Part shown: positions 1-64,000 of the stretch, piece by piece
Layout of the letters: each line of letters starts with the position of its first letter
Position numbering within the stretch: position 1 is the first letter of the stretch
DNA from: Alphaproteobacteria bacterium HGW-Alphaproteobacteria-7
Lineage (GTDB): Bacteria > Pseudomonadota > Alphaproteobacteria > Sphingomonadales > Sphingomonadaceae
Length of the DNA stretch: 64,000 nucleotides
Assembly: GCA_002842735.1 (NCBI GenBank)
Contig: PHEB01000005.1
Coordinates: forward strand, 1 to 64,000
Direction of reading: 5' to 3'
Notes under the pieces: generated by a model
Told to the model about the DNA's origin: nothing
Database searches by the model: none
What the model saw: the letters and a program-made list of their open reading frames with translations, nothing else
Program-made: the position numbers and the translations under genes

Positions 1-32
1 GTGCGGGCGCTCCCGTGCAGAATCTGTCCCAT
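1..32 (-). CDS. IS481-family transposase, N-terminal fragment
   Basis: The visible residues are MGQILHGSAR, which I recognise as the conserved start of IS481-family DDE transposases (typically MGQVLHGSA followed by TTEA). A good ribosome binding site (GGAAGGA) lies 6-7 bases before the ATG on the minus strand. The gene runs off the left edge, so neither the helix-turn-helix nor the DDE catalytic domain can be checked, nor whether the copy is intact. Confidence 0.6.
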   Translation of the reverse strand, partial: MGQILHGSAR

Positions 33-88
33 AGCGCGTCCTTCCATTGATGGCTGAATATTACACCATCAAATGCCGGGACTAAACA
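1..88 (-). mobile_element. End of an IS481-like insertion sequence (partial)
   Basis: Only the 5' end of the element lies in the window. Reading leftward it begins at base 88 with TGTTTAGTCCCGGC, which has the TGT start expected of IS481 termini, and a transposase start codon follows at base 32. The flanking bases 89-94 are TCTAGA, matching the NCTAGN target reported for IS481. The second terminal repeat and target duplication are outside the window, so the boundary is inferred from one end only. Confidence 0.55.
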
Positions 89-90
89 TC

Positions 91-150
91 TAGACCCCCT
101 CTAGACCCCCTCTAGGCTGGCCTTAGACCCCCTCTAGGCTGGCCTTGGCC
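91..150. repeat. Cluster of 11-bp repeats next to the IS end
   Basis: Five consecutive 11-mers alternate between two related units: TAGACCCCCTC at 91-101, 102-112 and 124-134, and TAGGCTGGCCT at 113-123 and 135-145, followed by a partial TGGCC. Every unit boundary forms a CTAG or TTAG step, so the array offers several CTAG targets. The adjoining IS481-like element ends at the first one. No coding function is apparent. Confidence 0.7.
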
Positions 151-152
151 AA

Positions 153-168
153 TGTTTCACGTGAAACA
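153..168. other. parS: parS site (ParB binding site), copy 1
   Basis: TGTTTCACGTGAAACA is a perfect 16-bp palindrome identical to the conserved bacterial parS sequence bound by ParB. It lies one base beyond the alanine dehydrogenase stop codon. In most bacteria such sites cluster around the replication origin, so this helps place the window on the chromosome. A second identical copy occurs at 23193-23208. Confidence 0.9.
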
Positions 169-169
169 T

Positions 170-1258
170 TCAGGCATCAAACCCCAGACTCTCCGCCACC
201 GCCGCATTGACGATCCGGCCCTTGTGCACATTGAGGCCGGGGGCAAGATGCGGGTCATCTTCGCAGGCCGTGATCCCCTTGCTCGCCAGCGCCAGCCCGA
301 ACGGCAGGGTGGCATTGTTGAGCGCATAGGAACTCGTCAGCGGCACCGCGCCGGGCATATTGGCGACGCAATAGTGGATAATCCCGTCAACCTCGTAAGT
401 CGGGTTTTCGTGGGTGGTGGCGTGCGAAGTTTCAAAGCACCCGCCCTGATCAATCGCCACATCCACCAGCACCGCGCGGCGCTTCATATCGGGCAGCATC
501 GCGCGGGTAATCAGGTGCGGCGCGCTCGCCCCCGGGATCAGCACTGCGCCGATCACAACGTCGGCCTGCGCGACCGCCTGTTCGATTGTTCCGGCAGTGG
601 AAAATCGGGTGATGGCGCGGCCTTGGAACATCTCGTCAAGCTGGCGCAGGCGCGGCAGCGAACGGTCAAAAATCTCCACCGTCGCGCCCAGCCCCACCGC
701 CATGCGCGCCGCCTGAGTGCCGACCACCCCGCCGCCGAGCACCACCACGCGCGCAGGCAGCACGCCGGGCACCCCGCCCATTAAGGTGCCGCGCCCGCCG
801 GTGTTCGCCCGCAAGGCCAGCGCCCCCGCCTCAATCGCGAGCCGCCCGGCGACCTCGCTCATCGGAGCGAGCAGGGGCAAGCCGCCGCCGGGGCCAGTGA
901 CGGTTTCATAGGCAACCGCCGAAACGCCCGATTGCATCAGGCCGCGCGCCTGATCGGGATCGGGGGCCAGATGCAGGTAGGTGAACAGGATCTGCCCTTC
1001 GCGCAGTTGCACCCATTCGCCGGGTTGCGGTTCCTTGACCTTCACCACCATATCGGCGCGGGCGAAGACTTCGGCGGCGCTATCGACCACTTCGGCCCCG
1101 GCTTTGCGGTAGGTGTCATCATCCTTGTCGATGCCCAGCCCAGCGCCGGTTTCAACGATCACCCGGTGCCCGGCGGACACATATTCGCGCACGGCTTCGG
1201 GGGTGAGACCGACGCGGAACTCGCTCGGCTTGATTTCCTTGGGAACGCCGACCAGCAT
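170..1258 (-). CDS. ald: Alanine dehydrogenase
   Basis: Catalyses the NAD-dependent interconversion of L-alanine with pyruvate and ammonia in the cytoplasm. The 362-residue protein starts [10 protein letters not shown], the family signature, carries the Rossmann motif [13 protein letters not shown] near residue 175, and has the conserved stretch [12 protein letters not shown] near residue 295. Length is close to the usual 370. The ATG at 1258 is preceded by a purine-rich GAGGAGAG element. It is divergent from the aldehyde dehydrogenase at 1354, and the parS site sits directly after its stop. Identification is firm. Confidence 0.95.
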
Positions 1259-1353
1259 GATTCTCTCCTCGCGATGCAGCGGAAACGTCGCTAGTGTAGG
1301 CGTAATAAAATTACAAGTTCGCGCAAGGTCGATTGCAAGCCAGGAGCCGCCCC

Positions 1354-2829
1354 ATGACCGCCCATCCCCCCCAATATCCCACCGTCAAAATGCTCATCAA
1401 CGGCGAATGGATCGCCGCCGGAGAAGCGGGCGCGATGGATGTGGTGAACCCGGCCACCGGGCAGGTGATCGGGCAGTGCCCCAAGGCATCACCCGCGCAG
1501 CTCGATGCCGCAATCACCGCCGCCGACGAAGCCTTCGTTACGTGGAGCAAAACCCCCGGCGCACAGCGTTACGCCATCCTGCGCCGCGCCGCCGAACTGC
1601 TGCGCGAACGTGCGCCTGCCATCGCCCACACCGTCACAGCCGAAATGGGCAAACCGCGCGCGCAGGCCGTGGGCGAAATCACCGCGTCGGGCGACATGAT
1701 CGACTTCCTTGGTGAAGAGGCCAAGCGGCGCGGCGGGCGGTTGATCCCGGCTCGCAGCGATAGCGTGATTGCCCAGACCGTGACCCACGAACCGGTCGGC
1801 CCCTGTGTGCTGCTGACCCCGTGGAACTTCCCCGTCAATCTGCCCGCCAAGAAGATCGCAGGCGCGCTGGCGGCGGGGTGCACTGCGATCCTGAAGCCTG
1901 CCGAAAACACCCCTGCATCGGCGCAATTGCTGGTCGAATGCTTTGTCGATGCGGGCGTGCCGAAGGGGGTGCTGAACCTCGTTTTCGGCGATCCCGGCCC
2001 GGTGTCCGAACACCTGATCGCCGCACCGGCCATCCGCAAGGTCAGCTTCACCGGATCGACTGCAGTGGGCAAGCATCTGGGCGCGCTGGCGGCTTCGCAC
2101 ATGAAACGTTTTACCCCCGAACTGGGCGGCCATGCCCCGGTGATCGTCAGCAAACACGCCGATCTTGACCGCGCGGTGGCGGCCTGCGCGGCGACCAAGT
2201 TCCGCAATGCCGGGCAGGTCTGCGTTTCGCCCACGCGGTTTCTGGTGGCGCGCGAGGTCTATGACCGCTTCGTTGCCGAATTCGCCGCGCGCGCGGGCAA
2301 GATGAAGGTCGGCGATCCGGGGGCGGATGACAGCGTCGACATGGGGCCGCTCGCCCACGGACGGCGGATTGCGGCGATGGAAGCGGTGGTTGCCGATGTT
2401 AGCAGCTTGGGGACAGGCAATCGCGGCGAGGTTGTCACCGGAGGATCAGTCATCGCAGGCAGCGGGTTCTTCTTTCAGCCCACCGTGATCGCCAACCCCG
2501 CCCCCGACAGCCGTTTCATGACCGAGGAACCCTTTGGCCCGATTGCCGGGATCGTCCCGTTTGACGCTATCGAAGACGCGGTGCGGATCGCCAATAGCCT
2601 GCGCTATGGATTGGCCGCCTATGCCTTTTCAGGCGACCTCGACGAAGCGCACTATCTTGGGCGGGCCTTGCGCGCGGGCATGGTGGGGATCAACCAATTG
2701 ATCGTATCATCGCCCGAAACCCCGTTCGGCGGGGTGGGCGATAGCGGGTTTGGATCGGAAGGGGGCGAAGAAGGCTACCTCGCCTTCACGGACACCAAGC
2801 TGGTGATCATGGCGAAGGCGGGCGGGTAG
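1354..2829 (+). CDS. NAD(P)-dependent succinate-semialdehyde-type aldehyde dehydrogenase
   Basis: Aldehyde dehydrogenase superfamily protein of 491 residues, oxidising an aldehyde (probably succinate semialdehyde) to the acid. Visible motifs are the cofactor-site PWNFPVNLPAKKIAGALAAG and FTGSTAVGK, the general-base motif ELGGHAP (Glu), and the nucleophile motif NAGQVCVSPTRF (Cys). The ATG at 1354 is chosen because AGGAG lies 8 bases upstream; an in-frame TTG at 1333 lacks such a site. It is divergent from ald. The substrate is an inference from overall resemblance to GabD/Sad enzymes; other short-chain semialdehydes remain possible. Confidence 0.88.
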   Translation: MTAHPPQYPTVKMLINGEWIAAGEAGAMDVVNPATGQVIGQCPKASPAQLDAAITAADEAFVTWSKTPGAQRYAILRRAAELLRERAPAIAHTVTAEMGKPRAQAVGEITASGDMIDFLGEEAKRRGGRLIPARSDSVIAQTVTHEPVGPCVLLTPWNFPVNLPAKKIAGALAAGCTAILKPAENTPASAQLLVECFVDAGVPKGVLNLVFGDPGPVSEHLIAAPAIRKVSFTGSTAVGKHLGALAASHMKRFTPELGGHAPVIVSKHADLDRAVAACAATKFRNAGQVCVSPTRFLVAREVYDRFVAEFAARAGKMKVGDPGADDSVDMGPLAHGRRIAAMEAVVADVSSLGTGNRGEVVTGGSVIAGSGFFFQPTVIANPAPDSRFMTEEPFGPIAGIVPFDAIEDAVRIANSLRYGLAAYAFSGDLDEAHYLGRALRAGMVGINQLIVSSPETPFGGVGDSGFGSEGGEEGYLAFTDTKLVIMAKAGG

Positions 2830-2845
2830 GCCGCGCCGGTCTGGT

Positions 2846-2962
2846 TTACGCGATCAGGTGGACAATCCGCGAAAGCAGCGATTGGCGGGTTTGCATCGGC
2901 CGAATCCGGCCATAGCGCGCGCGGCGCGAATATTCGTCCTGAATGCAGACAGTGCGGTGCAT
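2846..2962 (-). CDS. Possible small Arg-rich protein (38 aa), doubtful
   Basis: A 38-codon reading frame starting MHRTVCIQDEY and ending SRIVHLIA lies in the 273-bp gap between two convergent genes. It is basic (many Arg) and matches no family I recognise. The only support is context: a 9-bp perfect inverted repeat sits 4 bases upstream of its ATG, as an operator might. It may equally be chance. Confidence 0.2.
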   Translation of the reverse strand: MHRTVCIQDEYSRRARYGRIRPMQTRQSLLSRIVHLIA

Positions 2963-2965
2963 GGG

Positions 2966-2986
2966 ATCTGGTCCGCTGGACCAGAT
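2966..2986. promoter_or_regulatory. Inverted repeat, possible GntR-type operator
   Basis: ATCTGGTCC at 2966-2974 and GGACCAGAT at 2978-2986 are perfect 9-bp inverted arms around GCT. The TGGTC...GACCA core resembles operators of FadR/LldR-type GntR regulators. It lies between the 3' ends of two convergent genes, so it would regulate only the doubtful small gene or act as a hairpin for transcript ends. There is no T-tract. Confidence 0.35.
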
Positions 2987-3102
2987 TGTTGGTCTTGCCA
3001 TTGATCGCTTCCCGATTCGCTTATTTGGTATTGAGCAAGTTAACAGCAAATCTGTGGAAAACACAAACCAAACATAGTTAACGGGCTTGCCTCTGCCACA
3101 CT

Positions 3103-4212
3103 TCACCGATTCGTGCGTCTCACCCCGGCAGAACGCACATCGGCAAGGGTCGGATAACCGTTAACGGCCATCAAAAGATCAGCTTCGGCAAGGATGGATC
3201 GTAACACCCACGCCGCGCCCTCCGCCCCGCCCAGCGCCAACCCATAAGTATAGGGCCGCCCAACGCCGACCGCGCGGGCACCCATCGCCAGCGCCTTGAC
3301 CGCATCGGTGCCGGATCGAATTCCGCTGTCAAACAGCACCGGGGTATCGCCCGCCGCCTGCACGACATCGCCCAGCAGATCGATCGCCCCGCTATCGACC
3401 GCACGGCGCGCATCGTCAGGGTGGCAGATTCCTTTGAGCACAATCGGCAGCTTCGTCACCGATTTGAACCACGCCATGTCGTCCCACGTCAGCACCTGCC
3501 CGAAAGTCGCCGCCCAGGTAAAAATCGCCGCGCTAATGTCTTCTTCGGGCGGTTTAGCCAGCATCGCGCGGAACACCGGATCGGTGAAGTAGTTCTGGAG
3601 CACCTTGCCGCGCAGTTGCGGGAAGTTTGACGCGTTGAGATCGCGCGGGCGCCAGCCTGTTACCCAGGTGTCCAGCGTCACCACCAGCGCCGTATAGCCT
3701 GCATCTTCGGCCCGGCGGATCAGGCTGATCGCCAGCTCGCGGTTGCGCGGGGTGTAAAGCTGAAACCACGCTGGCGTGTCTCCGCAGGCCGCCTTCACAT
3801 CTTCCAGCGGATCGTTCGCCAGGGTCGAAGCGCAGAACGGCACCCCGGTCAGCGCCGATGCGCGCGCGGCCGCCATGTCGCCGTGACGGTCTTGCGAGGC
3901 CTCTCCGTTCACACCAACCGGGGCCATGAACAGCGGGGTGGGATAGGTGTGGCCAAACAGTTCGATCGACAGATCGCGCGTCGCGCAATCGACCATCATG
4001 CGCGGCACCATGCCCCAGTGGTGGAAGGCCGCCGCGTTCTGATCCTGCGTGTGTTCATCCCCGCACCCGCCCGCGACATAGTTGGTCAGGCTTGGCCCCA
4101 AAGCTTCGTGCGCGCGTTTTTCCAGCGTGGTGAAATCGACCGGCCAGGTGGGCAGAACACCGCTTAACCCGGCATTGTAGATTTCATTCTGCATCGCGCC
4201 GAAATTGGTCAT
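3103..4212 (-). CDS. FMN-dependent 2-hydroxy-acid oxidase/lactate monooxygenase homologue lacking its active-site segment
   Basis: The 369-residue protein follows the lactate 2-monooxygenase/L-lactate oxidase family: N-terminal YVAGGCGDEHTQDQN, PLFMAPVGVNG near residue 95, FQLYTP, LKGICHPDDARRAVDSG, then LFDSGIRSGTDAVKALAMGA and GRPYTYGLA. Between DDARRAVDSG and AIDLLGDVV, relatives carry about 19 residues including the SNHGGRQ motif, whose His is the proton-abstracting base and whose Arg binds the substrate carboxylate. Here these are missing without a frameshift; the nucleotide sequence near 3384-3398 reads straight through. The enzyme is therefore predicted to be inactive, or the deletion is a sequencing error. 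Start ATG at 4212. It stands alone, convergent with the dehydrogenase at 1354. Confidence 0.8.
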   Translation of the reverse strand: MTNFGAMQNEIYNAGLSGVLPTWPVDFTTLEKRAHEALGPSLTNYVAGGCGDEHTQDQNAAAFHHWGMVPRMMVDCATRDLSIELFGHTYPTPLFMAPVGVNGEASQDRHGDMAAARASALTGVPFCASTLANDPLEDVKAACGDTPAWFQLYTPRNRELAISLIRRAEDAGYTALVVTLDTWVTGWRPRDLNASNFPQLRGKVLQNYFTDPVFRAMLAKPPEEDISAAIFTWAATFGQVLTWDDMAWFKSVTKLPIVLKGICHPDDARRAVDSGAIDLLGDVVQAAGDTPVLFDSGIRSGTDAVKALAMGARAVGVGRPYTYGLALGGAEGAAWVLRSILAEADLLMAVNGYPTLADVRSAGVRRTNR

Positions 4213-4430
4213 GGCCTTGGTCTCTCCCGCTTCTGTGTTCCCCGCAGATCAGCCGATGCAGCGCAGGAGAGCAAGCGTGAAGTTTGCATAAGCCCGGGAA
4301 CCGCTGCGGCAACAAGGCACAGTTTGAGAAATTGAACCCACAGCACCCCCCAGCTACGCGCCGAGTAGTCAAACCCGGCGCGCTAATTATCGGTCGCGCA
4401 AGATACTGTCAGGCGATTACCGGCACCCGC

Positions 4431-4907
4431 TTAATTCTGTGGCTGAAACCTATAGCTTGCATGGCAGGCTATGCAGGTGTTTTGCGCCTGCTGCTTGGCT
4501 TCGATATACGCTTCAAGATCGCCCGCCTGCGCTGCTTTGGCCGCCTGTCCGAAACCCTGACGCATTTGTTTGGTCATGGCCCGGAAACCGTCGGGCATCG
4601 CGTCATGAAAACCGTCGGGCTGGCCGCTTCCCTGCCCGGGGCCTTGCACAGCCGCGACCGCCGCTATTTCCTGGAAATCATCCGCGAACTCAGCGTTGTC
4701 CATTAAAATGAGTGTTTCAAGGAAGCCGCGCATCTGTGTCAGCGCATAGTGCGTCTGTTCGGCATTGAAGGGCACAACTTCGCGTGTGTCGAGCGCGCTG
4801 GTTTCGGCTGCTTTGGCAGGCGCAGTGGGTTTGAAAAACGCCTGCGATGCAAGTGCCCCAACTGCCGCGGCGAGCACAATCAGCAATGTGGTGGATAGCT
4901 TTTTCAT
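4431..4907 (-). CDS. Cytochrome c'-like (class II) periplasmic c-type cytochrome
   Basis: 158 residues with a signal peptide (MKKLSTTLLIVLAAAVGALA) and a single haem-binding motif CIACH only about ten residues from the C terminus. A C-terminal CXXCH after a helical, Gln/Ala-rich body is the hallmark of four-helix class II cytochromes (c'/c556 type). The middle contains helical stretches rich in Met and Phe. The protein would act in the periplasm, as an electron carrier or ligand-binding cytochrome. It lies just beyond the cytochrome bd operon on the same strand, with about 110 bp between. Assignment to a specific subclass is not possible by eye. Confidence 0.75.
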   Translation of the reverse strand: MKKLSTTLLIVLAAAVGALASQAFFKPTAPAKAAETSALDTREVVPFNAEQTHYALTQMRGFLETLILMDNAEFADDFQEIAAVAAVQGPGQGSGQPDGFHDAMPDGFRAMTKQMRQGFGQAAKAAQAGDLEAYIEAKQQAQNTCIACHASYRFQPQN

Positions 4908-5017
4908 AAATCTCCTGACTCAAATGAGCGCTTGAAACGATTATCTGAAAGATGACTCACTCGACGCAGCAGAAGTTTCTGCCTTGATGTCGCTTGCAGA
5001 CGGTCAGCATGCCTACC

Positions 5018-5143
5018 CTAGGCTTTGAGCCAAAAACGAATGACCATCGCAATGGCCCCTAGAAAAGCCACGCTCGCCAACCAGATGCCTGCCATCCATG
5101 CGAGGCGCTGCCATAAGGGTGGTTCGGGAGGAGGCACCAACAT
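5018..5143 (-). CDS. cydX: DUF2474/CydX-like small subunit of cytochrome bd oxidase
   Basis: A 41-residue single-span membrane protein beginning MLVPPPEPPLWQRLAWMAGI and ending in a hydrophobic helix followed by RFWLKA. The Pro-rich N terminus, the LWxRLxW motif and the length match the DUF2474 family found after cioAB/cydAB, the functional counterpart of CydX, which stabilises the oxidase. The start overlaps the stop of the preceding repeat frame as TAATG at 5145-5141, indicating translational coupling. In a normal operon it would couple directly to cydB; here 144 bp of repeats intervene. It is easily missed because of its size. Confidence 0.75.
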   Translation of the reverse strand: MLVPPPEPPLWQRLAWMAGIWLASVAFLGAIAMVIRFWLKA

Positions 5144-5286
5144 TATTGTTGTCCTACCGCTGCGCTACTTGAGCGAGTCTTTTGTTGTCCTATCGCTGCG
5201 CTACTTGAGGGAGTCTCTTGTTGTCCTACCGCTGCGCTACTTGAGGGAGTCATTTGTTGTCCTATCGCTGCGCTACTTGAGGACAT
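5143..5286 (-). repeat. Four 36-bp tandem repeats between cydB and cydX, forming an open 47-codon frame
   Basis: Units begin at 5146, 5182, 5218 and 5254 on the plus strand with an exact 36-bp period. The conserved core is TTGTTGTCCTA(C/T)CGCTGCGC followed by TACTTGAG. On the operon strand the array reads as an uninterrupted peptide: MSSSSAAIGQQ, then three 12-residue units of the pattern xTxSSSAA(I/V)GQQ. The cydB stop and this start share TAATG (5288-5284), and its stop and the cydX start share a second TAATG (5145-5141), so the 144-bp array keeps both couplings. Each unit contains an imperfect hairpin around CGCAGCG. There are no spacers, so it is not a CRISPR. Whether the peptide is functional is unknown. 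Confidence 0.85.
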
Positions 5287-6281
5287 TAGTGATACCCCTC
5301 GTCCGTCACCTTGCCGCGAAACACCCAATACGCCCAGATGGTGTAGCCGATGATCAGCGGCATGGTCAGCGCGACGCCCACCAGCATGAAAATCTGGCTG
5401 CGTTCGGGCGCGGCGGCATCCCAGATGGTGATACCGGGCGGCACCACATAGGGCCAGATCGTCACCCCCAGCCCCGCCATGCCGAGGAAAAACAGCGCGA
5501 TGGCCAGCCAGAACGGTTTCGAATTGCCATCCCGCGTGATCGCCCGCAGCAGCGACGCCGCGATGATTGCTGTGATGATCGGCACCGGCGCGGCGAAGTA
5601 AACGTGCGGGGCGGTGAGCCATTGCGCAGCATATTCGGCATTCAACGAGATATTGTAGAGGCTGACCGCGCCCATCAGCGCGATGGTGGCAATGGCGGCG
5701 CGCACGGCCAGCTTTCGTGCGTGGGCCTGTTCGTCGCCATCCAGTTTCCAGATCAGCCAGGTGCTGCCCAGCAAGGCGTATCCCGCAACCGTGCCCAGCC
5801 CGGTCAGCAGCGTGTAAGGCGTGAGCCAATCCCACCAGCTTCCGGCATAGGCGCGGCCTTCAACCTCAATCCCTTGCAGCAGCGCGCCTAACGTCATGCC
5901 CTGTGCCAGCGCGGCAACCAACGATCCGCCGGTAAAGGCCGCGTCCCAGAACCTCTGATGCCCCGGATCGCGCCAGCGATATTCGAACGCCACACCGCGG
6001 AACACGAGGCCCAGCAGCATGGCGATGATCAGCGGATAGGTGGCGGGCAGGATCACCGCATAGGCCAGCGGGAAGGCCGCAAACAGCCCGCCCCCGCCCA
6101 GCACCAGCCAGGTTTCATTTCCATCCCACACCGGCGCGATCGAATTCATCGCCCGGTCGCGCTCCCGCCCCGGCTGAAAGGTCGGGAACAGAATGCCGAT
6201 GCCCAGATCGAACCCGTCCATCACCACATAGGCGAATACGGCGAAGGCGATGATGAACGCCCAGATGACGGTGAGATCCAT
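5286..6281 (-). CDS. cydB: Cytochrome bd-type quinol oxidase subunit II (CIO type)
   Basis: 331-residue polytopic membrane protein starting MDLTVIWAFIIAFAVFAYVV, with the conserved MDGFDLGIGILFP and WDGNETWLVLGGGGLFAAFP segments that define CydB/CioB. With CydA it forms the inner-membrane terminal oxidase that reduces oxygen to water using quinol. The ATG at 6281 overlaps the cydA stop as TGATG; a GTG one codon upstream is less likely. The stop overlaps the repeat frame as TAATG. The gene is complete, and the final residues before the array are DEGYH. Confidence 0.95.
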   Translation of the reverse strand: MDLTVIWAFIIAFAVFAYVVMDGFDLGIGILFPTFQPGRERDRAMNSIAPVWDGNETWLVLGGGGLFAAFPLAYAVILPATYPLIIAMLLGLVFRGVAFEYRWRDPGHQRFWDAAFTGGSLVAALAQGMTLGALLQGIEVEGRAYAGSWWDWLTPYTLLTGLGTVAGYALLGSTWLIWKLDGDEQAHARKLAVRAAIATIALMGAVSLYNISLNAEYAAQWLTAPHVYFAAPVPIITAIIAASLLRAITRDGNSKPFWLAIALFFLGMAGLGVTIWPYVVPPGITIWDAAAPERSQIFMLVGVALTMPLIIGYTIWAYWVFRGKVTDEGYH

Positions 6282-7735
6282 CACACACGCTCCTTATCGG
6301 TTGGTTTGGCAGACGGAAGCGTATCGGGTGAGCCAGGATTCTGCGTCGGCCCCGGGGTGATCCCGGCAGTGCGGATCGGGCCGACATCGCCGCGCTTGGC
6401 GCCCAGTTCTCCGGCCTGCGGGGATTTACCCATCAGCTTCAGGATATACCACACACCAATGCCGAACACGGTGAAATAGACGAGGATGAAAGCCAGCAAA
6501 GACGCCGCCACCGCAGGCGCATCCAATGGGCTGGCCGCATCGGCAGTGCGCAGCAGGCCGTAGATCACATAGGGCTGCCGGCCGACTTCGGTGGTGATCC
6601 ACCCGGCCAGCACCGCAGCAAATCCGCTCGGCCCCATCAGCACGGCGGCCCGGTGCAACCACACCATATCATACAGCCGTCCGCGCACCCGGCCCCAGAG
6701 GCTCCACAGCCCGATACCCAGCATCGCAAAGCCGATGCCAACCATGATGCGGAACGCCCAGAACACCATTCCCACCGGCGGCTCTTCATCATCGGGAATG
6801 GTATCGAGCCCCGCCATCGGCGCGTTGAGATCATGCTTGAGGATCAGCGAGGATGCCTTGGGAATTTCGATCGCATAGCGCACGGTCTTGGCCTCGCTAT
6901 CGGGAATGCCGAACAGGATCAGCGGTGCGCCTTCGGGGTGGCTTTGATAATGCCCCTCCATCGCCATTACCTTGGCGGGCTGATGTTCGAGCGTGTTGAG
7001 CCCGTGCATGTCGCCCGCGAAAATCTGCAAGGGCGTGACAATCGCCGCCATCCACATCGCCATCGAGAACATCTTGCGCGCGTGCGGATTGGCGCGGTCT
7101 TTCAGCAGGTGCCATGCGCCAACCGCGCCAACCACGAAGGCAGTCGTCAGGTAGGCGGCCATCACCGTATGGACGAGGCGATAGGGGAAGCTGGGGTTGA
7201 AGACGATATCCCACCAGCTTTCGCCCGGCAGGAACTGGCCGTTCTCCCCCATGATGTAGCCGACCGGGGTCTGCATCCAACTGTTCACGCTGAGGATCCA
7301 GAAGGCCGAAACGAAAGTGCCCAGCGCCACCATCAACGTCGCAGCAAAGTGCAGTTTCCTGCCGACCTTATTCATCCCGAACAGCATCACGCCAAGAAAG
7401 CCCGCTTCAAGGAAGAACGCGGTCAGCACCTCGTAAGCCATCAGTGGCCCGACCACCGGCCCCGCCAGATCGGAGAAAACCGACCAGTTGGTGCCGAACT
7501 GATAGGACATGACAATGCCCGACACGACGCCCATCGCAAAGGCGATGGCGAAAATCTTGATCCAGTATTTGAACAGGTCGAGATAAACTGGCTTGCCCGT
7601 CTTGAGCCACAGCCCTTCAAGCACCGCGAGATAGCTCGCCAGCCCGATTGAAAACGCCGGGAAGAAGAAGTGAAAGCTGATCGTGAAAGCGAACTGGATT
7701 CGCGCGAGCAGCAGGGCGTCGAGGTTTTCAAACAT
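6281..7735 (-). CDS. cydA: Cytochrome bd-type quinol oxidase subunit I (CIO type)
   Basis: 484-residue subunit with haem and quinol sites, first gene of the operon cydA-cydB-(repeats)-cydX. It starts MFENLDALLLARIQFAFTIS, with the invariant early His of FAFTISFHFFFP, and contains GRQPYVIYGLLRT (family consensus GRQPW) near residue 400. The quinol-binding loop is short, as in cyanide-insensitive (CioA) oxidases. The cytoplasmic tail is long and Pro/Gly-rich. Start ATG at 7735. Its 5' region (7736-7800) has no operator I could identify with confidence, although such operons are often oxygen- or redox-regulated. Confidence 0.95.
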   Translation of the reverse strand: MFENLDALLLARIQFAFTISFHFFFPAFSIGLASYLAVLEGLWLKTGKPVYLDLFKYWIKIFAIAFAMGVVSGIVMSYQFGTNWSVFSDLAGPVVGPLMAYEVLTAFFLEAGFLGVMLFGMNKVGRKLHFAATLMVALGTFVSAFWILSVNSWMQTPVGYIMGENGQFLPGESWWDIVFNPSFPYRLVHTVMAAYLTTAFVVGAVGAWHLLKDRANPHARKMFSMAMWMAAIVTPLQIFAGDMHGLNTLEHQPAKVMAMEGHYQSHPEGAPLILFGIPDSEAKTVRYAIEIPKASSLILKHDLNAPMAGLDTIPDDEEPPVGMVFWAFRIMVGIGFAMLGIGLWSLWGRVRGRLYDMVWLHRAAVLMGPSGFAAVLAGWITTEVGRQPYVIYGLLRTADAASPLDAPAVAASLLAFILVYFTVFGIGVWYILKLMGKSPQAGELGAKRGDVGPIRTAGITPGPTQNPGSPDTLPSAKPTDKERV

Positions 7736-7800
7736 GGTCAGGAACTACTCCCGTCGGAACTGCAATCAATTGCGATCACTGCACCTGATATACGGTTTTG

Positions 7801-7844
7801 CGGAAAAAGGTTGCACCGCCGGACGGGGGGTGTCCGGCGGTGCA
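7801..7844 (-). terminator. Rho-independent terminator of the peroxiredoxin gene
   Basis: Bases 7812-7824 and 7832-7844 form a perfect 13-bp stem with a 7-base loop. On the minus strand the stem is followed by ACCTTTTTCC. It lies 17 bp past the stop of the peroxiredoxin gene at 7862 and separates it from cydA. Confidence 0.85.
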
Positions 7845-7861
7845 GGTTGTGGCGGGGCCGC

Positions 7862-8491
7862 CTACGCGACGTCCACCAACCTCAGGTAAGGCTTGATCGT
7901 TTCAAAACCCTGCGGGAACATTTCGTTCGCCTTGGCATCGGGGATTGACGGCGGGATGATGACCTTGTCGCCCGGACGCCAATCGGCAGGGGTGGCGATG
8001 GTCATGCGGTCGGCCAGCTGCAAGCTGTCGATCACGCGCAGAATCTCATCGAAATTGCGCCCCACGCTCATCGGGTAGGTCATGGTCAGGCGGATCTTCT
8101 TCTTCGGATCGATGATGAACACCGAACGCACCGCCGCCGTCTCGCTCTGATCGGGGTGGATCATGTCATAGAGCTTGGCGATTTCCAGATCAGCATCTGC
8201 CACAATCGGGAATGTCAGCGTCACGCCCTGCGTTTCGTCGACATCCTTGACCCAGGTGAGGTGTTCTTCGACCGTGTCGGTCGACAGGCCGAGCGGTTTG
8301 GTGTTGCGCTTGTCAAATTCAGCGGCAAGGCGCGCGGTCATGCCCATTTCGGTGGTGCAAACCGGGGTGAAATCGGCCGGATGGCTGAAAAAGAACACCC
8401 AGCTGTCGCCTGCCCAATCGTGCAGACTGATTTCGCCGGTGGTGGTGGCGACGGTGAAGTCGGGGGCGGTATCGCCGATGTGAAGGCTCAT
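7862..8491 (-). CDS. 1-Cys peroxiredoxin (Prx6 type)
   Basis: Cytoplasmic thiol peroxidase of about 209 residues, reducing hydrogen peroxide and organic peroxides. The active-site stretch HPADFTPVCTTE places the peroxidatic Cys at residue 45. The long C-terminal half with DWRPGDKVIIPPS and FPQGFETIKPYLR is typical of the Prx6 (1-Cys) subfamily rather than 2-Cys AhpC. The ATG at 8491 is chosen because AAGGAG lies 8 bases upstream; an in-frame start nine codons earlier has no such site. It is flanked by its own terminator. A second 1-Cys peroxiredoxin occurs at 14183. Confidence 0.92.
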   Translation of the reverse strand: MSLHIGDTAPDFTVATTTGEISLHDWAGDSWVFFFSHPADFTPVCTTEMGMTARLAAEFDKRNTKPLGLSTDTVEEHLTWVKDVDETQGVTLTFPIVADADLEIAKLYDMIHPDQSETAAVRSVFIIDPKKKIRLTMTYPMSVGRNFDEILRVIDSLQLADRMTIATPADWRPGDKVIIPPSIPDAKANEMFPQGFETIKPYLRLVDVA

Positions 8492-8678
8492 TACGTATAC
8501 TCCTTTGCATTGATGCAACCGCTTTAGCAGGAGATGCGATTCGCGTATAACTCAATTACTCATTTTATGAAATCGATTTTTCAATTCAGTGCTAATGAGT
8601 GGTGCCTGCGCGCGATTCTGGCAAATTCAGTAGATTTCGACGTATTTCGCATACAGATTTTTAATATTGATGCGTTCT

Positions 8679-10436
8679 TCAAATCATCCCGCGCGCGTCC
8701 AATGGATCGTCAGGCCCCGGCTCCTCACCAGTATCGAGCGCCAATTCAGCAAAGGCGCTGTCCTGCGACAGGAACACCCGGCCCGACAGATCATCAAGGA
8801 AGTGCGCGCGCCCCAGCCGGTCCATCACCGGGCCTTTCACTTCCGACAGGTGCAGTTTCACACCCCCGTCGGCCAGCCGGTGATTGATCGCCTCAAGGCT
8901 TTCCAGACCCGAGGCGTCGATCGCGTTGACCGCGCTGCACATCAGCACCACGTGCCGCAGCGGCGGGCGATCCGCGACCTGTTCCAGCACATATTCCTCC
9001 AGCCAGCGGGCATTGAGATATGTCAGGCTTTCATCGATGCGGATTGACAGCAGGTGCGGCAGGGTCAGCACCTTGTGGCGTTCGACATTGCGGAAATGCT
9101 CGGTGCCCGGCACCCGCCCGACAATCGCCGCGTGGGGACGACTGGCGCGCCACAGATACAGCAGCAGGCCCACCGCCACCCCGGCGATCACCCCCAACTC
9201 CACCCCGGCAAGCAGCGTGATTACGATGGTCGCGGCATGAGCGGCGAAATCGGCCTTGGAATAGGCCCAAAGCAGCCGGGGCGTCTTGAAATCGACAAGG
9301 CTCAGCACCGCCACGATGATGGTCGCTGCGAGCGTCGCGTTAGGCAGGTGGAACAATAGCGGGGTGAGAAACAGGCTGGCGAGCCCAATGCCCACCGCCG
9401 TAAAGGCACCCGCCGCCGGGGTCTGCGCGCCCGCATCAAAATTCACCACCGAACGCGCAAAGCCGCCAGTTACCGGATAGCCGCCCGACAGTGCCGAAGC
9501 GATGTTCGATGCGCCAAGGCCAATCAATTCCTGATCGGGCGCAATCCGCTGACGCCGCTTGGCCGCAAGCGTCTGCGCGACCGAGACGCTTTCGACGAAC
9601 CCGATCACCGAAATCAGCAGCGCGGGCACCCATAAAGCCTGAATCAGTGCAAATTCAGTCGACGGCAGGGTAAACGGTGGCAGGCCTTGCGGGATCGCGC
9701 CCACGGTCGAAACGCCGTGCGCCTCCAGTCCAAATCCGATCACCGCGAGGATCGTCACCGCCACCGCCGCCACCGGCCCGGCCTTGGCCGTCATATCGGC
9801 AGCGCGCGCAGGCATGCCAAAGCGTTGGAGCGCAGGCTTCAACCCCTTGCGCACCCAGAACAGGAACAGCGTCGCCGGGACACCGATGGCGAGGGTGGCA
9901 AGGTTGGTGCTGCCTATCGCACCTGCCAGCCCGGATAGCATCTCCGGCCAGGTCTCACCCCCGGCTTTCACACCCAGAATATGTTTCAACTGGCTGGTGG
10001 CAATCAGGATGCCGGAGGCCGAAATGAATCCGCTGATCACCGGGTGCGACAGCAGGTTGGCAAGGAACCCGAGCCGCAACAGGCCCAGCACTGCCAGCAT
10101 CACCCCTGACAGCGCGGCGAGCGTGACCGCCGCCTCCCAATATTCAGCCGTTCCCGGCGCAGCGATCGCGCCCACCGCGCTCGCCGTCATCAACGAAACC
10201 ACCGCCACCGGGCCAACTGCCAACGTGCGGCTGGTGCCGAACACGGCATAGGCGAACAGCGGCAGGATCGAGGCATAAAGGCCGACCACCGGCGGCAATC
10301 CCGCCAGCATCGCGTAGGCAAGGCTTTGCGGGATCAGCATGATGGTGACGATCACCGCCGCCATCAGATCACTGGTCAGGACGCCCCGATCATAGCTGCG
10401 CGCCCACGTCAGGATCGGGAAATAGCGTTGCAACAT
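8679..10436 (-). CDS. SulP-family anion transporter with STAS domain
   Basis: 585-residue inner-membrane transporter of the SLC26/SulP family. The N-terminal signature is SDLMAAVIVTIMLIPQSLAYAMLAG, about ten to fourteen hydrophobic segments follow to residue ~430, and a cytoplasmic STAS domain occupies ~450-560 (VLMCSAVNAIDASGLESLEAI). Substrate may be sulfate, sulfite, bicarbonate or a dicarboxylate. As last gene of the sulfide-oxidation operon, 7 bp after the SQR gene, export of oxidised sulfur (sulfite/sulfate) or uptake of sulfate is a reasonable inference. Start ATG at 10436. Confidence 0.9.
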   Translation of the reverse strand: MLQRYFPILTWARSYDRGVLTSDLMAAVIVTIMLIPQSLAYAMLAGLPPVVGLYASILPLFAYAVFGTSRTLAVGPVAVVSLMTASAVGAIAAPGTAEYWEAAVTLAALSGVMLAVLGLLRLGFLANLLSHPVISGFISASGILIATSQLKHILGVKAGGETWPEMLSGLAGAIGSTNLATLAIGVPATLFLFWVRKGLKPALQRFGMPARAADMTAKAGPVAAVAVTILAVIGFGLEAHGVSTVGAIPQGLPPFTLPSTEFALIQALWVPALLISVIGFVESVSVAQTLAAKRRQRIAPDQELIGLGASNIASALSGGYPVTGGFARSVVNFDAGAQTPAAGAFTAVGIGLASLFLTPLLFHLPNATLAATIIVAVLSLVDFKTPRLLWAYSKADFAAHAATIVITLLAGVELGVIAGVAVGLLLYLWRASRPHAAIVGRVPGTEHFRNVERHKVLTLPHLLSIRIDESLTYLNARWLEEYVLEQVADRPPLRHVVLMCSAVNAIDASGLESLEAINHRLADGGVKLHLSEVKGPVMDRLGRAHFLDDLSGRVFLSQDSAFAELALDTGEEPGPDDPLDARGMI

Positions 10437-10443
10437 GTCGAGC

Positions 10444-11670
10444 CTACTGCGCGATCAGACCGCCGGGGCCAGCCAGCCACTCGCGCCCCTTGAGCATCCC
10501 GTTCCAGTAAATCCACGGCAACAGATCAGCCTTGAGCATCCATGACAGGCGCGTGGGCTTTGTCCCGTCAACCAGCCATGTGGGAAAGCTGGGTGCCAGT
10601 TTGCCGCCATAGGCGAATTCAGCGAGCACAATCTTGCCGCGCTCCACCGTCAAGGGACACGAACCATAACCGTCATACCCCGCCGTCGGCCCCTTGCCAT
10701 CGAGCTGCCGCAGCGCGTTGACCGCCACCACCGGTGCCTGCTTGCGCGCAGCAGCAGCGGTTTTGGCATTGGGCATCGCCCCTGCATCCCCAAGGCCAAA
10801 CACATTGGGGTAACGCACGTGCTGCAAGGTATGCTGATCAACATCGGTAAACCCGCTTGCCGCCGCCAATGGGCTGTCGGCAAGAAATTGCGGCGCGACC
10901 TGCGGAGGCACGACGTGGAGCATATCGAAATCGACTGTCACCTCGCCGTCTGGCGCAGCAAAAGTCGCCTTGCGCGAGGGGCCATCAACAGCGACGAGGT
11001 TATTGCCCAGCTCAAGATCAATGCCGTATTTCCCGACATATTCCATCAGCGCCGGAACATAATCGGCCACCCCGAACAGCACACCGCCCGCATTGCGGAA
11101 CTCGACCGCGATGTCGCCCAGCACGCCTGTCCGTCGCCAGTGATCGCAGGCGAGATACATCACCTTTTGCGGCGCGCCCGCGCATTTGATCGGCATGGGC
11201 GGCTGACTGAAAATCGCACGGCCCGCCTTCAGGCCCTGCACGAGTTCCCAAGTATAAGGCGAAAGATCGCCGCGGTAATTGGACGTGACGCCATTCTGGC
11301 CGAGCGTCTGTTCAAGCCCTGCGATTTTCTCCCACGCAAGGCGAATGCCGGGGGCGACGATCAGCACGTCGTAGCTCAAGGTGCTGCCATCGGCGAGCGT
11401 CACCTGATTATCGTCTGGCTGGAAACTGGCCGCTGCCTGCTTGATCCAGACCGCACCCTTGGGGATTACGCTTTTCATCGGACGCATCGTTGATGCCAGA
11501 TCGAAAACCCCGCCGCCAACCATAGTCCAACCGGGCTGGTAGGCATGGGTATCAGTCGGCTCGACAATCGCGATGTCGAGCCCCGGCCTACGCCTCAGCA
11601 TCGAAGCCGCAGCGGCAATCCCCGCCGCGCCGCCGCCGATGACAACGACCGTGTGTGATGAATTATTCAT
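10444..11670 (-). CDS. sqr: Sulfide:quinone oxidoreductase (type II-like)
   Basis: 408-residue FAD flavoprotein oxidising sulfide at the membrane and passing electrons to quinone, forming persulfide or polysulfide. The N-terminal dinucleotide fold reads VVVIGGGAAGIAAAASML, followed by the family segment AYQPGWTMVGGGVF. Cysteines at PIKCAGAPQK and YGSCPLTVERGK correspond to the redox pair of type II SQRs (mitochondrial SQOR-like), and GLGDAGAMPNAKT contacts FAD. RBS AGGGGAT precedes the ATG at 11670. It follows the DUF442 gene by 24 bp, in an operon with a persulfide dioxygenase, which consumes the SQR product. Confidence 0.88.
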   Translation of the reverse strand: MNNSSHTVVVIGGGAAGIAAAASMLRRRPGLDIAIVEPTDTHAYQPGWTMVGGGVFDLASTMRPMKSVIPKGAVWIKQAAASFQPDDNQVTLADGSTLSYDVLIVAPGIRLAWEKIAGLEQTLGQNGVTSNYRGDLSPYTWELVQGLKAGRAIFSQPPMPIKCAGAPQKVMYLACDHWRRTGVLGDIAVEFRNAGGVLFGVADYVPALMEYVGKYGIDLELGNNLVAVDGPSRKATFAAPDGEVTVDFDMLHVVPPQVAPQFLADSPLAAASGFTDVDQHTLQHVRYPNVFGLGDAGAMPNAKTAAAARKQAPVVAVNALRQLDGKGPTAGYDGYGSCPLTVERGKIVLAEFAYGGKLAPSFPTWLVDGTKPTRLSWMLKADLLPWIYWNGMLKGREWLAGPGGLIAQ

Positions 11671-11694
11671 GGTGATCCCCTGCGTGGTGCGGCA

Positions 11695-12117
11695 TTATCC
11701 GCCAGTTTCCATCCGTTCGGCGAGTGCCGTCAGATCATAGCCGGCGGCCTGCGCGCGGCCGATGCGTTCTTCGGCTGAAAGGCCGCCAATATTGGCGAGC
11801 GCATCGAGCGTGATTGAACGCGTGCCAGTGCGGCAATAGCCGAGCACTTTGCCCGGCGTGCCGCGCCGGATTGCAGCGAAGGCGGCGACGGCGGCGGGTG
11901 GGAACAGGCCACCTGCAACCGGAATGTGGTGGAAGGCCAGCCCTGCGTCCTGCGCGGCGCAGCGCATATCATCCAGCGCGGGCTGTCCCGGCTCTTCGCC
12001 ATCGGGGCGGTTGCAGATCACGGCGGTGAAGCCTTCGGCAGCCAGCGCTGTCAGTTCGTCAGGCTGCATCTGCGGCACGACCGCGAAGCTATCATCCACT
12101 TTACGAATTTCCATCAT
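11695..12117 (-). CDS. DUF442/TIGR01244 protein (dual-specificity-phosphatase-like sulfur transferase)
   Basis: 140-residue protein with a cysteine phosphatase loop CRTGTRS (CX5R) near residue 94 and an N-terminal FAVVPQMQPDELTALAAEGF. This fold forms the N-terminal half of Blh in Agrobacterium and Xylella, where it is fused to the persulfide dioxygenase and proposed to act as a sulfur transferase. Here it is a separate gene, four genes downstream of the dioxygenase. The ATG at 12117 overlaps the preceding stop as ATGA; an alternative ATG is one codon later. Likely role: moving persulfide sulfur in the cytoplasm (inference). Confidence 0.8.
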   Translation of the reverse strand: MMEIRKVDDSFAVVPQMQPDELTALAAEGFTAVICNRPDGEEPGQPALDDMRCAAQDAGLAFHHIPVAGGLFPPAAVAAFAAIRRGTPGKVLGYCRTGTRSITLDALANIGGLSAEERIGRAQAAGYDLTALAERMETGG

Positions 12118-12530
12118 GCGTGTCCTTCGATCAGACGTACAACAACCATGCCGGCGAGCATCGCAGCGACAAACACGGCAGCAGACATAGGCTCAATCGC
12201 CAGCGCGGCAAAGCCTGGCCCCGGACATAGCCCAGCGATCCCCCAGCCGACCCCGAACAGCGCCGATCCGCCGACAAGGCGCAGCGTAATGTCGCTGCGG
12301 TCGGGTAGCGCGAAGCCTTCGGCGAACCAGGGGCGCAGCAGCTTGCCCTGCACCAGCCACGCCACCGCCATCACTAGCACCGCGCCGCCCATCACAAAGG
12401 CAAGCGTCGGATCCCATGCGCCGAACAGATCGAGGAAACCGCGCACCCGCGCCGGGTCGGTCATCCCGCCCAGCGCCAACCCGGCACCGAAAATCGTGCC
12501 TGAAGCGAGCGGGATTAACAGTTGGCGCAC
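12114..12530 (-). CDS. YeeE/YedE-type sulfur transporter half, DUF6691-like
   Basis: 138-residue membrane protein starting (GTG) VRQLLIPLASGTIFGAGLAL and carrying the conserved GGMTDPARVRGFLDLFGAWDP and GVGWGIAGLCPGPG. The Cys within LCPGP is the conserved site of YeeE/YedE sulfur permeases. Together with the gene at 12730 it makes the two-halves arrangement common beside persulfide dioxygenases; substrates may be thiosulfate or other sulfane sulfur. The GTG start at 12530 overlaps the DUF2892 gene by 16 bp and matches where homologues begin. Upstream in-frame codons translate to DUF2892 in another frame, so they are not part of this protein. Confidence 0.82.
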   Translation of the reverse strand: MRQLLIPLASGTIFGAGLALGGMTDPARVRGFLDLFGAWDPTLAFVMGGAVLVMAVAWLVQGKLLRPWFAEGFALPDRSDITLRLVGGSALFGVGWGIAGLCPGPGFAALAIEPMSAAVFVAAMLAGMVVVRLIEGHA

Positions 12531-12718
12531 GTGCGCAACCCCAATAGCCGATACAGCGGGCAGAACGACACAAGGCTGGTGAGCACAAGCACGCCTGCGA
12601 CCACATAGGCGACAATCGCCGCCGTCCCGGTCAGCACGCCCATGAACGCCAATGCAATGGCGATGACAGCAGCGATCAGGCGGAGTGCCCTGTCGATATT
12701 TCCTACATTCTTTCGCAT
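12515..12718 (-). CDS. DUF2892 membrane protein (YgaP-like transmembrane domain)
   Basis: 67-residue protein, MRKNVGNIDRALRLIAAVIA with two hydrophobic helices and the conserved ending SFCPLYRLLGLRTC. The fold is the membrane part of the rhodanese YgaP and is frequent in sulfide/persulfide operons. The ATG at 12718 is preceded by AAAGGAAA at good spacing. It sits between the two YeeE halves, overlapping the second. The single Cys in FCPLY is the usual conserved residue. The exact role is unknown; an association with sulfur transport is inferred. Confidence 0.85.
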   Translation of the reverse strand: MRKNVGNIDRALRLIAAVIAIALAFMGVLTGTAAIVAYVVAGVLVLTSLVSFCPLYRLLGLRTCANC

Positions 12719-12729
12719 GATATTTCCTT

Positions 12730-13179
12730 TCATAGCCACGCATTCATGATAGCGACCGTGGCAATGCCCGTGGCGATAAAGGTCGCGGTTGCCACCAGTG
12801 AACGCTGCGACAGGCGGCTCATCCCGCACACCCCGTGGCCGCTGGTGCAGCCACCGCCAAGACGGGTTCCGATACCGACGATCAATCCGGCAATAATCAG
12901 CGGCACCGGCCCGGCAAAGCTTGGTTCTGCCGCGCCAGTCATACTCATCACAATCAGCGCGCCCAGCGGCAGGCCGATCAGGAATGCCCATGCGCCGAGC
13001 CGCGGCATCGATCCTGCGCCGATCCCGAAAGCCCGCGCAGCAATACCGGAAACACCGGCAATCCGCCCTGACCCCAGCAGCATCAGCGCCGCCGCGAGCC
13101 CGATCAATACCCCGCCCGCAAGCCCTGCGACCGGAGTAGAATCGGGGAAACCCGGCAGGCTGATCGCCAGCAGGCTCAT
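12730..13179 (-). CDS. YeeE/YedE-type sulfur transporter half
   Basis: 149-residue inner-membrane protein with four hydrophobic segments and the conserved motif LGGGCTSGHGVCGMSRLSQRS near residue 110, including the two Cys expected in YeeE/YedE (TsuA-like) permeases. It is translationally coupled to the persulfide dioxygenase: its ATG at 13179 overlaps the dioxygenase stop (ATGA). It is the partner of the half-transporter at 12114-12530, and the pair probably forms one sulfur-compound channel. Confidence 0.88.
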   Translation of the reverse strand: MSLLAISLPGFPDSTPVAGLAGGVLIGLAAALMLLGSGRIAGVSGIAARAFGIGAGSMPRLGAWAFLIGLPLGALIVMSMTGAAEPSFAGPVPLIIAGLIVGIGTRLGGGCTSGHGVCGMSRLSQRSLVATATFIATGIATVAIMNAWL

Positions 13180-14108
13180 ACCGCGTTGACCGGCAGTTTG
13201 AGGTAAGTGATGCCGTTGTCATCGGGCGGAGGCAGATGTCCGGCGCGCATATTGACCTGCACCGAAGGCAGGATCAGCCGCGGCATATCGAGCGTCGCAT
13301 CGCGTGCTTCGCGCATGGCGACAAATTCATCTTCGGTAATGCCGTCATGCGCGTGAATGTTACCCTCACGCTCAGCGGCGACGGTGGTTTCCCAGACATA
13401 TTCGCTACGACCCTTGGGCAGATAATCGTGGCACATGAACAGCCGGGTTTCAGGTGGCAGCGCCAGAATGCGCCGCAGCGAACGGAACAGCGTGCGCGCA
13501 TCGCCGCCGGGGAAATCGGCCCGCGCGGTGCCGTAATCGGGCATGAACATCGTATCGCCCACGAACACCGCCTCACCAACCACATAAGCAAGGCAGGCCG
13601 GCGTATGGCCGGGAACGTGCATCACTGTCACCGGCAAGTTGCCGATCATGAACGTGTCGCCATCTTTGAACAAGGCATCGAACTGTGAACCGTCGCGTTC
13701 AAATTCGGTTCCGGCGTTGAACAGCTTGCCGAACACCTGCTGCACCGTGGTGATGTGTTCACCAATCGCGATCTTCCCGCCAAGCTTTTGCTGGAGGTAG
13801 GGCGCGGCTGAAAGGTGATCGGCATGGGCGTGGGTTTCAAGCAGCCACATTACTTTGAGATTATGCGAAGTGACGTAATCGATCACGGCATCGGCAGACG
13901 CCGTGGCGGTGCGCCCGGAGCTGGAATCAAAATCCAGCACCGAATCGACAATCGCAGCCTCGCCCGTCGAGGGATCGTGAACCACATAAGTGACCGTGAA
14001 TGTTGCGGCGTCGAAGAAGCTGACGATTTCAGGGCGCAGCGCGCCGTCGCCCCTTGCGCGAAGCACCTGCTCCGCCGCAGACCTGAATACCGAGTCGTTG
14101 CTGGACAT
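13176..14108 (-). CDS. Persulfide dioxygenase-type MBL-fold hydrolase (Blh/ETHE1-like)
   Basis: 310-residue metallo-beta-lactamase-fold protein. Metal ligands are visible: ETHAHADHLSAAPYLQ (HxHxDH), VMHVPGHTPACLAYV (His), FVGDTMFMPDYGTAR (Asp) and LFMCHDYLPKGR (His). These match the mononuclear-iron persulfide dioxygenases (ETHE1, Blh) that convert glutathione persulfide to sulfite. First gene of the seven-gene sulfide operon (14108 to 8679), divergent from a peroxiredoxin/ArsR pair. The ATG at 14108 has GGAGA upstream; an earlier in-frame ATG at 14132 lacks one. A C-terminal segment VQVNMRAGHLPPPDDNG is typical of the Blh group. Confidence 0.9.
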   Translation of the reverse strand: MSSNDSVFRSAAEQVLRARGDGALRPEIVSFFDAATFTVTYVVHDPSTGEAAIVDSVLDFDSSSGRTATASADAVIDYVTSHNLKVMWLLETHAHADHLSAAPYLQQKLGGKIAIGEHITTVQQVFGKLFNAGTEFERDGSQFDALFKDGDTFMIGNLPVTVMHVPGHTPACLAYVVGEAVFVGDTMFMPDYGTARADFPGGDARTLFRSLRRILALPPETRLFMCHDYLPKGRSEYVWETTVAAEREGNIHAHDGITEDEFVAMREARDATLDMPRLILPSVQVNMRAGHLPPPDDNGITYLKLPVNAV

Positions 14109-14124
14109 ATTCGTTCTCCAATTC

Positions 14125-14147
14125 ATTTTCATAATTTATGTATATGA
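14125..14147. promoter_or_regulatory. AT-rich operator candidate of the sulfide-responsive divergent promoter
   Basis: The 74-bp gap between the divergent dioxygenase and peroxiredoxin genes contains an AT-rich stretch with the palindrome CATAATTTATG (14130-14140) followed by TATATG. ArsR-type BigR/SqrR repressors bind AT-rich palindromes in equivalent positions, and an ArsR gene lies in this divergon. The match is by position and composition only. Confidence 0.4.
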
Positions 14148-14182
14148 CTTGCAATGACCGTGTCAAGTGCTATACGGACGCC

Positions 14183-14833
14183 ATGAATGATCACACCCAC
14201 ACTCCTCCGCCTTGTGCTGGCCTGCGGATTGGTGATGTCGCCCCGGATTTCGAGGCACGCAGCACCATCGGCCCGATAAGGTTGTCGAACTTTCGCAAAC
14301 GCTGGCTGGTGCTGTTTTCGCATCCGGCGGACTTCACCCCGGTCTGCACCACCGAATTCGTTGCACTCGCCAGCGAAGCGGCTGCCTTTGAAAAGCGCGA
14401 CTGTGCATTGATGGCACTATCGGTCGACAGCCTGTTTTCGCATTTCGCATGGCTGCGCATGATCCGCGACCGCTTTGGCATCGAAGTGCGGTTCCCGATT
14501 GTCGAAGATCCCACGCTGGTGATCGGGCGGGCGTTTGGCATGGTGTCCGCGCAGGATAGTGACAGCGCGACTGTGCGCACCACCTTCTTCATTGATCCGC
14601 GTGGTGTGATCCGGGCAATGACCTGTTACCCGGCCAACCTTGGCCGTTCGGTGCCTGAAATGCTGCGCATCCTTGATGGGCTTCAGGCCATCGATGCGAA
14701 CGCGGCATTGGCACCGGCCAACTGGCAGCCAGGCGAACCGCTGCTCAGCCCGCCGACCAATGACCTGGATGAAGTGTTCGCCGCCGAAGATCCGACCAGT
14801 TGGTTCCTGCGCAATTCCGGGGAACAGCGTTGA
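14183..14833 (+). CDS. Second 1-Cys peroxiredoxin (Prx6-like)
   Basis: 216-residue protein with active-site segment SHPADFTPVCTTEFV (peroxidatic Cys at residue 55), ATVRTTFFIDPRGVIRAMTCYP and a C-terminal ANWQPGEPLLSPPTN, as in Prx6. The N terminus carries an extra His/Pro-rich tail. The ATG at 14183 is preferred; more upstream starts would extend into the divergent promoter. It is cotranscribed with the ArsR regulator (TGATG overlap at 14831-14835). Sharing the promoter with a persulfide operon suggests that it reduces persulfide- or sulfide-derived oxidants (inference). It is only moderately similar to the peroxiredoxin at 7862. Confidence 0.88.
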   Translation: MNDHTHTPPPCAGLRIGDVAPDFEARSTIGPIRLSNFRKRWLVLFSHPADFTPVCTTEFVALASEAAAFEKRDCALMALSVDSLFSHFAWLRMIRDRFGIEVRFPIVEDPTLVIGRAFGMVSAQDSDSATVRTTFFIDPRGVIRAMTCYPANLGRSVPEMLRILDGLQAIDANAALAPANWQPGEPLLSPPTNDLDEVFAAEDPTSWFLRNSGEQR

Positions 14834-15189
14834 TGGCCGAAGATGATCTGATCGAGGCGCTCAAAGCCCTTGCCCACCCGCTGCGCTGGCGCATTCTTGC
14901 GACGCTCGCGGCGGGCGAACGCAATGTCGGCGAGATCGAACACGCGACCGGGATCGGTCAACCGGGCCTGTCACAACAGCTCAGCGTGCTGCGCAAGGCG
15001 GGGCTGGTCAATACCCGCAAGGATGCAAAGCTGGTGTTCTATTCTCTGGCAGAAAGCGCACTGGCGGGCGTGACTGCTGCAATGGGCGCGCTGGCATCGG
15101 CCGAAAGCCGCCCCGCGCCAGAACCCGAAGTGCAGCACACCCCCGCCCCCGGCGTCGCCAATTTCGCCCGGTTGTCCAAAATCACATAG
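14833..15189 (+). CDS. ArsR-family repressor, BigR-like but without cysteines
   Basis: 118-residue winged-helix regulator: ALKALAHPLRWRILATLAAG at the N terminus and the recognition helix GIGQPGLSQQLSVLRKAGLV, close to BigR/SqrR. Those proteins sense persulfide through two conserved cysteines; this sequence contains no cysteine anywhere. The likely target is the adjacent divergent promoter. The C terminus is an extended, Pro-rich tail (ESRPAPEPEVQHTPAPG). The ATG at 14833 overlaps the peroxiredoxin stop. Autoregulation is probable. How it would sense sulfur without Cys is open. Confidence 0.85.
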   Translation: MAEDDLIEALKALAHPLRWRILATLAAGERNVGEIEHATGIGQPGLSQQLSVLRKAGLVNTRKDAKLVFYSLAESALAGVTAAMGALASAESRPAPEPEVQHTPAPGVANFARLSKIT

Positions 15190-15255
15190 GGTCAGGCCCT
15201 ATCAACCCCGATGGCTTTGAAAGACCTGACTGATTTTCGGGGCTTTTGGAGGTTT

Positions 15256-15332
15256 TGGCGCGCCCGGCAGGACTCGAACCTGCTACCTCAAGATTAGAAG
15301 TCTCGCGCTCTATCCAGATGAGCTACGGGCGC
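15256..15332 (-). tRNA. tRNA-Arg (anticodon TCT)
   Basis: The minus strand folds into a standard cloverleaf: acceptor GCGCCCG (15332-15326) pairs with CGGGCGC, D-stem GCTC/GAGC, anticodon stem CGAGA/TCTTG with loop CTTCTAA, and T-arm GCAGG TTCGAGT CCTGC. The anticodon TCT reads AGA. The 3' CCA is encoded (15258-15256). Confidence 0.95.
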
Positions 15333-15393
15333 GCGCCGGCAAGCCCAATAGCGCGCTTTGCGGCTCAAGGGAATCGCGCTAACCGGTCAATCG

Positions 15394-16158
15394 ATGGAAA
15401 ACACCTCCCCCACCGATCCCGCCGCCGCGTTTGACCGCGATCCTGCCGACGGGATCATCGCCACCAGCCAGCCGCCCGGAAGCTTCCGCTATTACGATAT
15501 CGTCATGGCCGCCTTCGTGGCGATCTTGCTGCTGTCGAACCTGATCGGCGCGGCCAAGCTATCCACCGTGGCGGGATATACCTTTGGCGCGGGCATTCTG
15601 TTCTTCCCGGTCAGCTATGTCATCGGCGATGTGCTGACCGAGGTCTATGGCTATGCCAAGGCGCGGCGGGTGATCTGGACCGGGTTCGGCGCGCTCACGT
15701 TCATGGCGTTTATGAGCTTTATCGTGGTCGCCATGCCGCCCGCCGATAGCTGGGCGGGGCAGGCCGCCTACGAAGAAGTGTTCGGCAGCACCTGGCGGAT
15801 CGTGCTTGCTTCGATCACCGCGTTCTGGGCCGGGGAATTCGTCAATTCTTTCGTCATGGCCAAGATGAAGGTGCTGACCAAAGGCCGGCTGTTGTGGAGC
15901 CGCACCATCGGTTCGACCGTCGTGGGCCAAGGCGTCGACAGCCTGATCTTTTACCCGATCGCGTTCCTCGGCATCTGGACGACGCAGGATGTGCTGACCG
16001 TGATCGTCACCAACTGGGCGCTGAAAGTGGTGTGGGAAGCCATGTTGACCCCGGTGACCTATGTGGTGGTGAACAAGCTGAAGGCGGCAGAAGGGGTTGA
16101 CCTGTTCGACCTCGATACAGACTTTTCGCCCTTCGCCAGCAGCGCGAAAGCGGGCTAA
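15394..16158 (+). CDS. Queuosine precursor transporter (QueT/YhhQ family)
   Basis: 254-residue inner-membrane protein importing the 7-deazaguanine precursor used for queuosine in tRNA. Conserved family segments include AFVAILLLSNLIGAAKLS near residue 40, FPVSYVIGDVLTEVYGYAKAR near residue 80 (VUT-type signature) and IGSTVVGQGVDSLIFYPIAF near residue 180. About six hydrophobic segments are visible. The N-terminal 30 residues are polar and variable. ATG at 15394. It is convergent with ppx; the two stop codons overlap within CTAA (16155-16158). Confidence 0.88.
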   Translation: MENTSPTDPAAAFDRDPADGIIATSQPPGSFRYYDIVMAAFVAILLLSNLIGAAKLSTVAGYTFGAGILFFPVSYVIGDVLTEVYGYAKARRVIWTGFGALTFMAFMSFIVVAMPPADSWAGQAAYEEVFGSTWRIVLASITAFWAGEFVNSFVMAKMKVLTKGRLLWSRTIGSTVVGQGVDSLIFYPIAFLGIWTTQDVLTVIVTNWALKVVWEAMLTPVTYVVVNKLKAAEGVDLFDLDTDFSPFASSAKAG

Positions 16159-17687
16159 ACGAGCTCTGCGTCGGGCACGATATCGACCCGCCAGCCAAGC
16201 CCCAACCGCCCGGCGAGCAGCTTTATATCCTTTTCGGTCGACTGGCCGCACAGCGCAGCGTGGCTGTGCGCCAGTTTCAAAACCAGTGCGGTGTCTTCTA
16301 CCACCAGCCGGCTGACTTCGAGCGAGCGGCGCGACTGCGCGCCCAGCCGCCGGGCGATCCGCAGCGCCAGACCCCAGCGCACCGCCTCTTCCAGCGCCTC
16401 CTCGCTTGCGAGCGCGCGCACCCGGGCGGGAAGATTTTGCTGGTTGCCATTGGCAGAAATCGCAGCGGCGAGCATCGCCCGCTCCATGCCATTGATCCCC
16501 ACCCAGCGTTTGTGCAGCGCCCAGTTGATGGCTTGAGGCTGGCGGATGTTCGGCTCAATCTGCATCGCGGCTAGCGCCAGCATGGTCGCTGCCAGCCGCA
16601 GCCGTTCGCTGCCATGTTCGCGCGCGGGCGCCGCGTCGAGCGTCCAGGCTGCCAGCCGAGTCGCCAGCGTCGGAGCCGATCCGCGCTGGCTGGCAAACAC
16701 CGCGATCCCGGCAAGCAGCGGGTCTTGCGCCTTGGTATGCGCTGGCAGGCGATTATAAATCAGCCCTTCGCGCAGGCCCCATGATGAAAACACCACTTTC
16801 GCGGGTGCCAGCCGCGCCAGCAATGCCTGCAACAGCACGGCGGCATCGGGCAGCTTTTCAGCGCGCATCGCCGAAATCCGATCGCGGCCTTTGATCACCT
16901 GACTTTCGGTCGAGGCCAGGCTCTTTGCAAGTTCGTTCGCGGCATCGGAGCCGAGTTCGAACCCGTGCGGATCGCTAAGTGGGTATCCGCGCGCTGCCAT
17001 CGCATAGACCGCCATCGCCCGCCACGTTCCGCCGACCAGATAGAGCGCGCCGTTCGCATCAGGCGCATTGCCCGATAGATCCCATCCGGCCTTTCGGATC
17101 GCCTTGTCGAGCGACTTGTCCATCTCTGCCCGTCCGCCCTTGCGGTGATCGGGCAGGCGCAGGGTGCCCAGCGGCAGCGTGCTGGCGCTGTCGGTCTGCC
17201 CGCCAGAAACGCGCACCAGTTCAAGGCTACCCCCGCCAAGATCCGCCACGATCCCGCGTGCTTGCGGGAACGCGCCGATCACCCCGTGGGCGCTCAGCAA
17301 GGCTTCCTGCTCGCCCGTGATGACGCGCGGTTGAAGGCCGATGGCCTGTAGCTGCGCGACGAATTCAGGGCCATTGGCCGCATCGCGCACCGCTGCGGTG
17401 GCCACCGTTTCAATATCGGTGATGCCAAGATCGGACAGCAACAATGCAAACCGCCTAAGCCCGCGCAGCGCCAGCGCCATCGCTTCGTCGGCCAGCCTGC
17501 CGGTGCTGGCGATGTCTCGTCCCAGCTTGGCGGTCACCTTTTCGTTGAGTAGCACGGTGGGCGCGCGCATCGTGCCGCCATAGACGACCAGACGCACGGT
17601 GTTCGATCCGATGTCGATGATCGCGCGTTCGGGCCTGCTTCCGGCAATCACGCCGCCCAGTTCACCCCGACGTTTTGGATAGGTCAC
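16155..17687 (-). CDS. ppx: Exopolyphosphatase / guanosine pentaphosphatase family protein
   Basis: 510-residue Ppx/GppA protein releasing phosphate from polyphosphate ends (or acting on pppGpp). The N-terminal sugar-kinase/actin-like fold reads AIIDIGSNTVRLVVYGG; the second phosphate loop is GIVADLGGGSLELVRV near residue 155; and TLPLGTLRL follows. The C-terminal half is an HD-like helical domain. The GTG start at 17687 overlaps the ppk stop as TAGTG, so the pair is translationally coupled. It works opposite to Ppk1 in cytoplasmic polyphosphate turnover. Confidence 0.93.
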   Translation of the reverse strand: MTYPKRRGELGGVIAGSRPERAIIDIGSNTVRLVVYGGTMRAPTVLLNEKVTAKLGRDIASTGRLADEAMALALRGLRRFALLLSDLGITDIETVATAAVRDAANGPEFVAQLQAIGLQPRVITGEQEALLSAHGVIGAFPQARGIVADLGGGSLELVRVSGGQTDSASTLPLGTLRLPDHRKGGRAEMDKSLDKAIRKAGWDLSGNAPDANGALYLVGGTWRAMAVYAMAARGYPLSDPHGFELGSDAANELAKSLASTESQVIKGRDRISAMRAEKLPDAAVLLQALLARLAPAKVVFSSWGLREGLIYNRLPAHTKAQDPLLAGIAVFASQRGSAPTLATRLAAWTLDAAPAREHGSERLRLAATMLALAAMQIEPNIRQPQAINWALHKRWVGINGMERAMLAAAISANGNQQNLPARVRALASEEALEEAVRWGLALRIARRLGAQSRRSLEVSRLVVEDTALVLKLAHSHAALCGQSTEKDIKLLAGRLGLGWRVDIVPDAELV

Positions 17688-19891
17688 TAGGCCGCCCCCC
17701 GGCGCATGGTCAGCTTGGGCACCGCGCCCGCTTCAAGCGCCCCGCCGCGCCCCGATAGCGACGGGTTGGTCATGAAATAGCGGTGGCAGTTAAACGGCTT
17801 CACCCCATCTTCCTTGGCTGCCGTGACCCGCGAATAGTTGCCATCGGGATGCAACCACCAGCTTTGTTCGGTATCAAGCATATTGGCCAGCAGCACCTGT
17901 TGCAGCACCTGATCATGCACGGTGCGGTTGAGGATCGGGATCAGCGCTTCAACCCGGCGATCCAGATTGCGGCTCATCATGTCCGCCGAAGAGATGAACA
18001 CCGCCGCCTGCGCGCTCGGCAGGGCGTGCCCATTGGCAAAGGCATAGATGCGGCTGTGTTCAAGGAAGCGGCCGATGATCGATTTGACCCGAATATTTTC
18101 CGAAAGGCCCGCCACCCCGGGGCGCAAACAACAGATGCCGCGCGTAATCAGTTCCACCTGCACCCCGGCGTTGCTGGCGGCATAGAGCCGGTCGATCACG
18201 CCTTCATCGGTCAGCTGGTTGCACTTGAACCAGATCGCCGCTGGCTTGCCTGCCTGCGCATGGGCGATCTCGATATCGATCCGGCGATAGATTTCGGCGC
18301 GCAGATCGATCGGCGCGATGTGGATGCGCTCAAGCGCATGGGGTTCGACATAGCCAGTGACGAAATTGAACATCTTGGCCGCATCGCGCCCCAGTTTGGG
18401 GTCGGCGGTGAAGAAGCTCAGATCGGTGTAAACCTTGGCGGTGACAGGGTGATAATTGCCGGTGCCAAAATGGCAGTAAGTGCGGAAACTTTCGCCCTCG
18501 CGGCGCACTACCATCGCCACCTTGGCATGGGTTTTCCAGTCGGTGAAACCGTAGATCACCTGCACCCCGGCGCGTTCAAGCTTGCTCGCCCATTTGAGGT
18601 TCTGCTCTTCGTCAAACCGGGCTTTCAATTCGACCACGGCCGTGACCGATTTGCCCGCCTCTGCCGCTTCGATCAGGGCATTGATTACCGCGCTTTGTGA
18701 TCCCGCGCGGTAGAGCGTCTGCTTGATCGCCACGACATCGGGATCGGCGGCGGCCTGCCGGATGAAATCAACCACCACCTCGAAACTTTCGTAGGGGTGG
18801 TGGATGATGATGTCCTTTTCGCGGATCGCGGAAAAGGCATCGCCGTCATGTTCGCGGATGCGTTCGGGAAAGCGCGGCGAATAGGCGTCAAACTTCAGAT
18901 CAGGCCGGTCTTCGCGGACGATTTCGGCCAGCCCGTCAATCCCGATCATCCCATCGGTCTTGATCACCGCGGCTTCATTGATACCCAATTGTTCAAGCAG
19001 CAGCGCCTCGGCGGCAGGATCGAAATCCTCCTCCAGTTCCAACTGGATCACCTGCCCGCGGCGGCGGCGCTGGATTGCGCTGCGGAAGGTGCGCACCAGG
19101 TCTTCGGCCTCTTCCTCGATTTCGATATCGCTGTCGCGCAGCACGCGGAACAACCCGTCGCCTTCGATCGTGAAGCCGGGGAACAGCGCGGCGGCATAGC
19201 GCTGGATCAGCCGGGCGATCGAAATATACAGCACCCCGCTTTCGCCCGTCACCCTATTCGGCACCCGCACAAACCGCGGCAGGGCGCTGGGGATCAGCAC
19301 CATTTCGATCAATTGTTCGTTTGTCTCGTCGCGGGTCAGCGTGAACAGCAGGCCCATGCCTTCGTTCTGGACGAAGGGAAAAGGATGCGCCGGGTCGAGC
19401 GCCTGCGGGGTGATGATCGGCAGGATTTCTTCAAGGAAGAACGCTTTCAGCCACTTGTAGGCGGCAGGGCTGATGCGCTGTTCATCGGCAATGTGGATAT
19501 CGGCCCCGGCCAGTCCATCGCGCACCGAACGCCAGATCGCTTGCTGGCGCTGCGACAATTCAGCAAGCTTTTGCCGGATCGCGGCGAGTTGCTGCGAAGG
19601 GCTGCGCCCATCGAGCGACGGTGTTTCCAGCCCGCGCTGCACCTGCCCGACCAGACCCGCCACGCGGATCATCATGAATTCATCAAGATTGCTGCCCGAA
19701 ATCGACAGGAACCGCAGGCGTTCCAGCAGCGGATATTGTTCGTTGCAGGCCTCTGCCAGCACGCGCTGATTGAATTGCAGCCACGATAGCTCGCGGTTGA
19801 AATAGGGCGATTCGTCAGGGCCAAGTTCAGCCATCTGCACAGCGCCTGCGCTGACGGAAACATCCTCAGTGGCAATCGGTGACGTGCTCAT
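17687..19891 (-). CDS. ppk: Polyphosphate kinase 1
   Basis: 734-residue membrane-associated enzyme that reversibly polymerises the gamma-phosphate of ATP into polyphosphate. Family landmarks: YFNRELSWLQFNQRVLAEA (N domain, ~residue 30), IIHHPYESFEVVVDFI, AIKQTLYRAGSQSAVI, the first catalytic His region CHFGTGNYHPVTAKVYTDLS, and the second near EHSRIYAFANG. Start ATG at 19891. It is upstream of ppx and downstream of the virB operon on the same strand. The 159-bp upstream gap contains TGTCA-type half-sites (see 19985-20009), making phosphate control conceivable but unproven. Confidence 0.95.
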   Translation of the reverse strand: MSTSPIATEDVSVSAGAVQMAELGPDESPYFNRELSWLQFNQRVLAEACNEQYPLLERLRFLSISGSNLDEFMMIRVAGLVGQVQRGLETPSLDGRSPSQQLAAIRQKLAELSQRQQAIWRSVRDGLAGADIHIADEQRISPAAYKWLKAFFLEEILPIITPQALDPAHPFPFVQNEGMGLLFTLTRDETNEQLIEMVLIPSALPRFVRVPNRVTGESGVLYISIARLIQRYAAALFPGFTIEGDGLFRVLRDSDIEIEEEAEDLVRTFRSAIQRRRRGQVIQLELEEDFDPAAEALLLEQLGINEAAVIKTDGMIGIDGLAEIVREDRPDLKFDAYSPRFPERIREHDGDAFSAIREKDIIIHHPYESFEVVVDFIRQAAADPDVVAIKQTLYRAGSQSAVINALIEAAEAGKSVTAVVELKARFDEEQNLKWASKLERAGVQVIYGFTDWKTHAKVAMVVRREGESFRTYCHFGTGNYHPVTAKVYTDLSFFTADPKLGRDAAKMFNFVTGYVEPHALERIHIAPIDLRAEIYRRIDIEIAHAQAGKPAAIWFKCNQLTDEGVIDRLYAASNAGVQVELITRGICCLRPGVAGLSENIRVKSIIGRFLEHSRIYAFANGHALPSAQAAVFISSADMMSRNLDRRVEALIPILNRTVHDQVLQQVLLANMLDTEQSWWLHPDGNYSRVTAAKEDGVKPFNCHRYFMTNPSLSGRGGALEAGAVPKLTMRRGAA

Positions 19892-19984
19892 CGCTTCCCT
19901 GTTCTGCCTCGCGCCGGTTGATCGATCACGACACTCGCAACCCCATGTTCGCTAGGCTGCAAGGTGTAAATCAGGAAGATGTGC

Positions 19985-20009
19985 TTGTCACACCAATGTC
20001 AATTTGACA
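19985..20009. promoter_or_regulatory. TGTCA-rich element upstream of ppk
   Basis: TTGTCAC-ACCA-ATGTCAA on the plus strand has PHO-box spacing but points away from ppk. The same region contains the perfect inverted repeat TGTCAA-T-TTGACA (19997-20009). On the ppk strand only one good PHO half-site (CTGTCAA) is seen. Some regulator probably binds here; PhoB is only one possibility. Confidence 0.35.
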
Positions 20010-20050
20010 GCTTGCGCTGACGGGCCACCTCTGGCGGCGCAGACCGGACA

Positions 20051-21064
20051 TCATACCAGATCCCGGCTATCGGCAATCTGCGTGATCCCGCGTTTGCCAT
20101 TGGCATCGCGGCCCAGTTGCACGATCACGTCGATCACGCTGGCGGCATAGGCGATGGTGTCTGACCGCGTCAGGCCAATCCCGGTCTGCATCACCATCAG
20201 CGACAATTGTTCGAGCGCGCCGCGCAAGCTATTGGCGTGAATGGTCGAAAAACTCCCCGGATGCCCGGTGTTGATCGCGCGCAGGAAACTGACACTTTCC
20301 GCGCCGCGCAATTCGCCCAGAACGATCCGGTCGGGCCGCAGTCGCAAGGCGGCTTGCAGCAATTCATTGGCGGTGACTTTGGCCTCGCCCAGTTCCCCCT
20401 TGATCGCGACCAGGCCGACCGCGTTTTCTCCCGGAAACTTCAACTCGGGCGTGTCTTCCACCATCACCACCCGTTCAGCGCGCGGGATTTCGCCGAGCAT
20501 CGCGTTGAGAAAGGTGGTCTTGCCGGTGCTGGTGCCGCCCGAAATCAAAATCGTGCGCCGCGCGCCGATCGCTGCGCGCAGAAAAGCAATCGGCTGCGCC
20601 TGCGGGTCGGGCAGGTCGACATGGCCCTCGCCCACCAGCGGGCCGGTATCATAAGCATCAAGCGGCAGGTCGAGCCGCCGGTGGCGGCGGATTGCCATCA
20701 CCCAATGCTTGCGGCTGGCAGGCGGGCCGCAGAACTGCACCCGCGCGCCATCTGGCAAGGTGGCACCCAGCAGCGGGTGTTCGCGGTTGATCCCTTGGTG
20801 CGAAACGCGCGCGACCTGTTCGGCGAGGCGCTGCACCAGCCGGTCATCAATCTCAGGCGTATCAATCCGCTGCATCCCCGGATTCGACGCATCCTCAATC
20901 CACACTTCGCCGGGGCGGTTGACCATGATTTCGGTCACGGTGTCACGATCAAGCCAGCGGCGGAACGGCGCGAGATAGGCGTCAAGATAGACGCTGCGTT
21001 CGGCGCTCAGCGCGGCGCTGTCAGGCTCCTCACCCATGCCCAGCCGGTGAATATCCGCGCTCAC
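20051..21064 (-). CDS. virB11: VirB11-type secretion ATPase
   Basis: About 337-residue hexameric ATPase powering type IV secretion. The N domain contains DRDTVTEIMVNRPGEVWIED; the C domain has Walker A (ISGGTSTGKTTFLN), the Asp box VVMVEDTPELKFPG, Walker B region RPDRIVLGELRGAES and the His-box GHPGSFSTIHANS. The GTG at 21064, 4 bp after the virB10 stop, is taken as start; an ATG at 21037 is possible. Last gene of the virB operon; no terminator is obvious before the ppk promoter region. Length and motifs are intact. Confidence 0.9.
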   Translation of the reverse strand: MSADIHRLGMGEEPDSAALSAERSVYLDAYLAPFRRWLDRDTVTEIMVNRPGEVWIEDASNPGMQRIDTPEIDDRLVQRLAEQVARVSHQGINREHPLLGATLPDGARVQFCGPPASRKHWVMAIRRHRRLDLPLDAYDTGPLVGEGHVDLPDPQAQPIAFLRAAIGARRTILISGGTSTGKTTFLNAMLGEIPRAERVVMVEDTPELKFPGENAVGLVAIKGELGEAKVTANELLQAALRLRPDRIVLGELRGAESVSFLRAINTGHPGSFSTIHANSLRGALEQLSLMVMQTGIGLTRSDTIAYAASVIDVIVQLGRDANGKRGITQIADSRDLV

Positions 21065-21068
21065 GGGG

Positions 21069-22202
21069 TCAGTTACCGACGGTGCTGAAATCGAGATCGC
21101 GCGCGGTGAACACCCGGATCGGTTCGCCCATGCGCACGCGGATGGTGGGGCTGATTTCGCCGTTGGCCTGCACCGCCGAACTCGCCGCTCCTTGCGCGCC
21201 GCCCGCAACGATCACGCCGCCGACGCCGCCGGTTGCAACCGCGCCCAGCCCGCCGATCACCGAAAGGAGCAGGCCCGATCCGAAGCGTTTGAAGAAGTGG
21301 CTGTTGACGTCACCTTCGAGGCCCGTCGTCCCGTCAAACCCGATCGCGGGTGATGCAAGGTTGACCGATGCGCCATCCGGCCGGATCAGCCGCGTCCAGA
21401 TCACATAGGCGCGCCGCTGACCCTGCTGCACGCCCGCCTGATACTGCCCGATCAGCCGCGACGAACGCGGGACGAGAATGCGCTTGCCATCAAAACTGCG
21501 CACATCCTGGCTCACCACCGCGCGGACAAAGCCCGGAACATCGGTGTTGATCGCGGTTTCAAGGATCGCGGGGATCAGAGTGCCTTCGGTCACCGTGGTC
21601 GAAGGATTGGTCATCGGCCGCGCCTGTGCAGGCGCGCCGCCCACCCCGCCGATACGGCTGGCAAAGGCGGCCGCACCGCCGGTGCCTGCCACATCACCCG
21701 CCGCGCTGCCTGCCGGTGCGCCCAACGGAGCCTCGGCAAGGCGCGAGGCGCTGGCGGCGCGGCTGGCATCGAACACCAATTGCGGGCTGGCATAGGGATT
21801 GATCGCCGCGCCCGGCATCATCGCGGGATTATTGGCCAGCACGGGCGCAGGCGCGGGATCGGGCTGCGGTTGGGCTGGTTGCAACGCAGGATCGGCCACG
21901 GGCTGCACCGTCGCAGGCGCAGCGGCCTGCGCCGGCGCGACGGCGGGATTGCCGATCCCCTGCGGTTCGGGCGTGCGTGCCGAATTCATCGCCCAGAACG
22001 TGGTCGCGCCCAGCAGCGCCACCAAAGCTACCCCAACCGCTAGCCCAAGGCTGTCACCTTTCGCCTTGCGGTCGGTAACAGCCGGAAACGCCGCGCGGCT
22101 GGCGAGATCGATGATTTCCGCCGATTCGCGTTCGCGCGGATCAACCGCTTCGCTACCTGCTCCATCGCCCTTTTTTGGCGGTAAACGCATGGCCAGACGC
22201 AT
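21069..22202 (-). CDS. virB10: VirB10-like (TrbI family) core-complex protein
   Basis: 377-residue bitopic protein spanning both membranes in type IV secretion cores. After a ~60-residue cytoplasmic tail there is one transmembrane helix (LGLAVGVALVALLGATTFWA), a Pro/Ala-rich periplasmic linker (~90-145) and a C-terminal TrbI beta-barrel domain: TEGTLIPAILETAINTDVPG, RSFDGKRILVPRSSRLIGQY, and the antenna/pore region GGLGAVATGGVGGVIVAGGA. The ATG at 22202 has AAGGAG upstream. It follows virB9 with a 40-bp gap; no virB7-like lipoprotein fits there. Confidence 0.9.
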   Translation of the reverse strand: MRLAMRLPPKKGDGAGSEAVDPRERESAEIIDLASRAAFPAVTDRKAKGDSLGLAVGVALVALLGATTFWAMNSARTPEPQGIGNPAVAPAQAAAPATVQPVADPALQPAQPQPDPAPAPVLANNPAMMPGAAINPYASPQLVFDASRAASASRLAEAPLGAPAGSAAGDVAGTGGAAAFASRIGGVGGAPAQARPMTNPSTTVTEGTLIPAILETAINTDVPGFVRAVVSQDVRSFDGKRILVPRSSRLIGQYQAGVQQGQRRAYVIWTRLIRPDGASVNLASPAIGFDGTTGLEGDVNSHFFKRFGSGLLLSVIGGLGAVATGGVGGVIVAGGAQGAASSAVQANGEISPTIRVRMGEPIRVFTARDLDFSTVGN

Positions 22203-22242
22203 TATTCGGTCTCCTTGGCGAAGTGAATGTGGTTCGAAATCA

Positions 22243-23043
22243 TCACGATCCCCGCTTGCCCGACAGCCCGGCGCTGCGCGCCGACGGAGCGGCAGAGCCG
22301 GTATTGGTGAGCGTGGCGGTATCTCGGCCCGAACGCAGGATGATCTGCGGCGGCACCCCGTCAACCACCACCGTATCCCCGCGCACGGTGAAGTTGACCG
22401 GGCCTTCATCGCCGTCGTCATTGGTCACGAGAATGGCCGGGATCGCGGTGCCCGTGGGCCAGCTCAGGAACACTGCATCGCCATCGTCAAAGGCGCGGCT
22501 GGGCAGCAGTTCAACCGCGCCCGCGCTGGCCCATGCGAAGTTCAGACTAGCCGGATCGGACACCGCATAGGGATCATTGGCAGCCGCCAGTTCCAGCGGG
22601 TTGGCCGCCGCGCGCAAGGCTTCCACCTCCGCCTCAGCCGCCATTGCAAGCCGCGCTTCTTCCTCGGCTTTTTCCAGCTCGGGGTAGCGGAATTGCAGCA
22701 CGTAAAGCGGGGCATTGCGCGGGGATGCGACCAGATCGAACAGGTAGGTGCGCCGGTCTGTCACCACCGTCATATTGGTGCGGGCAGCGGGTTCGAGCGG
22801 TTTGACGAACAGGATCGTCTGCGCCTTGTTGGGCTGCACCTGCCACGCCGCACTGTCCCCGATGGCGACGTTTTCGATCACTTCATCGGGGGCGAATTTG
22901 ATGGTGGTCTGCACCTTCACCTTGCCATCGATCCGCACCACGGCGGCCTCATCATAGACCAGCGTTTGCAGGCGGGCATCCTGCGCCGCAACAGGCGCGG
23001 TCAGCGCGAAGGCGAGCGCGGGGAGAATCACGGCGCGGATCAT
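22243..23043 (-). CDS. virB9: VirB9-like (TrbG/CagX family) outer-membrane core protein
   Basis: 266-residue periplasmic protein with a signal peptide (cleavage after ALTAPVAAQD), an N-terminal domain containing YDEAAVVRIDGKVKVQTTI and DRRTYLFDLVAS, a central coiled segment rich in Glu/Ala, and a C-terminal domain with LSWPTGTAIPAILVTNDDGDE and GVPPQIILRSG that would contact VirB7/VirB10. Its ATG at 23043 overlaps the virB6 stop. In classical operons virB8 sits between virB6 and virB9; here there is no room for it. Confidence 0.88.
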   Translation of the reverse strand: MIRAVILPALAFALTAPVAAQDARLQTLVYDEAAVVRIDGKVKVQTTIKFAPDEVIENVAIGDSAAWQVQPNKAQTILFVKPLEPAARTNMTVVTDRRTYLFDLVASPRNAPLYVLQFRYPELEKAEEEARLAMAAEAEVEALRAAANPLELAAANDPYAVSDPASLNFAWASAGAVELLPSRAFDDGDAVFLSWPTGTAIPAILVTNDDGDEGPVNFTVRGDTVVVDGVPPQIILRSGRDTATLTNTGSAAPSARSAGLSGKRGS

Positions 23044-24239
23044 TGGTAGGTCTCCGGTGGGGTGGTCATGGCGGGCTTGGCCCCGCCTTTGGTATTGCTG
23101 GCCGAACGGAAGCGGTTGCCGATGCCGCGGGTGCGCGAAGTGGCGGGGTTCAGGGGCACCACCTGTCCGCCACCAGACGTGGCAAAGACGTGTGTTTCAC
23201 GTGAAACATTGCCCGCAGACCCGGTGTCATTGGCGGCAAGCGCGGGCGAAGGGGTGCCTAGGTCGACCCTGCGCGGGGCAAGGACGGGATTGCCAGACGC
23301 GATATTCGTGCTGCGCGGCGTGGTCGCGGCGATCACCGATGCGGGCGCGGCGCGCGGGGCATCATTGCTGCGGCCAGGTTGCTTGTCCGGCACCAGCCCG
23401 AACACCTGCCAGCCCGAAACCATCGTGCCCGCCACCTTCAACGCCATGCACATCAACGCCATGTGCACCGCGCCGACCAGAAAGAACGCCATCGCCGCCT
23501 GCTGATCGATCTGCCCCGGCACCGCCACCAGCGCAGCGAGGATCGGCACCGCGAGTTCCAGCATGATCGACCCGCCCAGCACCGCGAACAGCGGCGCCAG
23601 CGCCATCATCGTCAGCCCCTTGAGCCAGCCGGTAAACAGCCCGCGCGTGCCTTCGAACAAGGCCAGCACCACGAAAATCGGCCCCACCGCGAGCAGCAGC
23701 GCCAGCGCAATCCGCGCCGCCACCAGCAGGCCCACCGTGCCAAGCAGCAGCAGCATCGCGCCAAACCACATCATGCCCGGCGGCGAGAAGGCGTTGATAT
23801 CCTTGGTATCTCCGCTCGCCTGCTGGATCGCGAGGAACACCACGTCGAGTTTCTGCGCGAACACCGCCGTGGCGCTTTCACCGCGCACGCCAGTCAGTAT
23901 GCCCGCGATTTGATCCGGCCCGCCGATGAAGATGTTGTAGAAAATCGTCGAAAACGCCACGAAACTGGTGGCAAAACCCATCACCAGCCCCAGCGTGATC
24001 ACCTTGGGCAGCAGCGCGCGCACGCCAAGGTTGGATCGCCCCAGCATCAGCGAAATCGCAAAGAAGCTGACATAGAGCACCAGCATCAGCGTCAACGCGA
24101 AGGTCAGCTGGCCTTCGGTGCCGAACAGCCGGTTGAACGCCTGTTCGGATACCCCGCTGGCGATGCAGTCCACCGCTGATAGCGCGGCGGCCACCCCGGT
24201 ACCCATTGACTGGGCGGCCAGATCGCACGCGGTGGTCAT
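23040..24239 (-). CDS. virB6: VirB6-like (TrbL/VirB6 family) inner-membrane channel protein
   Basis: 399-residue polytopic protein. A short N-terminal periplasmic part is followed by several hydrophobic segments: GQLTFALTLMLVLYVSFFAIS, LPKVITLGLVMGFATSFVAF, GMMWFGAMLLLLGTVGLL and others. The conserved family Trp (GTRGLFTGWLKGL) is near residue 215. From ~300 the C terminus is a polar, low-complexity tail with no membrane segments. The ATG at 24239 overlaps the virB4 stop (ATGA). The tail codes for a perfect parS site (23193-23208), read as VSRET. Confidence 0.82.
   Translation of the reverse strand: MTTACDLAAQSMGTGVAAALSAVDCIASGVSEQAFNRLFGTEGQLTFALTLMLVLYVSFFAISLMLGRSNLGVRALLPKVITLGLVMGFATSFVAFSTIFYNIFIGGPDQIAGILTGVRGESATAVFAQKLDVVFLAIQQASGDTKDINAFSPPGMMWFGAMLLLLGTVGLLVAARIALALLLAVGPIFVVLALFEGTRGLFTGWLKGLTMMALAPLFAVLGGSIMLELAVPILAALVAVPGQIDQQAAMAFFLVGAVHMALMCMALKVAGTMVSGWQVFGLVPDKQPGRSNDAPRAAPASVIAATTPRSTNIASGNPVLAPRRVDLGTPSPALAANDTGSAGNVSRETHVFATSGGGQVVPLNPATSRTRGIGNRFRSASNTKGGAKPAMTTPPETYQ
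23193..23208. other. parS: parS site (ParB binding site), copy 2, inside virB6
   Basis: TGTTTCACGTGAAACA is identical to the copy at 153-168 and to the bacterial parS consensus. It lies within the disordered C-terminal tail region of virB6, where the extra residues would be tolerated. ParB spreading from this site could affect transcription of the virB operon. Confidence 0.9.
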
Positions 24240-26674
24240 TCCGCGGCCTGCCAGACGGGCTGGCCGTCCCCATCCACCGCGCCATCGGGCCACTCGCGCC
24301 CGGTCAGCGCTGGATACCACGCCGCAGGCTCATCCCCCACTGCTTCGCGCAGCAGATCGAGCCGCCTGACCGCGCTTTCACGGCCTGACAGGATGGTGAG
24401 CACCTCCGGCGCGCCCGACAGGTCGAGCCGCACCACCACGGATGCATCGGGCTGACGCACAAGGAAGCAGCGCGAATGCGCGGGGAGCGAGCGGATCAGT
24501 GCGAATTCGTGGCTCGTCAACCCGAACCCGTCGCAGTAATCTTCGGGCCGGGCGCGCGAATTGGGCATGAACACCATCGTCGCGGTCTGTTCGACCAGCG
24601 CGGTCGAAATCCGGCTGTCGAGCGCATCGCGCGCGCTTTGCGTGGCAAAACCGACCAGCGCGTTGCGTTTGCGCAGCGTCTTGAGCCAATCGCGGATGCG
24701 CGCGGCGAACACCTCGTCATCCAGCGCCTTCCAGCCTTCATCGATCAGGATCATGGTCGGCTGACCATCCAGCCGTTCATCGATGCGGTGGAACAGATAC
24801 ATCATCGTCGGCGTGCGCAGGCGCGGGTTTTCGAGCAGCGCGGTCATGTCAAAGCCGAGCACGCGCTCCGACAAGTCGAGCCGGTCGCGTTCGTTGTCGA
24901 ACAGCCAGCTATGTTCGCCGCCCTCTTGTCCATTGGCCCCGATCCACGCCGCCAGCCGATCCGCCAGATCGCCCGGTGTCGGGCGACGCGCGCCCGCGAG
25001 CAGTTCCTTGAAGTGGCGCAGCCGCCGCAGCGATGGATCATTGGCATAGGTCGCATCAACCGCCGCGCTGATGGTCGAAAATTCCTCAGGCCCATCGGCC
25101 TTGAGCAACACTGCCAGCCAATCGCGCAGGAACGCACGGTTGGCGGGGGCATCGGGCAGGATGAGCGGGTTGAACCCGGTGGGCATCCCCGGCGCGATCC
25201 GGTCATAGCGCCCGCCGATCCCGCGAATGAACAGCTCTGCCCCGCGATCCTTGTCGAACAGGATGGTGCGCGGTTTGAACTTCTGCGCTTGGGCTGCAAG
25301 GAAGTTCATCACCACGGTCTTGCCCGAACCGGATGGCCCGATGACCGAGAAATTGCCCAAGTCCCCGTGGTGGAAATTGAAGAAGAACGGGGTGGCGCTG
25401 GTGGTTTCCAGCAGCGTCACCGCATCGCCCCAGTGGTTGCCACTCGCCTGCCCCAGCGCAAAGCCGTGGAACGACCCGAAGCCCGCCATATTGGCCGAGG
25501 ATATCAGCGCACGGCGCACAATATATTCCTCGTTCCCCGGAAACTGCGCCCAGAACGCGGGTTCAAGGTTGGTGTCCTCACGTACCGCAATCGCGCCGGT
25601 ATCGGCCAGCGCCGCCGCGCAGGACGCCATGGCGTCATCAAGCCGGGGGAGCGAGCGTTCACGCACCAGCACGGTAAGGTGATGGTCGCCGAACCCGACC
25701 GCGCCATTGCCCAGCGCATCGCGCGCCGCCATCATGTCTGCGCGTTCGGCCGCGGCTTCCTCATCCACCGAACGCGACCGGCGCAGCGCAAGGTCGATGC
25801 GTTCTTTCGCCGTGGTGCGTTCGTTCGGGGCGTAGCTTTCCGTCACCACCATTTCGAACGGCAGGCGCAGCAGGTTATCGAGCAGGCCGGGCGAGGTCGC
25901 CTCGGGGTAGTCTTTCAGCCCGAGGATCGCGGCGAAATCGGGCGCGGCTGACCCGCGCAGCTCCATCGCATCAAGGCCAAAACTGGCGCGGCGATAGGGC
26001 AGCATATGGCCGATATCGGTCTCGGGCGCAGGACGGCGCACCGGGCGCATTTCGCCATTATAGAGCGCCGAGAGCAGCTCCAGCATCTCGGAATTCGTGC
26101 CTGCCGAGCCGGGCGCCTGATAATCCCCCAGCACCACCGCGCCGTAATTTTGCAGCGAGGCGACGAGGCCCGTGATCGCGGCCTTGAGGCTGCGGATGTC
26201 CTTGGGGTCGGCCTCAAGCTCATCCTGACGGCTGCGTGAGAACAGTTTGGAGAGCCGCTCGGGCAATCCGGTTTTGCCGCGCGCGGGGCGGCGGATCAGG
26301 GTGACGAACTGATCGTTGATAAACAGCGATCCCCCCGCCAGCCGCTGTTTCCAGCGCGCGTCGATATGGCGCGACAGGGCATCGGGGAACTCGGCGTCCA
26401 GCTCCACCTCCACGCGGCGGCGGATGACGTGGTGATACATCACAAACCGCGCGTCGAGGGTTGAGCGCAGCATCACCTCTCGCGTGGCGGCGTGGGCGTT
26501 CAGCGCATCGGAATCCTCGGTTTCAAACAGCAACCCTGGCACCTGAATCGCGCTCATCACCGATCCATCGCGCAGCAACACGGTGTTTTCGTCGATCAGC
26601 CGCGCATAGGGCAGCCGGTCGCCCACGCGCGCTTCCTTCGCGCTCCAAGCGGCGGCTCCGATCCACTTCTTCAT
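24236..26674 (-). CDS. virB4: VirB4-type secretion ATPase
   Basis: 812-residue ATPase, the largest energy component of type IV secretion. The N-terminal CagE/TrbE/VirB domain covers ~1-400. Walker A is VIGPSGSGKTVVMNFLAAQ near residue 435, Walker B TMILIDEGWKAL near residue 640, followed by RKRNALVGFATQSARDAL. Start ATG at 26674; 12 bp separate it from virB3. Length and motifs are those of a functional protein. It overlaps virB6 by 4 bp. Confidence 0.95.
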   Translation of the reverse strand: MKKWIGAAAWSAKEARVGDRLPYARLIDENTVLLRDGSVMSAIQVPGLLFETEDSDALNAHAATREVMLRSTLDARFVMYHHVIRRRVEVELDAEFPDALSRHIDARWKQRLAGGSLFINDQFVTLIRRPARGKTGLPERLSKLFSRSRQDELEADPKDIRSLKAAITGLVASLQNYGAVVLGDYQAPGSAGTNSEMLELLSALYNGEMRPVRRPAPETDIGHMLPYRRASFGLDAMELRGSAAPDFAAILGLKDYPEATSPGLLDNLLRLPFEMVVTESYAPNERTTAKERIDLALRRSRSVDEEAAAERADMMAARDALGNGAVGFGDHHLTVLVRERSLPRLDDAMASCAAALADTGAIAVREDTNLEPAFWAQFPGNEEYIVRRALISSANMAGFGSFHGFALGQASGNHWGDAVTLLETTSATPFFFNFHHGDLGNFSVIGPSGSGKTVVMNFLAAQAQKFKPRTILFDKDRGAELFIRGIGGRYDRIAPGMPTGFNPLILPDAPANRAFLRDWLAVLLKADGPEEFSTISAAVDATYANDPSLRRLRHFKELLAGARRPTPGDLADRLAAWIGANGQEGGEHSWLFDNERDRLDLSERVLGFDMTALLENPRLRTPTMMYLFHRIDERLDGQPTMILIDEGWKALDDEVFAARIRDWLKTLRKRNALVGFATQSARDALDSRISTALVEQTATMVFMPNSRARPEDYCDGFGLTSHEFALIRSLPAHSRCFLVRQPDASVVVRLDLSGAPEVLTILSGRESAVRRLDLLREAVGDEPAAWYPALTGREWPDGAVDGDGQPVWQAAE

Positions 26675-26686
26675 GTCCGGGCTTCC

Positions 26687-26971
26687 TTACGGCGCATAGG
26701 AATTGCATCCCCAGCGTTTGAAATTGGGCACGCGCGGACATTTGCTGACCTTGGTGATCCACAGGTCGAAAACGCGCGGTTCGCGCAGCGAAGCGAAATA
26801 GCCGATCACGTGCATCACAATCGGCACGGGAATGACCCAGAAGCTGTCGAGGATCAGGAACGCGATCGTCGTCACCATCAGGTTGATGACGAAGAAATTC
26901 ATCGTCACGCCTGCAAACATTTGCGGGCGGGTCAGGGTCCGGTGGACAGGTTGGCGAACCAGATCGGTCAT
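26687..26971 (-). CDS. virB3: VirB3-like inner-membrane protein
   Basis: 94-residue protein, MTDLVRQPVHRTLTRPQMFA, then two hydrophobic helices (FFVINLMVTTIAFLILDSF and IPVPIVMHVIGYFAS) and the conserved REPRVFDLW with a Cys-containing tail. This is the typical VirB3 layout; the protein docks VirB4 to the membrane. The ATG at 26971 overlaps the virB2 stop as ATGA. Confidence 0.9.
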   Translation of the reverse strand: MTDLVRQPVHRTLTRPQMFAGVTMNFFVINLMVTTIAFLILDSFWVIPVPIVMHVIGYFASLREPRVFDLWITKVSKCPRVPNFKRWGCNSYAP

Positions 26972-27267
26972 AGGCCGCTGATGCTCGCCACCAGCCGTGG
27001 TGCGCCGAAGATAATGAACACACCGACGATCACGGTTCCGCCATACCGCCAGTTCATCCGGCCAGTCAGCATCATGAAGCCGACTCCCGCAACGGCCATT
27101 ACCGCAAGGCTCGTCGCCACAGGGCCAAGTAAAATGTTCTGCATCCAACGAAGCGCATTCGTAATCGGGTCATCCCCCTGCGCAGTCTGCGCAAATGCGG
27201 CAGAAGGGGTAAGCGCCAGCATCAGCAGCGCGGCAAGGTGGGCAGGAAGGCGAAGCAGCGACATCAT
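26968..27267 (-). CDS. virB2: VirB2-like pilin
   Basis: 99-residue protein with an N-terminal signal (cleavage probably after PSAAFA) and two hydrophobic segments separated by a short basic loop (GRMNWRYGG), the organisation of VirB2/TrbC pilins. The mature part starts near QTAQGDDPITNALRWMQNIL. The gene lies 42 bp after virB1. Its presence indicates that a pilus or pilus-like stalk could be made. Confidence 0.88.
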   Translation of the reverse strand: MMSLLRLPAHLAALLMLALTPSAAFAQTAQGDDPITNALRWMQNILLGPVATSLAVMAVAGVGFMMLTGRMNWRYGGTVIVGVFIIFGAPRLVASISGL

Positions 27268-27309
27268 TTATTTATCCAGACCTTCAGATACATGGCGATC
27301 ATCCGCCGG

Positions 27310-27933
27310 TTATTGTGCAGCCGGGCGCGCATGGTTGGCAAGCCGTCCCATGATCGCCGCAACATATTGCTTTGTCTCGCGGATATTGGGAACGCCGCCC
27401 GCGCGCTCAACCCGCCCCGGGCCGGCATTATAGGCGGCGAGCGCCTTTTCCAGGTCGCCGTCAAACCGGTCGAGCTGTTCACGCAGGTATCGCGCCCCGC
27501 CTTCGAGATTGGCGAAGGGATCATCGGCATTCACGCCCAGATAACGCGCCGTCCCCGGCATCAATTGCGCAAGGCCGCGCGCGCCGACCGGCGACACTGC
27601 GTTTTCACGCCAGCGGCTTTCCTGCCACACCACCGCTTCGAGCAAGCTGGGCGACAGGTCGAACCGCGCGGCCAAGGCGTTGATGGTGGCGGCATAGCGC
27701 GGCGGCACGCCTGCGGCATGGAGCGCTGGATCGGCAATCGCGGAAGCGGGGAGCATCAGACCTCCCGGAAAATTGGCATCAAGTTCCGGCGATGCAGCAG
27801 GCGCGCCCGCCAGCGGCCCGGCCACCCAACGCGCGCCATCGGGGCCAAGCTCAAGCACATCGGCGCGCGCGCCGGTCGCAAGACCCAGCAGCGTGGCAGC
27901 AATCGTGACGCGGCTTATCGCGGCGAGAATCAT
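27310..27933 (-). CDS. virB1: Lytic transglycosylase, VirB1-like
   Basis: 207-residue periplasmic enzyme that opens peptidoglycan for assembly of the secretion apparatus. The signal peptide ends near GLATGARA. The SLT domain (residues ~85-200) shows the catalytic Glu in LEAVVWQESRWRENA and the motifs SPVGARGLAQLMPGTARYLG, NLEGGARYLREQL and ALAAYNAGPGRV. GGAGGG precedes the ATG at 27933. It is the first gene of the operon; its promoter region contains a consensus-matching PHO box 38 bp upstream. Confidence 0.9.
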   Translation of the reverse strand: MILAAISRVTIAATLLGLATGARADVLELGPDGARWVAGPLAGAPAASPELDANFPGGLMLPASAIADPALHAAGVPPRYAATINALAARFDLSPSLLEAVVWQESRWRENAVSPVGARGLAQLMPGTARYLGVNADDPFANLEGGARYLREQLDRFDGDLEKALAAYNAGPGRVERAGGVPNIRETKQYVAAIMGRLANHARPAAQ

Positions 27934-27971
27934 GTCCCAGCCCTCCAGAATGTCCCCTTTGTCTAACCTAA

Positions 27972-27989
27972 ATGACAGTCAGGTGACAG
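27972..27989 (-). promoter_or_regulatory. PHO box upstream of the virB operon
   Basis: On the minus strand 27989-27972 reads CTGTCACCTGACTGTCAT: two 7-mers, CTGTCAC and CTGTCAT, separated by 4 bases, matching the PhoB direct-repeat consensus at every position. It is oriented toward virB1 and ends 38 bp before its ATG, as expected if PhoB replaces the -35 element. It predicts induction of the virB operon by phosphate limitation. Confidence 0.75.
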
Positions 27990-28101
27990 CCTCGCGTCTC
28001 TGGTTGCCGCGCGCCGGTCTTCCGACAGCAAAACGGGCGATCCGCCAGAGGCAGCCCGCCCGGATGCGGTGATGTGGTGCGACCCGTGGGCCGCCTGCCG
28101 A

Positions 28102-28512
28102 TTATTCGCGATAGGTCAGTTGTTCGCTGCGCATATTGGCCGGGCGAAACTCGCCGCGGTCGAGCATCTTGATCGCCTTGCGCGCCAACCGCCGCGAATC
28201 GGTGGTGGTGCCATCGGCGGTATCGAGTTCAATCACCTCACGGCTGGCGAGTGCCGCTTCGAATGCGGTGCGGGCCTTGGTCTCGTTGCCGGCTTGGGCA
28301 TAGGCGATCCCCAGGTTGATCAGCAGTGCGGGATCATTGGGATCGGCAGCGCTGGCTTTCTCCAGCACCATCAGCGCCTGATCCACCCGTCCGGCAGAAA
28401 GCGGCTGGGCGGCGAGTTCGTTTGCCGCAACCGGCGGCTGCAATTGCGCCGCAGACGGTTCTGCCAGCGGTGCGGCGGCGATCAACGCAATGGCGAAGGC
28501 GGTCATGGACAT
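28102..28512 (-). CDS. TPR-repeat periplasmic protein
   Basis: 136-residue protein with an N-terminal signal sequence and one to two tetratricopeptide repeats (ALMVLEKASAADPNDPALLI followed by NLGIAYAQAGNETKARTAFE), including the family's Leu-Gly-Ala-Tyr-Ala pattern. TPRs mediate protein contacts. The C terminus is polar. ATG at 28512, with GAGGGAG upstream. It lies between the virB promoter and the lipoprotein gene and has its own start; no PHO-like box is seen in front of it. Specific function unknown. Confidence 0.75.
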   Translation of the reverse strand: MSMTAFAIALIAAAPLAEPSAAQLQPPVAANELAAQPLSAGRVDQALMVLEKASAADPNDPALLINLGIAYAQAGNETKARTAFEAALASREVIELDTADGTTTDSRRLARKAIKMLDRGEFRPANMRSEQLTYRE

Positions 28513-28836
28513 GGGCGAAGCTCCCTCTTCAACTGACGAGCATGATGACCCGGATCAGCAAGGGATGCAACAAAACTGAAACATTGTAATATTTCTGTAA
28601 TGCAAAACCATAGGTGGCTGGTTTTATTGTATATTAATGTGACTTGCGTGCCCGTCGCAGCTGCCGCCGCGCGATTCCTTCGTGGTCATATTTGTCTTTC
28701 TTCGGTCATAATCGCCTAACTGCCACATAGCTGTAATTCTGCAAGAATTCTGTCACGCACCAACCCTAGCGAGCATCAGGCGCACATCGTTCGTCGCGCT
28801 TGATTCGATTCTCGGCCATTGAGGGGACCGCTCGCT
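28513..28836. promoter_or_regulatory. Divergent intergenic region with two PHO-like boxes before the lipoprotein gene
   Basis: This 324-bp gap is AT-richer than its surroundings. On the plus strand TTGTCTT-TCTT-CGGTCAT (28692-28709) and CTGCCAC-ATAG-CTGTAAT (28720-28737) each have the 7-4-7 architecture of a PHO box, with 11 of 14 positions matching the consensus. A further CTGTCAC lies at 28749-28755. They are 80-145 bp upstream of the lipoprotein start. They are imperfect individually, but clustered and correctly oriented. Confidence 0.5.
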
Positions 28837-30441
28837 GTGAAAAATATTCAACGCTCTTTCGTTCTGGGTTGCAGCCTGATTGCACTGGCTGGCTGCGGAG
28901 CGGATGAAATCGTCTCGCCGGGTACCAGCGGCGACATCATCATCAACAACCCGACGCCGCCCGCGCCCACACCGACGCCCACGCCCACACCGACGCCCAC
29001 GCCCACACCGACGCAGTCGCTCGTCATCCCGGCGGCAGGATGCCCGACCATCGCGTCGACCGGCGGCCTGACCGATGCCGGCACTATCAGCGGCCCGACC
29101 GGCACCTATCGGGTGTGCCGCCTGCCCGAAACCTTCAACGTCAGTGATAACCTGCCATTCGTCAGCGGTCTGCTCTACCAGATCCAGGATCGCGTGAATG
29201 TCGGCGTTGACCGCGGCTTCAACAGCACCGGAACCGCTGCCACGCTCTCGATCGAACCAGGCGTAATCCTGTTTGCGCAGGCCAATTCGTTCTTCGTGGT
29301 CAATCGCGGCAACGCCATCCAGTCGAACGGAACCGCGGATCGCCCGATCATCTGGACCAGCCGTGACAATGTTATCGGCCTCACCAACGACAACAGCCAG
29401 CAACAATGGGGCGGCGTCGTGCTGCTGGGCCGCGCACCGGTTTCGGATTGCAACACCGGTGTGTTCAACACTGATGCCGCGCCGAACGCCAACCCGCAGT
29501 GCGAACAGCAGCTTGAAGGCACAGCAGTGGCAACGCCCTATGGCGGGTCGAACAGCGCCGATAGCTCGGGATCGTTCACCTTCAACCAGATCCGCTTTTC
29601 GGGCTTTGAACTTGCACCGGGCAACGAACTTCAGTCGCTCACCACCGGCGGCATCGGTTCGGGCACCACAATCAGGAACCTGATGTCGTTCAACAGCTCG
29701 GACGACGGTGTTGAATTCTTCGGCGGCACGGTCAACGTCACCAATATCGCGGTGATCGGGGCGTCGGACGATTCGCTTGACGTTGACACCGGCGCGCAGG
29801 CGAACCTTGAAAACGTGGTGGCGGTGCAGCGTGCCAGCACCGGCGACGCGCTGATCGAACTCGATTCGCCCAACAGCGCATCACTGCCGATCACCGCGCG
29901 CCCGCTCACGCGGATGCGGGTCAACAACTTCACCTTTGTGCAGCGTTCAACCACGTCCCCCCAGATGATCCGCGCACGCGGCGGTGCGGCGCTCGGCCTC
30001 ACCAACGGGGTAATGGACAAGGTCGATGGTGACGGATCGTTCTGCTTCCGCATCGACGAACAGGAAACGCTCGACGCGCTGCTGGCGATCAACTCGGTCG
30101 TCTGTGATGGCGGCACCACGCGTCAGGCCCGCGGTGATCGTTCCGCCGGTGCAAACGCCACCACCGATGCCGAAGTGCTGGCAGGCGTAACGGCGGGAAC
30201 CAATGTCAACCTGGCTTTCGCCATCACGCTGACCGGCGGGATCGTGAATGGTGCCAATGAAACTGCGGTGACTGCGTTCGATGCGACTGGCCTTGCGGCG
30301 ATCTTCACCGCCCGGCCAGGCATCGGTGCGGTTCAGAGCGGAGCAGACCTGAACGCCTTCCGCAACTGGACCTGCAACTCCTCGATCCAGGATTTCGGCA
30401 GTTCGACCGGCGCTTGCACGACACTGCCCGTATTCAGCTGA
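28837..30441 (+). CDS. Large outer-membrane-associated lipoprotein with Pro-Thr linker
   Basis: 534-residue lipoprotein. The signal peptide ends in the lipobox LAGC (Cys near residue 20). A (Pro-Thr)n linker occupies about residues 44-60, and the rest is rich in Asn, Thr, Gly and Ser with many short beta-prone stretches (e.g. IQSNGTADRPIIWTSRDN), suggesting a right-handed beta-helix. Four Cys occur in the middle and end. The GTG start at 28837 is preferred: GAGGGGA lies 9 bases upstream. It precedes a TonB receptor on the same strand, so it may act as its surface-exposed substrate-binding partner. PHO-like boxes lie upstream. Substrate unknown. Confidence 0.7.
   Translation: MKNIQRSFVLGCSLIALAGCGADEIVSPGTSGDIIINNPTPPAPTPTPTPTPTPTPTPTQSLVIPAAGCPTIASTGGLTDAGTISGPTGTYRVCRLPETFNVSDNLPFVSGLLYQIQDRVNVGVDRGFNSTGTAATLSIEPGVILFAQANSFFVVNRGNAIQSNGTADRPIIWTSRDNVIGLTNDNSQQQWGGVVLLGRAPVSDCNTGVFNTDAAPNANPQCEQQLEGTAVATPYGGSNSADSSGSFTFNQIRFSGFELAPGNELQSLTTGGIGSGTTIRNLMSFNSSDDGVEFFGGTVNVTNIAVIGASDDSLDVDTGAQANLENVVAVQRASTGDALIELDSPNSASLPITARPLTRMRVNNFTFVQRSTTSPQMIRARGGAALGLTNGVMDKVDGDGSFCFRIDEQETLDALLAINSVVCDGGTTRQARGDRSAGANATTDAEVLAGVTAGTNVNLAFAITLTGGIVNGANETAVTAFDATGLAAIFTARPGIGAVQSGADLNAFRNWTCNSSIQDFGSSTGACTTLPVFS
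28966..29013 (+). repeat. 18-bp direct repeats coding the Pro-Thr linker
   Basis: The unit CCCACACCGACGCCCACG occurs at 28966-28983 and 28984-29001 and partly from 29002. It encodes PTPTPT. Such an array can expand or contract without a frameshift, changing linker length. Confidence 0.8.
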
Positions 30442-30460
30442 TCGGCTGCTTTGAAATGGG

Positions 30461-30499
30461 GGGGCGCAGCCGTTGGCGGGCGCCCCTCGCCTTTCTTTT
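30461..30499 (+). terminator. Hairpin with T-rich tail between lipoprotein and TonB receptor genes
   Basis: GGGGCGC (30461-30467) pairs with GCGCCCC (30480-30486), and the stem is followed by CTTTCTTTT. It could terminate most transcripts after the lipoprotein and lower expression of the downstream receptor gene, giving a lipoprotein-to-receptor ratio above one. Confidence 0.6.
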
Positions 30500-30555
30500 C
30501 CGGCTGATGACAACCGGTGATTTCCCAAGGCCTATTCATGAAGGGGTCTAACATT

Positions 30556-33273
30556 ATGACGACTGGCACGCGCCTGGCAGGGCTGCTGCTTCTGACTTCG
30601 TCGCTCACCTTTCCCGGCGTTCTTCACGCCCAAGCTGTTCCGGTAGAAACGGATCCCCCGGCGCAAGATGTGCTGGACGACCAGACCGGCAGTGATGACG
30701 AATACGAGCAACCCGACATTTCGGTTCCCGGTGGCGGCATCATTGTGACCGGGCGGCGCGGTCGCAATCCCGAACGGTCATCGACTCAGGTCTTGAACGT
30801 GCTGTCAGAAGCCGACATCGCCCGCACCGGCGCAGGCGATATTGCAGGTGCATTGGGCCGGGTCAGCGGCCTTTCCGTGGTGGGTGACGGTCGCGTGTTC
30901 GTGCGCGGCTTGGGCGATCGTTACTCGCTCGCGCTGCTCAACGGCTTGCCGCTGCCCAGCCCCGAACCGCTGAGCCGGGTGGTTCCGCTTGATATTTTTC
31001 CGACCGATGTGATTTCATCATCGCTGGTGCAGAAAACCTATTCAGCCAACTTCCCCGGAGAATTCGGCGGCGGGGTGATCAACCTCACCACCAAGGCGAT
31101 CCCGAGCGAGAATTTCCTCGACATCAGCATCGGTGCCAGCGGTGATACCGAAACGACCTTTGAAAACGGGCTGACCTATTTCGGTTCGCGCCTCGACACG
31201 TTTGGTTTCGATAATGGCAACCGCGACATCCCATCGAACTTGCAAGCCTTTTTCAATAGCGGTCTGCGGGTGGGCGATTTGTCGCGTGACGAAAGCGGGG
31301 CAATCGCCGGGCAGCTGTTTCCGCTCAATCTTGTGACCCTGCAGAAGAACAACCACCTGCCCGCCAATTTCAGTGCCAACCTTACCGGCGGCCTGTCATT
31401 CGAACTGGGCGGTGACACCTATCTTGGCGTGATCGCCACGGCGGGGATCAGCAACAAATGGCGCAACCGTTCGGTATTGAGCGAAGTTGGCAATGCCGAT
31501 CTGACGCAGATTTTCGAAACGTCGAACACCTTCATCACCGACAACAACATTCTGGTGAACGCCTTGCTGGGTTTCGGCCTTGATATTGGCGAACACACGA
31601 TCCGCTGGACCAATCTGTATATCCGCGACACGCTCAAGACCGCGCGGCTGGGCACCCGCACCAATGTCAATCTGGGCGATAGCGGGTTCGATTTTCAACG
31701 CCAGCAGACCGCGTGGTTCGAACGCCAGCTGATCGACACGCAGTTGGTGGCGGAGCTGGATTTCGGCAAGCTGGATGTTGACCTGCGCGGCGGCTTTGCC
31801 CGTTCCGAACGCGAGGCACCGTTCAATGCCGAGTTTGAATATGTCCGCACCAACAACCCCGGCGATCCGTTTGGCGATCAGTTCCTGGTTGATGTCGGCG
31901 GCCGGCTTGGCGACACCAACCGCGCTTCGGTTTCGTTCGATGATCTTAAAGAAGATCAGTATTTTGCCGGGATCGATCTGTCCTACGACCTGTTCGACAC
32001 GCTAACCGCGACCGTTGGCTATGCTTATACAGACACAGACCGCCGTTCATCCAGCCGCCAGTTTCTGCCGTTGATTTCGTGCGGGCCGATCTGCGATTTC
32101 CTGCCGCCCGAAGCCCAGCAGGACGCCATCACCGCGCTGGGCCTGCGGCGTCCGGGCGACATCATCAATGGGGCGACGCTGGCCGGTTTCAATGTTCAAT
32201 TGACCGAACAGACCCCCTTCCCGGTGTTCGACGCCGCGCTTGAGGTCAATGCCGGATATGGCCAGTTGCGCTGGGTGCCGACCGATACGATCACCGTTGA
32301 TGTGGGTGTGCGGTACGAAGACGCGACGCAAACCGTGGCATTGGATCAGACAGTCTTCATTGACCCGGTGGTGGGTGCCAACCCGACCAACATCGCCAAT
32401 GATTACTTCCTGCCCGGCGCAACCGTGACGTGGGAAGTGATCGACGATTTGCAGCTGCGCCTGTCGGCATCGAAAACCATCGCCCGCCCGCAATTCCGCG
32501 AGCTGGTTGAACAGACCTATTTCGACCCCGAATCAAACCGCCGGTTCCGCGGGAACCCGTTCCTGCAAGACAGCGAATTGATCAATCTGGAAGCGCGCGC
32601 CGAATATTACCTGGGCGGGCGCGACCGTGTCAGCCTGGCGGGGTTCTATAAGGAAATCGATAATCCGATCGAAAATTTCCTGATCAACGCCTCGGGCGAA
32701 TTGCTGACCAGTTTTGCCAACGCGCCCACGGCTGAACTCTACGGGGCAGAGCTTGACCTTGCCTATGGCATTCCGCTCGACAATTGGGGGGGCTTGCTCG
32801 AAACCAAGCAGTTCTTGGTTCTCGCCAATTACACCTACACCCAGTCCAGCATATCGGTGGCAGCGGGTGATATTGCCCCGGTGCCGGGCAATGTCGAGCA
32901 AGACGCAAGCCTGCTGTTCGACGATGGTTCGCCGCTGGTGGGCCAATCGGATCATGTCGCCAACCTGTCCTTCGGGATCGAGGATACCGACAAGGTGCAG
33001 CAGTTCACGGTGCTGTTCAATTATGCCAGCAAACGCGTGACACTGCGCGGCGGACCATTGCCTGACGTGGTGGAAAATCCCGGACTTACGGTTGATATGG
33101 TGGCGCGGTCAGAGGTCAAACTGGGCAGGTTGCCGCTGGAACTCAGCTTCAAGGTGAGCAACCTGTTTGGCCGCGACAATTTCGAATTCCAGAAACTCGA
33201 TGGCAACCGGATCGACATCAATACATTCGATGTCGGGACCGCGTTCAGCCTAGGGGTAAAAGCCAGTTTTTGA
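30556..33273 (+). CDS. TonB-dependent outer-membrane receptor
   Basis: About 905 residues. A signal peptide (MTTGTRLAGLLLLTSSLTFP, cleavage after LHAQA) is followed by an acidic spacer and the TonB-box-like GGGIIVTGRRG, a plug domain (~80-200; VRGLGDRYSLALLNGLPLPS, VFVRG) and a beta-barrel ending in FSLGVKASF with the required terminal Phe. The ATG at 30556 is favoured because AAGGGG lies about 9 bases upstream; an ATG six codons earlier (30538) is possible. With the upstream lipoprotein it resembles a two-component uptake system. The context (PHO-like boxes) suggests a phosphorus-containing substrate, but this is inference. Confidence 0.85.
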   Translation: MTTGTRLAGLLLLTSSLTFPGVLHAQAVPVETDPPAQDVLDDQTGSDDEYEQPDISVPGGGIIVTGRRGRNPERSSTQVLNVLSEADIARTGAGDIAGALGRVSGLSVVGDGRVFVRGLGDRYSLALLNGLPLPSPEPLSRVVPLDIFPTDVISSSLVQKTYSANFPGEFGGGVINLTTKAIPSENFLDISIGASGDTETTFENGLTYFGSRLDTFGFDNGNRDIPSNLQAFFNSGLRVGDLSRDESGAIAGQLFPLNLVTLQKNNHLPANFSANLTGGLSFELGGDTYLGVIATAGISNKWRNRSVLSEVGNADLTQIFETSNTFITDNNILVNALLGFGLDIGEHTIRWTNLYIRDTLKTARLGTRTNVNLGDSGFDFQRQQTAWFERQLIDTQLVAELDFGKLDVDLRGGFARSEREAPFNAEFEYVRTNNPGDPFGDQFLVDVGGRLGDTNRASVSFDDLKEDQYFAGIDLSYDLFDTLTATVGYAYTDTDRRSSSRQFLPLISCGPICDFLPPEAQQDAITALGLRRPGDIINGATLAGFNVQLTEQTPFPVFDAALEVNAGYGQLRWVPTDTITVDVGVRYEDATQTVALDQTVFIDPVVGANPTNIANDYFLPGATVTWEVIDDLQLRLSASKTIARPQFRELVEQTYFDPESNRRFRGNPFLQDSELINLEARAEYYLGGRDRVSLAGFYKEIDNPIENFLINASGELLTSFANAPTAELYGAELDLAYGIPLDNWGGLLETKQFLVLANYTYTQSSISVAAGDIAPVPGNVEQDASLLFDDGSPLVGQSDHVANLSFGIEDTDKVQQFTVLFNYASKRVTLRGGPLPDVVENPGLTVDMVARSEVKLGRLPLELSFKVSNLFGRDNFEFQKLDGNRIDINTFDVGTAFSLGVKASF

Positions 33274-33278
33274 TGATG

Positions 33279-33302
33279 GCCGCAGCGCCTCCGCGCTGCG
33301 GC
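33279..33302 (+). terminator. Strong GC hairpin after the TonB receptor gene
   Basis: GCCGCAGCGC (33279-33288) and GCGCTGCGGC (33293-33302) form a perfect 10-bp stem with a CTCC loop, 6 bp after the stop. No T-tract follows, so it may stabilise the mRNA end or work with Rho. The remaining 150 bp to 33455 hold further GC-rich dyads but no gene I can support. Confidence 0.55.
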
Positions 33303-33455
33303 GGCTCTCCCGCCAGGGGAAGAGATCAGGACGTTATCGGCGCGAAGCGCCGCAAGGGCGCCAAAGGACGCTGGCGCCCGCCCGCAGCGACGCGGCCCTC
33401 AGGCCGTGTGAGCGAGGATTTCGCGCGGCGGATGCCGTGCGGAAACAAATATTTA

Positions 33456-34130
33456 TCAACCTAAATCGAACACATATCCCAATGATCGCACGGTGCGCAG
33501 CGGGTTGCCGCCGCCAGCCGCCTTGATCGACCGCCGCAGCCGTCCGATCCACACATCGACGGTGCGTTCATCAATCGGCGGTTCGCGCTTGCCCAGTCCG
33601 TTGATCAGATCATCGCGGGTCAGCACGCGGTTGGGGTTTTCGGCGAAGAAGCGCAGCAACCGGAATTCATTGGGCCGCAGCACAATCGGCTCACCATCCC
33701 AGCGTGCCTGCAACGCCGCCATGTCGATGGTGAGCGCGCCCAGTTCAAACCGGCGGGTTGCGCTGCGTTCGCTGGCGCGTGATTGCAGCGCCAGCACCCG
33801 GTCAAGCACGGCGGTGCGGGTGAGCGGGCCGACAACATAATCATCCGCCCCTGCCCGCAAGGCGCGGCGGCGGTCTTCGGGATCATCTTCTTCCAGCACC
33901 ATCGTGACATGCGCGTCCGCGGTGCGCGGATCGGCGCGCAACCGGCGGCACATTTCGAGGCCCGCAAGGTCGGGCAGCACCCAGTCGATAAACGCCCACA
34001 TCGGCCCTTCAACCAGCCGCCGCGGGCCTTCTGGCCCCAGCCGGTCAAAGGTGAAACGGCGATGATCATGGACGAAATCCTCAAGGCTTTCGCCCAGCTC
34101 ATTCGTCAGAAAGATATTGACGACATCCAT
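33456..34130 (-). CDS. PhoB/OmpR-type response regulator with degenerate receiver domain
   Basis: 224-residue protein: receiver (~1-115) plus winged-helix DNA-binding domain (~130-224, with RPNEFRLLRFFAENPNRVLTR and ERTVDVWIGRLRRSIKAAGG, GYVFDLG). The phosphorylatable Asp is kept (FIDWVLPD, residue 49), but the acidic pair at the N terminus is absent (VNIFLTNELG), the switch Ser/Thr position is Leu (TMVLEED) and the invariant Lys is Gly (DDYVVGPLT). Such receivers usually work without phosphorylation. ATG at 34130; a TTG two codons earlier is less likely. No histidine kinase is adjacent. The protein is distinct from canonical PhoB but is a candidate regulator of the neighbouring PHO-like promoters. 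Confidence 0.85.
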   Translation of the reverse strand: MDVVNIFLTNELGESLEDFVHDHRRFTFDRLGPEGPRRLVEGPMWAFIDWVLPDLAGLEMCRRLRADPRTADAHVTMVLEEDDPEDRRRALRAGADDYVVGPLTRTAVLDRVLALQSRASERSATRRFELGALTIDMAALQARWDGEPIVLRPNEFRLLRFFAENPNRVLTRDDLINGLGKREPPIDERTVDVWIGRLRRSIKAAGGGNPLRTVRSLGYVFDLG

Positions 34131-34171
34131 GTTCAAACTGCCCCGGTTTATCGTCGGAGTGGCTGATCGAT

Positions 34172-34189
34172 GTGACGCGATTGTGACGG
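34172..34189 (-). promoter_or_regulatory. PHO-like box upstream of the response regulator
   Basis: On the minus strand 34189-34172 reads CCGTCAC-AATC-GCGTCAC, two PHO-type 7-mers with the correct 4-base spacer, 41 bp before the ATG at 34130. phoB genes are commonly autoregulated this way. The match is good but not perfect. Confidence 0.45.
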
Positions 34190-34304
34190 GATTGCAGCAA
34201 TGCGTAAGCGGGTGTCACATTAGGGCAGGCGAGCGCGAAAGTGGCAAGCGCGGGGCGAAGATTGCGGGAATGGCGCAAAACCGCCCAACAGCAACCATCC
34301 CCAT

Positions 34305-34386
34305 CGTCATCCCAGCGAAAGCTGGGATCTAGGGCGGCAAACATTGCCCAATAACGCTCTGGGCCCCAGCTTTCGCTGGGGTGACG
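34305..34386. repeat. Paired palindromic repeat element (REP/BIME-like)
   Basis: Two hairpins, TCCCAGCGAAAGCTGGGA (34310-34327) and CCCCAGCTTTCGCTGGGG (34364-34381), lie head-to-head with flanking GTCAT and GTGAC. The sequence type is a common dispersed repeat of alphaproteobacterial intergenic regions. It fills part of the 366-bp gap 34131-34496, which holds no gene I can support. Confidence 0.75.
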
Positions 34387-34414
34387 AGGAGGGCTTAAAG
34401 GCAGCACAACCCCG

Positions 34415-34489
34415 CCCCGCTCATGCTGAGCCTGTCGAAGCATCACAAGCGGGATCGCGCGTCCTTCGACATGCTCAGGACGAGCGGGG
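34415..34489. repeat. Inverted repeat element with 26-bp arms
   Basis: Arms 34415-34440 and 34464-34489 match in 23 of 26 positions (cores TGAGCCTGTCGAAG and CTTCGACATGCTCA), separated by 23 bp. This CTTCGACA...CTCAGGACGAGC dyad is a widespread intergenic repeat in proteobacteria. It lies just past the ferredoxin reductase stop and could act as a transcript-end hairpin. Confidence 0.75.
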
Positions 34490-34496
34490 TTTGCAC

Positions 34497-35312
34497 TTAC
34501 CCCACAAACGCCCGCTCGATCACGAACTGCCCCGGCATCGAATTGCTGCCTTCGGTAAAGCCGCGCGCTTCCAGATCGGCGGCGTGATCCTTGATCATCG
34601 CCATCGACCCGCACAGCATCACGCGGTCTTCATCGGGCACGAACCGCTGTGGGCCTTTGGACTGTTCGAACAACCGCCCATCATCGATCAACGCCTGAAT
34701 CCGGCCCTGCGTGCGGAACGGTTCGCGGGTCACGGTGGGGACGTAGATCATCCGCGCGCGGTCTTCATCCTCAAGCAGCGGATCGCCTTCGAGCTTCGAT
34801 TCCAGCAGGTCGTGATAGGCCAGTTCGTTTACCTGGCGCACCGAATGCACGACGATCACTTCCTCGAACATCGCGTAAACTTCGGGATCGCGCACCAGGC
34901 TCATGAACGGGGCGAGGCCGGTGCCGGTCGACAGCATGAACAACCGCTTGCCCGGCAGCAGCGCGTCGGTCACCAGCGTGCCGGTCGGCTTTTTGCCGAG
35001 GTAGATCGGATCGCCAACCTTGATGTGCTGCAAGCGCGATGTCAGCGGGCCGTCCTGCACCTTGATCGACAGGAACTCCAGTTCCTCGGCATAGCTGGGG
35101 CTGGCAACCGAATAGGCGCGCAGCAGCGGTTTGCCATTATCGCCCGGCAGCCCGATCATCACGAACTCACCCGACCGGAAGCGGAAGGACGCTGGCCGCG
35201 TCATCTTCAGCGTAAACAGCGAATCGGTCCAGTGATGGACATATGTGATGGTTTCGATCGAGAGCGCCGCGCTTTCGGTGAACTGGTCGCGGTCGATGAT
35301 GGGCTGGTTCAA
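34497..35312 (-). CDS. fpr: Ferredoxin--NADP+ reductase
   Basis: About 271 residues; a cytoplasmic FAD enzyme moving electrons between NADPH and ferredoxin/flavodoxin. Conserved features are ETITYVHHWTDSLFTLKMTR, the FAD-binding PLLRAYSVASPSY (RxYS), the pyrophosphate segment FLSIKVQDGPLTSRLQ, the NADPH-binding MLSTGTGLAPFMS, and VMLCGSMAMIKD; the C terminus ends FVIERAFVG. There is no ATG at the N terminus; the TTG at 35312, giving MNQPIIDRDQF, fits homologue starts best. It lies 130 bp downstream of fbpA on the same strand and may supply reductant for iron assimilation or oxidative stress defence. Confidence 0.88.
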   Translation of the reverse strand: MNQPIIDRDQFTESAALSIETITYVHHWTDSLFTLKMTRPASFRFRSGEFVMIGLPGDNGKPLLRAYSVASPSYAEELEFLSIKVQDGPLTSRLQHIKVGDPIYLGKKPTGTLVTDALLPGKRLFMLSTGTGLAPFMSLVRDPEVYAMFEEVIVVHSVRQVNELAYHDLLESKLEGDPLLEDEDRARMIYVPTVTREPFRTQGRIQALIDDGRLFEQSKGPQRFVPDEDRVMLCGSMAMIKDHAADLEARGFTEGSNSMPGQFVIERAFVG

Positions 35313-35441
35313 AACGGGTCTCAAATACAGGTCAGCGCCGCACAGCACGCGGCCGGAATAGGCGCGCAAATGGACGACAAGCGCGGCGTCTTCAAGACAG
35401 TTTAGCGATAAGGGCTAAAAGCGGGCCTTGATCGAACGCAA

Positions 35442-36485
35442 TCAATTCCAGCCTGCGCGGTCGAACAACTTCACCGCCTCGGCCTGATTGCGCCCGATTT
35501 CCGCGGCGTTGAGCGTGTCCGGTTTGAACGACCCCAGCTTTTCTACCGCCGAATTGGCCTTGAGACCGATGGCGGCGGGGTATTCATTATTGCCATCGGC
35601 AAAATACCGCTGCGCGCTTTCCGACGTGAGGTATTCGAGGAACTTCACCGCGTTTTCGCGATTGGGCGCGTGTTTCACCACACCGGCACCGCTGATATTG
35701 ACGTGGGTTCCGGCGCCATCCTGGTCGGGGAAAATCACGCCGATCTGATCGAAAATCGCCTTTTGCGCCGCATCGCCCCCGGCAAACCGCGCGAGGTAAT
35801 AGGTGTTGACCAGCGAGATGCGGCACTGCCCTGCGGCGACCGCTTCGATCATTGCCGTGTCATTGCCCTGCGGTGCCTGCTTGAAATTGGCGACCACGCC
35901 CTTGGCCCATGTCTCCGCCTGGTCAGCGCCCTTGTGGGCAACGATGCTCGACATCAGCGAGATGTTGTAGATGTTTGACGATGACCGCATGCAGATGTCG
36001 CCCTTGAACGCCGGATTGGCGAGATCGGCGTAAGTGGTGAGGCCTGCGAGTTTGCCCGCCGCCTTGTTGTAAATGATGATCCGCGCGCGGGTCGACAGGC
36101 CGAACCACAGCCCGTCGGGGTGGCGCAGGTGTGCAGGCAGGCGTTCGGTCAGCACGGCCGATTCGACCGGAGCGAGCACGCCCGCTTCCTCGGCCCGCCA
36201 CAACCGCCCCGCATCAACCGTGATGAGGATGTCGGCGGGGCTGAATTCGCCTTCGGACCGGATGCGTTCGATCAGCGCATCGGCATCGGCCTCGATCCGG
36301 TTGACCTTGATCCCGGTCTGCTTGGTGAAATCATCATACAGCGCCAGATCGGTATCGTAATGGCGCGAGGAATAGAGGTTTACCTCACCATTATCCGCCA
36401 CCGGCGCGCTGCTTTCGGTTTCGGCGCAGGCAGACAGCCCGGCGATGCTGACGCAGGCAATGGCGGACAGGAGCAGTTTCTTCAT
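35442..36485 (-). CDS. fbpA: Ferric-iron-binding lipoprotein of an ABC transporter
   Basis: 347-residue solute-binding protein of the FbpA/FutA/AfuA type. Its signal sequence has a lipobox-like LSAC (Cys near residue 20), followed by GEVNLYSSRHYDTDLALYDDF, where an early Tyr contributes to iron binding. The Tyr pair in LVNTYYLARFAGG near residue 228 supplies the other ligands. It delivers Fe3+ to FbpB/FbpC. A Fur-like operator lies 16-41 bp before the ATG at 36485, so it has its own promoter downstream of fbpC. Confidence 0.9.
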   Translation of the reverse strand: MKKLLLSAIACVSIAGLSACAETESSAPVADNGEVNLYSSRHYDTDLALYDDFTKQTGIKVNRIEADADALIERIRSEGEFSPADILITVDAGRLWRAEEAGVLAPVESAVLTERLPAHLRHPDGLWFGLSTRARIIIYNKAAGKLAGLTTYADLANPAFKGDICMRSSSNIYNISLMSSIVAHKGADQAETWAKGVVANFKQAPQGNDTAMIEAVAAGQCRISLVNTYYLARFAGGDAAQKAIFDQIGVIFPDQDGAGTHVNISGAGVVKHAPNRENAVKFLEYLTSESAQRYFADGNNEYPAAIGLKANSAVEKLGSFKPDTLNAAEIGRNQAEAVKLFDRAGWN

Positions 36486-36500
36486 GGTGAATGGCTTTCG

Positions 36501-36526
36501 ATTGCAAGTTGCGAATGACTTGCAAT
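36501..36526 (-). promoter_or_regulatory. Fur-like iron box upstream of fbpA
   Basis: ATTGCAAGT (36501-36509) and ACTTGCAAT (36518-36526) are perfect 9-bp inverted arms. On the minus strand the overlapping TTGCAAGTCATTCGCAA (36525-36509) fits the TGCAA-N-TNATT-N-GCA form described for alphaproteobacterial Fur sites. It is positioned to repress fbpA when iron is sufficient. Confidence 0.6.
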
Positions 36527-36548
36527 ATAAACTTGGTCAAGGCAAGGC

Positions 36549-37568
36549 CTAATTCTGCTTGAAGGCACGCACGCTTTCCGGCTGCGGCACCGCGCGATAG
36601 GTCTCACCGGGGTTGACCGGGGCGGTGGTTTCCACCGTGATTGGCGCGCCGCCTGCCCCGCTCAGCAATACCCGTGTGACCGGCCCCAAAAGGTGCACAT
36701 CGCGCACCGAGCAGCCTGCGCTGTCCGCCACCAGTTCCAGCCGATCCGCCTGCACCAGCAGATCGACCGCACCCGCATCGGGCACCGCGCCCAGCACGCA
36801 TTCCAGCGGCCACGGCCCGAACGCGGTGATAAGGCTGTCCCCCTGCCGCTCACCCGCGATCACCTGCGCCCCGCTGAAAATCGCGCCAACCGCTGCGGTT
36901 TGCGGCGCATGGTGGAGACCGCGGGGCGTGCCGAATTGCACGATGCGCCCGGCCTCCATCACCGCGATGTGATCGGCAATATCCAGCGCCTCTGCCGGGT
37001 CATGCGTTACCAGCACCACCGTCGCCCCCGCCTCGCGCAGCAGGATGCGGCAATCACGGCGCAGCTTGCGGCGCAGCACGATATCGACGCTGGCGAAGGG
37101 TTCATCCATCAACAACACCCGCGGCCTGGGCGCCATCGCGCGGGCGAGCGCGGCGCGTTGTTGCTGCCCGCCCGAAAGTTCATGCGGATAACGCGCGCCC
37201 ATGCCCGCCAGCCCGACGCTGGCGAGCCAGCCTTCCGCCTCCCCTCGCCGCGCGCGCGGCATGCCAAAGCCGACATTCGCGGCGATGGTCATATGTGGGA
37301 ACAGCGCGCCATCCTGAAACACCAGCCCCACGGGCCGCGCTTCGGGCGGGGGGCTATGCTGGGCATCGGCCAGCACCTCGCCGCCCAGCATGATGCTGCC
37401 GCGCTGCACCGTCAGCAATCCGGCGGCAAGGCCAAGCAGTGTTGACTTCCCGCAACCTGACGCGCCAAGCAGGCAGGTGATCTCTCCCGTCGGCGCGGAA
37501 AAACTGATGTCCTCCAGCGCCCGCACCTGACCGTAAGCATGGGCAATATGTCGAAATTCAAGGCTCAA
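36549..37568 (-). CDS. fbpC: Ferric-iron ABC transporter ATPase
   Basis: 339-residue ATPase: Walker A LLGASGCGKSTLLGLAAG, Q-loop GLVFQDGALFPHMT, signature HELSGGQQQRAALARAMA, Walker B RVLLMDEPFASVD and His-loop LVTHDPAEALDIAD. A C-terminal TOBE-type domain (~230-339) contains the regulatory iron/OB region seen in FbpC. The start is TTG at 37568, with AGGATC upstream; no ATG is available. It is divergent from the permease gene fbpB with only 47 bp between, and lies upstream of fbpA on the same strand. Confidence 0.9.
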   Translation of the reverse strand: MSLEFRHIAHAYGQVRALEDISFSAPTGEITCLLGASGCGKSTLLGLAAGLLTVQRGSIMLGGEVLADAQHSPPPEARPVGLVFQDGALFPHMTIAANVGFGMPRARRGEAEGWLASVGLAGMGARYPHELSGGQQQRAALARAMAPRPRVLLMDEPFASVDIVLRRKLRRDCRILLREAGATVVLVTHDPAEALDIADHIAVMEAGRIVQFGTPRGLHHAPQTAAVGAIFSGAQVIAGERQGDSLITAFGPWPLECVLGAVPDAGAVDLLVQADRLELVADSAGCSVRDVHLLGPVTRVLLSGAGGAPITVETTAPVNPGETYRAVPQPESVRAFKQN

Positions 37569-37615
37569 TGGCTGATCCTGCCCCTGGGTTGTAAAGCGGG
37601 CCTTGGGGGTTCCCG

Positions 37616-39292
37616 GTGAGCCGCCTTAGGCAATTTGCGGGAGTCGGCGCAAGCGGGGCCGGTTGGAACGCCAGCTGGACTTGGGCCGCGCTCGCACTTG
37701 CTGCGCTGGCGGGGCTGCCGATTGCCGCGATTCTGTGGGCAGCGCTGGCAGGCACCGATACCGGGCCAAGCGGGACGATTGCCGACCTCGCCGCGACCGT
37801 GCTGCCAAACTACATCGCCAACACCGCATTGCTGATGGCGCTGGCGGGCGCGTTTGCCGCTGTTACCGGCACTGGCTGTGCGTGGCTGGTGGCCGCAACC
37901 GCCTTCCCGGGCCGCAGGGTGCTCGGCTGGGCATTGGTGCTGCCGCTGGCGGTGCCGGCCTATATCGCGGCCTATATCTATGCCGACCTGCTCGATTATT
38001 CCGGGCCGGTGCAGGCGGGATTGCGCGGGCTGACCGGCTGGGGGCCGCAGGACTATGGCTTCCCCGATATCCGGTCGCTGGGCGGGGGGGCATTTGTTCT
38101 GGGGATTGTGCTTTACCCCTACGTCTATCTGCTCGCCCGAACCGCCTTTGCCACACAAAGCCTCAGCCAGTTCCGCGCCGCGCGCAGTCTTGGCGCTGCG
38201 CCTGCCACTGCGTTCTGGCGCGTCGCCCTGCCCGCCGCGCGCCCGGCCATCGCAGGCGGGCTGGCGCTGGTTCTGATGGAGGTGCTGGCCGATTTTGGCG
38301 TGGCCGAATATTTCGCCATCCCCACCTTCAGCACCGGGATTTTCCGCAGCTGGCTGGCGATGGGGGACAAACAGGCCGCGCTCAAACTCGCCGCGGTCAT
38401 GCTGTTATTCGTGATCGCGCTGATCGCTTTGGAGGCTGCCACCCGGCGCGGACGCAGCGATAGCCGCGACGGGCTGGCCGCGCGCGGCGGGGCAGAGCCG
38501 CTGGTGGCACTGTCCCCGCTGGGCAAGGCACTGGCGCTGATCGCCTGCCTCACCCCGGTGCTGCTGGGGTTTGTCCTGCCCGCCGGATACCTCGCCGCGC
38601 TGGCGCTGAGTGATGTGGCACAAGGCGCGGCGGGCGATCTTGCCACCTATGCGCGCGGCAGCCTGTGGCTGGGGCTGGCGGCGGCGAGCGTGTGTCTGGT
38701 CGCCGCGCTGCTGCTCGCCTTTGCGCGGGCGCGATCACCCTCGCCGCTGACCGCGGGCGCGATCCGGCTGGCGACGCTGGGCTATGCGCTGCCGGGAGCC
38801 TTGCTCGCGGTCGGCCTGCTCGCGCCGCTGGGTGCCTTCGACCAGAGCCTCACCCGGTTCGCCCGCGATACGTTTGGCTGGAGCGGTGGATTATTGTTGA
38901 CCGGCACCAGCGCGATTTTGATCTACGCCCTGTCGGTGCGGTTCCTGACCGTCGCCTACAATACCGTCAGCGGCGGGCTGGCGCGCATCCCGCCCAGCCT
39001 TGATGCCGCCGCGCGCAGCCTTGGTGCCCGGCCCGCCCGCGTGCTGGCGCGCATCTATGCGCCCTTGCTTGCCCCCAGCCTTACGGGCGCGGCGGCACTG
39101 GTGTTCATCGATACCTTGCGCGAATTGCCTGCCACGCTGATCCTGCGGCCCTTCAACCTGGAAACGCTGGCGACCCGCACCTATCGCCTCGCCAGCGATG
39201 AACGGCTGATCGAGGCATCTATCCCGGCGCTTATCCTGCTGGGGGTAGGCCTGTTGCCAGTGCTATTGCTGAACCGATTGTCGCGGCGTTGA
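37616..39292 (+). CDS. fbpB: Ferric-iron ABC transporter permease (double-domain)
   Basis: 558-residue inner-membrane permease with two fused permease modules (about 12 hydrophobic segments), as in FbpB/AfuB. Two EAA-like loops are visible: QFRAARSLGAAPATAFWRVA in the first half and SLDAAARSLGARPARVLARI in the second, which contact the ATPase. GTG start at 37616. It is transcribed opposite to fbpC and fbpA, an arrangement that requires coordinated divergent control; I see no Fur box in the 47-bp gap. Confidence 0.9.
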   Translation: MSRLRQFAGVGASGAGWNASWTWAALALAALAGLPIAAILWAALAGTDTGPSGTIADLAATVLPNYIANTALLMALAGAFAAVTGTGCAWLVAATAFPGRRVLGWALVLPLAVPAYIAAYIYADLLDYSGPVQAGLRGLTGWGPQDYGFPDIRSLGGGAFVLGIVLYPYVYLLARTAFATQSLSQFRAARSLGAAPATAFWRVALPAARPAIAGGLALVLMEVLADFGVAEYFAIPTFSTGIFRSWLAMGDKQAALKLAAVMLLFVIALIALEAATRRGRSDSRDGLAARGGAEPLVALSPLGKALALIACLTPVLLGFVLPAGYLAALALSDVAQGAAGDLATYARGSLWLGLAAASVCLVAALLLAFARARSPSPLTAGAIRLATLGYALPGALLAVGLLAPLGAFDQSLTRFARDTFGWSGGLLLTGTSAILIYALSVRFLTVAYNTVSGGLARIPPSLDAAARSLGARPARVLARIYAPLLAPSLTGAAALVFIDTLRELPATLILRPFNLETLATRTYRLASDERLIEASIPALILLGVGLLPVLLLNRLSRR

Positions 39293-39342
39293 ATGCCAAA
39301 TGCAGGCGAACAACCCGGCAGCGCGGTGTCCAATGAAGCGTT

Positions 39343-41421
39343 CTATTCCCCCACCGGAATGAACCGCACCGCGACCCCGCCCGATGATGCCAGCCAAACG
39401 GCGAAATCCTCACCCCCGGTCACGAGCTTTTCCTCGATCACGATGGCGTAAGGGTTGGTGTCCCAATGCGCGCCTGCCCCATCGCGGTAGATTTGCGCGC
39501 GGTATTGCTTGCCGGGGTCAAGGAAGCTCAACGGCACCGACAGATCGCGCGCATTTTCATCGGTGACAGCGCCAAGGAACCATTCCTTCGATGCACGTCC
39601 CTGCCGCGCGATGGCGACATATTCGCCCACTTCGCCGGCCAGCGCGATGCTTTCCTCCCAGTCAGCCTCGACATCCTTGATGAACTGGAACGCATCCATC
39701 CGCGCCGCGTAATTTTCGGGCAGGTCAGCCGCCATCTGCAAGGGCGAATAGAGCACCACATACAGCGCCAGCTGCTTCGCCAGCGTGGTTTGCGGGCGGT
39801 TTGTCGGGTCGCCGCGCGGGATATCGGCGCGCACCGGGGGGCGTTCATTCGGGCGCAGGTCAAAGATGCCGGGGGTAAAATCCATCGGCCCCGCCAGCAT
39901 CCGGGTGAAGGCCAGCATCGCCTCGTGCGAAGGTGGGTTGGGCGGCGTTCCCCAAGCGTTGAACTCCATCCCGCGTGCGCCTTCGCGGGTCATCCAGTTG
40001 GGGTAGGTGCGGCGCAGGCCCGTATCCTTGACCGGCTCGTGCGCGTTGATCGCAATTTGCCGCTTGGCCGCCGCTTCGACCACGCGCAGGTGGTGGCCGA
40101 CCATGAACTGGCTGTCGTGCCATTCGTAGCGCCGGATGCCGTTTTCATCCACCCGCACCACATCGCCCGCATCGGCGACATAGCCGGTCTTGACCGCGCG
40201 CACGCCTGCCGATTGGTAGAGGTCAAACGCGGCCTCCATCTGGCTTTCATAATTGGCGATATTGGCCGATGTTTCGTGGTGCCCGATCAGCCGCACGCCC
40301 TTGGATTGGGCGTAGCGTCCCAGCTCGGCAAGGTCGAAATCGGGCATCGGTTCGGTAAAACGGAACAGATCGCCATTGTTGAACCAGTCGCCGTCCCAGC
40401 CGATGTTCCAGCCTTCAACCAGCACACCGGAAAAACCGTGTTCGGCGGCGAAATCGATGTAGCGCTTGGTTTCCGCCGTGGTCGCGCCGTGGATGCCATC
40501 GCGGCCCCAGCTGCGCTCGTTGATATGCATCGCCCACCAGATGCCGATATATTTGCCGGGCTCTACCCACGACACATCGCCAAGCTTGTTCGGCTCGTTG
40601 AGGTTGAGGATAATGTCCGAATTGATCAGGCCCACCGCATCGCGCGCGACTTGAATCGTGCGCCACGGGGAAGTGAAGGGCGCGCGGGTCTTGACCTTCG
40701 GCCCGCCCGACCAATTGCGCAGCCGCGCTTCGAAGTTGCCAGCGCGCAAGGCACCCAGCGACATCGCCGAATAATCGACCAGCGCGGCTTCATGGATGGC
40801 AAAGTGGATGCCCGCGGGATTGCGGAAGGTCGCGGGCGTATGCGCGTCGTCGACCTTGCCCGCCGGGCCGGTGCGGGTGACGTATTCGTAACGGTTGAAT
40901 TCGTCGCTCGGCGTGTACCACATCGTGGTTTGCTCACCGACGCCGAATTGGGTCAGTTCATCGACAATGGCGATATCGCCGGTCAGCGCGGCCTGTTCGG
41001 CCAGTTCATAGCGGAAGCCGATCCCGCTATCGAAAGCGCGGAACCGCACCGTGATCTGCCGCGCCGGGCCGGTGGTCGCCGCGAAGGTCACGGCGAGTTC
41101 ATTATGCTGATCCCGCACCACGCGGCGCTCACCCCAAGGCTGTTCCCACGCCGTATCCTTGGCCGCGCGGGCCGAGGCGGTGATCGCAAGATCGCGTTCA
41201 AACCCGTGGTGTTCGGCAAACAGCATCCCGAGGCGCGAAGGCGCGATGACCCCCTCGCCGTCATAGTTGACCGCATAGGTCGCAAGGCCCGCATCATCGC
41301 TGACGGTGACGGTAATCTTGCCATCGGGTGAGGCCAGCGTCAGCGTTTCGGCGCAGAGCGGCGCGCCAATGCCAAACATCAGCGCCGCCAGCGCGGCCCA
41401 TTTCGTCCATATCCGCATCAT
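39343..41421 (-). CDS. Glycoside hydrolase family 97 alpha-glucosidase
   Basis: About 692-residue secreted enzyme (signal peptide ending APLCAETL). It has the three-part GH97 layout: N-terminal beta-sandwich (~25-270), a barrel with GKYIGIWWAMHINERSWGRD, FSGVLVEGWNIGWDGDW, and the acidic motifs INAHEPVKDTGLRRTYPNW and TREGARGMEFNAWG that supply Glu residues in SusB-type inverting enzymes, and a small C-terminal beta domain. It would release glucose from maltodextrins in the periplasm. Start ATG at 41421, 8 bp after the GH13 gene, with AGGCAGGG upstream. Last gene of the MFS-GH13-GH97 operon. Confidence 0.9.
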   Translation of the reverse strand: MMRIWTKWAALAALMFGIGAPLCAETLTLASPDGKITVTVSDDAGLATYAVNYDGEGVIAPSRLGMLFAEHHGFERDLAITASARAAKDTAWEQPWGERRVVRDQHNELAVTFAATTGPARQITVRFRAFDSGIGFRYELAEQAALTGDIAIVDELTQFGVGEQTTMWYTPSDEFNRYEYVTRTGPAGKVDDAHTPATFRNPAGIHFAIHEAALVDYSAMSLGALRAGNFEARLRNWSGGPKVKTRAPFTSPWRTIQVARDAVGLINSDIILNLNEPNKLGDVSWVEPGKYIGIWWAMHINERSWGRDGIHGATTAETKRYIDFAAEHGFSGVLVEGWNIGWDGDWFNNGDLFRFTEPMPDFDLAELGRYAQSKGVRLIGHHETSANIANYESQMEAAFDLYQSAGVRAVKTGYVADAGDVVRVDENGIRRYEWHDSQFMVGHHLRVVEAAAKRQIAINAHEPVKDTGLRRTYPNWMTREGARGMEFNAWGTPPNPPSHEAMLAFTRMLAGPMDFTPGIFDLRPNERPPVRADIPRGDPTNRPQTTLAKQLALYVVLYSPLQMAADLPENYAARMDAFQFIKDVEADWEESIALAGEVGEYVAIARQGRASKEWFLGAVTDENARDLSVPLSFLDPGKQYRAQIYRDGAGAHWDTNPYAIVIEEKLVTGGEDFAVWLASSGGVAVRFIPVGE

Positions 41422-41429
41422 ACCCTGCC

Positions 41430-42794
41430 TCATTTGCTTTCGCTGAAAATCCGGTAGCCCCACGGCGCGAGGTCGATTGTCTCACCGCCCGCAAACGCCG
41501 CCGCTTCGCCGCTGAGTGCATCGACATAGCGGCCATGATGGCGCGCGTGATCGAACGACACGGCCTGCGTGCGCGGGGAAAGGTTGAACACCGCGAACAC
41601 CCGCTCGCCCGCCGCACCGCGCGTGAAGGCAAAAACGTCGTCAGCCGCGTTGCTCGGCACCTCGACCATGCCCGCACCAAACCGCCCATTGTGGAGCGCG
41701 GGCATTTCAGTCTTGAGCGCGATCAGGCGGCGAAACAGGCCATCATAACGCCCCGGCCGCCAAGTGATCGGGTCTTTCTCAAAGAAGGCCAATTGGCGAT
41801 CCAGATCGGCCTCCTGCCCGTTGTAGATCAGCGGCAAGCCGATGCCCACAAACGACAGCGCAATCGCGGATTCATAGGCCGGGCCGTAAATGTCAGCCGC
41901 CACCGCGTCCCACGAATTCTGATCGTGGTTATCGGTATAGGTCATGCGCATCGCGGCGTGCGGCCAGCTTTCGGCCTGTTCGGCGTAATAGCTGCGGATC
42001 GCGCTCGCCCCGCTGCCGTCTTTGGCAATGCGCTGCATCGCCTCTTTCCATTTCCACGCATAGGTCGCGTCGAACGCGCGGGCGTGCAGATCGCGCTGTT
42101 CCCATTCGGCCAGCATGAAGACCGGCTTGAGCTTGTCGAGTTCGGCGCGCGCGGTCTCCCAGAAATCGAGCGGGACGTATCCGGCCACGTCGGCGCGGTA
42201 GCCGTCGATCCCGAATTCGCGCACCCAATAGACCAGGCTTTCGGTCATGTATTGGCGCAAGGCCGGTTGGCTGAAATCGAAATCTGCGACGTCCGACCAA
42301 TCGGTGCCCACCGGCGACATCAACGCGCCTTCGGGGCTGCGGGTGTACCATTCGGGGTGCGTCTGCGTGAGCGGGTTGTCAAAGGCAGAATGGTTGGCGA
42401 CCCAATCGAGGATCACCTTCATCCCCAGCCGGTGCGCTTCATCGACAAAGGCCCGAAACTCCGCCTCGGTGCCGAATTCGGGATTGACCGCGCGGTAATC
42501 GCGCACGGCATAGGGGCTGCCCAGCGTGCCCTTGCGGTGCAGTTCACCAATCGGGTGGATCGGCATCAGCCAGATGATGTCCACGCCCATATCGGCGAGC
42601 CACGGAAGGTGTTTCTGCGCTGCGGCAAAGGTGCCCTCGGCGGTGAATTGGCGGGTATTGAGTTGATACAGCACCGCATCGCGCGTCCAATCGGCGTTCT
42701 CGATTGCGACCAGCGGCTGCGGCGCATAATCGGGCTGCGCCAGCGCGGGGGCGGCGGTCAGGGCGGCAGCGATCAGGCTTATGGCAAGACGCAT
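41430..42794 (-). CDS. Secreted GH13 alpha-amylase-family enzyme
   Basis: 454-residue protein with signal peptide (MRLAISLIAAALTAAPALAQ). GH13 conserved regions: DWVANHSA (region I), GYRADVAGYV (nucleophile Asp), MLAEWEQRD (acid/base Glu) and TYTDNHDQNSW (third Asp). The C-terminal beta domain follows at ~370. It is smaller than cytoplasmic maltases and is probably a periplasmic maltodextrin-degrading amylase. The ATG at 42794 overlaps the stop of the transporter gene (TGATG), indicating coupling. Confidence 0.9.
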   Translation of the reverse strand: MRLAISLIAAALTAAPALAQPDYAPQPLVAIENADWTRDAVLYQLNTRQFTAEGTFAAAQKHLPWLADMGVDIIWLMPIHPIGELHRKGTLGSPYAVRDYRAVNPEFGTEAEFRAFVDEAHRLGMKVILDWVANHSAFDNPLTQTHPEWYTRSPEGALMSPVGTDWSDVADFDFSQPALRQYMTESLVYWVREFGIDGYRADVAGYVPLDFWETARAELDKLKPVFMLAEWEQRDLHARAFDATYAWKWKEAMQRIAKDGSGASAIRSYYAEQAESWPHAAMRMTYTDNHDQNSWDAVAADIYGPAYESAIALSFVGIGLPLIYNGQEADLDRQLAFFEKDPITWRPGRYDGLFRRLIALKTEMPALHNGRFGAGMVEVPSNAADDVFAFTRGAAGERVFAVFNLSPRTQAVSFDHARHHGRYVDALSGEAAAFAGGETIDLAPWGYRIFSESK

Positions 42795-44395
42795 CAGGCT
42801 TCTCCGATTTGCGGGGTCTGAAGCGGCACAGCGGCCTCACCATCGGTCACAAACAATGTCGCTATCGCCGCTAGCGCAAAGCTGACCGCCGCGATCACCA
42901 TCGCGTAGATCGGCTCTCCCCCGAACAGGTTGGTGACAAGGAAGCCCAGCACCGTCGCCGCGAGCAGTTGCGGCACCACGATGAAGATGTTGAACACCCC
43001 CATGTAAATGCCCATTTTCTCCGCCGGAACGCAGCCCGCCAAAATCGCGTAAGGCAGCGACACGATCGACGCCCAGGCAATCCCCACCCCGATCATCGCC
43101 ACCCAAAGCAGCGTCGGATCGCGGATCAGCAGCATCGCGGCAAAGCCCGCCGCGCCCAGCAGCAGATTGATCGCGTGCAGCCGCCGCCGGTCAATCCGCG
43201 CGGCGATCCAGATAAAGCCGAGCGCGGCGGCCGCCGCCAGCCCGTTGCGCACCGATCCCAGCAGGCTCCACCAATCGGCGGCATCCTGATAGCCGCGCGT
43301 CGCCGGATCGGGCGCGGCAAAGTGATATTCGGCGACTGCGGGGGTGCCGTAAATCCACATCGCAAACATCGCGAACCAGCTGAAAAACTGCACCACGGCG
43401 AGTTGCTGCATGGTCTTGGGCATGGCGAACAGATCGCTCACCACCTCCATGAACCCGCTGTTATTGCGCCCGCCCGAACGCAGCACGCTGGCGACCAGTT
43501 GCACCACGCCGAACCCGGCGATCAGCGCGGCCAGCACATACAGCTCCTGCGCGATGTCGATCCCGCCCAGAAACGCCGGACGCGCGCCGCTGCGGGCCAG
43601 CGCGACAAACCCGGCCACCCCCGCCCCGGCGATGATCCAGATGATCGCGCCCTTGCGGAATTGCGCCGCGCTGCGCAGCGTGGCCGACGGCGCGGCGGTT
43701 TCAAGCCCCAGTTCGCGCCTCCGTGCCGCCTCAAACCCGGCCATTTGTTCGGGCGAATATTCGCGGGTGGTGAACACCGTCCACGCCACCGCCGCCAGCA
43801 GCGCCGCGCCGCCGATATAGAACGCCCATTGCACCGTCTGCGGGATCTCTCCGGCGGGCGCGACATTGCTGAGGCCCAGCCAATTGGTCATCACCCACGG
43901 CAGCGCGCCCGCCACCACCGCGCCCACCCCGATAAAGAAGCTCTGCATGGCATAACCCACCGTGCGCTGACGGTCGGGCAGGTTGTCGCCAACGAAAGCG
44001 CGAAACGGCTCCATCGTGATGTTGAGCGAGGCGTCCATGATCCACAGCATCCCCGCCGCCACCCATAGCGCGGGCGAGTTGGGCATCACGAACAGCGCAA
44101 AGGTGGCGAGCAGCGCGCCCGCGAGGAAATAGGGCCGCCGCCGCCCGAACTGCCCCCCGAAACCAACCCAGGTCTTGTCCGACAAATGCCCGATAATCGG
44201 CTGCACGATCAGCCCGGTCATCGGCGCGGCAATCCACAGGATCGCCAGATCGCCCACTTCGGCGCCCAAGGTCTGGAAAATGCGGCTGACATTGCCGTTT
44301 TGCAGATCGAACCCGATCTGAATGCCCAGAAAGCCGAAGCTCATATTCCAGATTTGCGCCGGATTGAGCGCGGGCTTGCGGCCAGCTTGCGTCAT
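42794..44395 (-). CDS. MFS sugar transporter (maltose/maltodextrin, GPH/SUT type)
   Basis: 533-residue transporter with about 12 hydrophobic segments. Early motifs NMSFGFLGIQIGFDLQNGNV and IIGHLSDKTWVGFGGQFGRR, followed by RPYFLAG, are typical of the glycoside-pentoside-hexuronide/sucrose-type MFS proteins found in alphaproteobacterial maltose loci (MalY-like). It imports maltose or oligosaccharides across the inner membrane. A central cytoplasmic loop (~residues 205-250) is polar. The ATG at 44395 is chosen; an in-frame TTG two codons earlier is less likely. First gene of the minus-strand half of the locus. Confidence 0.88.
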   Translation of the reverse strand: MTQAGRKPALNPAQIWNMSFGFLGIQIGFDLQNGNVSRIFQTLGAEVGDLAILWIAAPMTGLIVQPIIGHLSDKTWVGFGGQFGRRRPYFLAGALLATFALFVMPNSPALWVAAGMLWIMDASLNITMEPFRAFVGDNLPDRQRTVGYAMQSFFIGVGAVVAGALPWVMTNWLGLSNVAPAGEIPQTVQWAFYIGGAALLAAVAWTVFTTREYSPEQMAGFEAARRRELGLETAAPSATLRSAAQFRKGAIIWIIAGAGVAGFVALARSGARPAFLGGIDIAQELYVLAALIAGFGVVQLVASVLRSGGRNNSGFMEVVSDLFAMPKTMQQLAVVQFFSWFAMFAMWIYGTPAVAEYHFAAPDPATRGYQDAADWWSLLGSVRNGLAAAAALGFIWIAARIDRRRLHAINLLLGAAGFAAMLLIRDPTLLWVAMIGVGIAWASIVSLPYAILAGCVPAEKMGIYMGVFNIFIVVPQLLAATVLGFLVTNLFGGEPIYAMVIAAVSFALAAIATLFVTDGEAAVPLQTPQIGEA

Positions 44396-44401
44396 GGTCA
44401 A

Positions 44402-44704
44402 TTATCCTCTTCCCCGCGCGCCGCCGCCTGAGGCGTGACGCGGCTGCGCGCCGGCGGTAATGTCGCGGGTCTTGCGCCCGGCGATCAGACTTGGCCAGCA
44501 AGGGGTGTAGTTTGAACGTTCTGCAAAAAATTGCAATAAACTTTCAAAATTTCTCTGGAGAAAACTCGTTTTCAGGCAAATATATAAGATATTTTACAGT
44601 ATTTCCCGTTATTTAATTCTATTTCGCGCTCCCGCCAAGCAATGCTACAAAGATTTGCAAAACTTTGCGCATGATGGCAAACCTTTCACCAAGGGAGATG
44701 GATT
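44402..44704. promoter_or_regulatory. Divergent promoter region of the maltodextrin locus with LacI-type operator candidates
   Basis: This 303-bp gap separates the divergent transporter and amylase operons and is markedly AT-rich in the middle. CAAAGATTTGCAAAACTTTG (44648-44667) is a palindrome in 18 of 20 positions centred on TTGCAA, 37 bp before the amylase ATG; GAACGTTC (44514-44521) is a second short palindrome. A LacI-family gene lies in the locus, so these are its probable operators. No further gene is seen. Confidence 0.55.
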
Positions 44705-46543
44705 ATGACACGGATTTTCGTGGGATTCGTTGCTGCGCTTTGCGCAAGCACCGCCGTGGCCGGAGGGCCAATCGCCCCAACACAAGCGCCGCTCGCGCCC
44801 ATCAGTGACCGCCTGCTCGAAGATGAAATCATCTATTTCGTGCTTCCCGACCGATTCGAAAACGGGGATAAAACCAATGATCGCGGCGGCATCCGTGGCG
44901 GGCCACTCGATCACGGCTTCGATCCGACGCACAAGGGCTTCTATCATGGCGGCGACCTGAAGGGGCTAACGCAGCGGCTCGATTACATTCAGGGCATGGG
45001 CATCACCGCGATCTGGTTTGCGCCGGTGTTCAAAAACAAACCGGTGCAGGGCCGCCCGGGCGAGGAAAGCGCAGGCTATCACGGATATTGGGTGACGGAT
45101 TTCACCAGTGTCGATCCGCATTTTGGCACAAACGCCGAATTCAAGGCCTTCGTCGATGCCGCCCATGCGCGCGGGATGAAGGTCTATATGGACATCATCA
45201 CCAATCACACCGCCGACGTGATCGACTATGTCGAAGGTGAACAGACGGGCTATGCCTACCGCAGCAAGGGCGATTACCCCTTTTCCCGGCGCGGCGGGCC
45301 GGATGGCGCGCCGATCAATCCGGGCTTTGCCGGGGACGACAACCCTGATCCTGCCAATTGGGCGGGCCTGACCGATCCAACCTTCGCCTACACCCCGTTC
45401 GTGCGTGACGCGGAGCGCGATGTGAAGGTGCCCGCCTGGCTCAATGACGTGACGCTCTACCACAACCGCGGCAATTCGCACTGGATCGGCGAAAGCAGCG
45501 TTTATGGCGATTTTTCGGGCCTTGATGATCTCGCCACCGAAAACCCGCGCGTGGTTGCAGGGATGATCGACATCTTCGGTCAGTGGATCGACGATTACGG
45601 GATCGACGGCTTCCGCATCGATACCGCCAAACACGTGAACCCCGAATTCTGGCAGGCTTTCGTTCCCGCCATGCTGGCGCGTGCAAAGGCCAAGGGGATC
45701 GACCATTTCCACATCTTTGGCGAGATTGCCTACGAAGAACCGACCGCCACGCTGGCGGCGCAGGTTATGGCCGAAAGCCACCTGCCCTATGCGCTCGACA
45801 TGGGGTTCGCCAAAGCCGCGCAGCAGGTCGCCAGCGAAACGGCGAGCCCGCGGGTGATGGCGGAATTCCTGCAACAAGACGCGATCTATCCCGGCGGCGC
45901 GGCCACCGCGCTGGGTCTGCCGACCTTTCTGGGCAACCACGATTTCGGGCGGTTTTCGATGTTCGTGCGCGACATGAGCGGATCGGATGACGAAGCCGAG
46001 CTGCTGGCGCGGGTCAAATTGGGCCATGCCATGCTGTTCCTGCTGCGCGGGGTGCCGACCGTCTATTACGGCGACGAACAAGGCTTCATCAGCGACGGCA
46101 ATGATCAACTGGCGCGCGAGGATATGTTCGCCAGCAAGGTCGCCGTCTATAATGACAACGTGCTTGTCGGCACCGCCGCGACCACCGCTGCGGCCAATTT
46201 CGACACCGCCCATCCGCTCTACCAGTTGATCGGCACGCTGGCACAGGCGCGCAAGGCCAGCCCGGCGCTGCGCCGGGGGCTGTCGCAGGTGCGCGCGTTC
46301 GATCATGAAGCGCCGGGTCTGCTGGCGGTGGAGCGCCGCGATCCGGCCAGCGGTGAGCGTGTTTTAATCGTGTTCAATACCAGCGCAGCAGGGCTTTCGC
46401 GCAATGTCGAGGTAGGCTACCGCGCGCGCGGCGTCACGCCGTTGCTGGGCGAATGCCCGACGCAACTGGCCGCGCCGGGGACGGTGCACATCACCCTGCC
46501 ACCGTTTGGATTTGCCGCCTGCATTCTGGAGAACAACGACTAA
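44705..46543 (+). CDS. Secreted GH13 alpha-amylase/neopullulanase-like enzyme
   Basis: 612-residue protein with signal peptide (cleavage after CASTAVAGG). GH13 regions: DIITNHTADV (I), GIDGFRIDTAKHVN (nucleophile Asp), HIFGEIAYEE (acid/base Glu) and PTFLGNHDFGR (third Asp). A Gly-rich N-terminal segment and the insert DNPDPANWAGLTDP are typical of the large secreted amylases. ATG at 44705 with AGGGAG upstream. The stop is within TAATG overlapping the next gene's start. Probable substrate: starch or maltodextrins in the periplasm or outside the cell. Confidence 0.9.
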   Translation: MTRIFVGFVAALCASTAVAGGPIAPTQAPLAPISDRLLEDEIIYFVLPDRFENGDKTNDRGGIRGGPLDHGFDPTHKGFYHGGDLKGLTQRLDYIQGMGITAIWFAPVFKNKPVQGRPGEESAGYHGYWVTDFTSVDPHFGTNAEFKAFVDAAHARGMKVYMDIITNHTADVIDYVEGEQTGYAYRSKGDYPFSRRGGPDGAPINPGFAGDDNPDPANWAGLTDPTFAYTPFVRDAERDVKVPAWLNDVTLYHNRGNSHWIGESSVYGDFSGLDDLATENPRVVAGMIDIFGQWIDDYGIDGFRIDTAKHVNPEFWQAFVPAMLARAKAKGIDHFHIFGEIAYEEPTATLAAQVMAESHLPYALDMGFAKAAQQVASETASPRVMAEFLQQDAIYPGGAATALGLPTFLGNHDFGRFSMFVRDMSGSDDEAELLARVKLGHAMLFLLRGVPTVYYGDEQGFISDGNDQLAREDMFASKVAVYNDNVLVGTAATTAAANFDTAHPLYQLIGTLAQARKASPALRRGLSQVRAFDHEAPGLLAVERRDPASGERVLIVFNTSAAGLSRNVEVGYRARGVTPLLGECPTQLAAPGTVHITLPPFGFAACILENND

Positions 46544-48198
46544 TGGCAACCGCGATTGGCGCTGCTGCCGCAGCCATTCACCACGATCCGCAATGGTGGC
46601 GCGGCGCGGTGATTTATCAGATCTATCCGCGCAGCTTCCGCGACACCACGGGTGACGGGATCGGCGATCTTGCGGGCATCGTCGAAGGGCTGGATTACAT
46701 CGCCGATCTGGGCGTGGACGGCATCTGGATTTCGCCGTTCTTCACCTCGCCGATGCGTGATTTCGGCTATGACGTGGCCGATTATTGCGGGATTGATCCG
46801 AGCTTCGGCAGCTTTGCCGACTTCGACCGGATCATCGAAAAGGCCCACGCGCTCGGCCTGAAAGTGATCATTGATCAGGTTTATTCGCACACCTCGGATG
46901 AACACGCGTGGTTTGCGGAAAGTCGACAAGATCGCACCAATCCCAAGGCCGATTGGTATGTCTGGGCCGATCCCAAACCCGATGGTTCGCCGCCGTCAAA
47001 CTGGCAATCAGTGTTTGGCGGATCGGCGTGGCAGTGGGATGGCCCGCGCAAGCAATATTACCTGCACAATTTCCTCACCAGCCAACCCGATCTGAACGTG
47101 CATAATATCGAAGTTCAGGACGCGCTGCTTGATGTGGCGCGGTTCTGGCTGGCGCACGGGGTTGACGGGTTCCGCCTCGATGCGCTCAATTTTTCGATGC
47201 ATGATCCCGAATTGCGCGACAATCCGCCGTCAGGTCTGCCGATCAGCCAGGTGACGCGCCCGTTCGATATGCAGGTTAAACGTTACAACCAGTCACACCC
47301 TGATATTGCGGCATTCCTCGAACGCATCCGCGCGACGATTGATGAATATCCGGGCCGCTTCACCGTCGCTGAAGTCGGAGGGCCGGAGCCGCTGGCGGAA
47401 ATGAAAGCCTTTACCCAAGGCGGAAAACGTCTGGATTCAGCCTATAATTTCGATTTCCTCTACGCCCCGCGCCTGACCGCGCCCTTGGTGCGCGCGACCC
47501 TTTCGCAATGGAGCGGGGAGCCGGGCGAAGGCTGGCCTTCGTGGGCGTTCTCCAACCACGATGCTCCGCGCGCTGTCACCCGCTGGGCCAGCGATGGCGA
47601 TTACGCGCGCGCCGCAAGGCTCAACCTGCTGTTGTTGCTGGCGCTGCGCGGCAATCCGATCATTTATCAGGGCGAGGAACTGGGCCTGCCGCAGGGAAAG
47701 GTCGCATTCGAAGACCTGCAAGATCCCGAAGCCATCGCTAACTGGCCGCACACTTTGGGGCGCGACGGCGCGCGCACGCCGATGCCGTGGCAGACCAACG
47801 CACCGCAGGCAGGCTTTTCCCGCGCAAACCGCACCTGGCTCAAACCCGATCCGGCGCATGCGGTCTTTGCGGTTGACACGCAGACGTCAGACCCCGGCTC
47901 AACCCTCGCTTACGCACACCGGATCCTGCGCTTGCGGCGGGAGTTTCCGGCTTTGGTCAGCGGAGATATTACGCTGCTCGATACGCCTGAGGATATCGTC
48001 GCTTTCATCCGGCAACAGGGTGAAAACACCGTATTATGCGCCTTTAACCTGGGCGATGCGCCCTGCGTCTGGTCACCGCCCGCCGATTGGCAAAACGCAC
48101 GCCTGCTTGCCACGCAAAGCGCAGTGGGCGATGGTGGCACCATGCCGGATATGCTCGCCCCCGGCACGGGTTACTGGGCGGCGATGACAGGCGAATAA
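46543..48198 (+). CDS. Cytoplasmic GH13 alpha-glucosidase (maltase)
   Basis: 551 residues and no signal peptide, so probably cytoplasmic. The N-terminal WWRGAVIYQIYPRSFRDTTG and GDGIGDLAGIVEGLDYIADL are the hallmark of oligo-1,6-glucosidase/alpha-glucosidases (GH13_23-like). Catalytic regions: DQVYSHTSDEH (I), GVDGFRLDALNF (Asp), TVAEVGG (Glu), FSNHDAPR (Asp). It hydrolyses imported maltose and maltodextrins to glucose. The ATG at 46543 overlaps the upstream stop (TAATG). It is followed by lacI 6 bp later, so the regulator is probably cotranscribed. Confidence 0.92.
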   Translation: MATAIGAAAAAIHHDPQWWRGAVIYQIYPRSFRDTTGDGIGDLAGIVEGLDYIADLGVDGIWISPFFTSPMRDFGYDVADYCGIDPSFGSFADFDRIIEKAHALGLKVIIDQVYSHTSDEHAWFAESRQDRTNPKADWYVWADPKPDGSPPSNWQSVFGGSAWQWDGPRKQYYLHNFLTSQPDLNVHNIEVQDALLDVARFWLAHGVDGFRLDALNFSMHDPELRDNPPSGLPISQVTRPFDMQVKRYNQSHPDIAAFLERIRATIDEYPGRFTVAEVGGPEPLAEMKAFTQGGKRLDSAYNFDFLYAPRLTAPLVRATLSQWSGEPGEGWPSWAFSNHDAPRAVTRWASDGDYARAARLNLLLLLALRGNPIIYQGEELGLPQGKVAFEDLQDPEAIANWPHTLGRDGARTPMPWQTNAPQAGFSRANRTWLKPDPAHAVFAVDTQTSDPGSTLAYAHRILRLRREFPALVSGDITLLDTPEDIVAFIRQQGENTVLCAFNLGDAPCVWSPPADWQNARLLATQSAVGDGGTMPDMLAPGTGYWAAMTGE

Positions 48199-49233
<1,035 letters not shown>

Positions 49234-49234
49234 A

Positions 49235-50782
49235 GTGGATAAGCCCAGCCCCTTGAAAAGCATCGTGATCGTCGGCGGTGGCAGTGCCGGGTGGATGACA
49301 GCGGCGGCGCTGGCCGATGCCATCGGCGTGGGAGAGGCAACCATCCCGCCAATCCGCAACTTCAACCACCGCCTCGGCATCGACGAGACAACCTTCGTTC
49401 GCGAAACGCAGGGATCGTTCAAACTAGGGATCGAGTTCGTCGACTGGGGGCGGCAAGGGCATTCTTATTTCCACCCCTTTGGCCAGTATGGCGCTGAATT
49501 CGACCAGGTTCCGTTCTATCACCACTGGATGCGCGAATATCTGGGTGGCCGCGTTGCTGGCCCGATTGACGATTTTGCAATGTGCTGGGCGATGGCCAAA
49601 GCGGGCAAGTTTACCCACCCCTCCGCCGATCGCCGCCTGATCCAATCGACCTTCGATTACGCCTATCACTTTGACGCGACACGCTATGCCGCCTTCCTGC
49701 GCCACTTTGCCGAGGCGCGCGGGGTGACGCGGGTTGAAGGGCGGGTGGTCGATGTCGGCTTGCGCGGCGAGGATGGCTTCATCGACAGCGTGACGCTGGA
49801 AAATGGCACCGCCATCACGGGCGAATTCTTCATCGATTGCAGCGGCTTTCGCGGGCTTTTGATCGAGGACGCTTTGGAAGCCGGTTACGATAGCTGGCAG
49901 CACTGGCTGCCGTGTGATCGCGCGGTGGCGGTGCCCTGCGAAAGCGGCGACCTCACTCCCTATACCCGTTCCACCGCCAAGGCTGCGGGCTGGCAATGGC
50001 GCATCCCGTTGCAGCACCGCACCGGCAACGGCTATGTCCATTGCAGCCAGTTTATTTCCGAGGATGAAGCCAGCGCCGAATTGCTCGGCACGCTAGATGG
50101 CAAGCCGCTGGCCGACCCGCGCCCCTTGCGCTTTATCGCGGGCAGGCGGCGCGCATTCTGGAAGCGCAATTGCGTCGCCATCGGGCTTTCCGCCGGGTTC
50201 ATGGAGCCGCTGGAATCGACCAGCCTGCATCTCATCCAATACGGCATTCTGCGGCTGATCGCGCTGCTGCCCGATAGCGCGATGTCGCCGCTTTTAGCGC
50301 GCGAATACAACGCCCAGACTACGGCGGAATATGAACGCATCCGCGACTTTCTGATCCTGCATTACAAAGCCAGCGAGCGTGACGATTCCGAGCTGTGGCG
50401 TTACTGCGCGGCAATGCCGATCCCCGACAGCCTGCAATACAAGATCGACCATTTCCGCGACTATGGCCTGCTGGTTTCGGACGAGCGTGAACTGTTCACC
50501 AATCCCAGCTGGATCGCGGTCTATCTGGGGCAAGGGATCGTGCCCGCCCGCGCGCCCGCGCTCGCCGCGATGCGTGGCGGGGTTCCGGTGGCCGAGCGGC
50601 TGGCGCAAATCCGCTCTGCGATGGACGAGGCGGTGGCGGCGATGCCGATCCCCGATAGTCTGCAATACAAGATCGACCATTTCCGCGACTATGGCCTGCT
50701 CGTTTCGGACGAGCGCGAGCTGTTTGCCAACCCCAGCTGGATCGCGGTTTATCTCGGTCAGGGGATCGTGCCGAAACGCGCA
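49235..50782 (+). pseudogene. Flavin-dependent tryptophan-halogenase-like gene, decayed
   Basis: Recognisable halogenase-like FAD protein: VIVGGGSAGWMTAAALA, FKLGIEFVDWGRQG (catalytic Lys context), GWQWRIPLQHRTGNGYV (WxWxIP) and MEPLESTSLHLIQYG. Three defects are visible. (1) Compared with the intact homologue at 54749, about 17 residues are missing after AAALA, removing strand 2 of the FAD fold and its acidic ribose-binding residue. (2) A 228-bp stretch near the 3' end is duplicated. (3) There is no stop codon after the homology ends (~50780); the frame runs on antisense through the TonB receptor gene to 52567. GTG start at 49235, 1 bp after lacI. Intact relatives accompany TonB receptors in sugar-uptake loci. 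Confidence 0.75.
50414..50778 (+). repeat. 228-bp-period partial duplication inside the halogenase-like gene
   Basis: Bases 50414-50550 recur at 50642-50778 (76-codon period). Both encode MPIPDSLQYKIDHFRDYGLL and continue to NPSWIAVYLGQGIVP. They differ by roughly ten percent, mostly at synonymous third positions, so the second copy was not made recently; it may be the remnant of a second, tandem halogenase gene joined by a deletion. Confidence 0.85.
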
Positions 50783-50815
50783 GGGCCCGCCATTGCTGGC
50801 GAGCCCCTCGTTTTA
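50783..50815 (+). terminator. Rho-independent terminator after the halogenase-like gene
   Basis: GGGCCCGCCA (50783-50792) pairs with TGGCGAGCCC (50797-50806) with one G-T wobble, followed by CTCGTTTTACC on the plus strand. Its presence immediately after the last homologous codons suggests that the original stop and tail were lost by deletion just before the terminator. It may also serve the convergent TonB receptor. Confidence 0.65.
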
Positions 50816-50842
50816 CCCCAAAGCGACCTGAGGGTGTCTACG

Positions 50843-53620
50843 TCAGAAGTTCTTGCGGATCGTGAAGTTGAACGTCCGCCCGTAAAGTTCGTGGCGGCTC
50901 GGGAAAGTCCCGATCTGCTGACCGCCGGCATCGAGCAGGTCGTTCTGGGTCACGAAGGGTTCGTTGGTGAGGTTGAACACCTCGGCCAGAATGCCGACCC
51001 CGTTGAGGAAGCTACCCGGACGGTCAAAGGTATAACCAATCTGCGCATCGAGAATGGTCTCGCTCAGAGCATTGGCACCCGACAGCGACCCGTCAAAGTT
51101 CTGCACTTCCGACAGGAACCCATCGCGATAGCGCGCTGCCAGCTTGGCGCGGAAGCCATGCTTTTCGTAGAAGATATCGCCCGACCAGGTGACTTCCGAA
51201 TGGCCGGGAATAGCCAGCGGGTTGAAGTTCTCGTTCTCCACCTTCGCATCGGCATAGGTGATCGAGAAGAACCCGCCAAACCCGTCAAGCGCATCGGAAA
51301 CGTCGCCAAAATCGAGGCGCACCGTGCCTTCAACCCCGGTGATTGTGCCATCGGCAAAGTTGACCGGGCCGCTGAACACGCCGGTGGCGACTTCGGGGTT
51401 GGTCTGCAGGATACCGCCCGCCCCGAAATTTTCGATCGACTGGGTCAGATCGGTCAACTCGTTGAAATCGATGATCCAGTCGGCCAGCTCCTTGTGGAAG
51501 GCTGCGACAATGATCGCCGAGCCGGGCGAGAAGTATTTTTCGACCGAGATATCGTAGGAAGTCGACCGGTAAGGCTGCAACGCCGGGTTGCCACCGCCCA
51601 AATTGAAACACACCAGCGAAGGCGGATTGAACCCGACCACCGTATCGGGGATTTGGTCGGCATTGGTGTCGAGGCAACTCTGAGTGTTGAAGCCAATGTT
51701 CTGGTTCGCGGTCATCTGATCGAGCCGCGCGCGGGTAATGGTCTTGGCCGCCGCGACCCGGACGAACAGATCGGGCATGACTTCAAAGCTCAAGTTCATG
51801 CTCGGCAGCCAGTTGTCATAGCTTTCTTTGACTGTGTTCAGCAGCCCGCCGCCAATCGTCCCGGTCGATTTCTGAGTGGTATCGGCATAGCGCAGACCGA
51901 TATTGCCGCGCACCGGAACCGAGCCGAGATCGCCATCAATATCGGCCTGGATGTAGATATTGTGGACCTTCTCATCCACCACCCATTCGGTATCAAAGGT
52001 CGCCTTTTCCACCAGATAGGTGCCATCGGTCAGGAAGCTCGACGGATCATAGGCGATGATGTCCATGCCCAGACTTTTGGTATTGGTCGTGCCGAGGATC
52101 GCCGAGGCCGGAATAGCCAGCCCGCCCGTGCCAAACGCCGCCGTGGGACGCAGGAAGGCTTCGTTGGAATCAAATTGCTTCTGACGGTCGGTATAGAGCC
52201 AGCCGACGGTGACGCGATCAATGAACCCGCCATCGAACTGCCAGAAGGATTCGGTCCGCAGCTGGTGCAATTCATCGTCGATCTTGGGCTGCTTGATAAA
52301 GCCGACCTGACCCCACCCGCCCGGATCGGTAAGCAGCACGTTTGCCGGATCGGTGTAATCGAGCAGGCTTTCGATGGTGTATTGGCCGTTCGGCAGGAAG
52401 TTGAACGTCAGCGTATCCGCCGCGCCGCTGCCGCCGGGGCCGGTGCCAGCATAGGATTCAAAATCGATGTCGTTGCGATTGAGCGTCGAATAGCCGTAAT
52501 CGACCACAAAGCCGAGGTTGTCGGTCGCCTTCCATTCAAGATTGGTGCCGATCGCAAAAATCTCTGACTTCGAACCTTCGGTATCGGTGCGCAGGATTGG
52601 GAAGACGTTGGAAAAGGTCGCCGTGTCGGCAAACGGGCCGCTGCCGGTCACGCTGTCAACCACCGCGCCGCCATTGGTGCTCCATGCCGCAATCGGGGTT
52701 TCGGTACCGCGGAAAATGCCCGAATCGTCGGTGTCGGTGTAGAAGCCGTCGATCGAAAGCGAGAACCGGTCGGTCGGTTCAAACTGCAGCGCGCCGGTGA
52801 TCGACGTGCGTTCAAACTCGCGGCTCACCGCACCCTGACGCGGGTTGTCGCGCGGGAAAATCACGCCTTCGGGGGTGCGTTCGGTCTGGAACTGGTTGGT
52901 CTTGAGCTCGCGCGAGACAAACTGGGTCGGAATCGATTGGATGGTTGCACCCAAAGACCAGCCCAGCGTGCCAGCTTCGTTCTGATCAATATAGGACGCG
53001 AAGAAGCGATAGCCATCATCGCCGAAATCAGGGTTGAGCGAACCATTATCATTGATGGTGTAGGTGCCCGAGACGCTGATCTGACGCTTTTTGGAGTCGA
53101 GCGGCTTGATCGTGCGCAAATCCACCGCACCGGCGATGCCGATGGCTGCCAATTGCGCATCACCGGTCTTGTAGACCACGCCCTGCGCGATCAGTTCGGA
53201 CGGGAACTGATCAAATTCGATCCCGCGGTTATTGCCCGCCGAAACCACTTCGCGGCCATTGAGCAGCGCGAGGCTGAAATCGGGGCCGAGGCCGCGGATC
53301 GAGATTTGTTGCGCACGGCCGCGAACGCGCTGAGCGGTCACGCCCGGAAGGCGCGCCAGCGTATCGGCGATGGAAAGGTCAGGCAGCTGACCAATGTCTT
53401 CAGCGGAAATGACTTCGACAATCGAGGTTGCCCGGCGCTTGGCATCGAGCGAGCTCTGGATCGAGCTGCGGATACCGGTAACGACAATCGCGTCGCCTTC
53501 AACAGCAGCCGGCTCTTCGGCGTCCTGCGCCAGCGCCGGTGCGCCGGTCGCGGCCAGCGCCAGAAAGGTCGCCGCCCCGCACAGCAGGCGCGCGTTTACG
53601 TTGATCCCGTTCGTTTTCAT
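50843..53620 (-). CDS. TonB-dependent receptor, probably for maltodextrins
   Basis: 925-residue outer-membrane receptor. The signal peptide ends GAPALAQDAE; a TonB-box-like DAIVVTGIRSSIQSSLDAKR is followed by a plug with EDIGQLPDLSIADTLARLPG and VRGRAQQISIRGLGPDFSLA, and a large barrel ending RTFNFTIRKNF with terminal Phe. Plug and barrel resemble the sphingomonad/Caulobacter receptors for oligosaccharides (MalA-like). It lies convergent to the LacI/amylase operon, so maltodextrin uptake is the likely job. ATG at 53620. No obvious LacI palindrome identical to 44648 was found upstream. Confidence 0.88.
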   Translation of the reverse strand: MKTNGINVNARLLCGAATFLALAATGAPALAQDAEEPAAVEGDAIVVTGIRSSIQSSLDAKRRATSIVEVISAEDIGQLPDLSIADTLARLPGVTAQRVRGRAQQISIRGLGPDFSLALLNGREVVSAGNNRGIEFDQFPSELIAQGVVYKTGDAQLAAIGIAGAVDLRTIKPLDSKKRQISVSGTYTINDNGSLNPDFGDDGYRFFASYIDQNEAGTLGWSLGATIQSIPTQFVSRELKTNQFQTERTPEGVIFPRDNPRQGAVSREFERTSITGALQFEPTDRFSLSIDGFYTDTDDSGIFRGTETPIAAWSTNGGAVVDSVTGSGPFADTATFSNVFPILRTDTEGSKSEIFAIGTNLEWKATDNLGFVVDYGYSTLNRNDIDFESYAGTGPGGSGAADTLTFNFLPNGQYTIESLLDYTDPANVLLTDPGGWGQVGFIKQPKIDDELHQLRTESFWQFDGGFIDRVTVGWLYTDRQKQFDSNEAFLRPTAAFGTGGLAIPASAILGTTNTKSLGMDIIAYDPSSFLTDGTYLVEKATFDTEWVVDEKVHNIYIQADIDGDLGSVPVRGNIGLRYADTTQKSTGTIGGGLLNTVKESYDNWLPSMNLSFEVMPDLFVRVAAAKTITRARLDQMTANQNIGFNTQSCLDTNADQIPDTVVGFNPPSLVCFNLGGGNPALQPYRSTSYDISVEKYFSPGSAIIVAAFHKELADWIIDFNELTDLTQSIENFGAGGILQTNPEVATGVFSGPVNFADGTITGVEGTVRLDFGDVSDALDGFGGFFSITYADAKVENENFNPLAIPGHSEVTWSGDIFYEKHGFRAKLAARYRDGFLSEVQNFDGSLSGANALSETILDAQIGYTFDRPGSFLNGVGILAEVFNLTNEPFVTQNDLLDAGGQQIGTFPSRHELYGRTFNFTIRKNF

Positions 53621-53994
53621 CAGAGTCCTCTCCCCGCAAGCGACATTGAACGTACGCTTTTGCAGTTTTTTTCATAACGCAACACGGCTTGCAGGTAAAT
53701 CACCAATCCGCATTCGTCCGCCAGACTTTTAAAAAACAGATATAATTGTTTATATACAACATTATAATTTAGACAATCTAACCGTAATCCGGGCAAAAGT
53801 TTGGCGCAAAGCGGCAGATTGTTGCCTGTTAGCCACAGTTTTTTGCAGGAACGCCCGCCGCCGCCCGCCATGCCTCAGAAAAGCCCGCGCGTTGCGGTGA
53901 CTGCGCCCTTTGATTTCGGCATTTTATTTGTTCTTAATCAATTAATTGATTATGCAGCTTGGACATCAACAGAGGATTTGATAGGCTGATCCAC
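53621..53994. promoter_or_regulatory. Divergent promoter region with an 18-bp perfect palindrome
   Basis: This 374-bp AT-rich gap lies between the TonB receptor and the DUF6445 gene. TAATCAATTAATTGATTA (53935-53952) is a perfect 18-bp palindrome 42 bp before the ATG at 53995; it could be an operator. AT-rich runs near 53740-53770 could hold the promoter of the receptor gene. No reading frame in the gap is convincing. Confidence 0.5.
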
Positions 53995-54729
53995 ATGGCC
54001 ACCCCCCCTCCTTCACAGCCCCAGATTGCCGCGGAAGGCTGGGCCATCTCGCTCGCGCAGGCCCGTGTTGAACGTTTTTCGACATATAATCATCTGCTTG
54101 TTTCAGTCTATGATCTGCTGGAATCCCCCGAAAAGGTCATTTCGAAACCACTTTTGCAAGATTTTGCACAAATCACACCGCAATATCCGGGGTTGCGTGC
54201 GCCGCTTGATCCGGCGATTTGCGCAAGCTGGCTGACCCAGCTTGGGCCGCGACTCGATCAGTGGTTCGGCCCCCAGCCCCGGGGTTGGGAAATGCAGGCG
54301 TGGTATTCGATCGTCACCACGCCGCCCGCCAAACTGCTGCCGATCCAGCGTCTTCCGCACGTCGATGGCACCGATCCGAACCAGATCGCGATGATGCTCT
54401 ATCTCCACCGCACCAGGCACGGCGGCACGGCGTTTTTCCGCCACCGTTCAACCGGGCTGGAGGCGCTATCGGCTGCGGATTTCCCGCGCTATGCCAAGGC
54501 ATTGCAGGAAGATGTCGCGCGCACCGGCCTGCCGCCCGCCGCCTATACCACCGACGGCGCGCCGCATTTCGAACGGACGCACGCGGTGCCCGGCACCTTC
54601 AATCAGGCGGTGTTCTATCGCGGCAACATCCTGCATAGCGGGGTGATTGATAACACGGCGGCGCTGGTGGCTGATCCGCGCGCCGGGCGGTTGACGATCA
54701 ACGCATTCTTCCGCCCGGCGGCGGAATAG
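53995..54729 (+). CDS. DUF6445-like protein (possible 2-oxoglutarate/Fe-type fold)
   Basis: 244-residue soluble protein without signal peptide. Features are the pattern RLPHVDGTDPNQIAMMLYLH (His-x-Asp), then GGTAFFRHRSTG, and RGNILHSGVID near the end; a His-x-Asp...His set in this order is the iron-binding triad of 2-oxoglutarate dioxygenases. I recognise it as similar to DUF6445 proteins that accompany tryptophan halogenases and TonB receptors in sphingomonads. The ATG at 53995 is preferred to a TTG 12 codons earlier. It is followed by the halogenase gene 19 bp later, probably one operon. Function unknown. Confidence 0.6.
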   Translation: MATPPPSQPQIAAEGWAISLAQARVERFSTYNHLLVSVYDLLESPEKVISKPLLQDFAQITPQYPGLRAPLDPAICASWLTQLGPRLDQWFGPQPRGWEMQAWYSIVTTPPAKLLPIQRLPHVDGTDPNQIAMMLYLHRTRHGGTAFFRHRSTGLEALSAADFPRYAKALQEDVARTGLPPAAYTTDGAPHFERTHAVPGTFNQAVFYRGNILHSGVIDNTAALVADPRAGRLTINAFFRPAAE

Positions 54730-54748
54730 GCACAGGCGGGGCAAACAC

Positions 54749-56278
54749 ATGGCAGAGCGCGGCGTTGAAAAACTGGTGATCGTCGGCGGAGGCACCGCGG
54801 GCTGGATCACCGCCGCGGCCTTTGCCCGGTTACTGGGGCAGCGACTCACCATCGAATTGGTCGAATCCGACGCGATCGGCACCATCGGCGTGGGCGAGGC
54901 GACGATCCCGCAGATCATCCGATTGAACACCATCCTTGGGCTGGATGAACACGAATTCCTGCAGCGCGCGTCAGGCACCTACAAACTCGGGATCGAGTTT
55001 GTCGATTGGGGGCGGATTGGCAGCCGTTATCTGCACACCTTTGGTGATACCGGAATGAACCTCGGCAATGTTGCCTTTCACCATTACTGGCGGCGCAGCG
55101 TGATGGGCGAGGCCGCGCCCGATGCGCGCGGGCTGTGGCACTATTCGCTGCATCAGCTGGCGGCCGATCAGGCGCGGTTCGGCAAGCTCGACCGGGTCGG
55201 CAACACCGCTATGGCAGGGCTGGCCTATGCCTATCACTTCGATGCCACCCGCTATGCCCTGCACCTGCGCGACTATGCCGAGGCGCGCGAGGTAACGCGC
55301 ACCGAAGGCATGGTCGAAAGCGTTGAGCGCGACGGGACGAGCGGCGATATCACCGCGATCACCCTTGATGATGGCAGGCGGGTTGCGGGCGATTTCTTTG
55401 TCGATTGCACCGGCTTTCGCGCGCTGTTGCTGGGCGGCGCTTTGGGGGTGGGCTATCAGGACTGGTCGCACTGGCTTCCGTGCGACCGGGCGCTGGCGGT
55501 GCCAAGCGAGCGGCTGCCCACGCTGGTGCCCTTCACCCGCGCCACCGCCAAATCGGCGGGCTGGCAATGGCGCATCCCCTTGCAGCACCGCACCGGCAAC
55601 GGCCACGTCTATGCGAGCGGGTTTACGGATGATGATGCGGCGGCCGATACCTTGTTGGCGGGGCTGGATACCAAACCACTGGGCGACCCGCGCCCAATCC
55701 GCTTCACCACCGGGCGGCGCGAAGCATTATGGGCGCAGAATTGCGTCAGCATCGGGTTGTCGAGCGGGTTTCTGGAGCCCTTGGAATCGACCAGCATCCA
55801 CCTGATCCAGTCGCATGTCAGCCGTTTAATCCAGCTGTTCCCGCGCGGCAAAAACGCCGCTGCTGAACGCGCCGAATTCAACCGCCGCTGCATGGCCGAA
55901 TTTGACCAGATCCGCGATTTCCTAATCCTGCATTACCATCGCACCGATCGCGATGACACCGAGTTCTGGCGTTATTGCAAGCATATGGCCGTGCCCGACA
56001 GCGTCACGCACAAGCTGGAACTGTTCGCCGCATCGGGCCGGGTCGGGCGCGATGCCGATGATCTGTTCCGTGAGGCGAGCTGGGTGCAGGTGATGCTGGG
56101 CCAAGGCATCATGCCCGCCGATTATGATCCGATGGCCGATCAAATCGCCCCGGCGCAGCTGGACGAATTCCTCGCCAATCTGCGCAATGTGATCGAACGC
56201 AGCGTTGCGGGCTTGCCCACCCACGCGGACTATGTGCAACGCCATTGCCCCGCCGATACCGGCAGCACCCCCGCCTGA
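54749..56278 (+). CDS. Flavin-dependent tryptophan-halogenase-family protein
   Basis: 509-residue intact flavoprotein. The FAD-binding GxGxxG motif is VIVGGGTAGWITAAAFARLL with the acidic strand-2 end IELVESDAIG, followed by VGVGEATIP; the conserved Lys is in YKLGIEFVDWGRIG; GWQWRIPLQHRTGNG is the WxWxIP motif that marks halogenases over monooxygenases; and LEPLESTSIHLIQ follows. It needs reduced FAD from a partner reductase. Whether it halogenates anything is unknown; many sphingomonad members near TonB receptors have no known substrate. ATG at 54749, in an operon with the DUF6445 gene, followed by a terminator. It serves as reference for the decayed paralogue at 49235. Confidence 0.9.
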   Translation: MAERGVEKLVIVGGGTAGWITAAAFARLLGQRLTIELVESDAIGTIGVGEATIPQIIRLNTILGLDEHEFLQRASGTYKLGIEFVDWGRIGSRYLHTFGDTGMNLGNVAFHHYWRRSVMGEAAPDARGLWHYSLHQLAADQARFGKLDRVGNTAMAGLAYAYHFDATRYALHLRDYAEAREVTRTEGMVESVERDGTSGDITAITLDDGRRVAGDFFVDCTGFRALLLGGALGVGYQDWSHWLPCDRALAVPSERLPTLVPFTRATAKSAGWQWRIPLQHRTGNGHVYASGFTDDDAAADTLLAGLDTKPLGDPRPIRFTTGRREALWAQNCVSIGLSSGFLEPLESTSIHLIQSHVSRLIQLFPRGKNAAAERAEFNRRCMAEFDQIRDFLILHYHRTDRDDTEFWRYCKHMAVPDSVTHKLELFAASGRVGRDADDLFREASWVQVMLGQGIMPADYDPMADQIAPAQLDEFLANLRNVIERSVAGLPTHADYVQRHCPADTGSTPA

Positions 56279-56287
56279 TCGCCGCCA

Positions 56288-56326
56288 ACGAAAAAGGGCG
56301 GCGTGGTTGCCCACACCGCCCCTTTG
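56288..56326. terminator. Bidirectional terminator between convergent genes
   Basis: GGGCGGCGTGG pairs with CCACACCGCCC with one mismatch around TTGC. The stem is flanked by AAAAA on the left and CCTTTG on the right. It lies between the 3' ends of the halogenase gene (+) and the cytochrome gene (-), so it can serve both. Confidence 0.7.
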
Positions 56327-56348
56327 TCTCTGGCCCGAAGGCGAAAGC

Positions 56349-56837
56349 TTACTTCGACTGGCTTTCGAGATAGGCGACCAGATTGGCGCGATCCTGCGCG
56401 TTCTTGATGCCCGGAAACATCATCTTGGTGCCCGGCATGAATGCCTTGGGGCTTGCCAGATATTCGAACAGTGTCTCGGTCGTCCAGGTTACGCCGCTGT
56501 TCTTGTTGGCGTCGGAGTAGTTGTATCCAGCCACCGAACCTGCTGTGCTGCCGACAATATTGTGCAGCGACGGGCCGACGCGGTTTACGCCTTTTTCAAG
56601 CACGTGGCACGAACGGCACAGCGCGAAGGTTTTTTCACCGGCGGCGGCATCGGTGGTCATGCTGGCGAAATCCACCGTCGCCGCAGCAGCATTAGCTGCG
56701 GGCGCAACAACCGCAGCGGTCTCAACCGAAGGCGCAGCTGTCGCAGCCGGGGCTTGATCGGCGGCGCCATCGCCGCAAGCTGAAAGGGTGGTGAGGCTGG
56801 CCAGCGCCGCAGCGCCCAACAATAAATCGCGTTTCAT
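56349..56837 (-). CDS. Membrane-anchored class I c-type cytochrome
   Basis: 162-residue cytochrome with a lipobox-like LSAC at the end of its signal sequence, an Ala/Pro-rich linker (~25-60) and a C-terminal domain with haem motif CRSCHVLEKG near residue 75. The axial Met ligand is probably in FMPGTKMMFPGIK, and the ending QDRANLVAYLESQSK is typical of mitochondrial-type cytochromes c/c2. It acts as a periplasmic electron carrier tethered to the membrane. ATG at 56837. It is divergent from the DUF1499 gene. Confidence 0.85.
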   Translation of the reverse strand: MKRDLLLGAAALASLTTLSACGDGAADQAPAATAAPSVETAAVVAPAANAAAATVDFASMTTDAAAGEKTFALCRSCHVLEKGVNRVGPSLHNIVGSTAGSVAGYNYSDANKNSGVTWTTETLFEYLASPKAFMPGTKMMFPGIKNAQDRANLVAYLESQSK

Positions 56838-56980
56838 CGATATATGTCCTTTGAATTACGGGTTCTTCGCATCCGCCCACGCGCCATAACCGAGTATTTC
56901 GGGCATGGAAAGCGCGGGTTCGCGCAGGATGATTGCCCAAAGATTGATATACGCAGCGTGCGCGTTAAAAGGTGCCCATG

Positions 56981-57790
56981 ATGAAAAACCTGCCCTGGCA
57001 CACCAAGATCGTCCTCGCCCTGCTGGCGTTCCTTCCGCTCTATTTCGCGGTTGCCGCGCTTGGCACGAAAATCGGCCTGTGGAGCTGGCAGACCGGGCTG
57101 GTGTCATTGTCATTTGGAGGAGGCGTGATCCTGCTGGGAGTCGTCGCGCTGGCCGCGCTGGTATCGCTGATTATCGCCCTGCGCACCAAACCGCGGCGCA
57201 ACGGGCTGTTGGCGGTCGCGATTATCGGTCTGCTGGTGCCGGGTGCGGTGTTCGTGATGTTCAGCGCTGCGAGAAGCGCGGCAGGTGACAACCCGATCCA
57301 CGATATCGCCACCGATACCGCCAACCCGCCCGCGTTCTCGGCCGAGACGATGGCTGCGCGCGAAGCGGCGGGGGCCAATCCGCTGAGCGATTACCAGACC
57401 CCGCTGGGCCAGTTGGAACTTTACCAAAGCGTGCCGCCTGAACTGGCAATCAAATCACACGCGCAAATCATCACCGACCGCAAGGATCGCCCGGCTCCGC
57501 TGCCACTTGGCGGCGCGAGCAAGGCCGAAGGCGTGGCCGCGGTAAAAGCCGCGATGGACGCGATGGGGCTGAAAGACATCCGCAGCGATGCCGAGGCTGG
57601 AATGGTCGAAGGCGTGGCGGGAACCTTCTGGTTCGGGTTCAAGGATGATGTGGTCGCCCGCGTTGGCGATGCGCAGATCGATTTTCGCTCTGTCAGCCGG
57701 GTGGGCCGCAGCGATATGGGCGCAAATACCGCGCGGATCATCGAACTGCGCAGCCGCACCGAGGCGCTGCTGGGATCGGCCAGCCGGTAG
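56981..57790 (+). CDS. DUF1499-family membrane protein
   Basis: About 269 residues. Three hydrophobic N-terminal segments are visible (IVLALLAFLPLYFAVAALG, GGGVILLGVVALAALVSLII, LLAVAIIGLLVPGAVFVMF), followed by a soluble DUF1499 domain (~100-269) with NPIHDIATDTANPPAF near its start and TFWFGFKDDVVARV and SRVGRSDMGANTARI at the end. Function of the family is unknown. The ATG at 56981 follows AAAAGG by 8 bases; ATG 56978 is one codon upstream. It is divergent from the cytochrome gene. Confidence 0.8.
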   Translation: MKNLPWHTKIVLALLAFLPLYFAVAALGTKIGLWSWQTGLVSLSFGGGVILLGVVALAALVSLIIALRTKPRRNGLLAVAIIGLLVPGAVFVMFSAARSAAGDNPIHDIATDTANPPAFSAETMAAREAAGANPLSDYQTPLGQLELYQSVPPELAIKSHAQIITDRKDRPAPLPLGGASKAEGVAAVKAAMDAMGLKDIRSDAEAGMVEGVAGTFWFGFKDDVVARVGDAQIDFRSVSRVGRSDMGANTARIIELRSRTEALLGSASR

Positions 57791-57849
57791 ATATCGCTCG
57801 GCTCAGGACGGACGAACGGACGTGGGTGTTTGAAAATCGGGGTGTTGCA

Positions 57850-58455
57850 TCAGTCGCGAAACGCCGCCGCCGCCAGCGCACTGCGTTGAAACACGGTCAG
57901 CACGCATAGCGCGGCATAACCATAGGCGAGCACCGGGAACCACGCCGGAAACAGGCACATGGCGATGAACAGCGCGATGGTTTCGGTACCTTCGGCCAGC
58001 CCGGTGGAATAGAAAAAGCTCTTGCGCCCGTGCGCGGTGGTTTCCTCGCCGCGCTTGGCCGCGATCACCGCAAAGGCGAGGAAGCTGACCCCGGTCAGCA
58101 CGAAACTGGCGACCAGCACCAGCGCGGGCAGGGTATTTTCCGCCGCCAGCACCGCGAAGCCGAGCGGGATCGACACGTAGAACGCAAAGTCGGCGACGAT
58201 GTCGAAATAACCGCCCAGATCGGATGGCCCGCGCACCCGCGCCACTGCGCCGTCCAGCCCATCGGCCACGCGGTTGGCAAGGATCAGCCCCAGCCCCCAG
58301 CCGATATGGCCAAAGGCAATCGCCGCCGCGCCCGCCAGCCCCAGCACCAGCCCGGTAAAGGTGAGCCCGTTGGCGGTCACCCCCACCCCCGCAAGCACGC
58401 GCCCCGCCCAATTGAGCGGCGGGTCGATCAGCGGGCGCAGTTTGGCGTCAAGCAT
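57850..58455 (-). CDS. CDP-alcohol phosphatidyltransferase
   Basis: 201-residue inner-membrane enzyme transferring a phosphatidyl group from CDP-diacylglycerol to an alcohol. The signature DG-x2-AR-x8-G-x3-D-x3-D is complete in LDGAVARVRGPSDLGGYFDI followed by VAD, near residue 70. About six hydrophobic segments are present. Substrate (glycerol phosphate, inositol or other) cannot be read from the sequence. ATG at 58455, 3 bp after the nupC stop, so the pair is one operon. Confidence 0.85.
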   Translation of the reverse strand: MLDAKLRPLIDPPLNWAGRVLAGVGVTANGLTFTGLVLGLAGAAAIAFGHIGWGLGLILANRVADGLDGAVARVRGPSDLGGYFDIVADFAFYVSIPLGFAVLAAENTLPALVLVASFVLTGVSFLAFAVIAAKRGEETTAHGRKSFFYSTGLAEGTETIALFIAMCLFPAWFPVLAYGYAALCVLTVFQRSALAAAAFRD

Positions 58456-58458
58456 CGG

Positions 58459-59736
58459 CTATACGCCCCAACTCACCAGCCCGATCCACGCGCCTGTCAT
58501 CGCGGTGGCGAGGTTGCCGGCCAGCCAGCTTTTCATCCCCAGCCCCGCTGCTTCGGCGCGGCGTTCTGGGCACAGGGTGCCGATGGTCGATACCAACAGG
58601 CCGACGCTGGCAAGGTTCGCCACCCCGCACAGCGCATAGGTCACGATCAGCAGGCTGCGCGCGCCAAAGGTGCCATCGGGCAGCGCGGCGAGTTCAAGAT
58701 AGGCGACATATTCGTTGAGGATCGCCTTGGTGCCCATCAACCCGCCTGCCGCCTGTGCCTCACCCCAAGGCACGCCCAGCAGCCACATGAACGGCGCGAA
58801 CACCCAGCCCATCACGCGTTTGAGGCTGATCGCCTCGCCATCGATCAGCGGCAACAGCGCCAGCACCTGATCGGTCAGCGCCACCAGCGCAAACACCACG
58901 ATGATCACCGCAATCACCGCGAGGAACAGCGCCATCCCGTCCATCGTGCCTTTGACGATCGCGTCGATGCTGGATTCGTAACTCAGGCCGGGTTCATCCT
59001 TCTCCACCGCCGTCTTGGCGTCCTCCGGCGTTCCCGGCACCATCAGCCGCGCGATCAGCAGCGCGGCGGGGAGCGAGATCAGCGAGGCGGAGATCATGTG
59101 GCCCACCGCATCGGGCACGGTTTCGCGCAAGGTAGTGGCATAAAGGATCAGGATCGCGCCGCTGATGGTCGCCATCGTCAGCACCATGACCTGAAACAGT
59201 TCCGCGCGGGTCATCCGGTCGAAATAGGCGCGCGTGACCAGCGGCGCTTCCACCACGCCAAGAAAGATGCTCGCCCCGCCCGACAGGCCAACCACGCCGC
59301 TGACGCCCAAGCTGCGGCGGAGCAGGAACGACAGGCCGTTGACCATCCAGCGCAGCACCCCCCAATGCCACAGCAGCGCGGCGAGCGCGGAAAACACGAT
59401 CACCAGTGGCAGGATCTGGAACGCGATGATCAGCGGCGGCTGCGCGCCGTCTGCCAGCGCGAACGGTAGCGGCGCCCCGCCGAGATAGCCGAACATGTAG
59501 GATGAGCCCTTGAGCGTCGCCTGTTCAATCGCGCTGACCGCAGAATTGGCAAGGCCCACCGCCTGCCACACCACCGGCACACGCACAATCAGCACCGCGA
59601 GCAGCCCCTGCAACGCCAGCGTGCCCAGCATCCAGCGCCAGCCGGGATGGTTGCGGCGATCTTCGCTGAAACCCCACGCGAGCGCGACAAGCACCGCGAG
59701 GCCGATCAGACCTCGCAGTTGGTCAAACAGTTCCAA
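58459..59736 (-). CDS. nupC: NupC-family nucleoside transporter (CNT)
   Basis: 425-residue concentrative nucleoside transporter. About ten hydrophobic segments are visible. Conserved features include GASIFLGVVEAPLVTRAYFD (nucleoside-binding GxxxFxGxxEAP motif) near residue 155 and GTKAILNEYVAYLEL near residue 335 (the TNEFVAY-type region). It imports nucleosides with a proton or sodium ion across the inner membrane. ATG at 59736. It is the first gene of a two-gene operon with the phosphatidyltransferase; no functional link between the two is obvious. Confidence 0.92.
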   Translation of the reverse strand: MELFDQLRGLIGLAVLVALAWGFSEDRRNHPGWRWMLGTLALQGLLAVLIVRVPVVWQAVGLANSAVSAIEQATLKGSSYMFGYLGGAPLPFALADGAQPPLIIAFQILPLVIVFSALAALLWHWGVLRWMVNGLSFLLRRSLGVSGVVGLSGGASIFLGVVEAPLVTRAYFDRMTRAELFQVMVLTMATISGAILILYATTLRETVPDAVGHMISASLISLPAALLIARLMVPGTPEDAKTAVEKDEPGLSYESSIDAIVKGTMDGMALFLAVIAVIIVVFALVALTDQVLALLPLIDGEAISLKRVMGWVFAPFMWLLGVPWGEAQAAGGLMGTKAILNEYVAYLELAALPDGTFGARSLLIVTYALCGVANLASVGLLVSTIGTLCPERRAEAAGLGMKSWLAGNLATAMTGAWIGLVSWGV

Positions 59737-59760
59737 GTTCTGCTCCTGTCTGCGGCGGTG

Positions 59761-60192
59761 TCAGCGCTTTTTGCCGAACAGATTATCAAGCGCCAGCGTA
59801 TCCAGTTCGCGCAGCGCAATCAGCGCCAGCGCCGCGCCCGCCACCGTCAGCGAAGGGAAGAACAACAGGTTTGCGTCTTCGGGCTTGGCAAACAGGTATT
59901 GGCCATAGGGATCAAGGAAGTGCCGCCAGATCGGCAGCACACCGCCAACCAGAATAACCGCTGATCCGATCAGGCTATATTTGCGAAACAGGCCAAACAC
60001 GACGAGCAGGCCCAACACCACTTCAAACCCGGCAAACGCCAATTGCAAGGTGCTGTCAGCACCCACGCCGCCGTAGTATTTATTGGCTAGTTTCGGCCCC
60101 ATCCCTTCGCTCAGCAGCCGCACGCCGCCCCACAGCACCAGCAGCATTCCGGTTCCCACCCGCATGATCAGCAGGGAAATCTTGGTAAGCAT
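59761..60192 (-). CDS. DoxX-like membrane protein
   Basis: 143-residue protein with four hydrophobic helices, starting MLTKISLLIMRVGTGMLLVL, with GVRLLSEGMGPK and WRHFLDPYGQY in the loops. It is similar to DoxX/DoxD-type four-helix proteins; the precise function in this subfamily is unknown. The start at 60192 follows the disulfide oxidoreductase gene by 27 bp on the same strand, and RBS GAGA lies just before the ATG. Confidence 0.72.
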   Translation of the reverse strand: MLTKISLLIMRVGTGMLLVLWGGVRLLSEGMGPKLANKYYGGVGADSTLQLAFAGFEVVLGLLVVFGLFRKYSLIGSAVILVGGVLPIWRHFLDPYGQYLFAKPEDANLLFFPSLTVAGAALALIALRELDTLALDNLFGKKR

Positions 60193-60219
60193 CTCTCGTT
60201 CTCCCGATGTGCAGAGCGA

Positions 60220-62358
60220 TCAGCCGCGTCGCCATGCGTGGTAGCGTTCAACCCATTTCAGCACGCCTTCCGGCTTGTTCGCGCGTTTCCAGTTTCCGGC
60301 CGCAAACTTGTTGGCCTCGGCCATGGTCGGATAGGAATGGATCGTGCCGAGGATCTTGTTTAGCCCGATCCCGTGCTTCATCGCCAGCACATATTCGGCC
60401 AGCAATTCGCCCGCGTGGCTGCCTACGATGGTGGCGCCCAGCACCTTGTCCTTGCCCGGCGCGGTCAACACTTTGACAAAGCCGCGCGTTTCGCTTTCGG
60501 CAATCGCCCGGTCGAGATCGTCGAGGTCATAACGGGTCACGTCAACCGCGATGCCCTGCTCCGCCGCCTCACGTTCATTAATGCCGACCCGCGCGATTTC
60601 GGGATCGAGGAAAGTCACCGCCGGGATCACGCGGTAATCGGCCTTGAACTTCTTGAAGGTGCCGAACAACGCGTTGACGCTGGCATACCATGCCTGATGG
60701 CTGGCGGTGTGGGTGAACTGATACGGCCCCGCCACATCGCCCGCGGCAAAGATATTGGGGAACTTGGTCGCCAGAAATTCATCGGTAGTGACGGTGCGGT
60801 CGGTATCGACGCCGATGTCCTCCAGCCCGAACCCGGTCAGCCGCGCCTTGCGCCCGATCGCAACGATCAGCGCATCATAGGCGATGCGCACTTCCTGCCC
60901 GCCATGTTCGGCGATCAGCGCGCCGTCTTCGACCCGCACCGCCTTGTGATCGGTAAGCACGGTGACGCCCGATTCCTCCAGCACGTTGCGCGCAAGGCTG
61001 GACACGTCCGCGTCTTCGCGGCCCAGCAATTCGGGCATCATTTCAACCTGCGTGACGCGCGATCCGAGCCGCGCGAGCGCTTGTGACAATTCGCACCCAA
61101 TCGGCCCGCCGCCAAGGATAATGACCCGCGCGGGCGCTTTATCCAGCTTGGCAAAGGCATCCCACAGCGTTTCGCTGGTGAGGTAGCCGCTGTCTTCGAT
61201 CCCGGGAATCGGCGGCACCACGGGATCGGCACCGCTGGCGATGATGATGCTGCGGGTGGTGAGCCGCTGGGTGCCGCCATCGTTGCGCGCGATTTCAACC
61301 GTCCACGGATCGATGATCGTCGCATAACCCTGGACCACATCAACGCCGAGTTCGGTGTAGCGTTCGACAGAATCGTGCGGTTCAATCGTCTTGATCGTGT
61401 CCAGCACCCGCGCCATCACTGCCTTGAACGGCACCTTGGGTTCGCTCGCTTCCAGCCCGTATTTGTCGGCATTTCGCATCATCGCGGCGACCTTGGCGCT
61501 TTTGATCAACGCCTTGGACGGCACGCAGCCGGTGTTGAGACAATCGCCGCCCATGTCCTTGGCCTCGACCAGCGTGACGCTCGCCTTCACCTGCGCGGCG
61601 ATATAGGCGGAGACAAGCCCCGCAGAACCGCCGCCGATCACCACCAGATTGCGGTCGAACTTTTTGGGCTTGGTAAACCCGGCATAGACTTTCCGGCGTT
61701 TGATCACCCCGATAATCCCCTTGGCCAGCCACGGCACGATGCCCAGCAGCGCAAAACTCGCGAGCACCCCGGGCGAGGCAATGCCCGACAAGCTGTCAAT
61801 CTGCGCAAGCTGCGTGCCCGCGTTCACGTAAACAATGGTGCCGAGTAGCATCCCCAGCTGGCTCACCCAAGCATAAGTCCAGGTGCGGATACGGGTCAGG
61901 CCCATCACCAGATTGACCACAAAGAACGGGAACACCGGGATCATCCGCAAGGAAAACAGATAGAACGGCCCATCACGCTCCAGCCCGGCGTTGATCGCCT
62001 TCAGCCGCTCACCAAAACGCGCCTCAATACTGTCGCGCAGCACGTAGCGCGATGACAGGAAGGCCAGCGTCGCCCCCAAAGTGGAGGCGAAGGAGACAAG
62101 GATGGTGCCTCCTACCACGCCGAACAGCGCGCCAGCCGCCAGCGTCAGGATCGCGGCTCCCGGAATGGATGCGGCAGTCACCAGCACATAGGCGATGAAG
62201 AACCCGGCGATTACCGCCAGCGGGTTGCGCTGCTGGAACGCAGCGACATCGCCGGCCAGCGCCTTGATCCCATCAAGCGTGAGATATTGGCCAAGGTCAA
62301 AAATGAAATAGGCCGCAACCAGCGCGGCCAGCGCGGCAAGAATGACAATTTTCTTCAA
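60220..62358 (-). CDS. VTT-domain/pyridine nucleotide-disulfide oxidoreductase fusion
   Basis: 712-residue fusion. Residues ~1-220 form a TVP38/TMEM64 (VTT, SNARE-associated) membrane domain with GAAILTLAAGALFGVVGGTI and RMIPVFPFFVVNLVMGL. Residues ~225-712 form a mercuric-reductase/dihydrolipoamide-dehydrogenase-like flavoenzyme with GGGSAGLVSAYIAAQ, the redox disulfide GGDCLNTGCVPSKALIKS, NADH-site ILGGGPIGCELSQALARLG, FAD-site NIFAAGDVAGPYQF and the C-terminal HSYPTMAEANKFAA. There is no N-terminal metal-binding domain and no C-terminal Cys pair, so it is not a mercuric reductase. The TTG start at 62358 is chosen because AAGGAG lies 6 bases upstream. Confidence 0.88.
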   Translation of the reverse strand: MKKIVILAALAALVAAYFIFDLGQYLTLDGIKALAGDVAAFQQRNPLAVIAGFFIAYVLVTAASIPGAAILTLAAGALFGVVGGTILVSFASTLGATLAFLSSRYVLRDSIEARFGERLKAINAGLERDGPFYLFSLRMIPVFPFFVVNLVMGLTRIRTWTYAWVSQLGMLLGTIVYVNAGTQLAQIDSLSGIASPGVLASFALLGIVPWLAKGIIGVIKRRKVYAGFTKPKKFDRNLVVIGGGSAGLVSAYIAAQVKASVTLVEAKDMGGDCLNTGCVPSKALIKSAKVAAMMRNADKYGLEASEPKVPFKAVMARVLDTIKTIEPHDSVERYTELGVDVVQGYATIIDPWTVEIARNDGGTQRLTTRSIIIASGADPVVPPIPGIEDSGYLTSETLWDAFAKLDKAPARVIILGGGPIGCELSQALARLGSRVTQVEMMPELLGREDADVSSLARNVLEESGVTVLTDHKAVRVEDGALIAEHGGQEVRIAYDALIVAIGRKARLTGFGLEDIGVDTDRTVTTDEFLATKFPNIFAAGDVAGPYQFTHTASHQAWYASVNALFGTFKKFKADYRVIPAVTFLDPEIARVGINEREAAEQGIAVDVTRYDLDDLDRAIAESETRGFVKVLTAPGKDKVLGATIVGSHAGELLAEYVLAMKHGIGLNKILGTIHSYPTMAEANKFAAGNWKRANKPEGVLKWVERYHAWRRG

Positions 62359-62400
62359 AACAAACTCCTTGCCCAGCATTCGCCGCCACACGGGCGCAAG

Positions 62401-63452
62401 TTACGCTTTTTTCGCAAGTGCAGCATATTTTGCGATCCAGCGCCTGTCGATCCCGTGCTTCAATCGCAACACCCAGCCCCCCTGCGCGGCCAATGGGCCA
62501 TAGCTGGCAATCGCCGATCCGTCGCCGGTATTCATCAAATAGAGGTTATGGGCGCGCGGGTGATAGGCGGCGCGCGGCTTCTCTCCCGCCAGGCAGTTGC
62601 GGAGATTGGCCGCGATCACCGGGCCTGCGAACACCGCATGAACGCCGGAATGGGCCAGCACCCGGTCAGTGCGCGCGGCGACGTCTCCGGCGGCAAAGAT
62701 GTGCGGGTGTGATGGGGATTGGTGATGCTGGTTGACGCTGATGAAGCCCGCATCGTCCACCGCCAGCCCGCTTTCGCGCACCCAGCGCGGCGCGGCGCTG
62801 CCCAGCGCAGTGATGATGGCATCGGCGGGTTCCAGCGACTGCGCGCCCGCCCTGCGGCGACGCGGCGCTGCACTGCGGGCGCAAATCCGGGGAGCAGGCC
62901 GTCCTGCCCTGTCACCAGCGTTACCTGCGGCGGAGCGGCGTTACCGCGGCGATTGCGGATCGCGAAGGCCAGTTCCACACCCCCCGCGCCGCCGCCTGCG
63001 ACCACCACATGAGTCAGCGCCTGCCCCGATGCCGATAACGCCGCCAGCCGATCCACAAAGCCGCCAATCGGGCGCACGTCGATCAGGCGCGGATCATCGC
63101 CCAGCAGCGCCGCGCCGCGCCCTTCGCCGCCGGTGTCGAATGATGCGATGTCAAAGGTGATTTCCCCTCCCCCCGCCGTGCGCACACGCCGGGCATCGGG
63201 ATCAAGCCCGGTGCAGGAATCGAGCACCAGTTCAACCCCGGCACGCTGCGCCAGCGCGGCCAGATCGACCAGCGCCTCATCGCGGCTATGCTGCCCTGCG
63301 ATCCAGCCCGGAACCATGCCTGAATAGCGCAATGTCGGCTGCGGGGTCAGCAATACCGCGCGCGTGTCCGCAGGCACGCCGCGCACAATCCAGTCCGCCA
63401 GCACCGCAACATGCGCGTGCCCGCCGCCAACCAGCAGGAGTGTCTGGGTCAA
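62401..63452 (-). pseudogene. FAD-dependent oxidoreductase (NDH-2/SelD-N-like), frameshifted with an internal deletion
   Basis: The upstream part (TTG at 63452, AAAGGA upstream) reads MTQTLLLVGGGHAHVAVLADW, a Rossmann start typical of the FAD oxidoreductases found alone or fused to SelD, and continues to PGFAPAVQRRVAA (~62866). The downstream part, in another frame, continues as AQSLEPADAIITALGSAAPR, then SHPHIFAAGDVAAR, to the stop at 62401. Relatives have about 25 more residues between the two parts, so roughly 60-75 bp are missing and the frame is lost. As sequenced, the product would be truncated. It lies 42 bp upstream of the disulfide oxidoreductase gene. The deletion is either real decay or a sequence error. 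Confidence 0.75.
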
Positions 63453-63563
63453 TGCGCTGTCCTTTGCTGCGGTTGTGCAGGTCGCCCCAACCCCATCGCG
63501 CGCGGTTCGATTGCGCGCAAGGTTTGGATGCCAGAACACCACACCGAGATGCCGCAAGGGTGG

Positions 63564-64000
63564 TTAGAACTTACCCCGCAGCGCCTGATACGCCGCAGCG
63601 GCCACGGTGTTGGCGAGGTTGAGCGAGCGGATCACCTCTGACCGCATCGGCAGGTGGAACAGGCGGTCGGGGTTCTGGTCAATGATGGGCTGCGGGATGC
63701 CCTTGGTTTCCTGCCCGAACACCAGCATCGCATCATCGGGATAGGCGGGTTCATAGAAGCTGCGGCTGCCGAATTCCTCGAACAGGAACAGTTGATCTTC
63801 GCGCGGGGTGCGCGCGGCGAGGAACGCCTCCCAATTGGCATATTCGGTCAGATTGACGTGGGGCCAGTAATCCAGCCCCGCCCGCTTTACCTGTCTGTCA
63901 GAAATGTCGAAGCCGAGCGGGTGGATCAGGATCAGCTCCATCCCCAACGCCACACAGGTACGCCCGATCGCCCCCGTATTACCGGGGATTTCGGGCTGGA
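63564..64000 (-). CDS. trmL: tRNA (cytidine(34)-2'-O)-methyltransferase, 5' end outside window
   Basis: SPOUT-fold methyltransferase modifying the wobble base of certain tRNA-Leu species. From the window edge the frame reads QPEIPGNTGAIGRTCVALGM, then ELILIHPLGFDISDRQVKRAG, DAMLVFGQETKGIPQPII near the middle, and the knot-forming MRSEVIRSLNLANTVAAAAY at the end. These are the three conserved SPOUT motifs of TrmL. About 145 residues are visible, and only a few N-terminal residues are missing beyond base 64000. Confidence 0.9.
   Translation of the reverse strand, partial: QPEIPGNTGAIGRTCVALGMELILIHPLGFDISDRQVKRAGLDYWPHVNLTEYANWEAFLAARTPREDQLFLFEEFGSRSFYEPAYPDDAMLVFGQETKGIPQPIIDQNPDRLFHLPMRSEVIRSLNLANTVAAAAYQALRGKF

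Follow-up and report, generated by a model that had tools for sequence, protein, structure and literature searches.

A minimal VirB-type type IV secretion operon of Erythrobacter-like bacteria with a conserved PHO box: likely phosphate control and a possible role in export

Introduction

In Agrobacterium, phosphate control of the VirB/D4 type IV secretion system (T4SS) is indirect and occurs via virG; a regulator gene of this system was reportedly found by Winans in 1990 to be induced by phosphate starvation. Ptl, the VirB system of Brucella and ComB of Helicobacter are T4SSs that function without a coupling protein; all three have VirB8, and ComB is devoid of VirB11.

Two studies on Caulobacter describe a PhoB regulon that contains the type II secretion system (T2SS) (PMC11208175) and a T2SS-dependent secretion of the lipoprotein ElpS in Caulobacter crescentus (PMC2996285). 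The main text of a study on Erythrobacter reports a conserved chromosomal T4SS copy in all 14 strains, with a virB4 that coevolved with the genomes, and in five strains the gene order T4SS, TonB transporter, iron ABC transporter (PMC4919336). Searches of full-text literature, judged by title and start of abstract and with subscription papers mostly outside their scope, yielded no PHO box before a virB operon and no T2SS-to-T4SS exchange among the matches listed, while T2SS and T4SS combined with phosphate limitation gave no matches.

Results

The window (the whole 64-kb stretch of DNA analysed here) contains eight genes, virB1-2-3-4-6-9-10-11, that were identified by Pfam and are all encoded on the minus strand. 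The operon starts with virB1, a lytic transglycosylase of the SLT type (27310..27933), followed by virB2 for a pilin of the TrbC/VirB2 family (26968..27267), virB3 (26687..26971), virB4 for an ATPase (24236..26674), virB6 for an inner-membrane channel protein (23040..24239), virB9 for the CagX/VirB9 protein of the outer-membrane core (22243..23043), virB10 for a core-complex protein (21069..22202) and virB11 for a second ATPase (20051..21037). The start codons of virB3, virB6, virB10 and virB11 were chosen by eye; the mechanical open reading frames of the last two extend to 22421 and 21208, respectively. Seven of the eight proteins were also compared with NCBIfam and six matched: VirB4 reached 711 bits against the TIGR00929 cut-off of 643 and VirB11 was above its cut-off with 294 bits, while VirB9, VirB10, VirB3 and VirB2 stayed below theirs and VirB6 had no match; these last five are all above the Pfam cut-offs.

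No virB5, virB7 or virB8 was seen within the tightly packed operon, and the VirB8 profile (PF04335) has no match in this genome, while six of the 25 genomes searched do match it. For the VirD4-type profile PF10412 the genome gives two matches of about 50 residues, at 23.3 bits (cut-off 20.5) and 19.8 bits, whereas full-length matches in other genomes score 450-506 bits. As regards a second T4SS, one VirB4-like fragment with an internal stop was seen in the genome. Judged by its gene content, the locus encodes a chromosomal, minimal T4SS of the VirB type in which no coupling protein can be recognised. A VirB9 orthologue is present in 58 of 60 other genomes of the same genus (G037 has none and G045 only a distant match), and some 40 genera in the sample of the family have one as well; VirB4 is 80-97% identical among the fetched same-genus loci.

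The operon is headed by a PHO box (27972..27989, minus strand; CTGTCAC-ctga-CTGTCAT), recognised by pattern scoring and by its conservation in relatives. Rescoring confirmed the claim of the first-pass annotation that the box heads the eight-gene operon in the right orientation, 38 bp from the virB1 ATG at 27933. Its perfect match, described at all 14 positions, holds when C or T is allowed at the seventh base of each half, as we take the PHO consensus to permit; the strict pattern CTGTCAT-N4-CTGTCAT gives 13/14. It is the best-scoring PHO box of the window and, searched with zero mismatches, the single match to CTGTCANNNNNCTGTCAY in the 2.66-Mb genome; it is again the sole genome-wide match without mismatches to CTGTCAYNNNNCTGTCAY, and the reversed control pattern of CTGTCANNNNNCTGTCAY has none. 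With up to two mismatches, CTGTCAYNNNNCTGTCAY gives 50 genome matches against 22 with its reversed control, so that an isolated weak box carries little meaning. In a column profile of 72 loci, selected for having a box, the repeats are far less variable than the spacer; on the 3' side, the stretch TTAGGTTAGACA (27960..27971, minus strand), with the family consensus TTAGGATAGACA in the same profile, is a probable -10 region.

Conservation of the box was scored in the interval from -100 to -20 relative to virB1, leaving out matches whose start lies beyond the first 30 query residues and those with too little upstream DNA. Of 51 same-genus loci, the present one included, 46 have a sense box of 12/14 or better before virB1, as do 25 of the 37 scored in the other-genera set; the box is weaker or absent in the remaining five and 12. 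Antisense boxes of this quality occur in none of the 51 and in one of the 37 loci, none is found upstream of virB2, 3, 4, 6, 9, 10 and 11 in the same locus sets, and only 299 of 100,000 random 80-mers drawn from these loci (0.3%) score as high. A set of 80 named loci, whose species overlap to a large degree with those of the two other sets, contains virB1 in 71, with a box of at least 12/14 in 64. Where the fetched stretch includes the lipoprotein gene described below, 61 of 65 loci have the virB1 box, as against nine of 20 where it does not (85 of 88 loci were retained, dropping matches that start more than 40 residues in, namely L086, L200 and L202, or that have less than 2.5 kb upstream). 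A locus from another family (L089) was excluded from both virB1 box counts. Five related VirB operons without the neighbouring context of the present one (L189, L198, L200-L202) have no PHO box before virB1 in the three that could be scored, and a Pfam scan of 20 selected open reading frames in their flanks found no relaxase or VirD4. In 11 same-genus pst loci a sense box of 11-12/14 precedes pstC in 10 and phoB in seven; the virB1 box is stronger than these. Absence of the box before orthologous virB1 genes would speak against the proposed phosphate control; the box is present in most loci across the family, and its conservation strongly supports that proposal, pointing to what is likely a deeply conserved phosphate-starvation switch on the virB operon of Erythrobacter-like bacteria.

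Downstream of the operon, on the same strand, are the adjacent ppk (polyphosphate kinase, 17687..19891) and ppx (exopolyphosphatase, 16155..17687). Their position was thus described correctly; as PHO targets they are rejected, since their boxes are not conserved: no sense-strand box of 12/14 was found upstream of either gene in same-genus or other-genera loci, and one of 11/14 precedes ppk in one of 48 and none of 20 loci and ppx in two of 48 and three of 22, respectively. Moreover, in several other-genera loci the two genes were not seen within the stretch fetched. On the opposite side the predicted arrangement was found, i.e. a TPR protein (28102..28512, minus strand; Pfam) upstream of the operon, then a lipoprotein gene (28819..30441, plus strand) and a TonB-dependent receptor (30517..33273, plus strand), the latter recognised by profile matches and as partner of the lipoprotein by their pairing in relatives. 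Two PHO-like boxes of 12/14 and 11/14 precede the lipoprotein gene (28720..28756, plus strand), and two more of 11/14 each lie at 28584 and 28692; boxes of at least 11/14 are found there in 26 of 40 same-genus and 14 of 27 other-genera loci. The PhoB-like regulator that follows (33456..34136, minus strand; probable start 34130) does have its own PHO-like box (11/14 at 34172-34189), which reaches at least 11/14 in 14 of 21 same-genus and 12 of 21 other-genera loci. It is, however, a divergent paralogue and is rejected as PhoB, scoring 148.8 bits against an NCBIfam cut-off of 296.2; its receiver is degenerate, having lost the acidic-pair, Thr and Lys positions, while the DNA-binding half is close to PhoB. 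It is linked to the locus in many relatives. PhoB proper, above the cut-off, is encoded on a different contig, as part of the pst cluster (G000:C5:56842-57510).

The lipoprotein (540 aa) has a lipobox, read by eye, and no Pfam or NCBIfam match; comparison with sequences of solved structures gave nothing useful, and Foldseek with the predicted model returned no match at E <= 0.001. With VIA-align 2, the model reached Z scores up to 22 against many parallel beta-helix proteins, tailspikes and alginate epimerases included; since these partners differ in function, the claim is limited to a predicted parallel beta-helix fold. By analogy of lipobox, TonB partner and T2SS-linked homologues, we propose that it is an ElpS-type phosphate-starvation lipoprotein.

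Homologues of the TPR protein, lipoprotein and TonB receptor stand beside VirB here and beside the T2SS in many other sphingomonads. Among 99 family genomes 38 have VirB, 47 the T2SS and only one both (G177, where the lipoprotein is near VirB); the present genome has no match for the T2SS secretin at E <= 1e-40. The lipoprotein is found in 34 of the 38 VirB and 35 of the 47 T2SS genomes, and in none of 15 genomes with neither machine. In 28 of the 34 it is no more than 13 kb away from virB9, and in 21 of the 35 no more than 13 kb away from gspD; it is missing or elsewhere in 10 of the 38 VirB genomes, and away from gspD in 14 of the 35 with the T2SS. The lipoprotein-TonB pair occurs in eight of 20 fetched T2SS loci and is followed by gspC, gspD and gspE in both loci checked; a TPR homologue adjoins the lipoprotein in two of the 20 (L302 and L313), and in a third locus (L296) one lies at the distal end. 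Boxes before these eight lipoprotein genes score 12-13/14 in three and 10-11 in five, with best antisense scores of 8-10.

In a RecJ tree, from which G112 was left out as its piece is a fragment, the VirB genomes form one clade (support 100/100), whose nearest sampled outgroups (G100 and G174) have TPR protein, lipoprotein, TonB receptor and T2SS together. The exclusion between VirB and T2SS has a Fisher p of 7e-14 that ignores kinship and is overstated, since the exclusion corresponds mainly to this one clade; many independent events are rejected on the same ground. The lipoprotein tree, with same-genus sequences thinned to every third, intermixes the two groups with four changes, at least three of them forced, which argues that the gene was probably transferred between VirB and T2SS groups; the lipoprotein may be able to work without either machine.

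Discussion

Phosphate control of this T4SS is likely, while for its role we infer a secretion function. Under phosphate starvation, PhoB or the adjacent paralogue would bind the PHO box before virB1 and switch on the operon; the VirB machine, standing where many other sphingomonads have a T2SS, would then move Sec- or Tat-exported proteins from the periplasm to the surface, the neighbouring beta-helix lipoprotein being the first candidate substrate. We give even chances to such a PhoB-activated VirB T4SS carrying out T2SS-like export in place of a lost T2SS. More tentatively, and with rather less confidence, an ancestor of the Erythrobacteraceae might have lost a phosphate-controlled T2SS beside an ElpS-type lipoprotein and TonB receptor, and a minimal VirB T4SS, with a PHO box and without VirB8 and VirD4, might have taken over export of the lipoprotein and of scavenging enzymes out of the periplasm. 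To our knowledge, lipoprotein export by a T4SS would be unusual.

Several other explanations have to be weighed. The operon might deliver effectors into other cells in competition for phosphate, the T2SS link being an accident of one lineage: a gene set that spans VirB1 to VirB11 and includes the pilin and the two ATPases, the mostly single phylogenetic event behind the exclusion and the mixed lipoprotein tree all fit this. The known VirB/D4-type killing or effector T4SSs use VirD4, however, of which there is no good match here, and the absence of the lipoprotein from genomes without either machine also makes this reading unlikely. A remnant of a conjugation machine with no present role would be consistent with the VirB8 and VirD4 results in this genome, but is extremely improbable given the almost constant presence of VirB9 in the genus, the high identity of VirB4 and the conserved promoter box. 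The box might also be real and serve another activator responding to a different signal, i.e. the adjacent paralogue or another OmpR-family regulator; the linkage of the paralogue in many loci, its own PHO-like box and its PhoB-like DNA-binding half beside a degenerate receiver would agree with this, whereas the same kind of box occurs at the pstC and phoB promoters and loci such as L081 and L082, in whose fetched stretch no paralogue was found, retain the virB1 box, so that we assign it a small probability.

A ComB-like machine taking up DNA, as phosphorus source or for transformation, would not require a coupling protein, and the main text of PMC4919336 repeats a prediction of a natural-transformation role for such T4SSs. 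ComEC is present in this genome, and 29 of the 31 genomes searched have it; however, it is also found in all 12 other-family genomes of that search, which have no close VirB9, and has no match in two genomes with the operon-type VirB9 (G002 and G008). Moreover, VirB11 present and VirB8 not found is the reverse of Helicobacter ComB, and uptake leaves the T2SS association of the lipoprotein/TonB pair unexplained. We therefore consider DNA uptake rather improbable. Between the two uses suggested by the first-pass annotation, secretion is favoured, because the lipoprotein/TonB pair accompanies T2SS genes elsewhere, and DNA uptake less so, despite the presence of ComEC.

For the VirB9-bearing T4SS of about 40 genera, no tested function or signal is given in the papers found; the PHO box points to a growth condition for finding its function, and the lipoprotein to a first substrate to try. 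If the proposed exchange is true, a secretion machine would here have been naturally replaced, within one regulated locus, by another to which it is unrelated; this would bear on the choice of periplasmic substrates by T4SSs without coupling protein and on phosphorus scavenging by aquatic bacteria.

As regards described systems, the chromosomal T4SS of Erythrobacter is most likely the same locus as the present operon; "phosphate" is absent from the main text of that study, where PHO box and T2SS are apparently not discussed (PMC4919336). Like Ptl, Brucella VirB and ComB, the machine would work without a coupling protein, but here VirB8 was not found and VirB11 is present. With Agrobacterium VirB/D4 it shares VirB components and a putative link to phosphate starvation; differently from that system, VirB5, 7, 8 and D4 were not found in the operon, and the box heads it directly. 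Finally, where Caulobacter crescentus has a type II machine, a VirB T4SS is found here, with no T2SS secretin matched at the threshold given above; nevertheless, the two loci would be alike in having a phosphate-starvation lipoprotein and a TonB receptor beside a secretion operon of the PhoB regulon (PMC2996285, PMC11208175).

The virB operon and its PHO box

Pfam matches place virB1, 2, 3, 4, 6, 9, 10 and 11 on the minus strand; seven of the eight genes were submitted to NCBIfam, and six of them matched. The operon is headed by an 18-bp PHO box (CTGTCAC-ctga-CTGTCAT, 27989-27972, minus strand), located 38 bp before the virB1 ATG. The box was described as perfect in the first-pass annotation, and this holds when the seventh base is allowed to be C or T (14/14; 13/14 against the strict CTGTCAT repeat); no other site in the 2.66-Mb genome matches the pattern exactly. 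Allowing at most two mismatches gives 50 genomic sites, versus 22 for the reversed pattern; since weak PHO boxes are common in this genome, conservation was chosen as the test of the virB box.

Other PHO-like sites occur elsewhere in the genome. Four half-sites with 11-bp spacing (contig C12, fetched locus L147:3014-3053) lie about 65-104 bp before a gene for a TonB-type outer-membrane protein, a probable further PhoB target. A phosphate-selective porin O/P family gene (contig C33, L144:2101-3612) has an 11/14 PHO-like box immediately upstream and a 13/14 box inside the gene on the opposite strand.

Conservation in related genomes

Of 60 other genomes of the same genus, 58 have a VirB9 orthologue, and in fetched loci of sufficient length the order regulator, TonB receptor-lipoprotein, TPR gene, virB1-11, ppk and ppx is mostly retained. 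The box is kept at orthologous virB1 genes of relatives: scored on the sense strand at -100 to -20, 46 of the 51 scorable same-genus loci, the window's own included, have one of 12/14 or better, as do 25 of 37 other-genera loci. On the antisense strand the counts were 0/51 and 1/37, respectively; no sense-strand box reached 12 in the regions before virB2, 3, 4, 6, 9, 10 and 11, and the background in random 80-mers of the same loci, with true boxes not removed, was 299 in 100,000. In a set of named loci, which shares many species with the first set and is not independent of it, virB1 was found in 71 of 80, and 64 of these 71 reach 12.

A column profile was built from 72 loci, mostly of a single genus, that had been chosen because their box scores 12 or more. 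This choice accounts in part for the conservation of the TGTCA cores, which is 97% or higher; conservation in the four-base spacer is only 35-64%. Next to the box comes a TTAGGATAGACA-like stretch, and the two together would fit a promoter in which the box takes the place of the -35 element. Where the fetched stretch includes the lipoprotein gene, 61 of 65 loci have the virB1 box; where it does not, 9 of 20 do. Conservation of the virB1 box thus backs the phosphate control of a VirB machine proposed in the first-pass annotation, and on this sequence evidence the operon is very probably under such control.

Candidate regulators

A single PhoB exceeds the family cut-off in the genome (341.5 versus 296.2 bits), and its gene clusters with a histidine kinase and genes read by eye as pstC, pstA, pstB and phoU. 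Among 11 same-genus pst loci, sense boxes of 11-12/14 precede pstC in 10 and phoB in seven, scoring below the virB1 box; two pst loci from other families have neither. The PhoB-like gene of the window (33456-34136), listed in the first-pass annotation as a regulator near the operon, is not PhoB but a paralogue (148.8 bits against the same cut-off). Its receiver keeps the phosphorylated Asp, but the acidic pair and the Thr and Lys positions are gone; all of these residues have functional roles in receiver domains. Its DNA-binding half is near PhoB, and linkage of the gene to virB recurs in many genomes. The paralogue may help or tune virB control; PhoB is the simpler candidate for binding the virB box.

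Components of the secretion system and its neighbours

VirB5, VirB7 and VirB8 were not seen within the operon, and VirB8 (PF04335) has no match in the genome; VirD4-type proteins (PF10412) give two weak matches of about 50 residues each, one barely above the cut-off. Judged on these VirB and VirD4-type components, the T4SS therefore looks incomplete as a conjugation system. In the four same-genus genomes that gave a VirB8 match (G004, G007, G009 and G013) it is found away from the virB locus, near a second, distant VirB9. A further VirB4-like match in the window's genome (L033, contig C5, 82513-82770) is partial and contains an internal stop.

The lipoprotein gene (28819-30441), oriented divergently to virB, carries PHO-like boxes of its own, which reach at least 11/14 in 26 of 40 same-genus loci and 14 of 27 from other genera. 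A lipobox was identified by eye in the protein, which is predicted to fold as a parallel beta-helix, as assigned from structural neighbours of the model (mean pLDDT 83.5, low in the first 58 residues).

Proposed exchange between VirB and T2SS

Homologues of the lipoprotein and TonB receptor were found at eight of 20 fetched family T2SS loci. In two inspected closely, gspC, D and E directly follow the receptor (L313), or a transporter gene lies between receptor and gspC (L302). Boxes before the eight lipoproteins score 12-13/14 in three and 10-11 in five, versus 8-10 on the opposite strand. All family counts come from the same 99 genomes: a VirB9 orthologue (at least 200 bits) is present in 38, a T2SS secretin above cut-off in 47 and both in one. 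The lipoprotein (E <= 1e-30) occurs in 34 of the 38 VirB genomes and 35 of the 47 T2SS genomes, and in none of the 15 having neither. Of the 34, 28 have it no more than 13 kb from virB9, and of the 35, 21 have it no more than 13 kb from gspD. The single genome with both systems, G177 (locus L312), belongs to genus g105; another member, G296 (L182), has a VirB locus without lipoprotein, receptor or TPR matches that retains a 12/14 box.

In a RecJ tree of 29 genomes the VirB genomes form a single clade (100/100), and under midpoint rooting its nearest sampled outgroups, G100 and G174, both hold the TPR gene, lipoprotein, TonB receptor and T2SS together. The exchange is therefore best read as mainly one event, so that p-values computed as if the genomes were independent come out too small. 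The tree of the lipoprotein departs from this pattern, with T2SS-linked copies (L296, L302 and L308) among the VirB-linked ones; the gene thus probably moved between VirB-type and T2SS-type genomes. Such movement fits interchangeable machines, but also a lipoprotein that needs neither. That the VirB T4SS stands in for the T2SS is the leading explanation, to which gene content and context lend roughly an even chance; the stricter form, in which the T4SS would export the lipoprotein in the T2SS's stead, appears somewhat doubtful.

Five related VirB operons (L189, L198 and L200-L202; VirB4 64-67% identical) have no TPR, lipoprotein, receptor or ppk matches, and the three scorable ones have no virB1 box. 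A T4SS of this kind may have pre-existed in the family and, in the VirB clade, would then have gained PHO control at the lipoprotein locus; this order of events is possible. At L189 (4425-7779), genes for a phosphoesterase (PF04185) and a MauG-type cytochrome peroxidase diverge from the VirB operon and have their own 12/14 PHO-like box, oriented toward them.

Comparison with known systems

The Caulobacter PhoB regulon list includes the T2SS (PMC11208175). Upstream of this T2SS lie the genes for a TonB receptor, reported as constitutive, and for ElpS, a lipoprotein of phosphate starvation whose secretion depends on the T2SS; the same order is given for Sphingomonas alaskensis (PMC2996285). The Caulobacter arrangement was the reason for searching family T2SS loci for the window's pair. 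In Caulobacter, ElpS and a TonB receptor lie beside a T2SS; in the window, a lipoprotein and TonB receptor lie beside a VirB T4SS.
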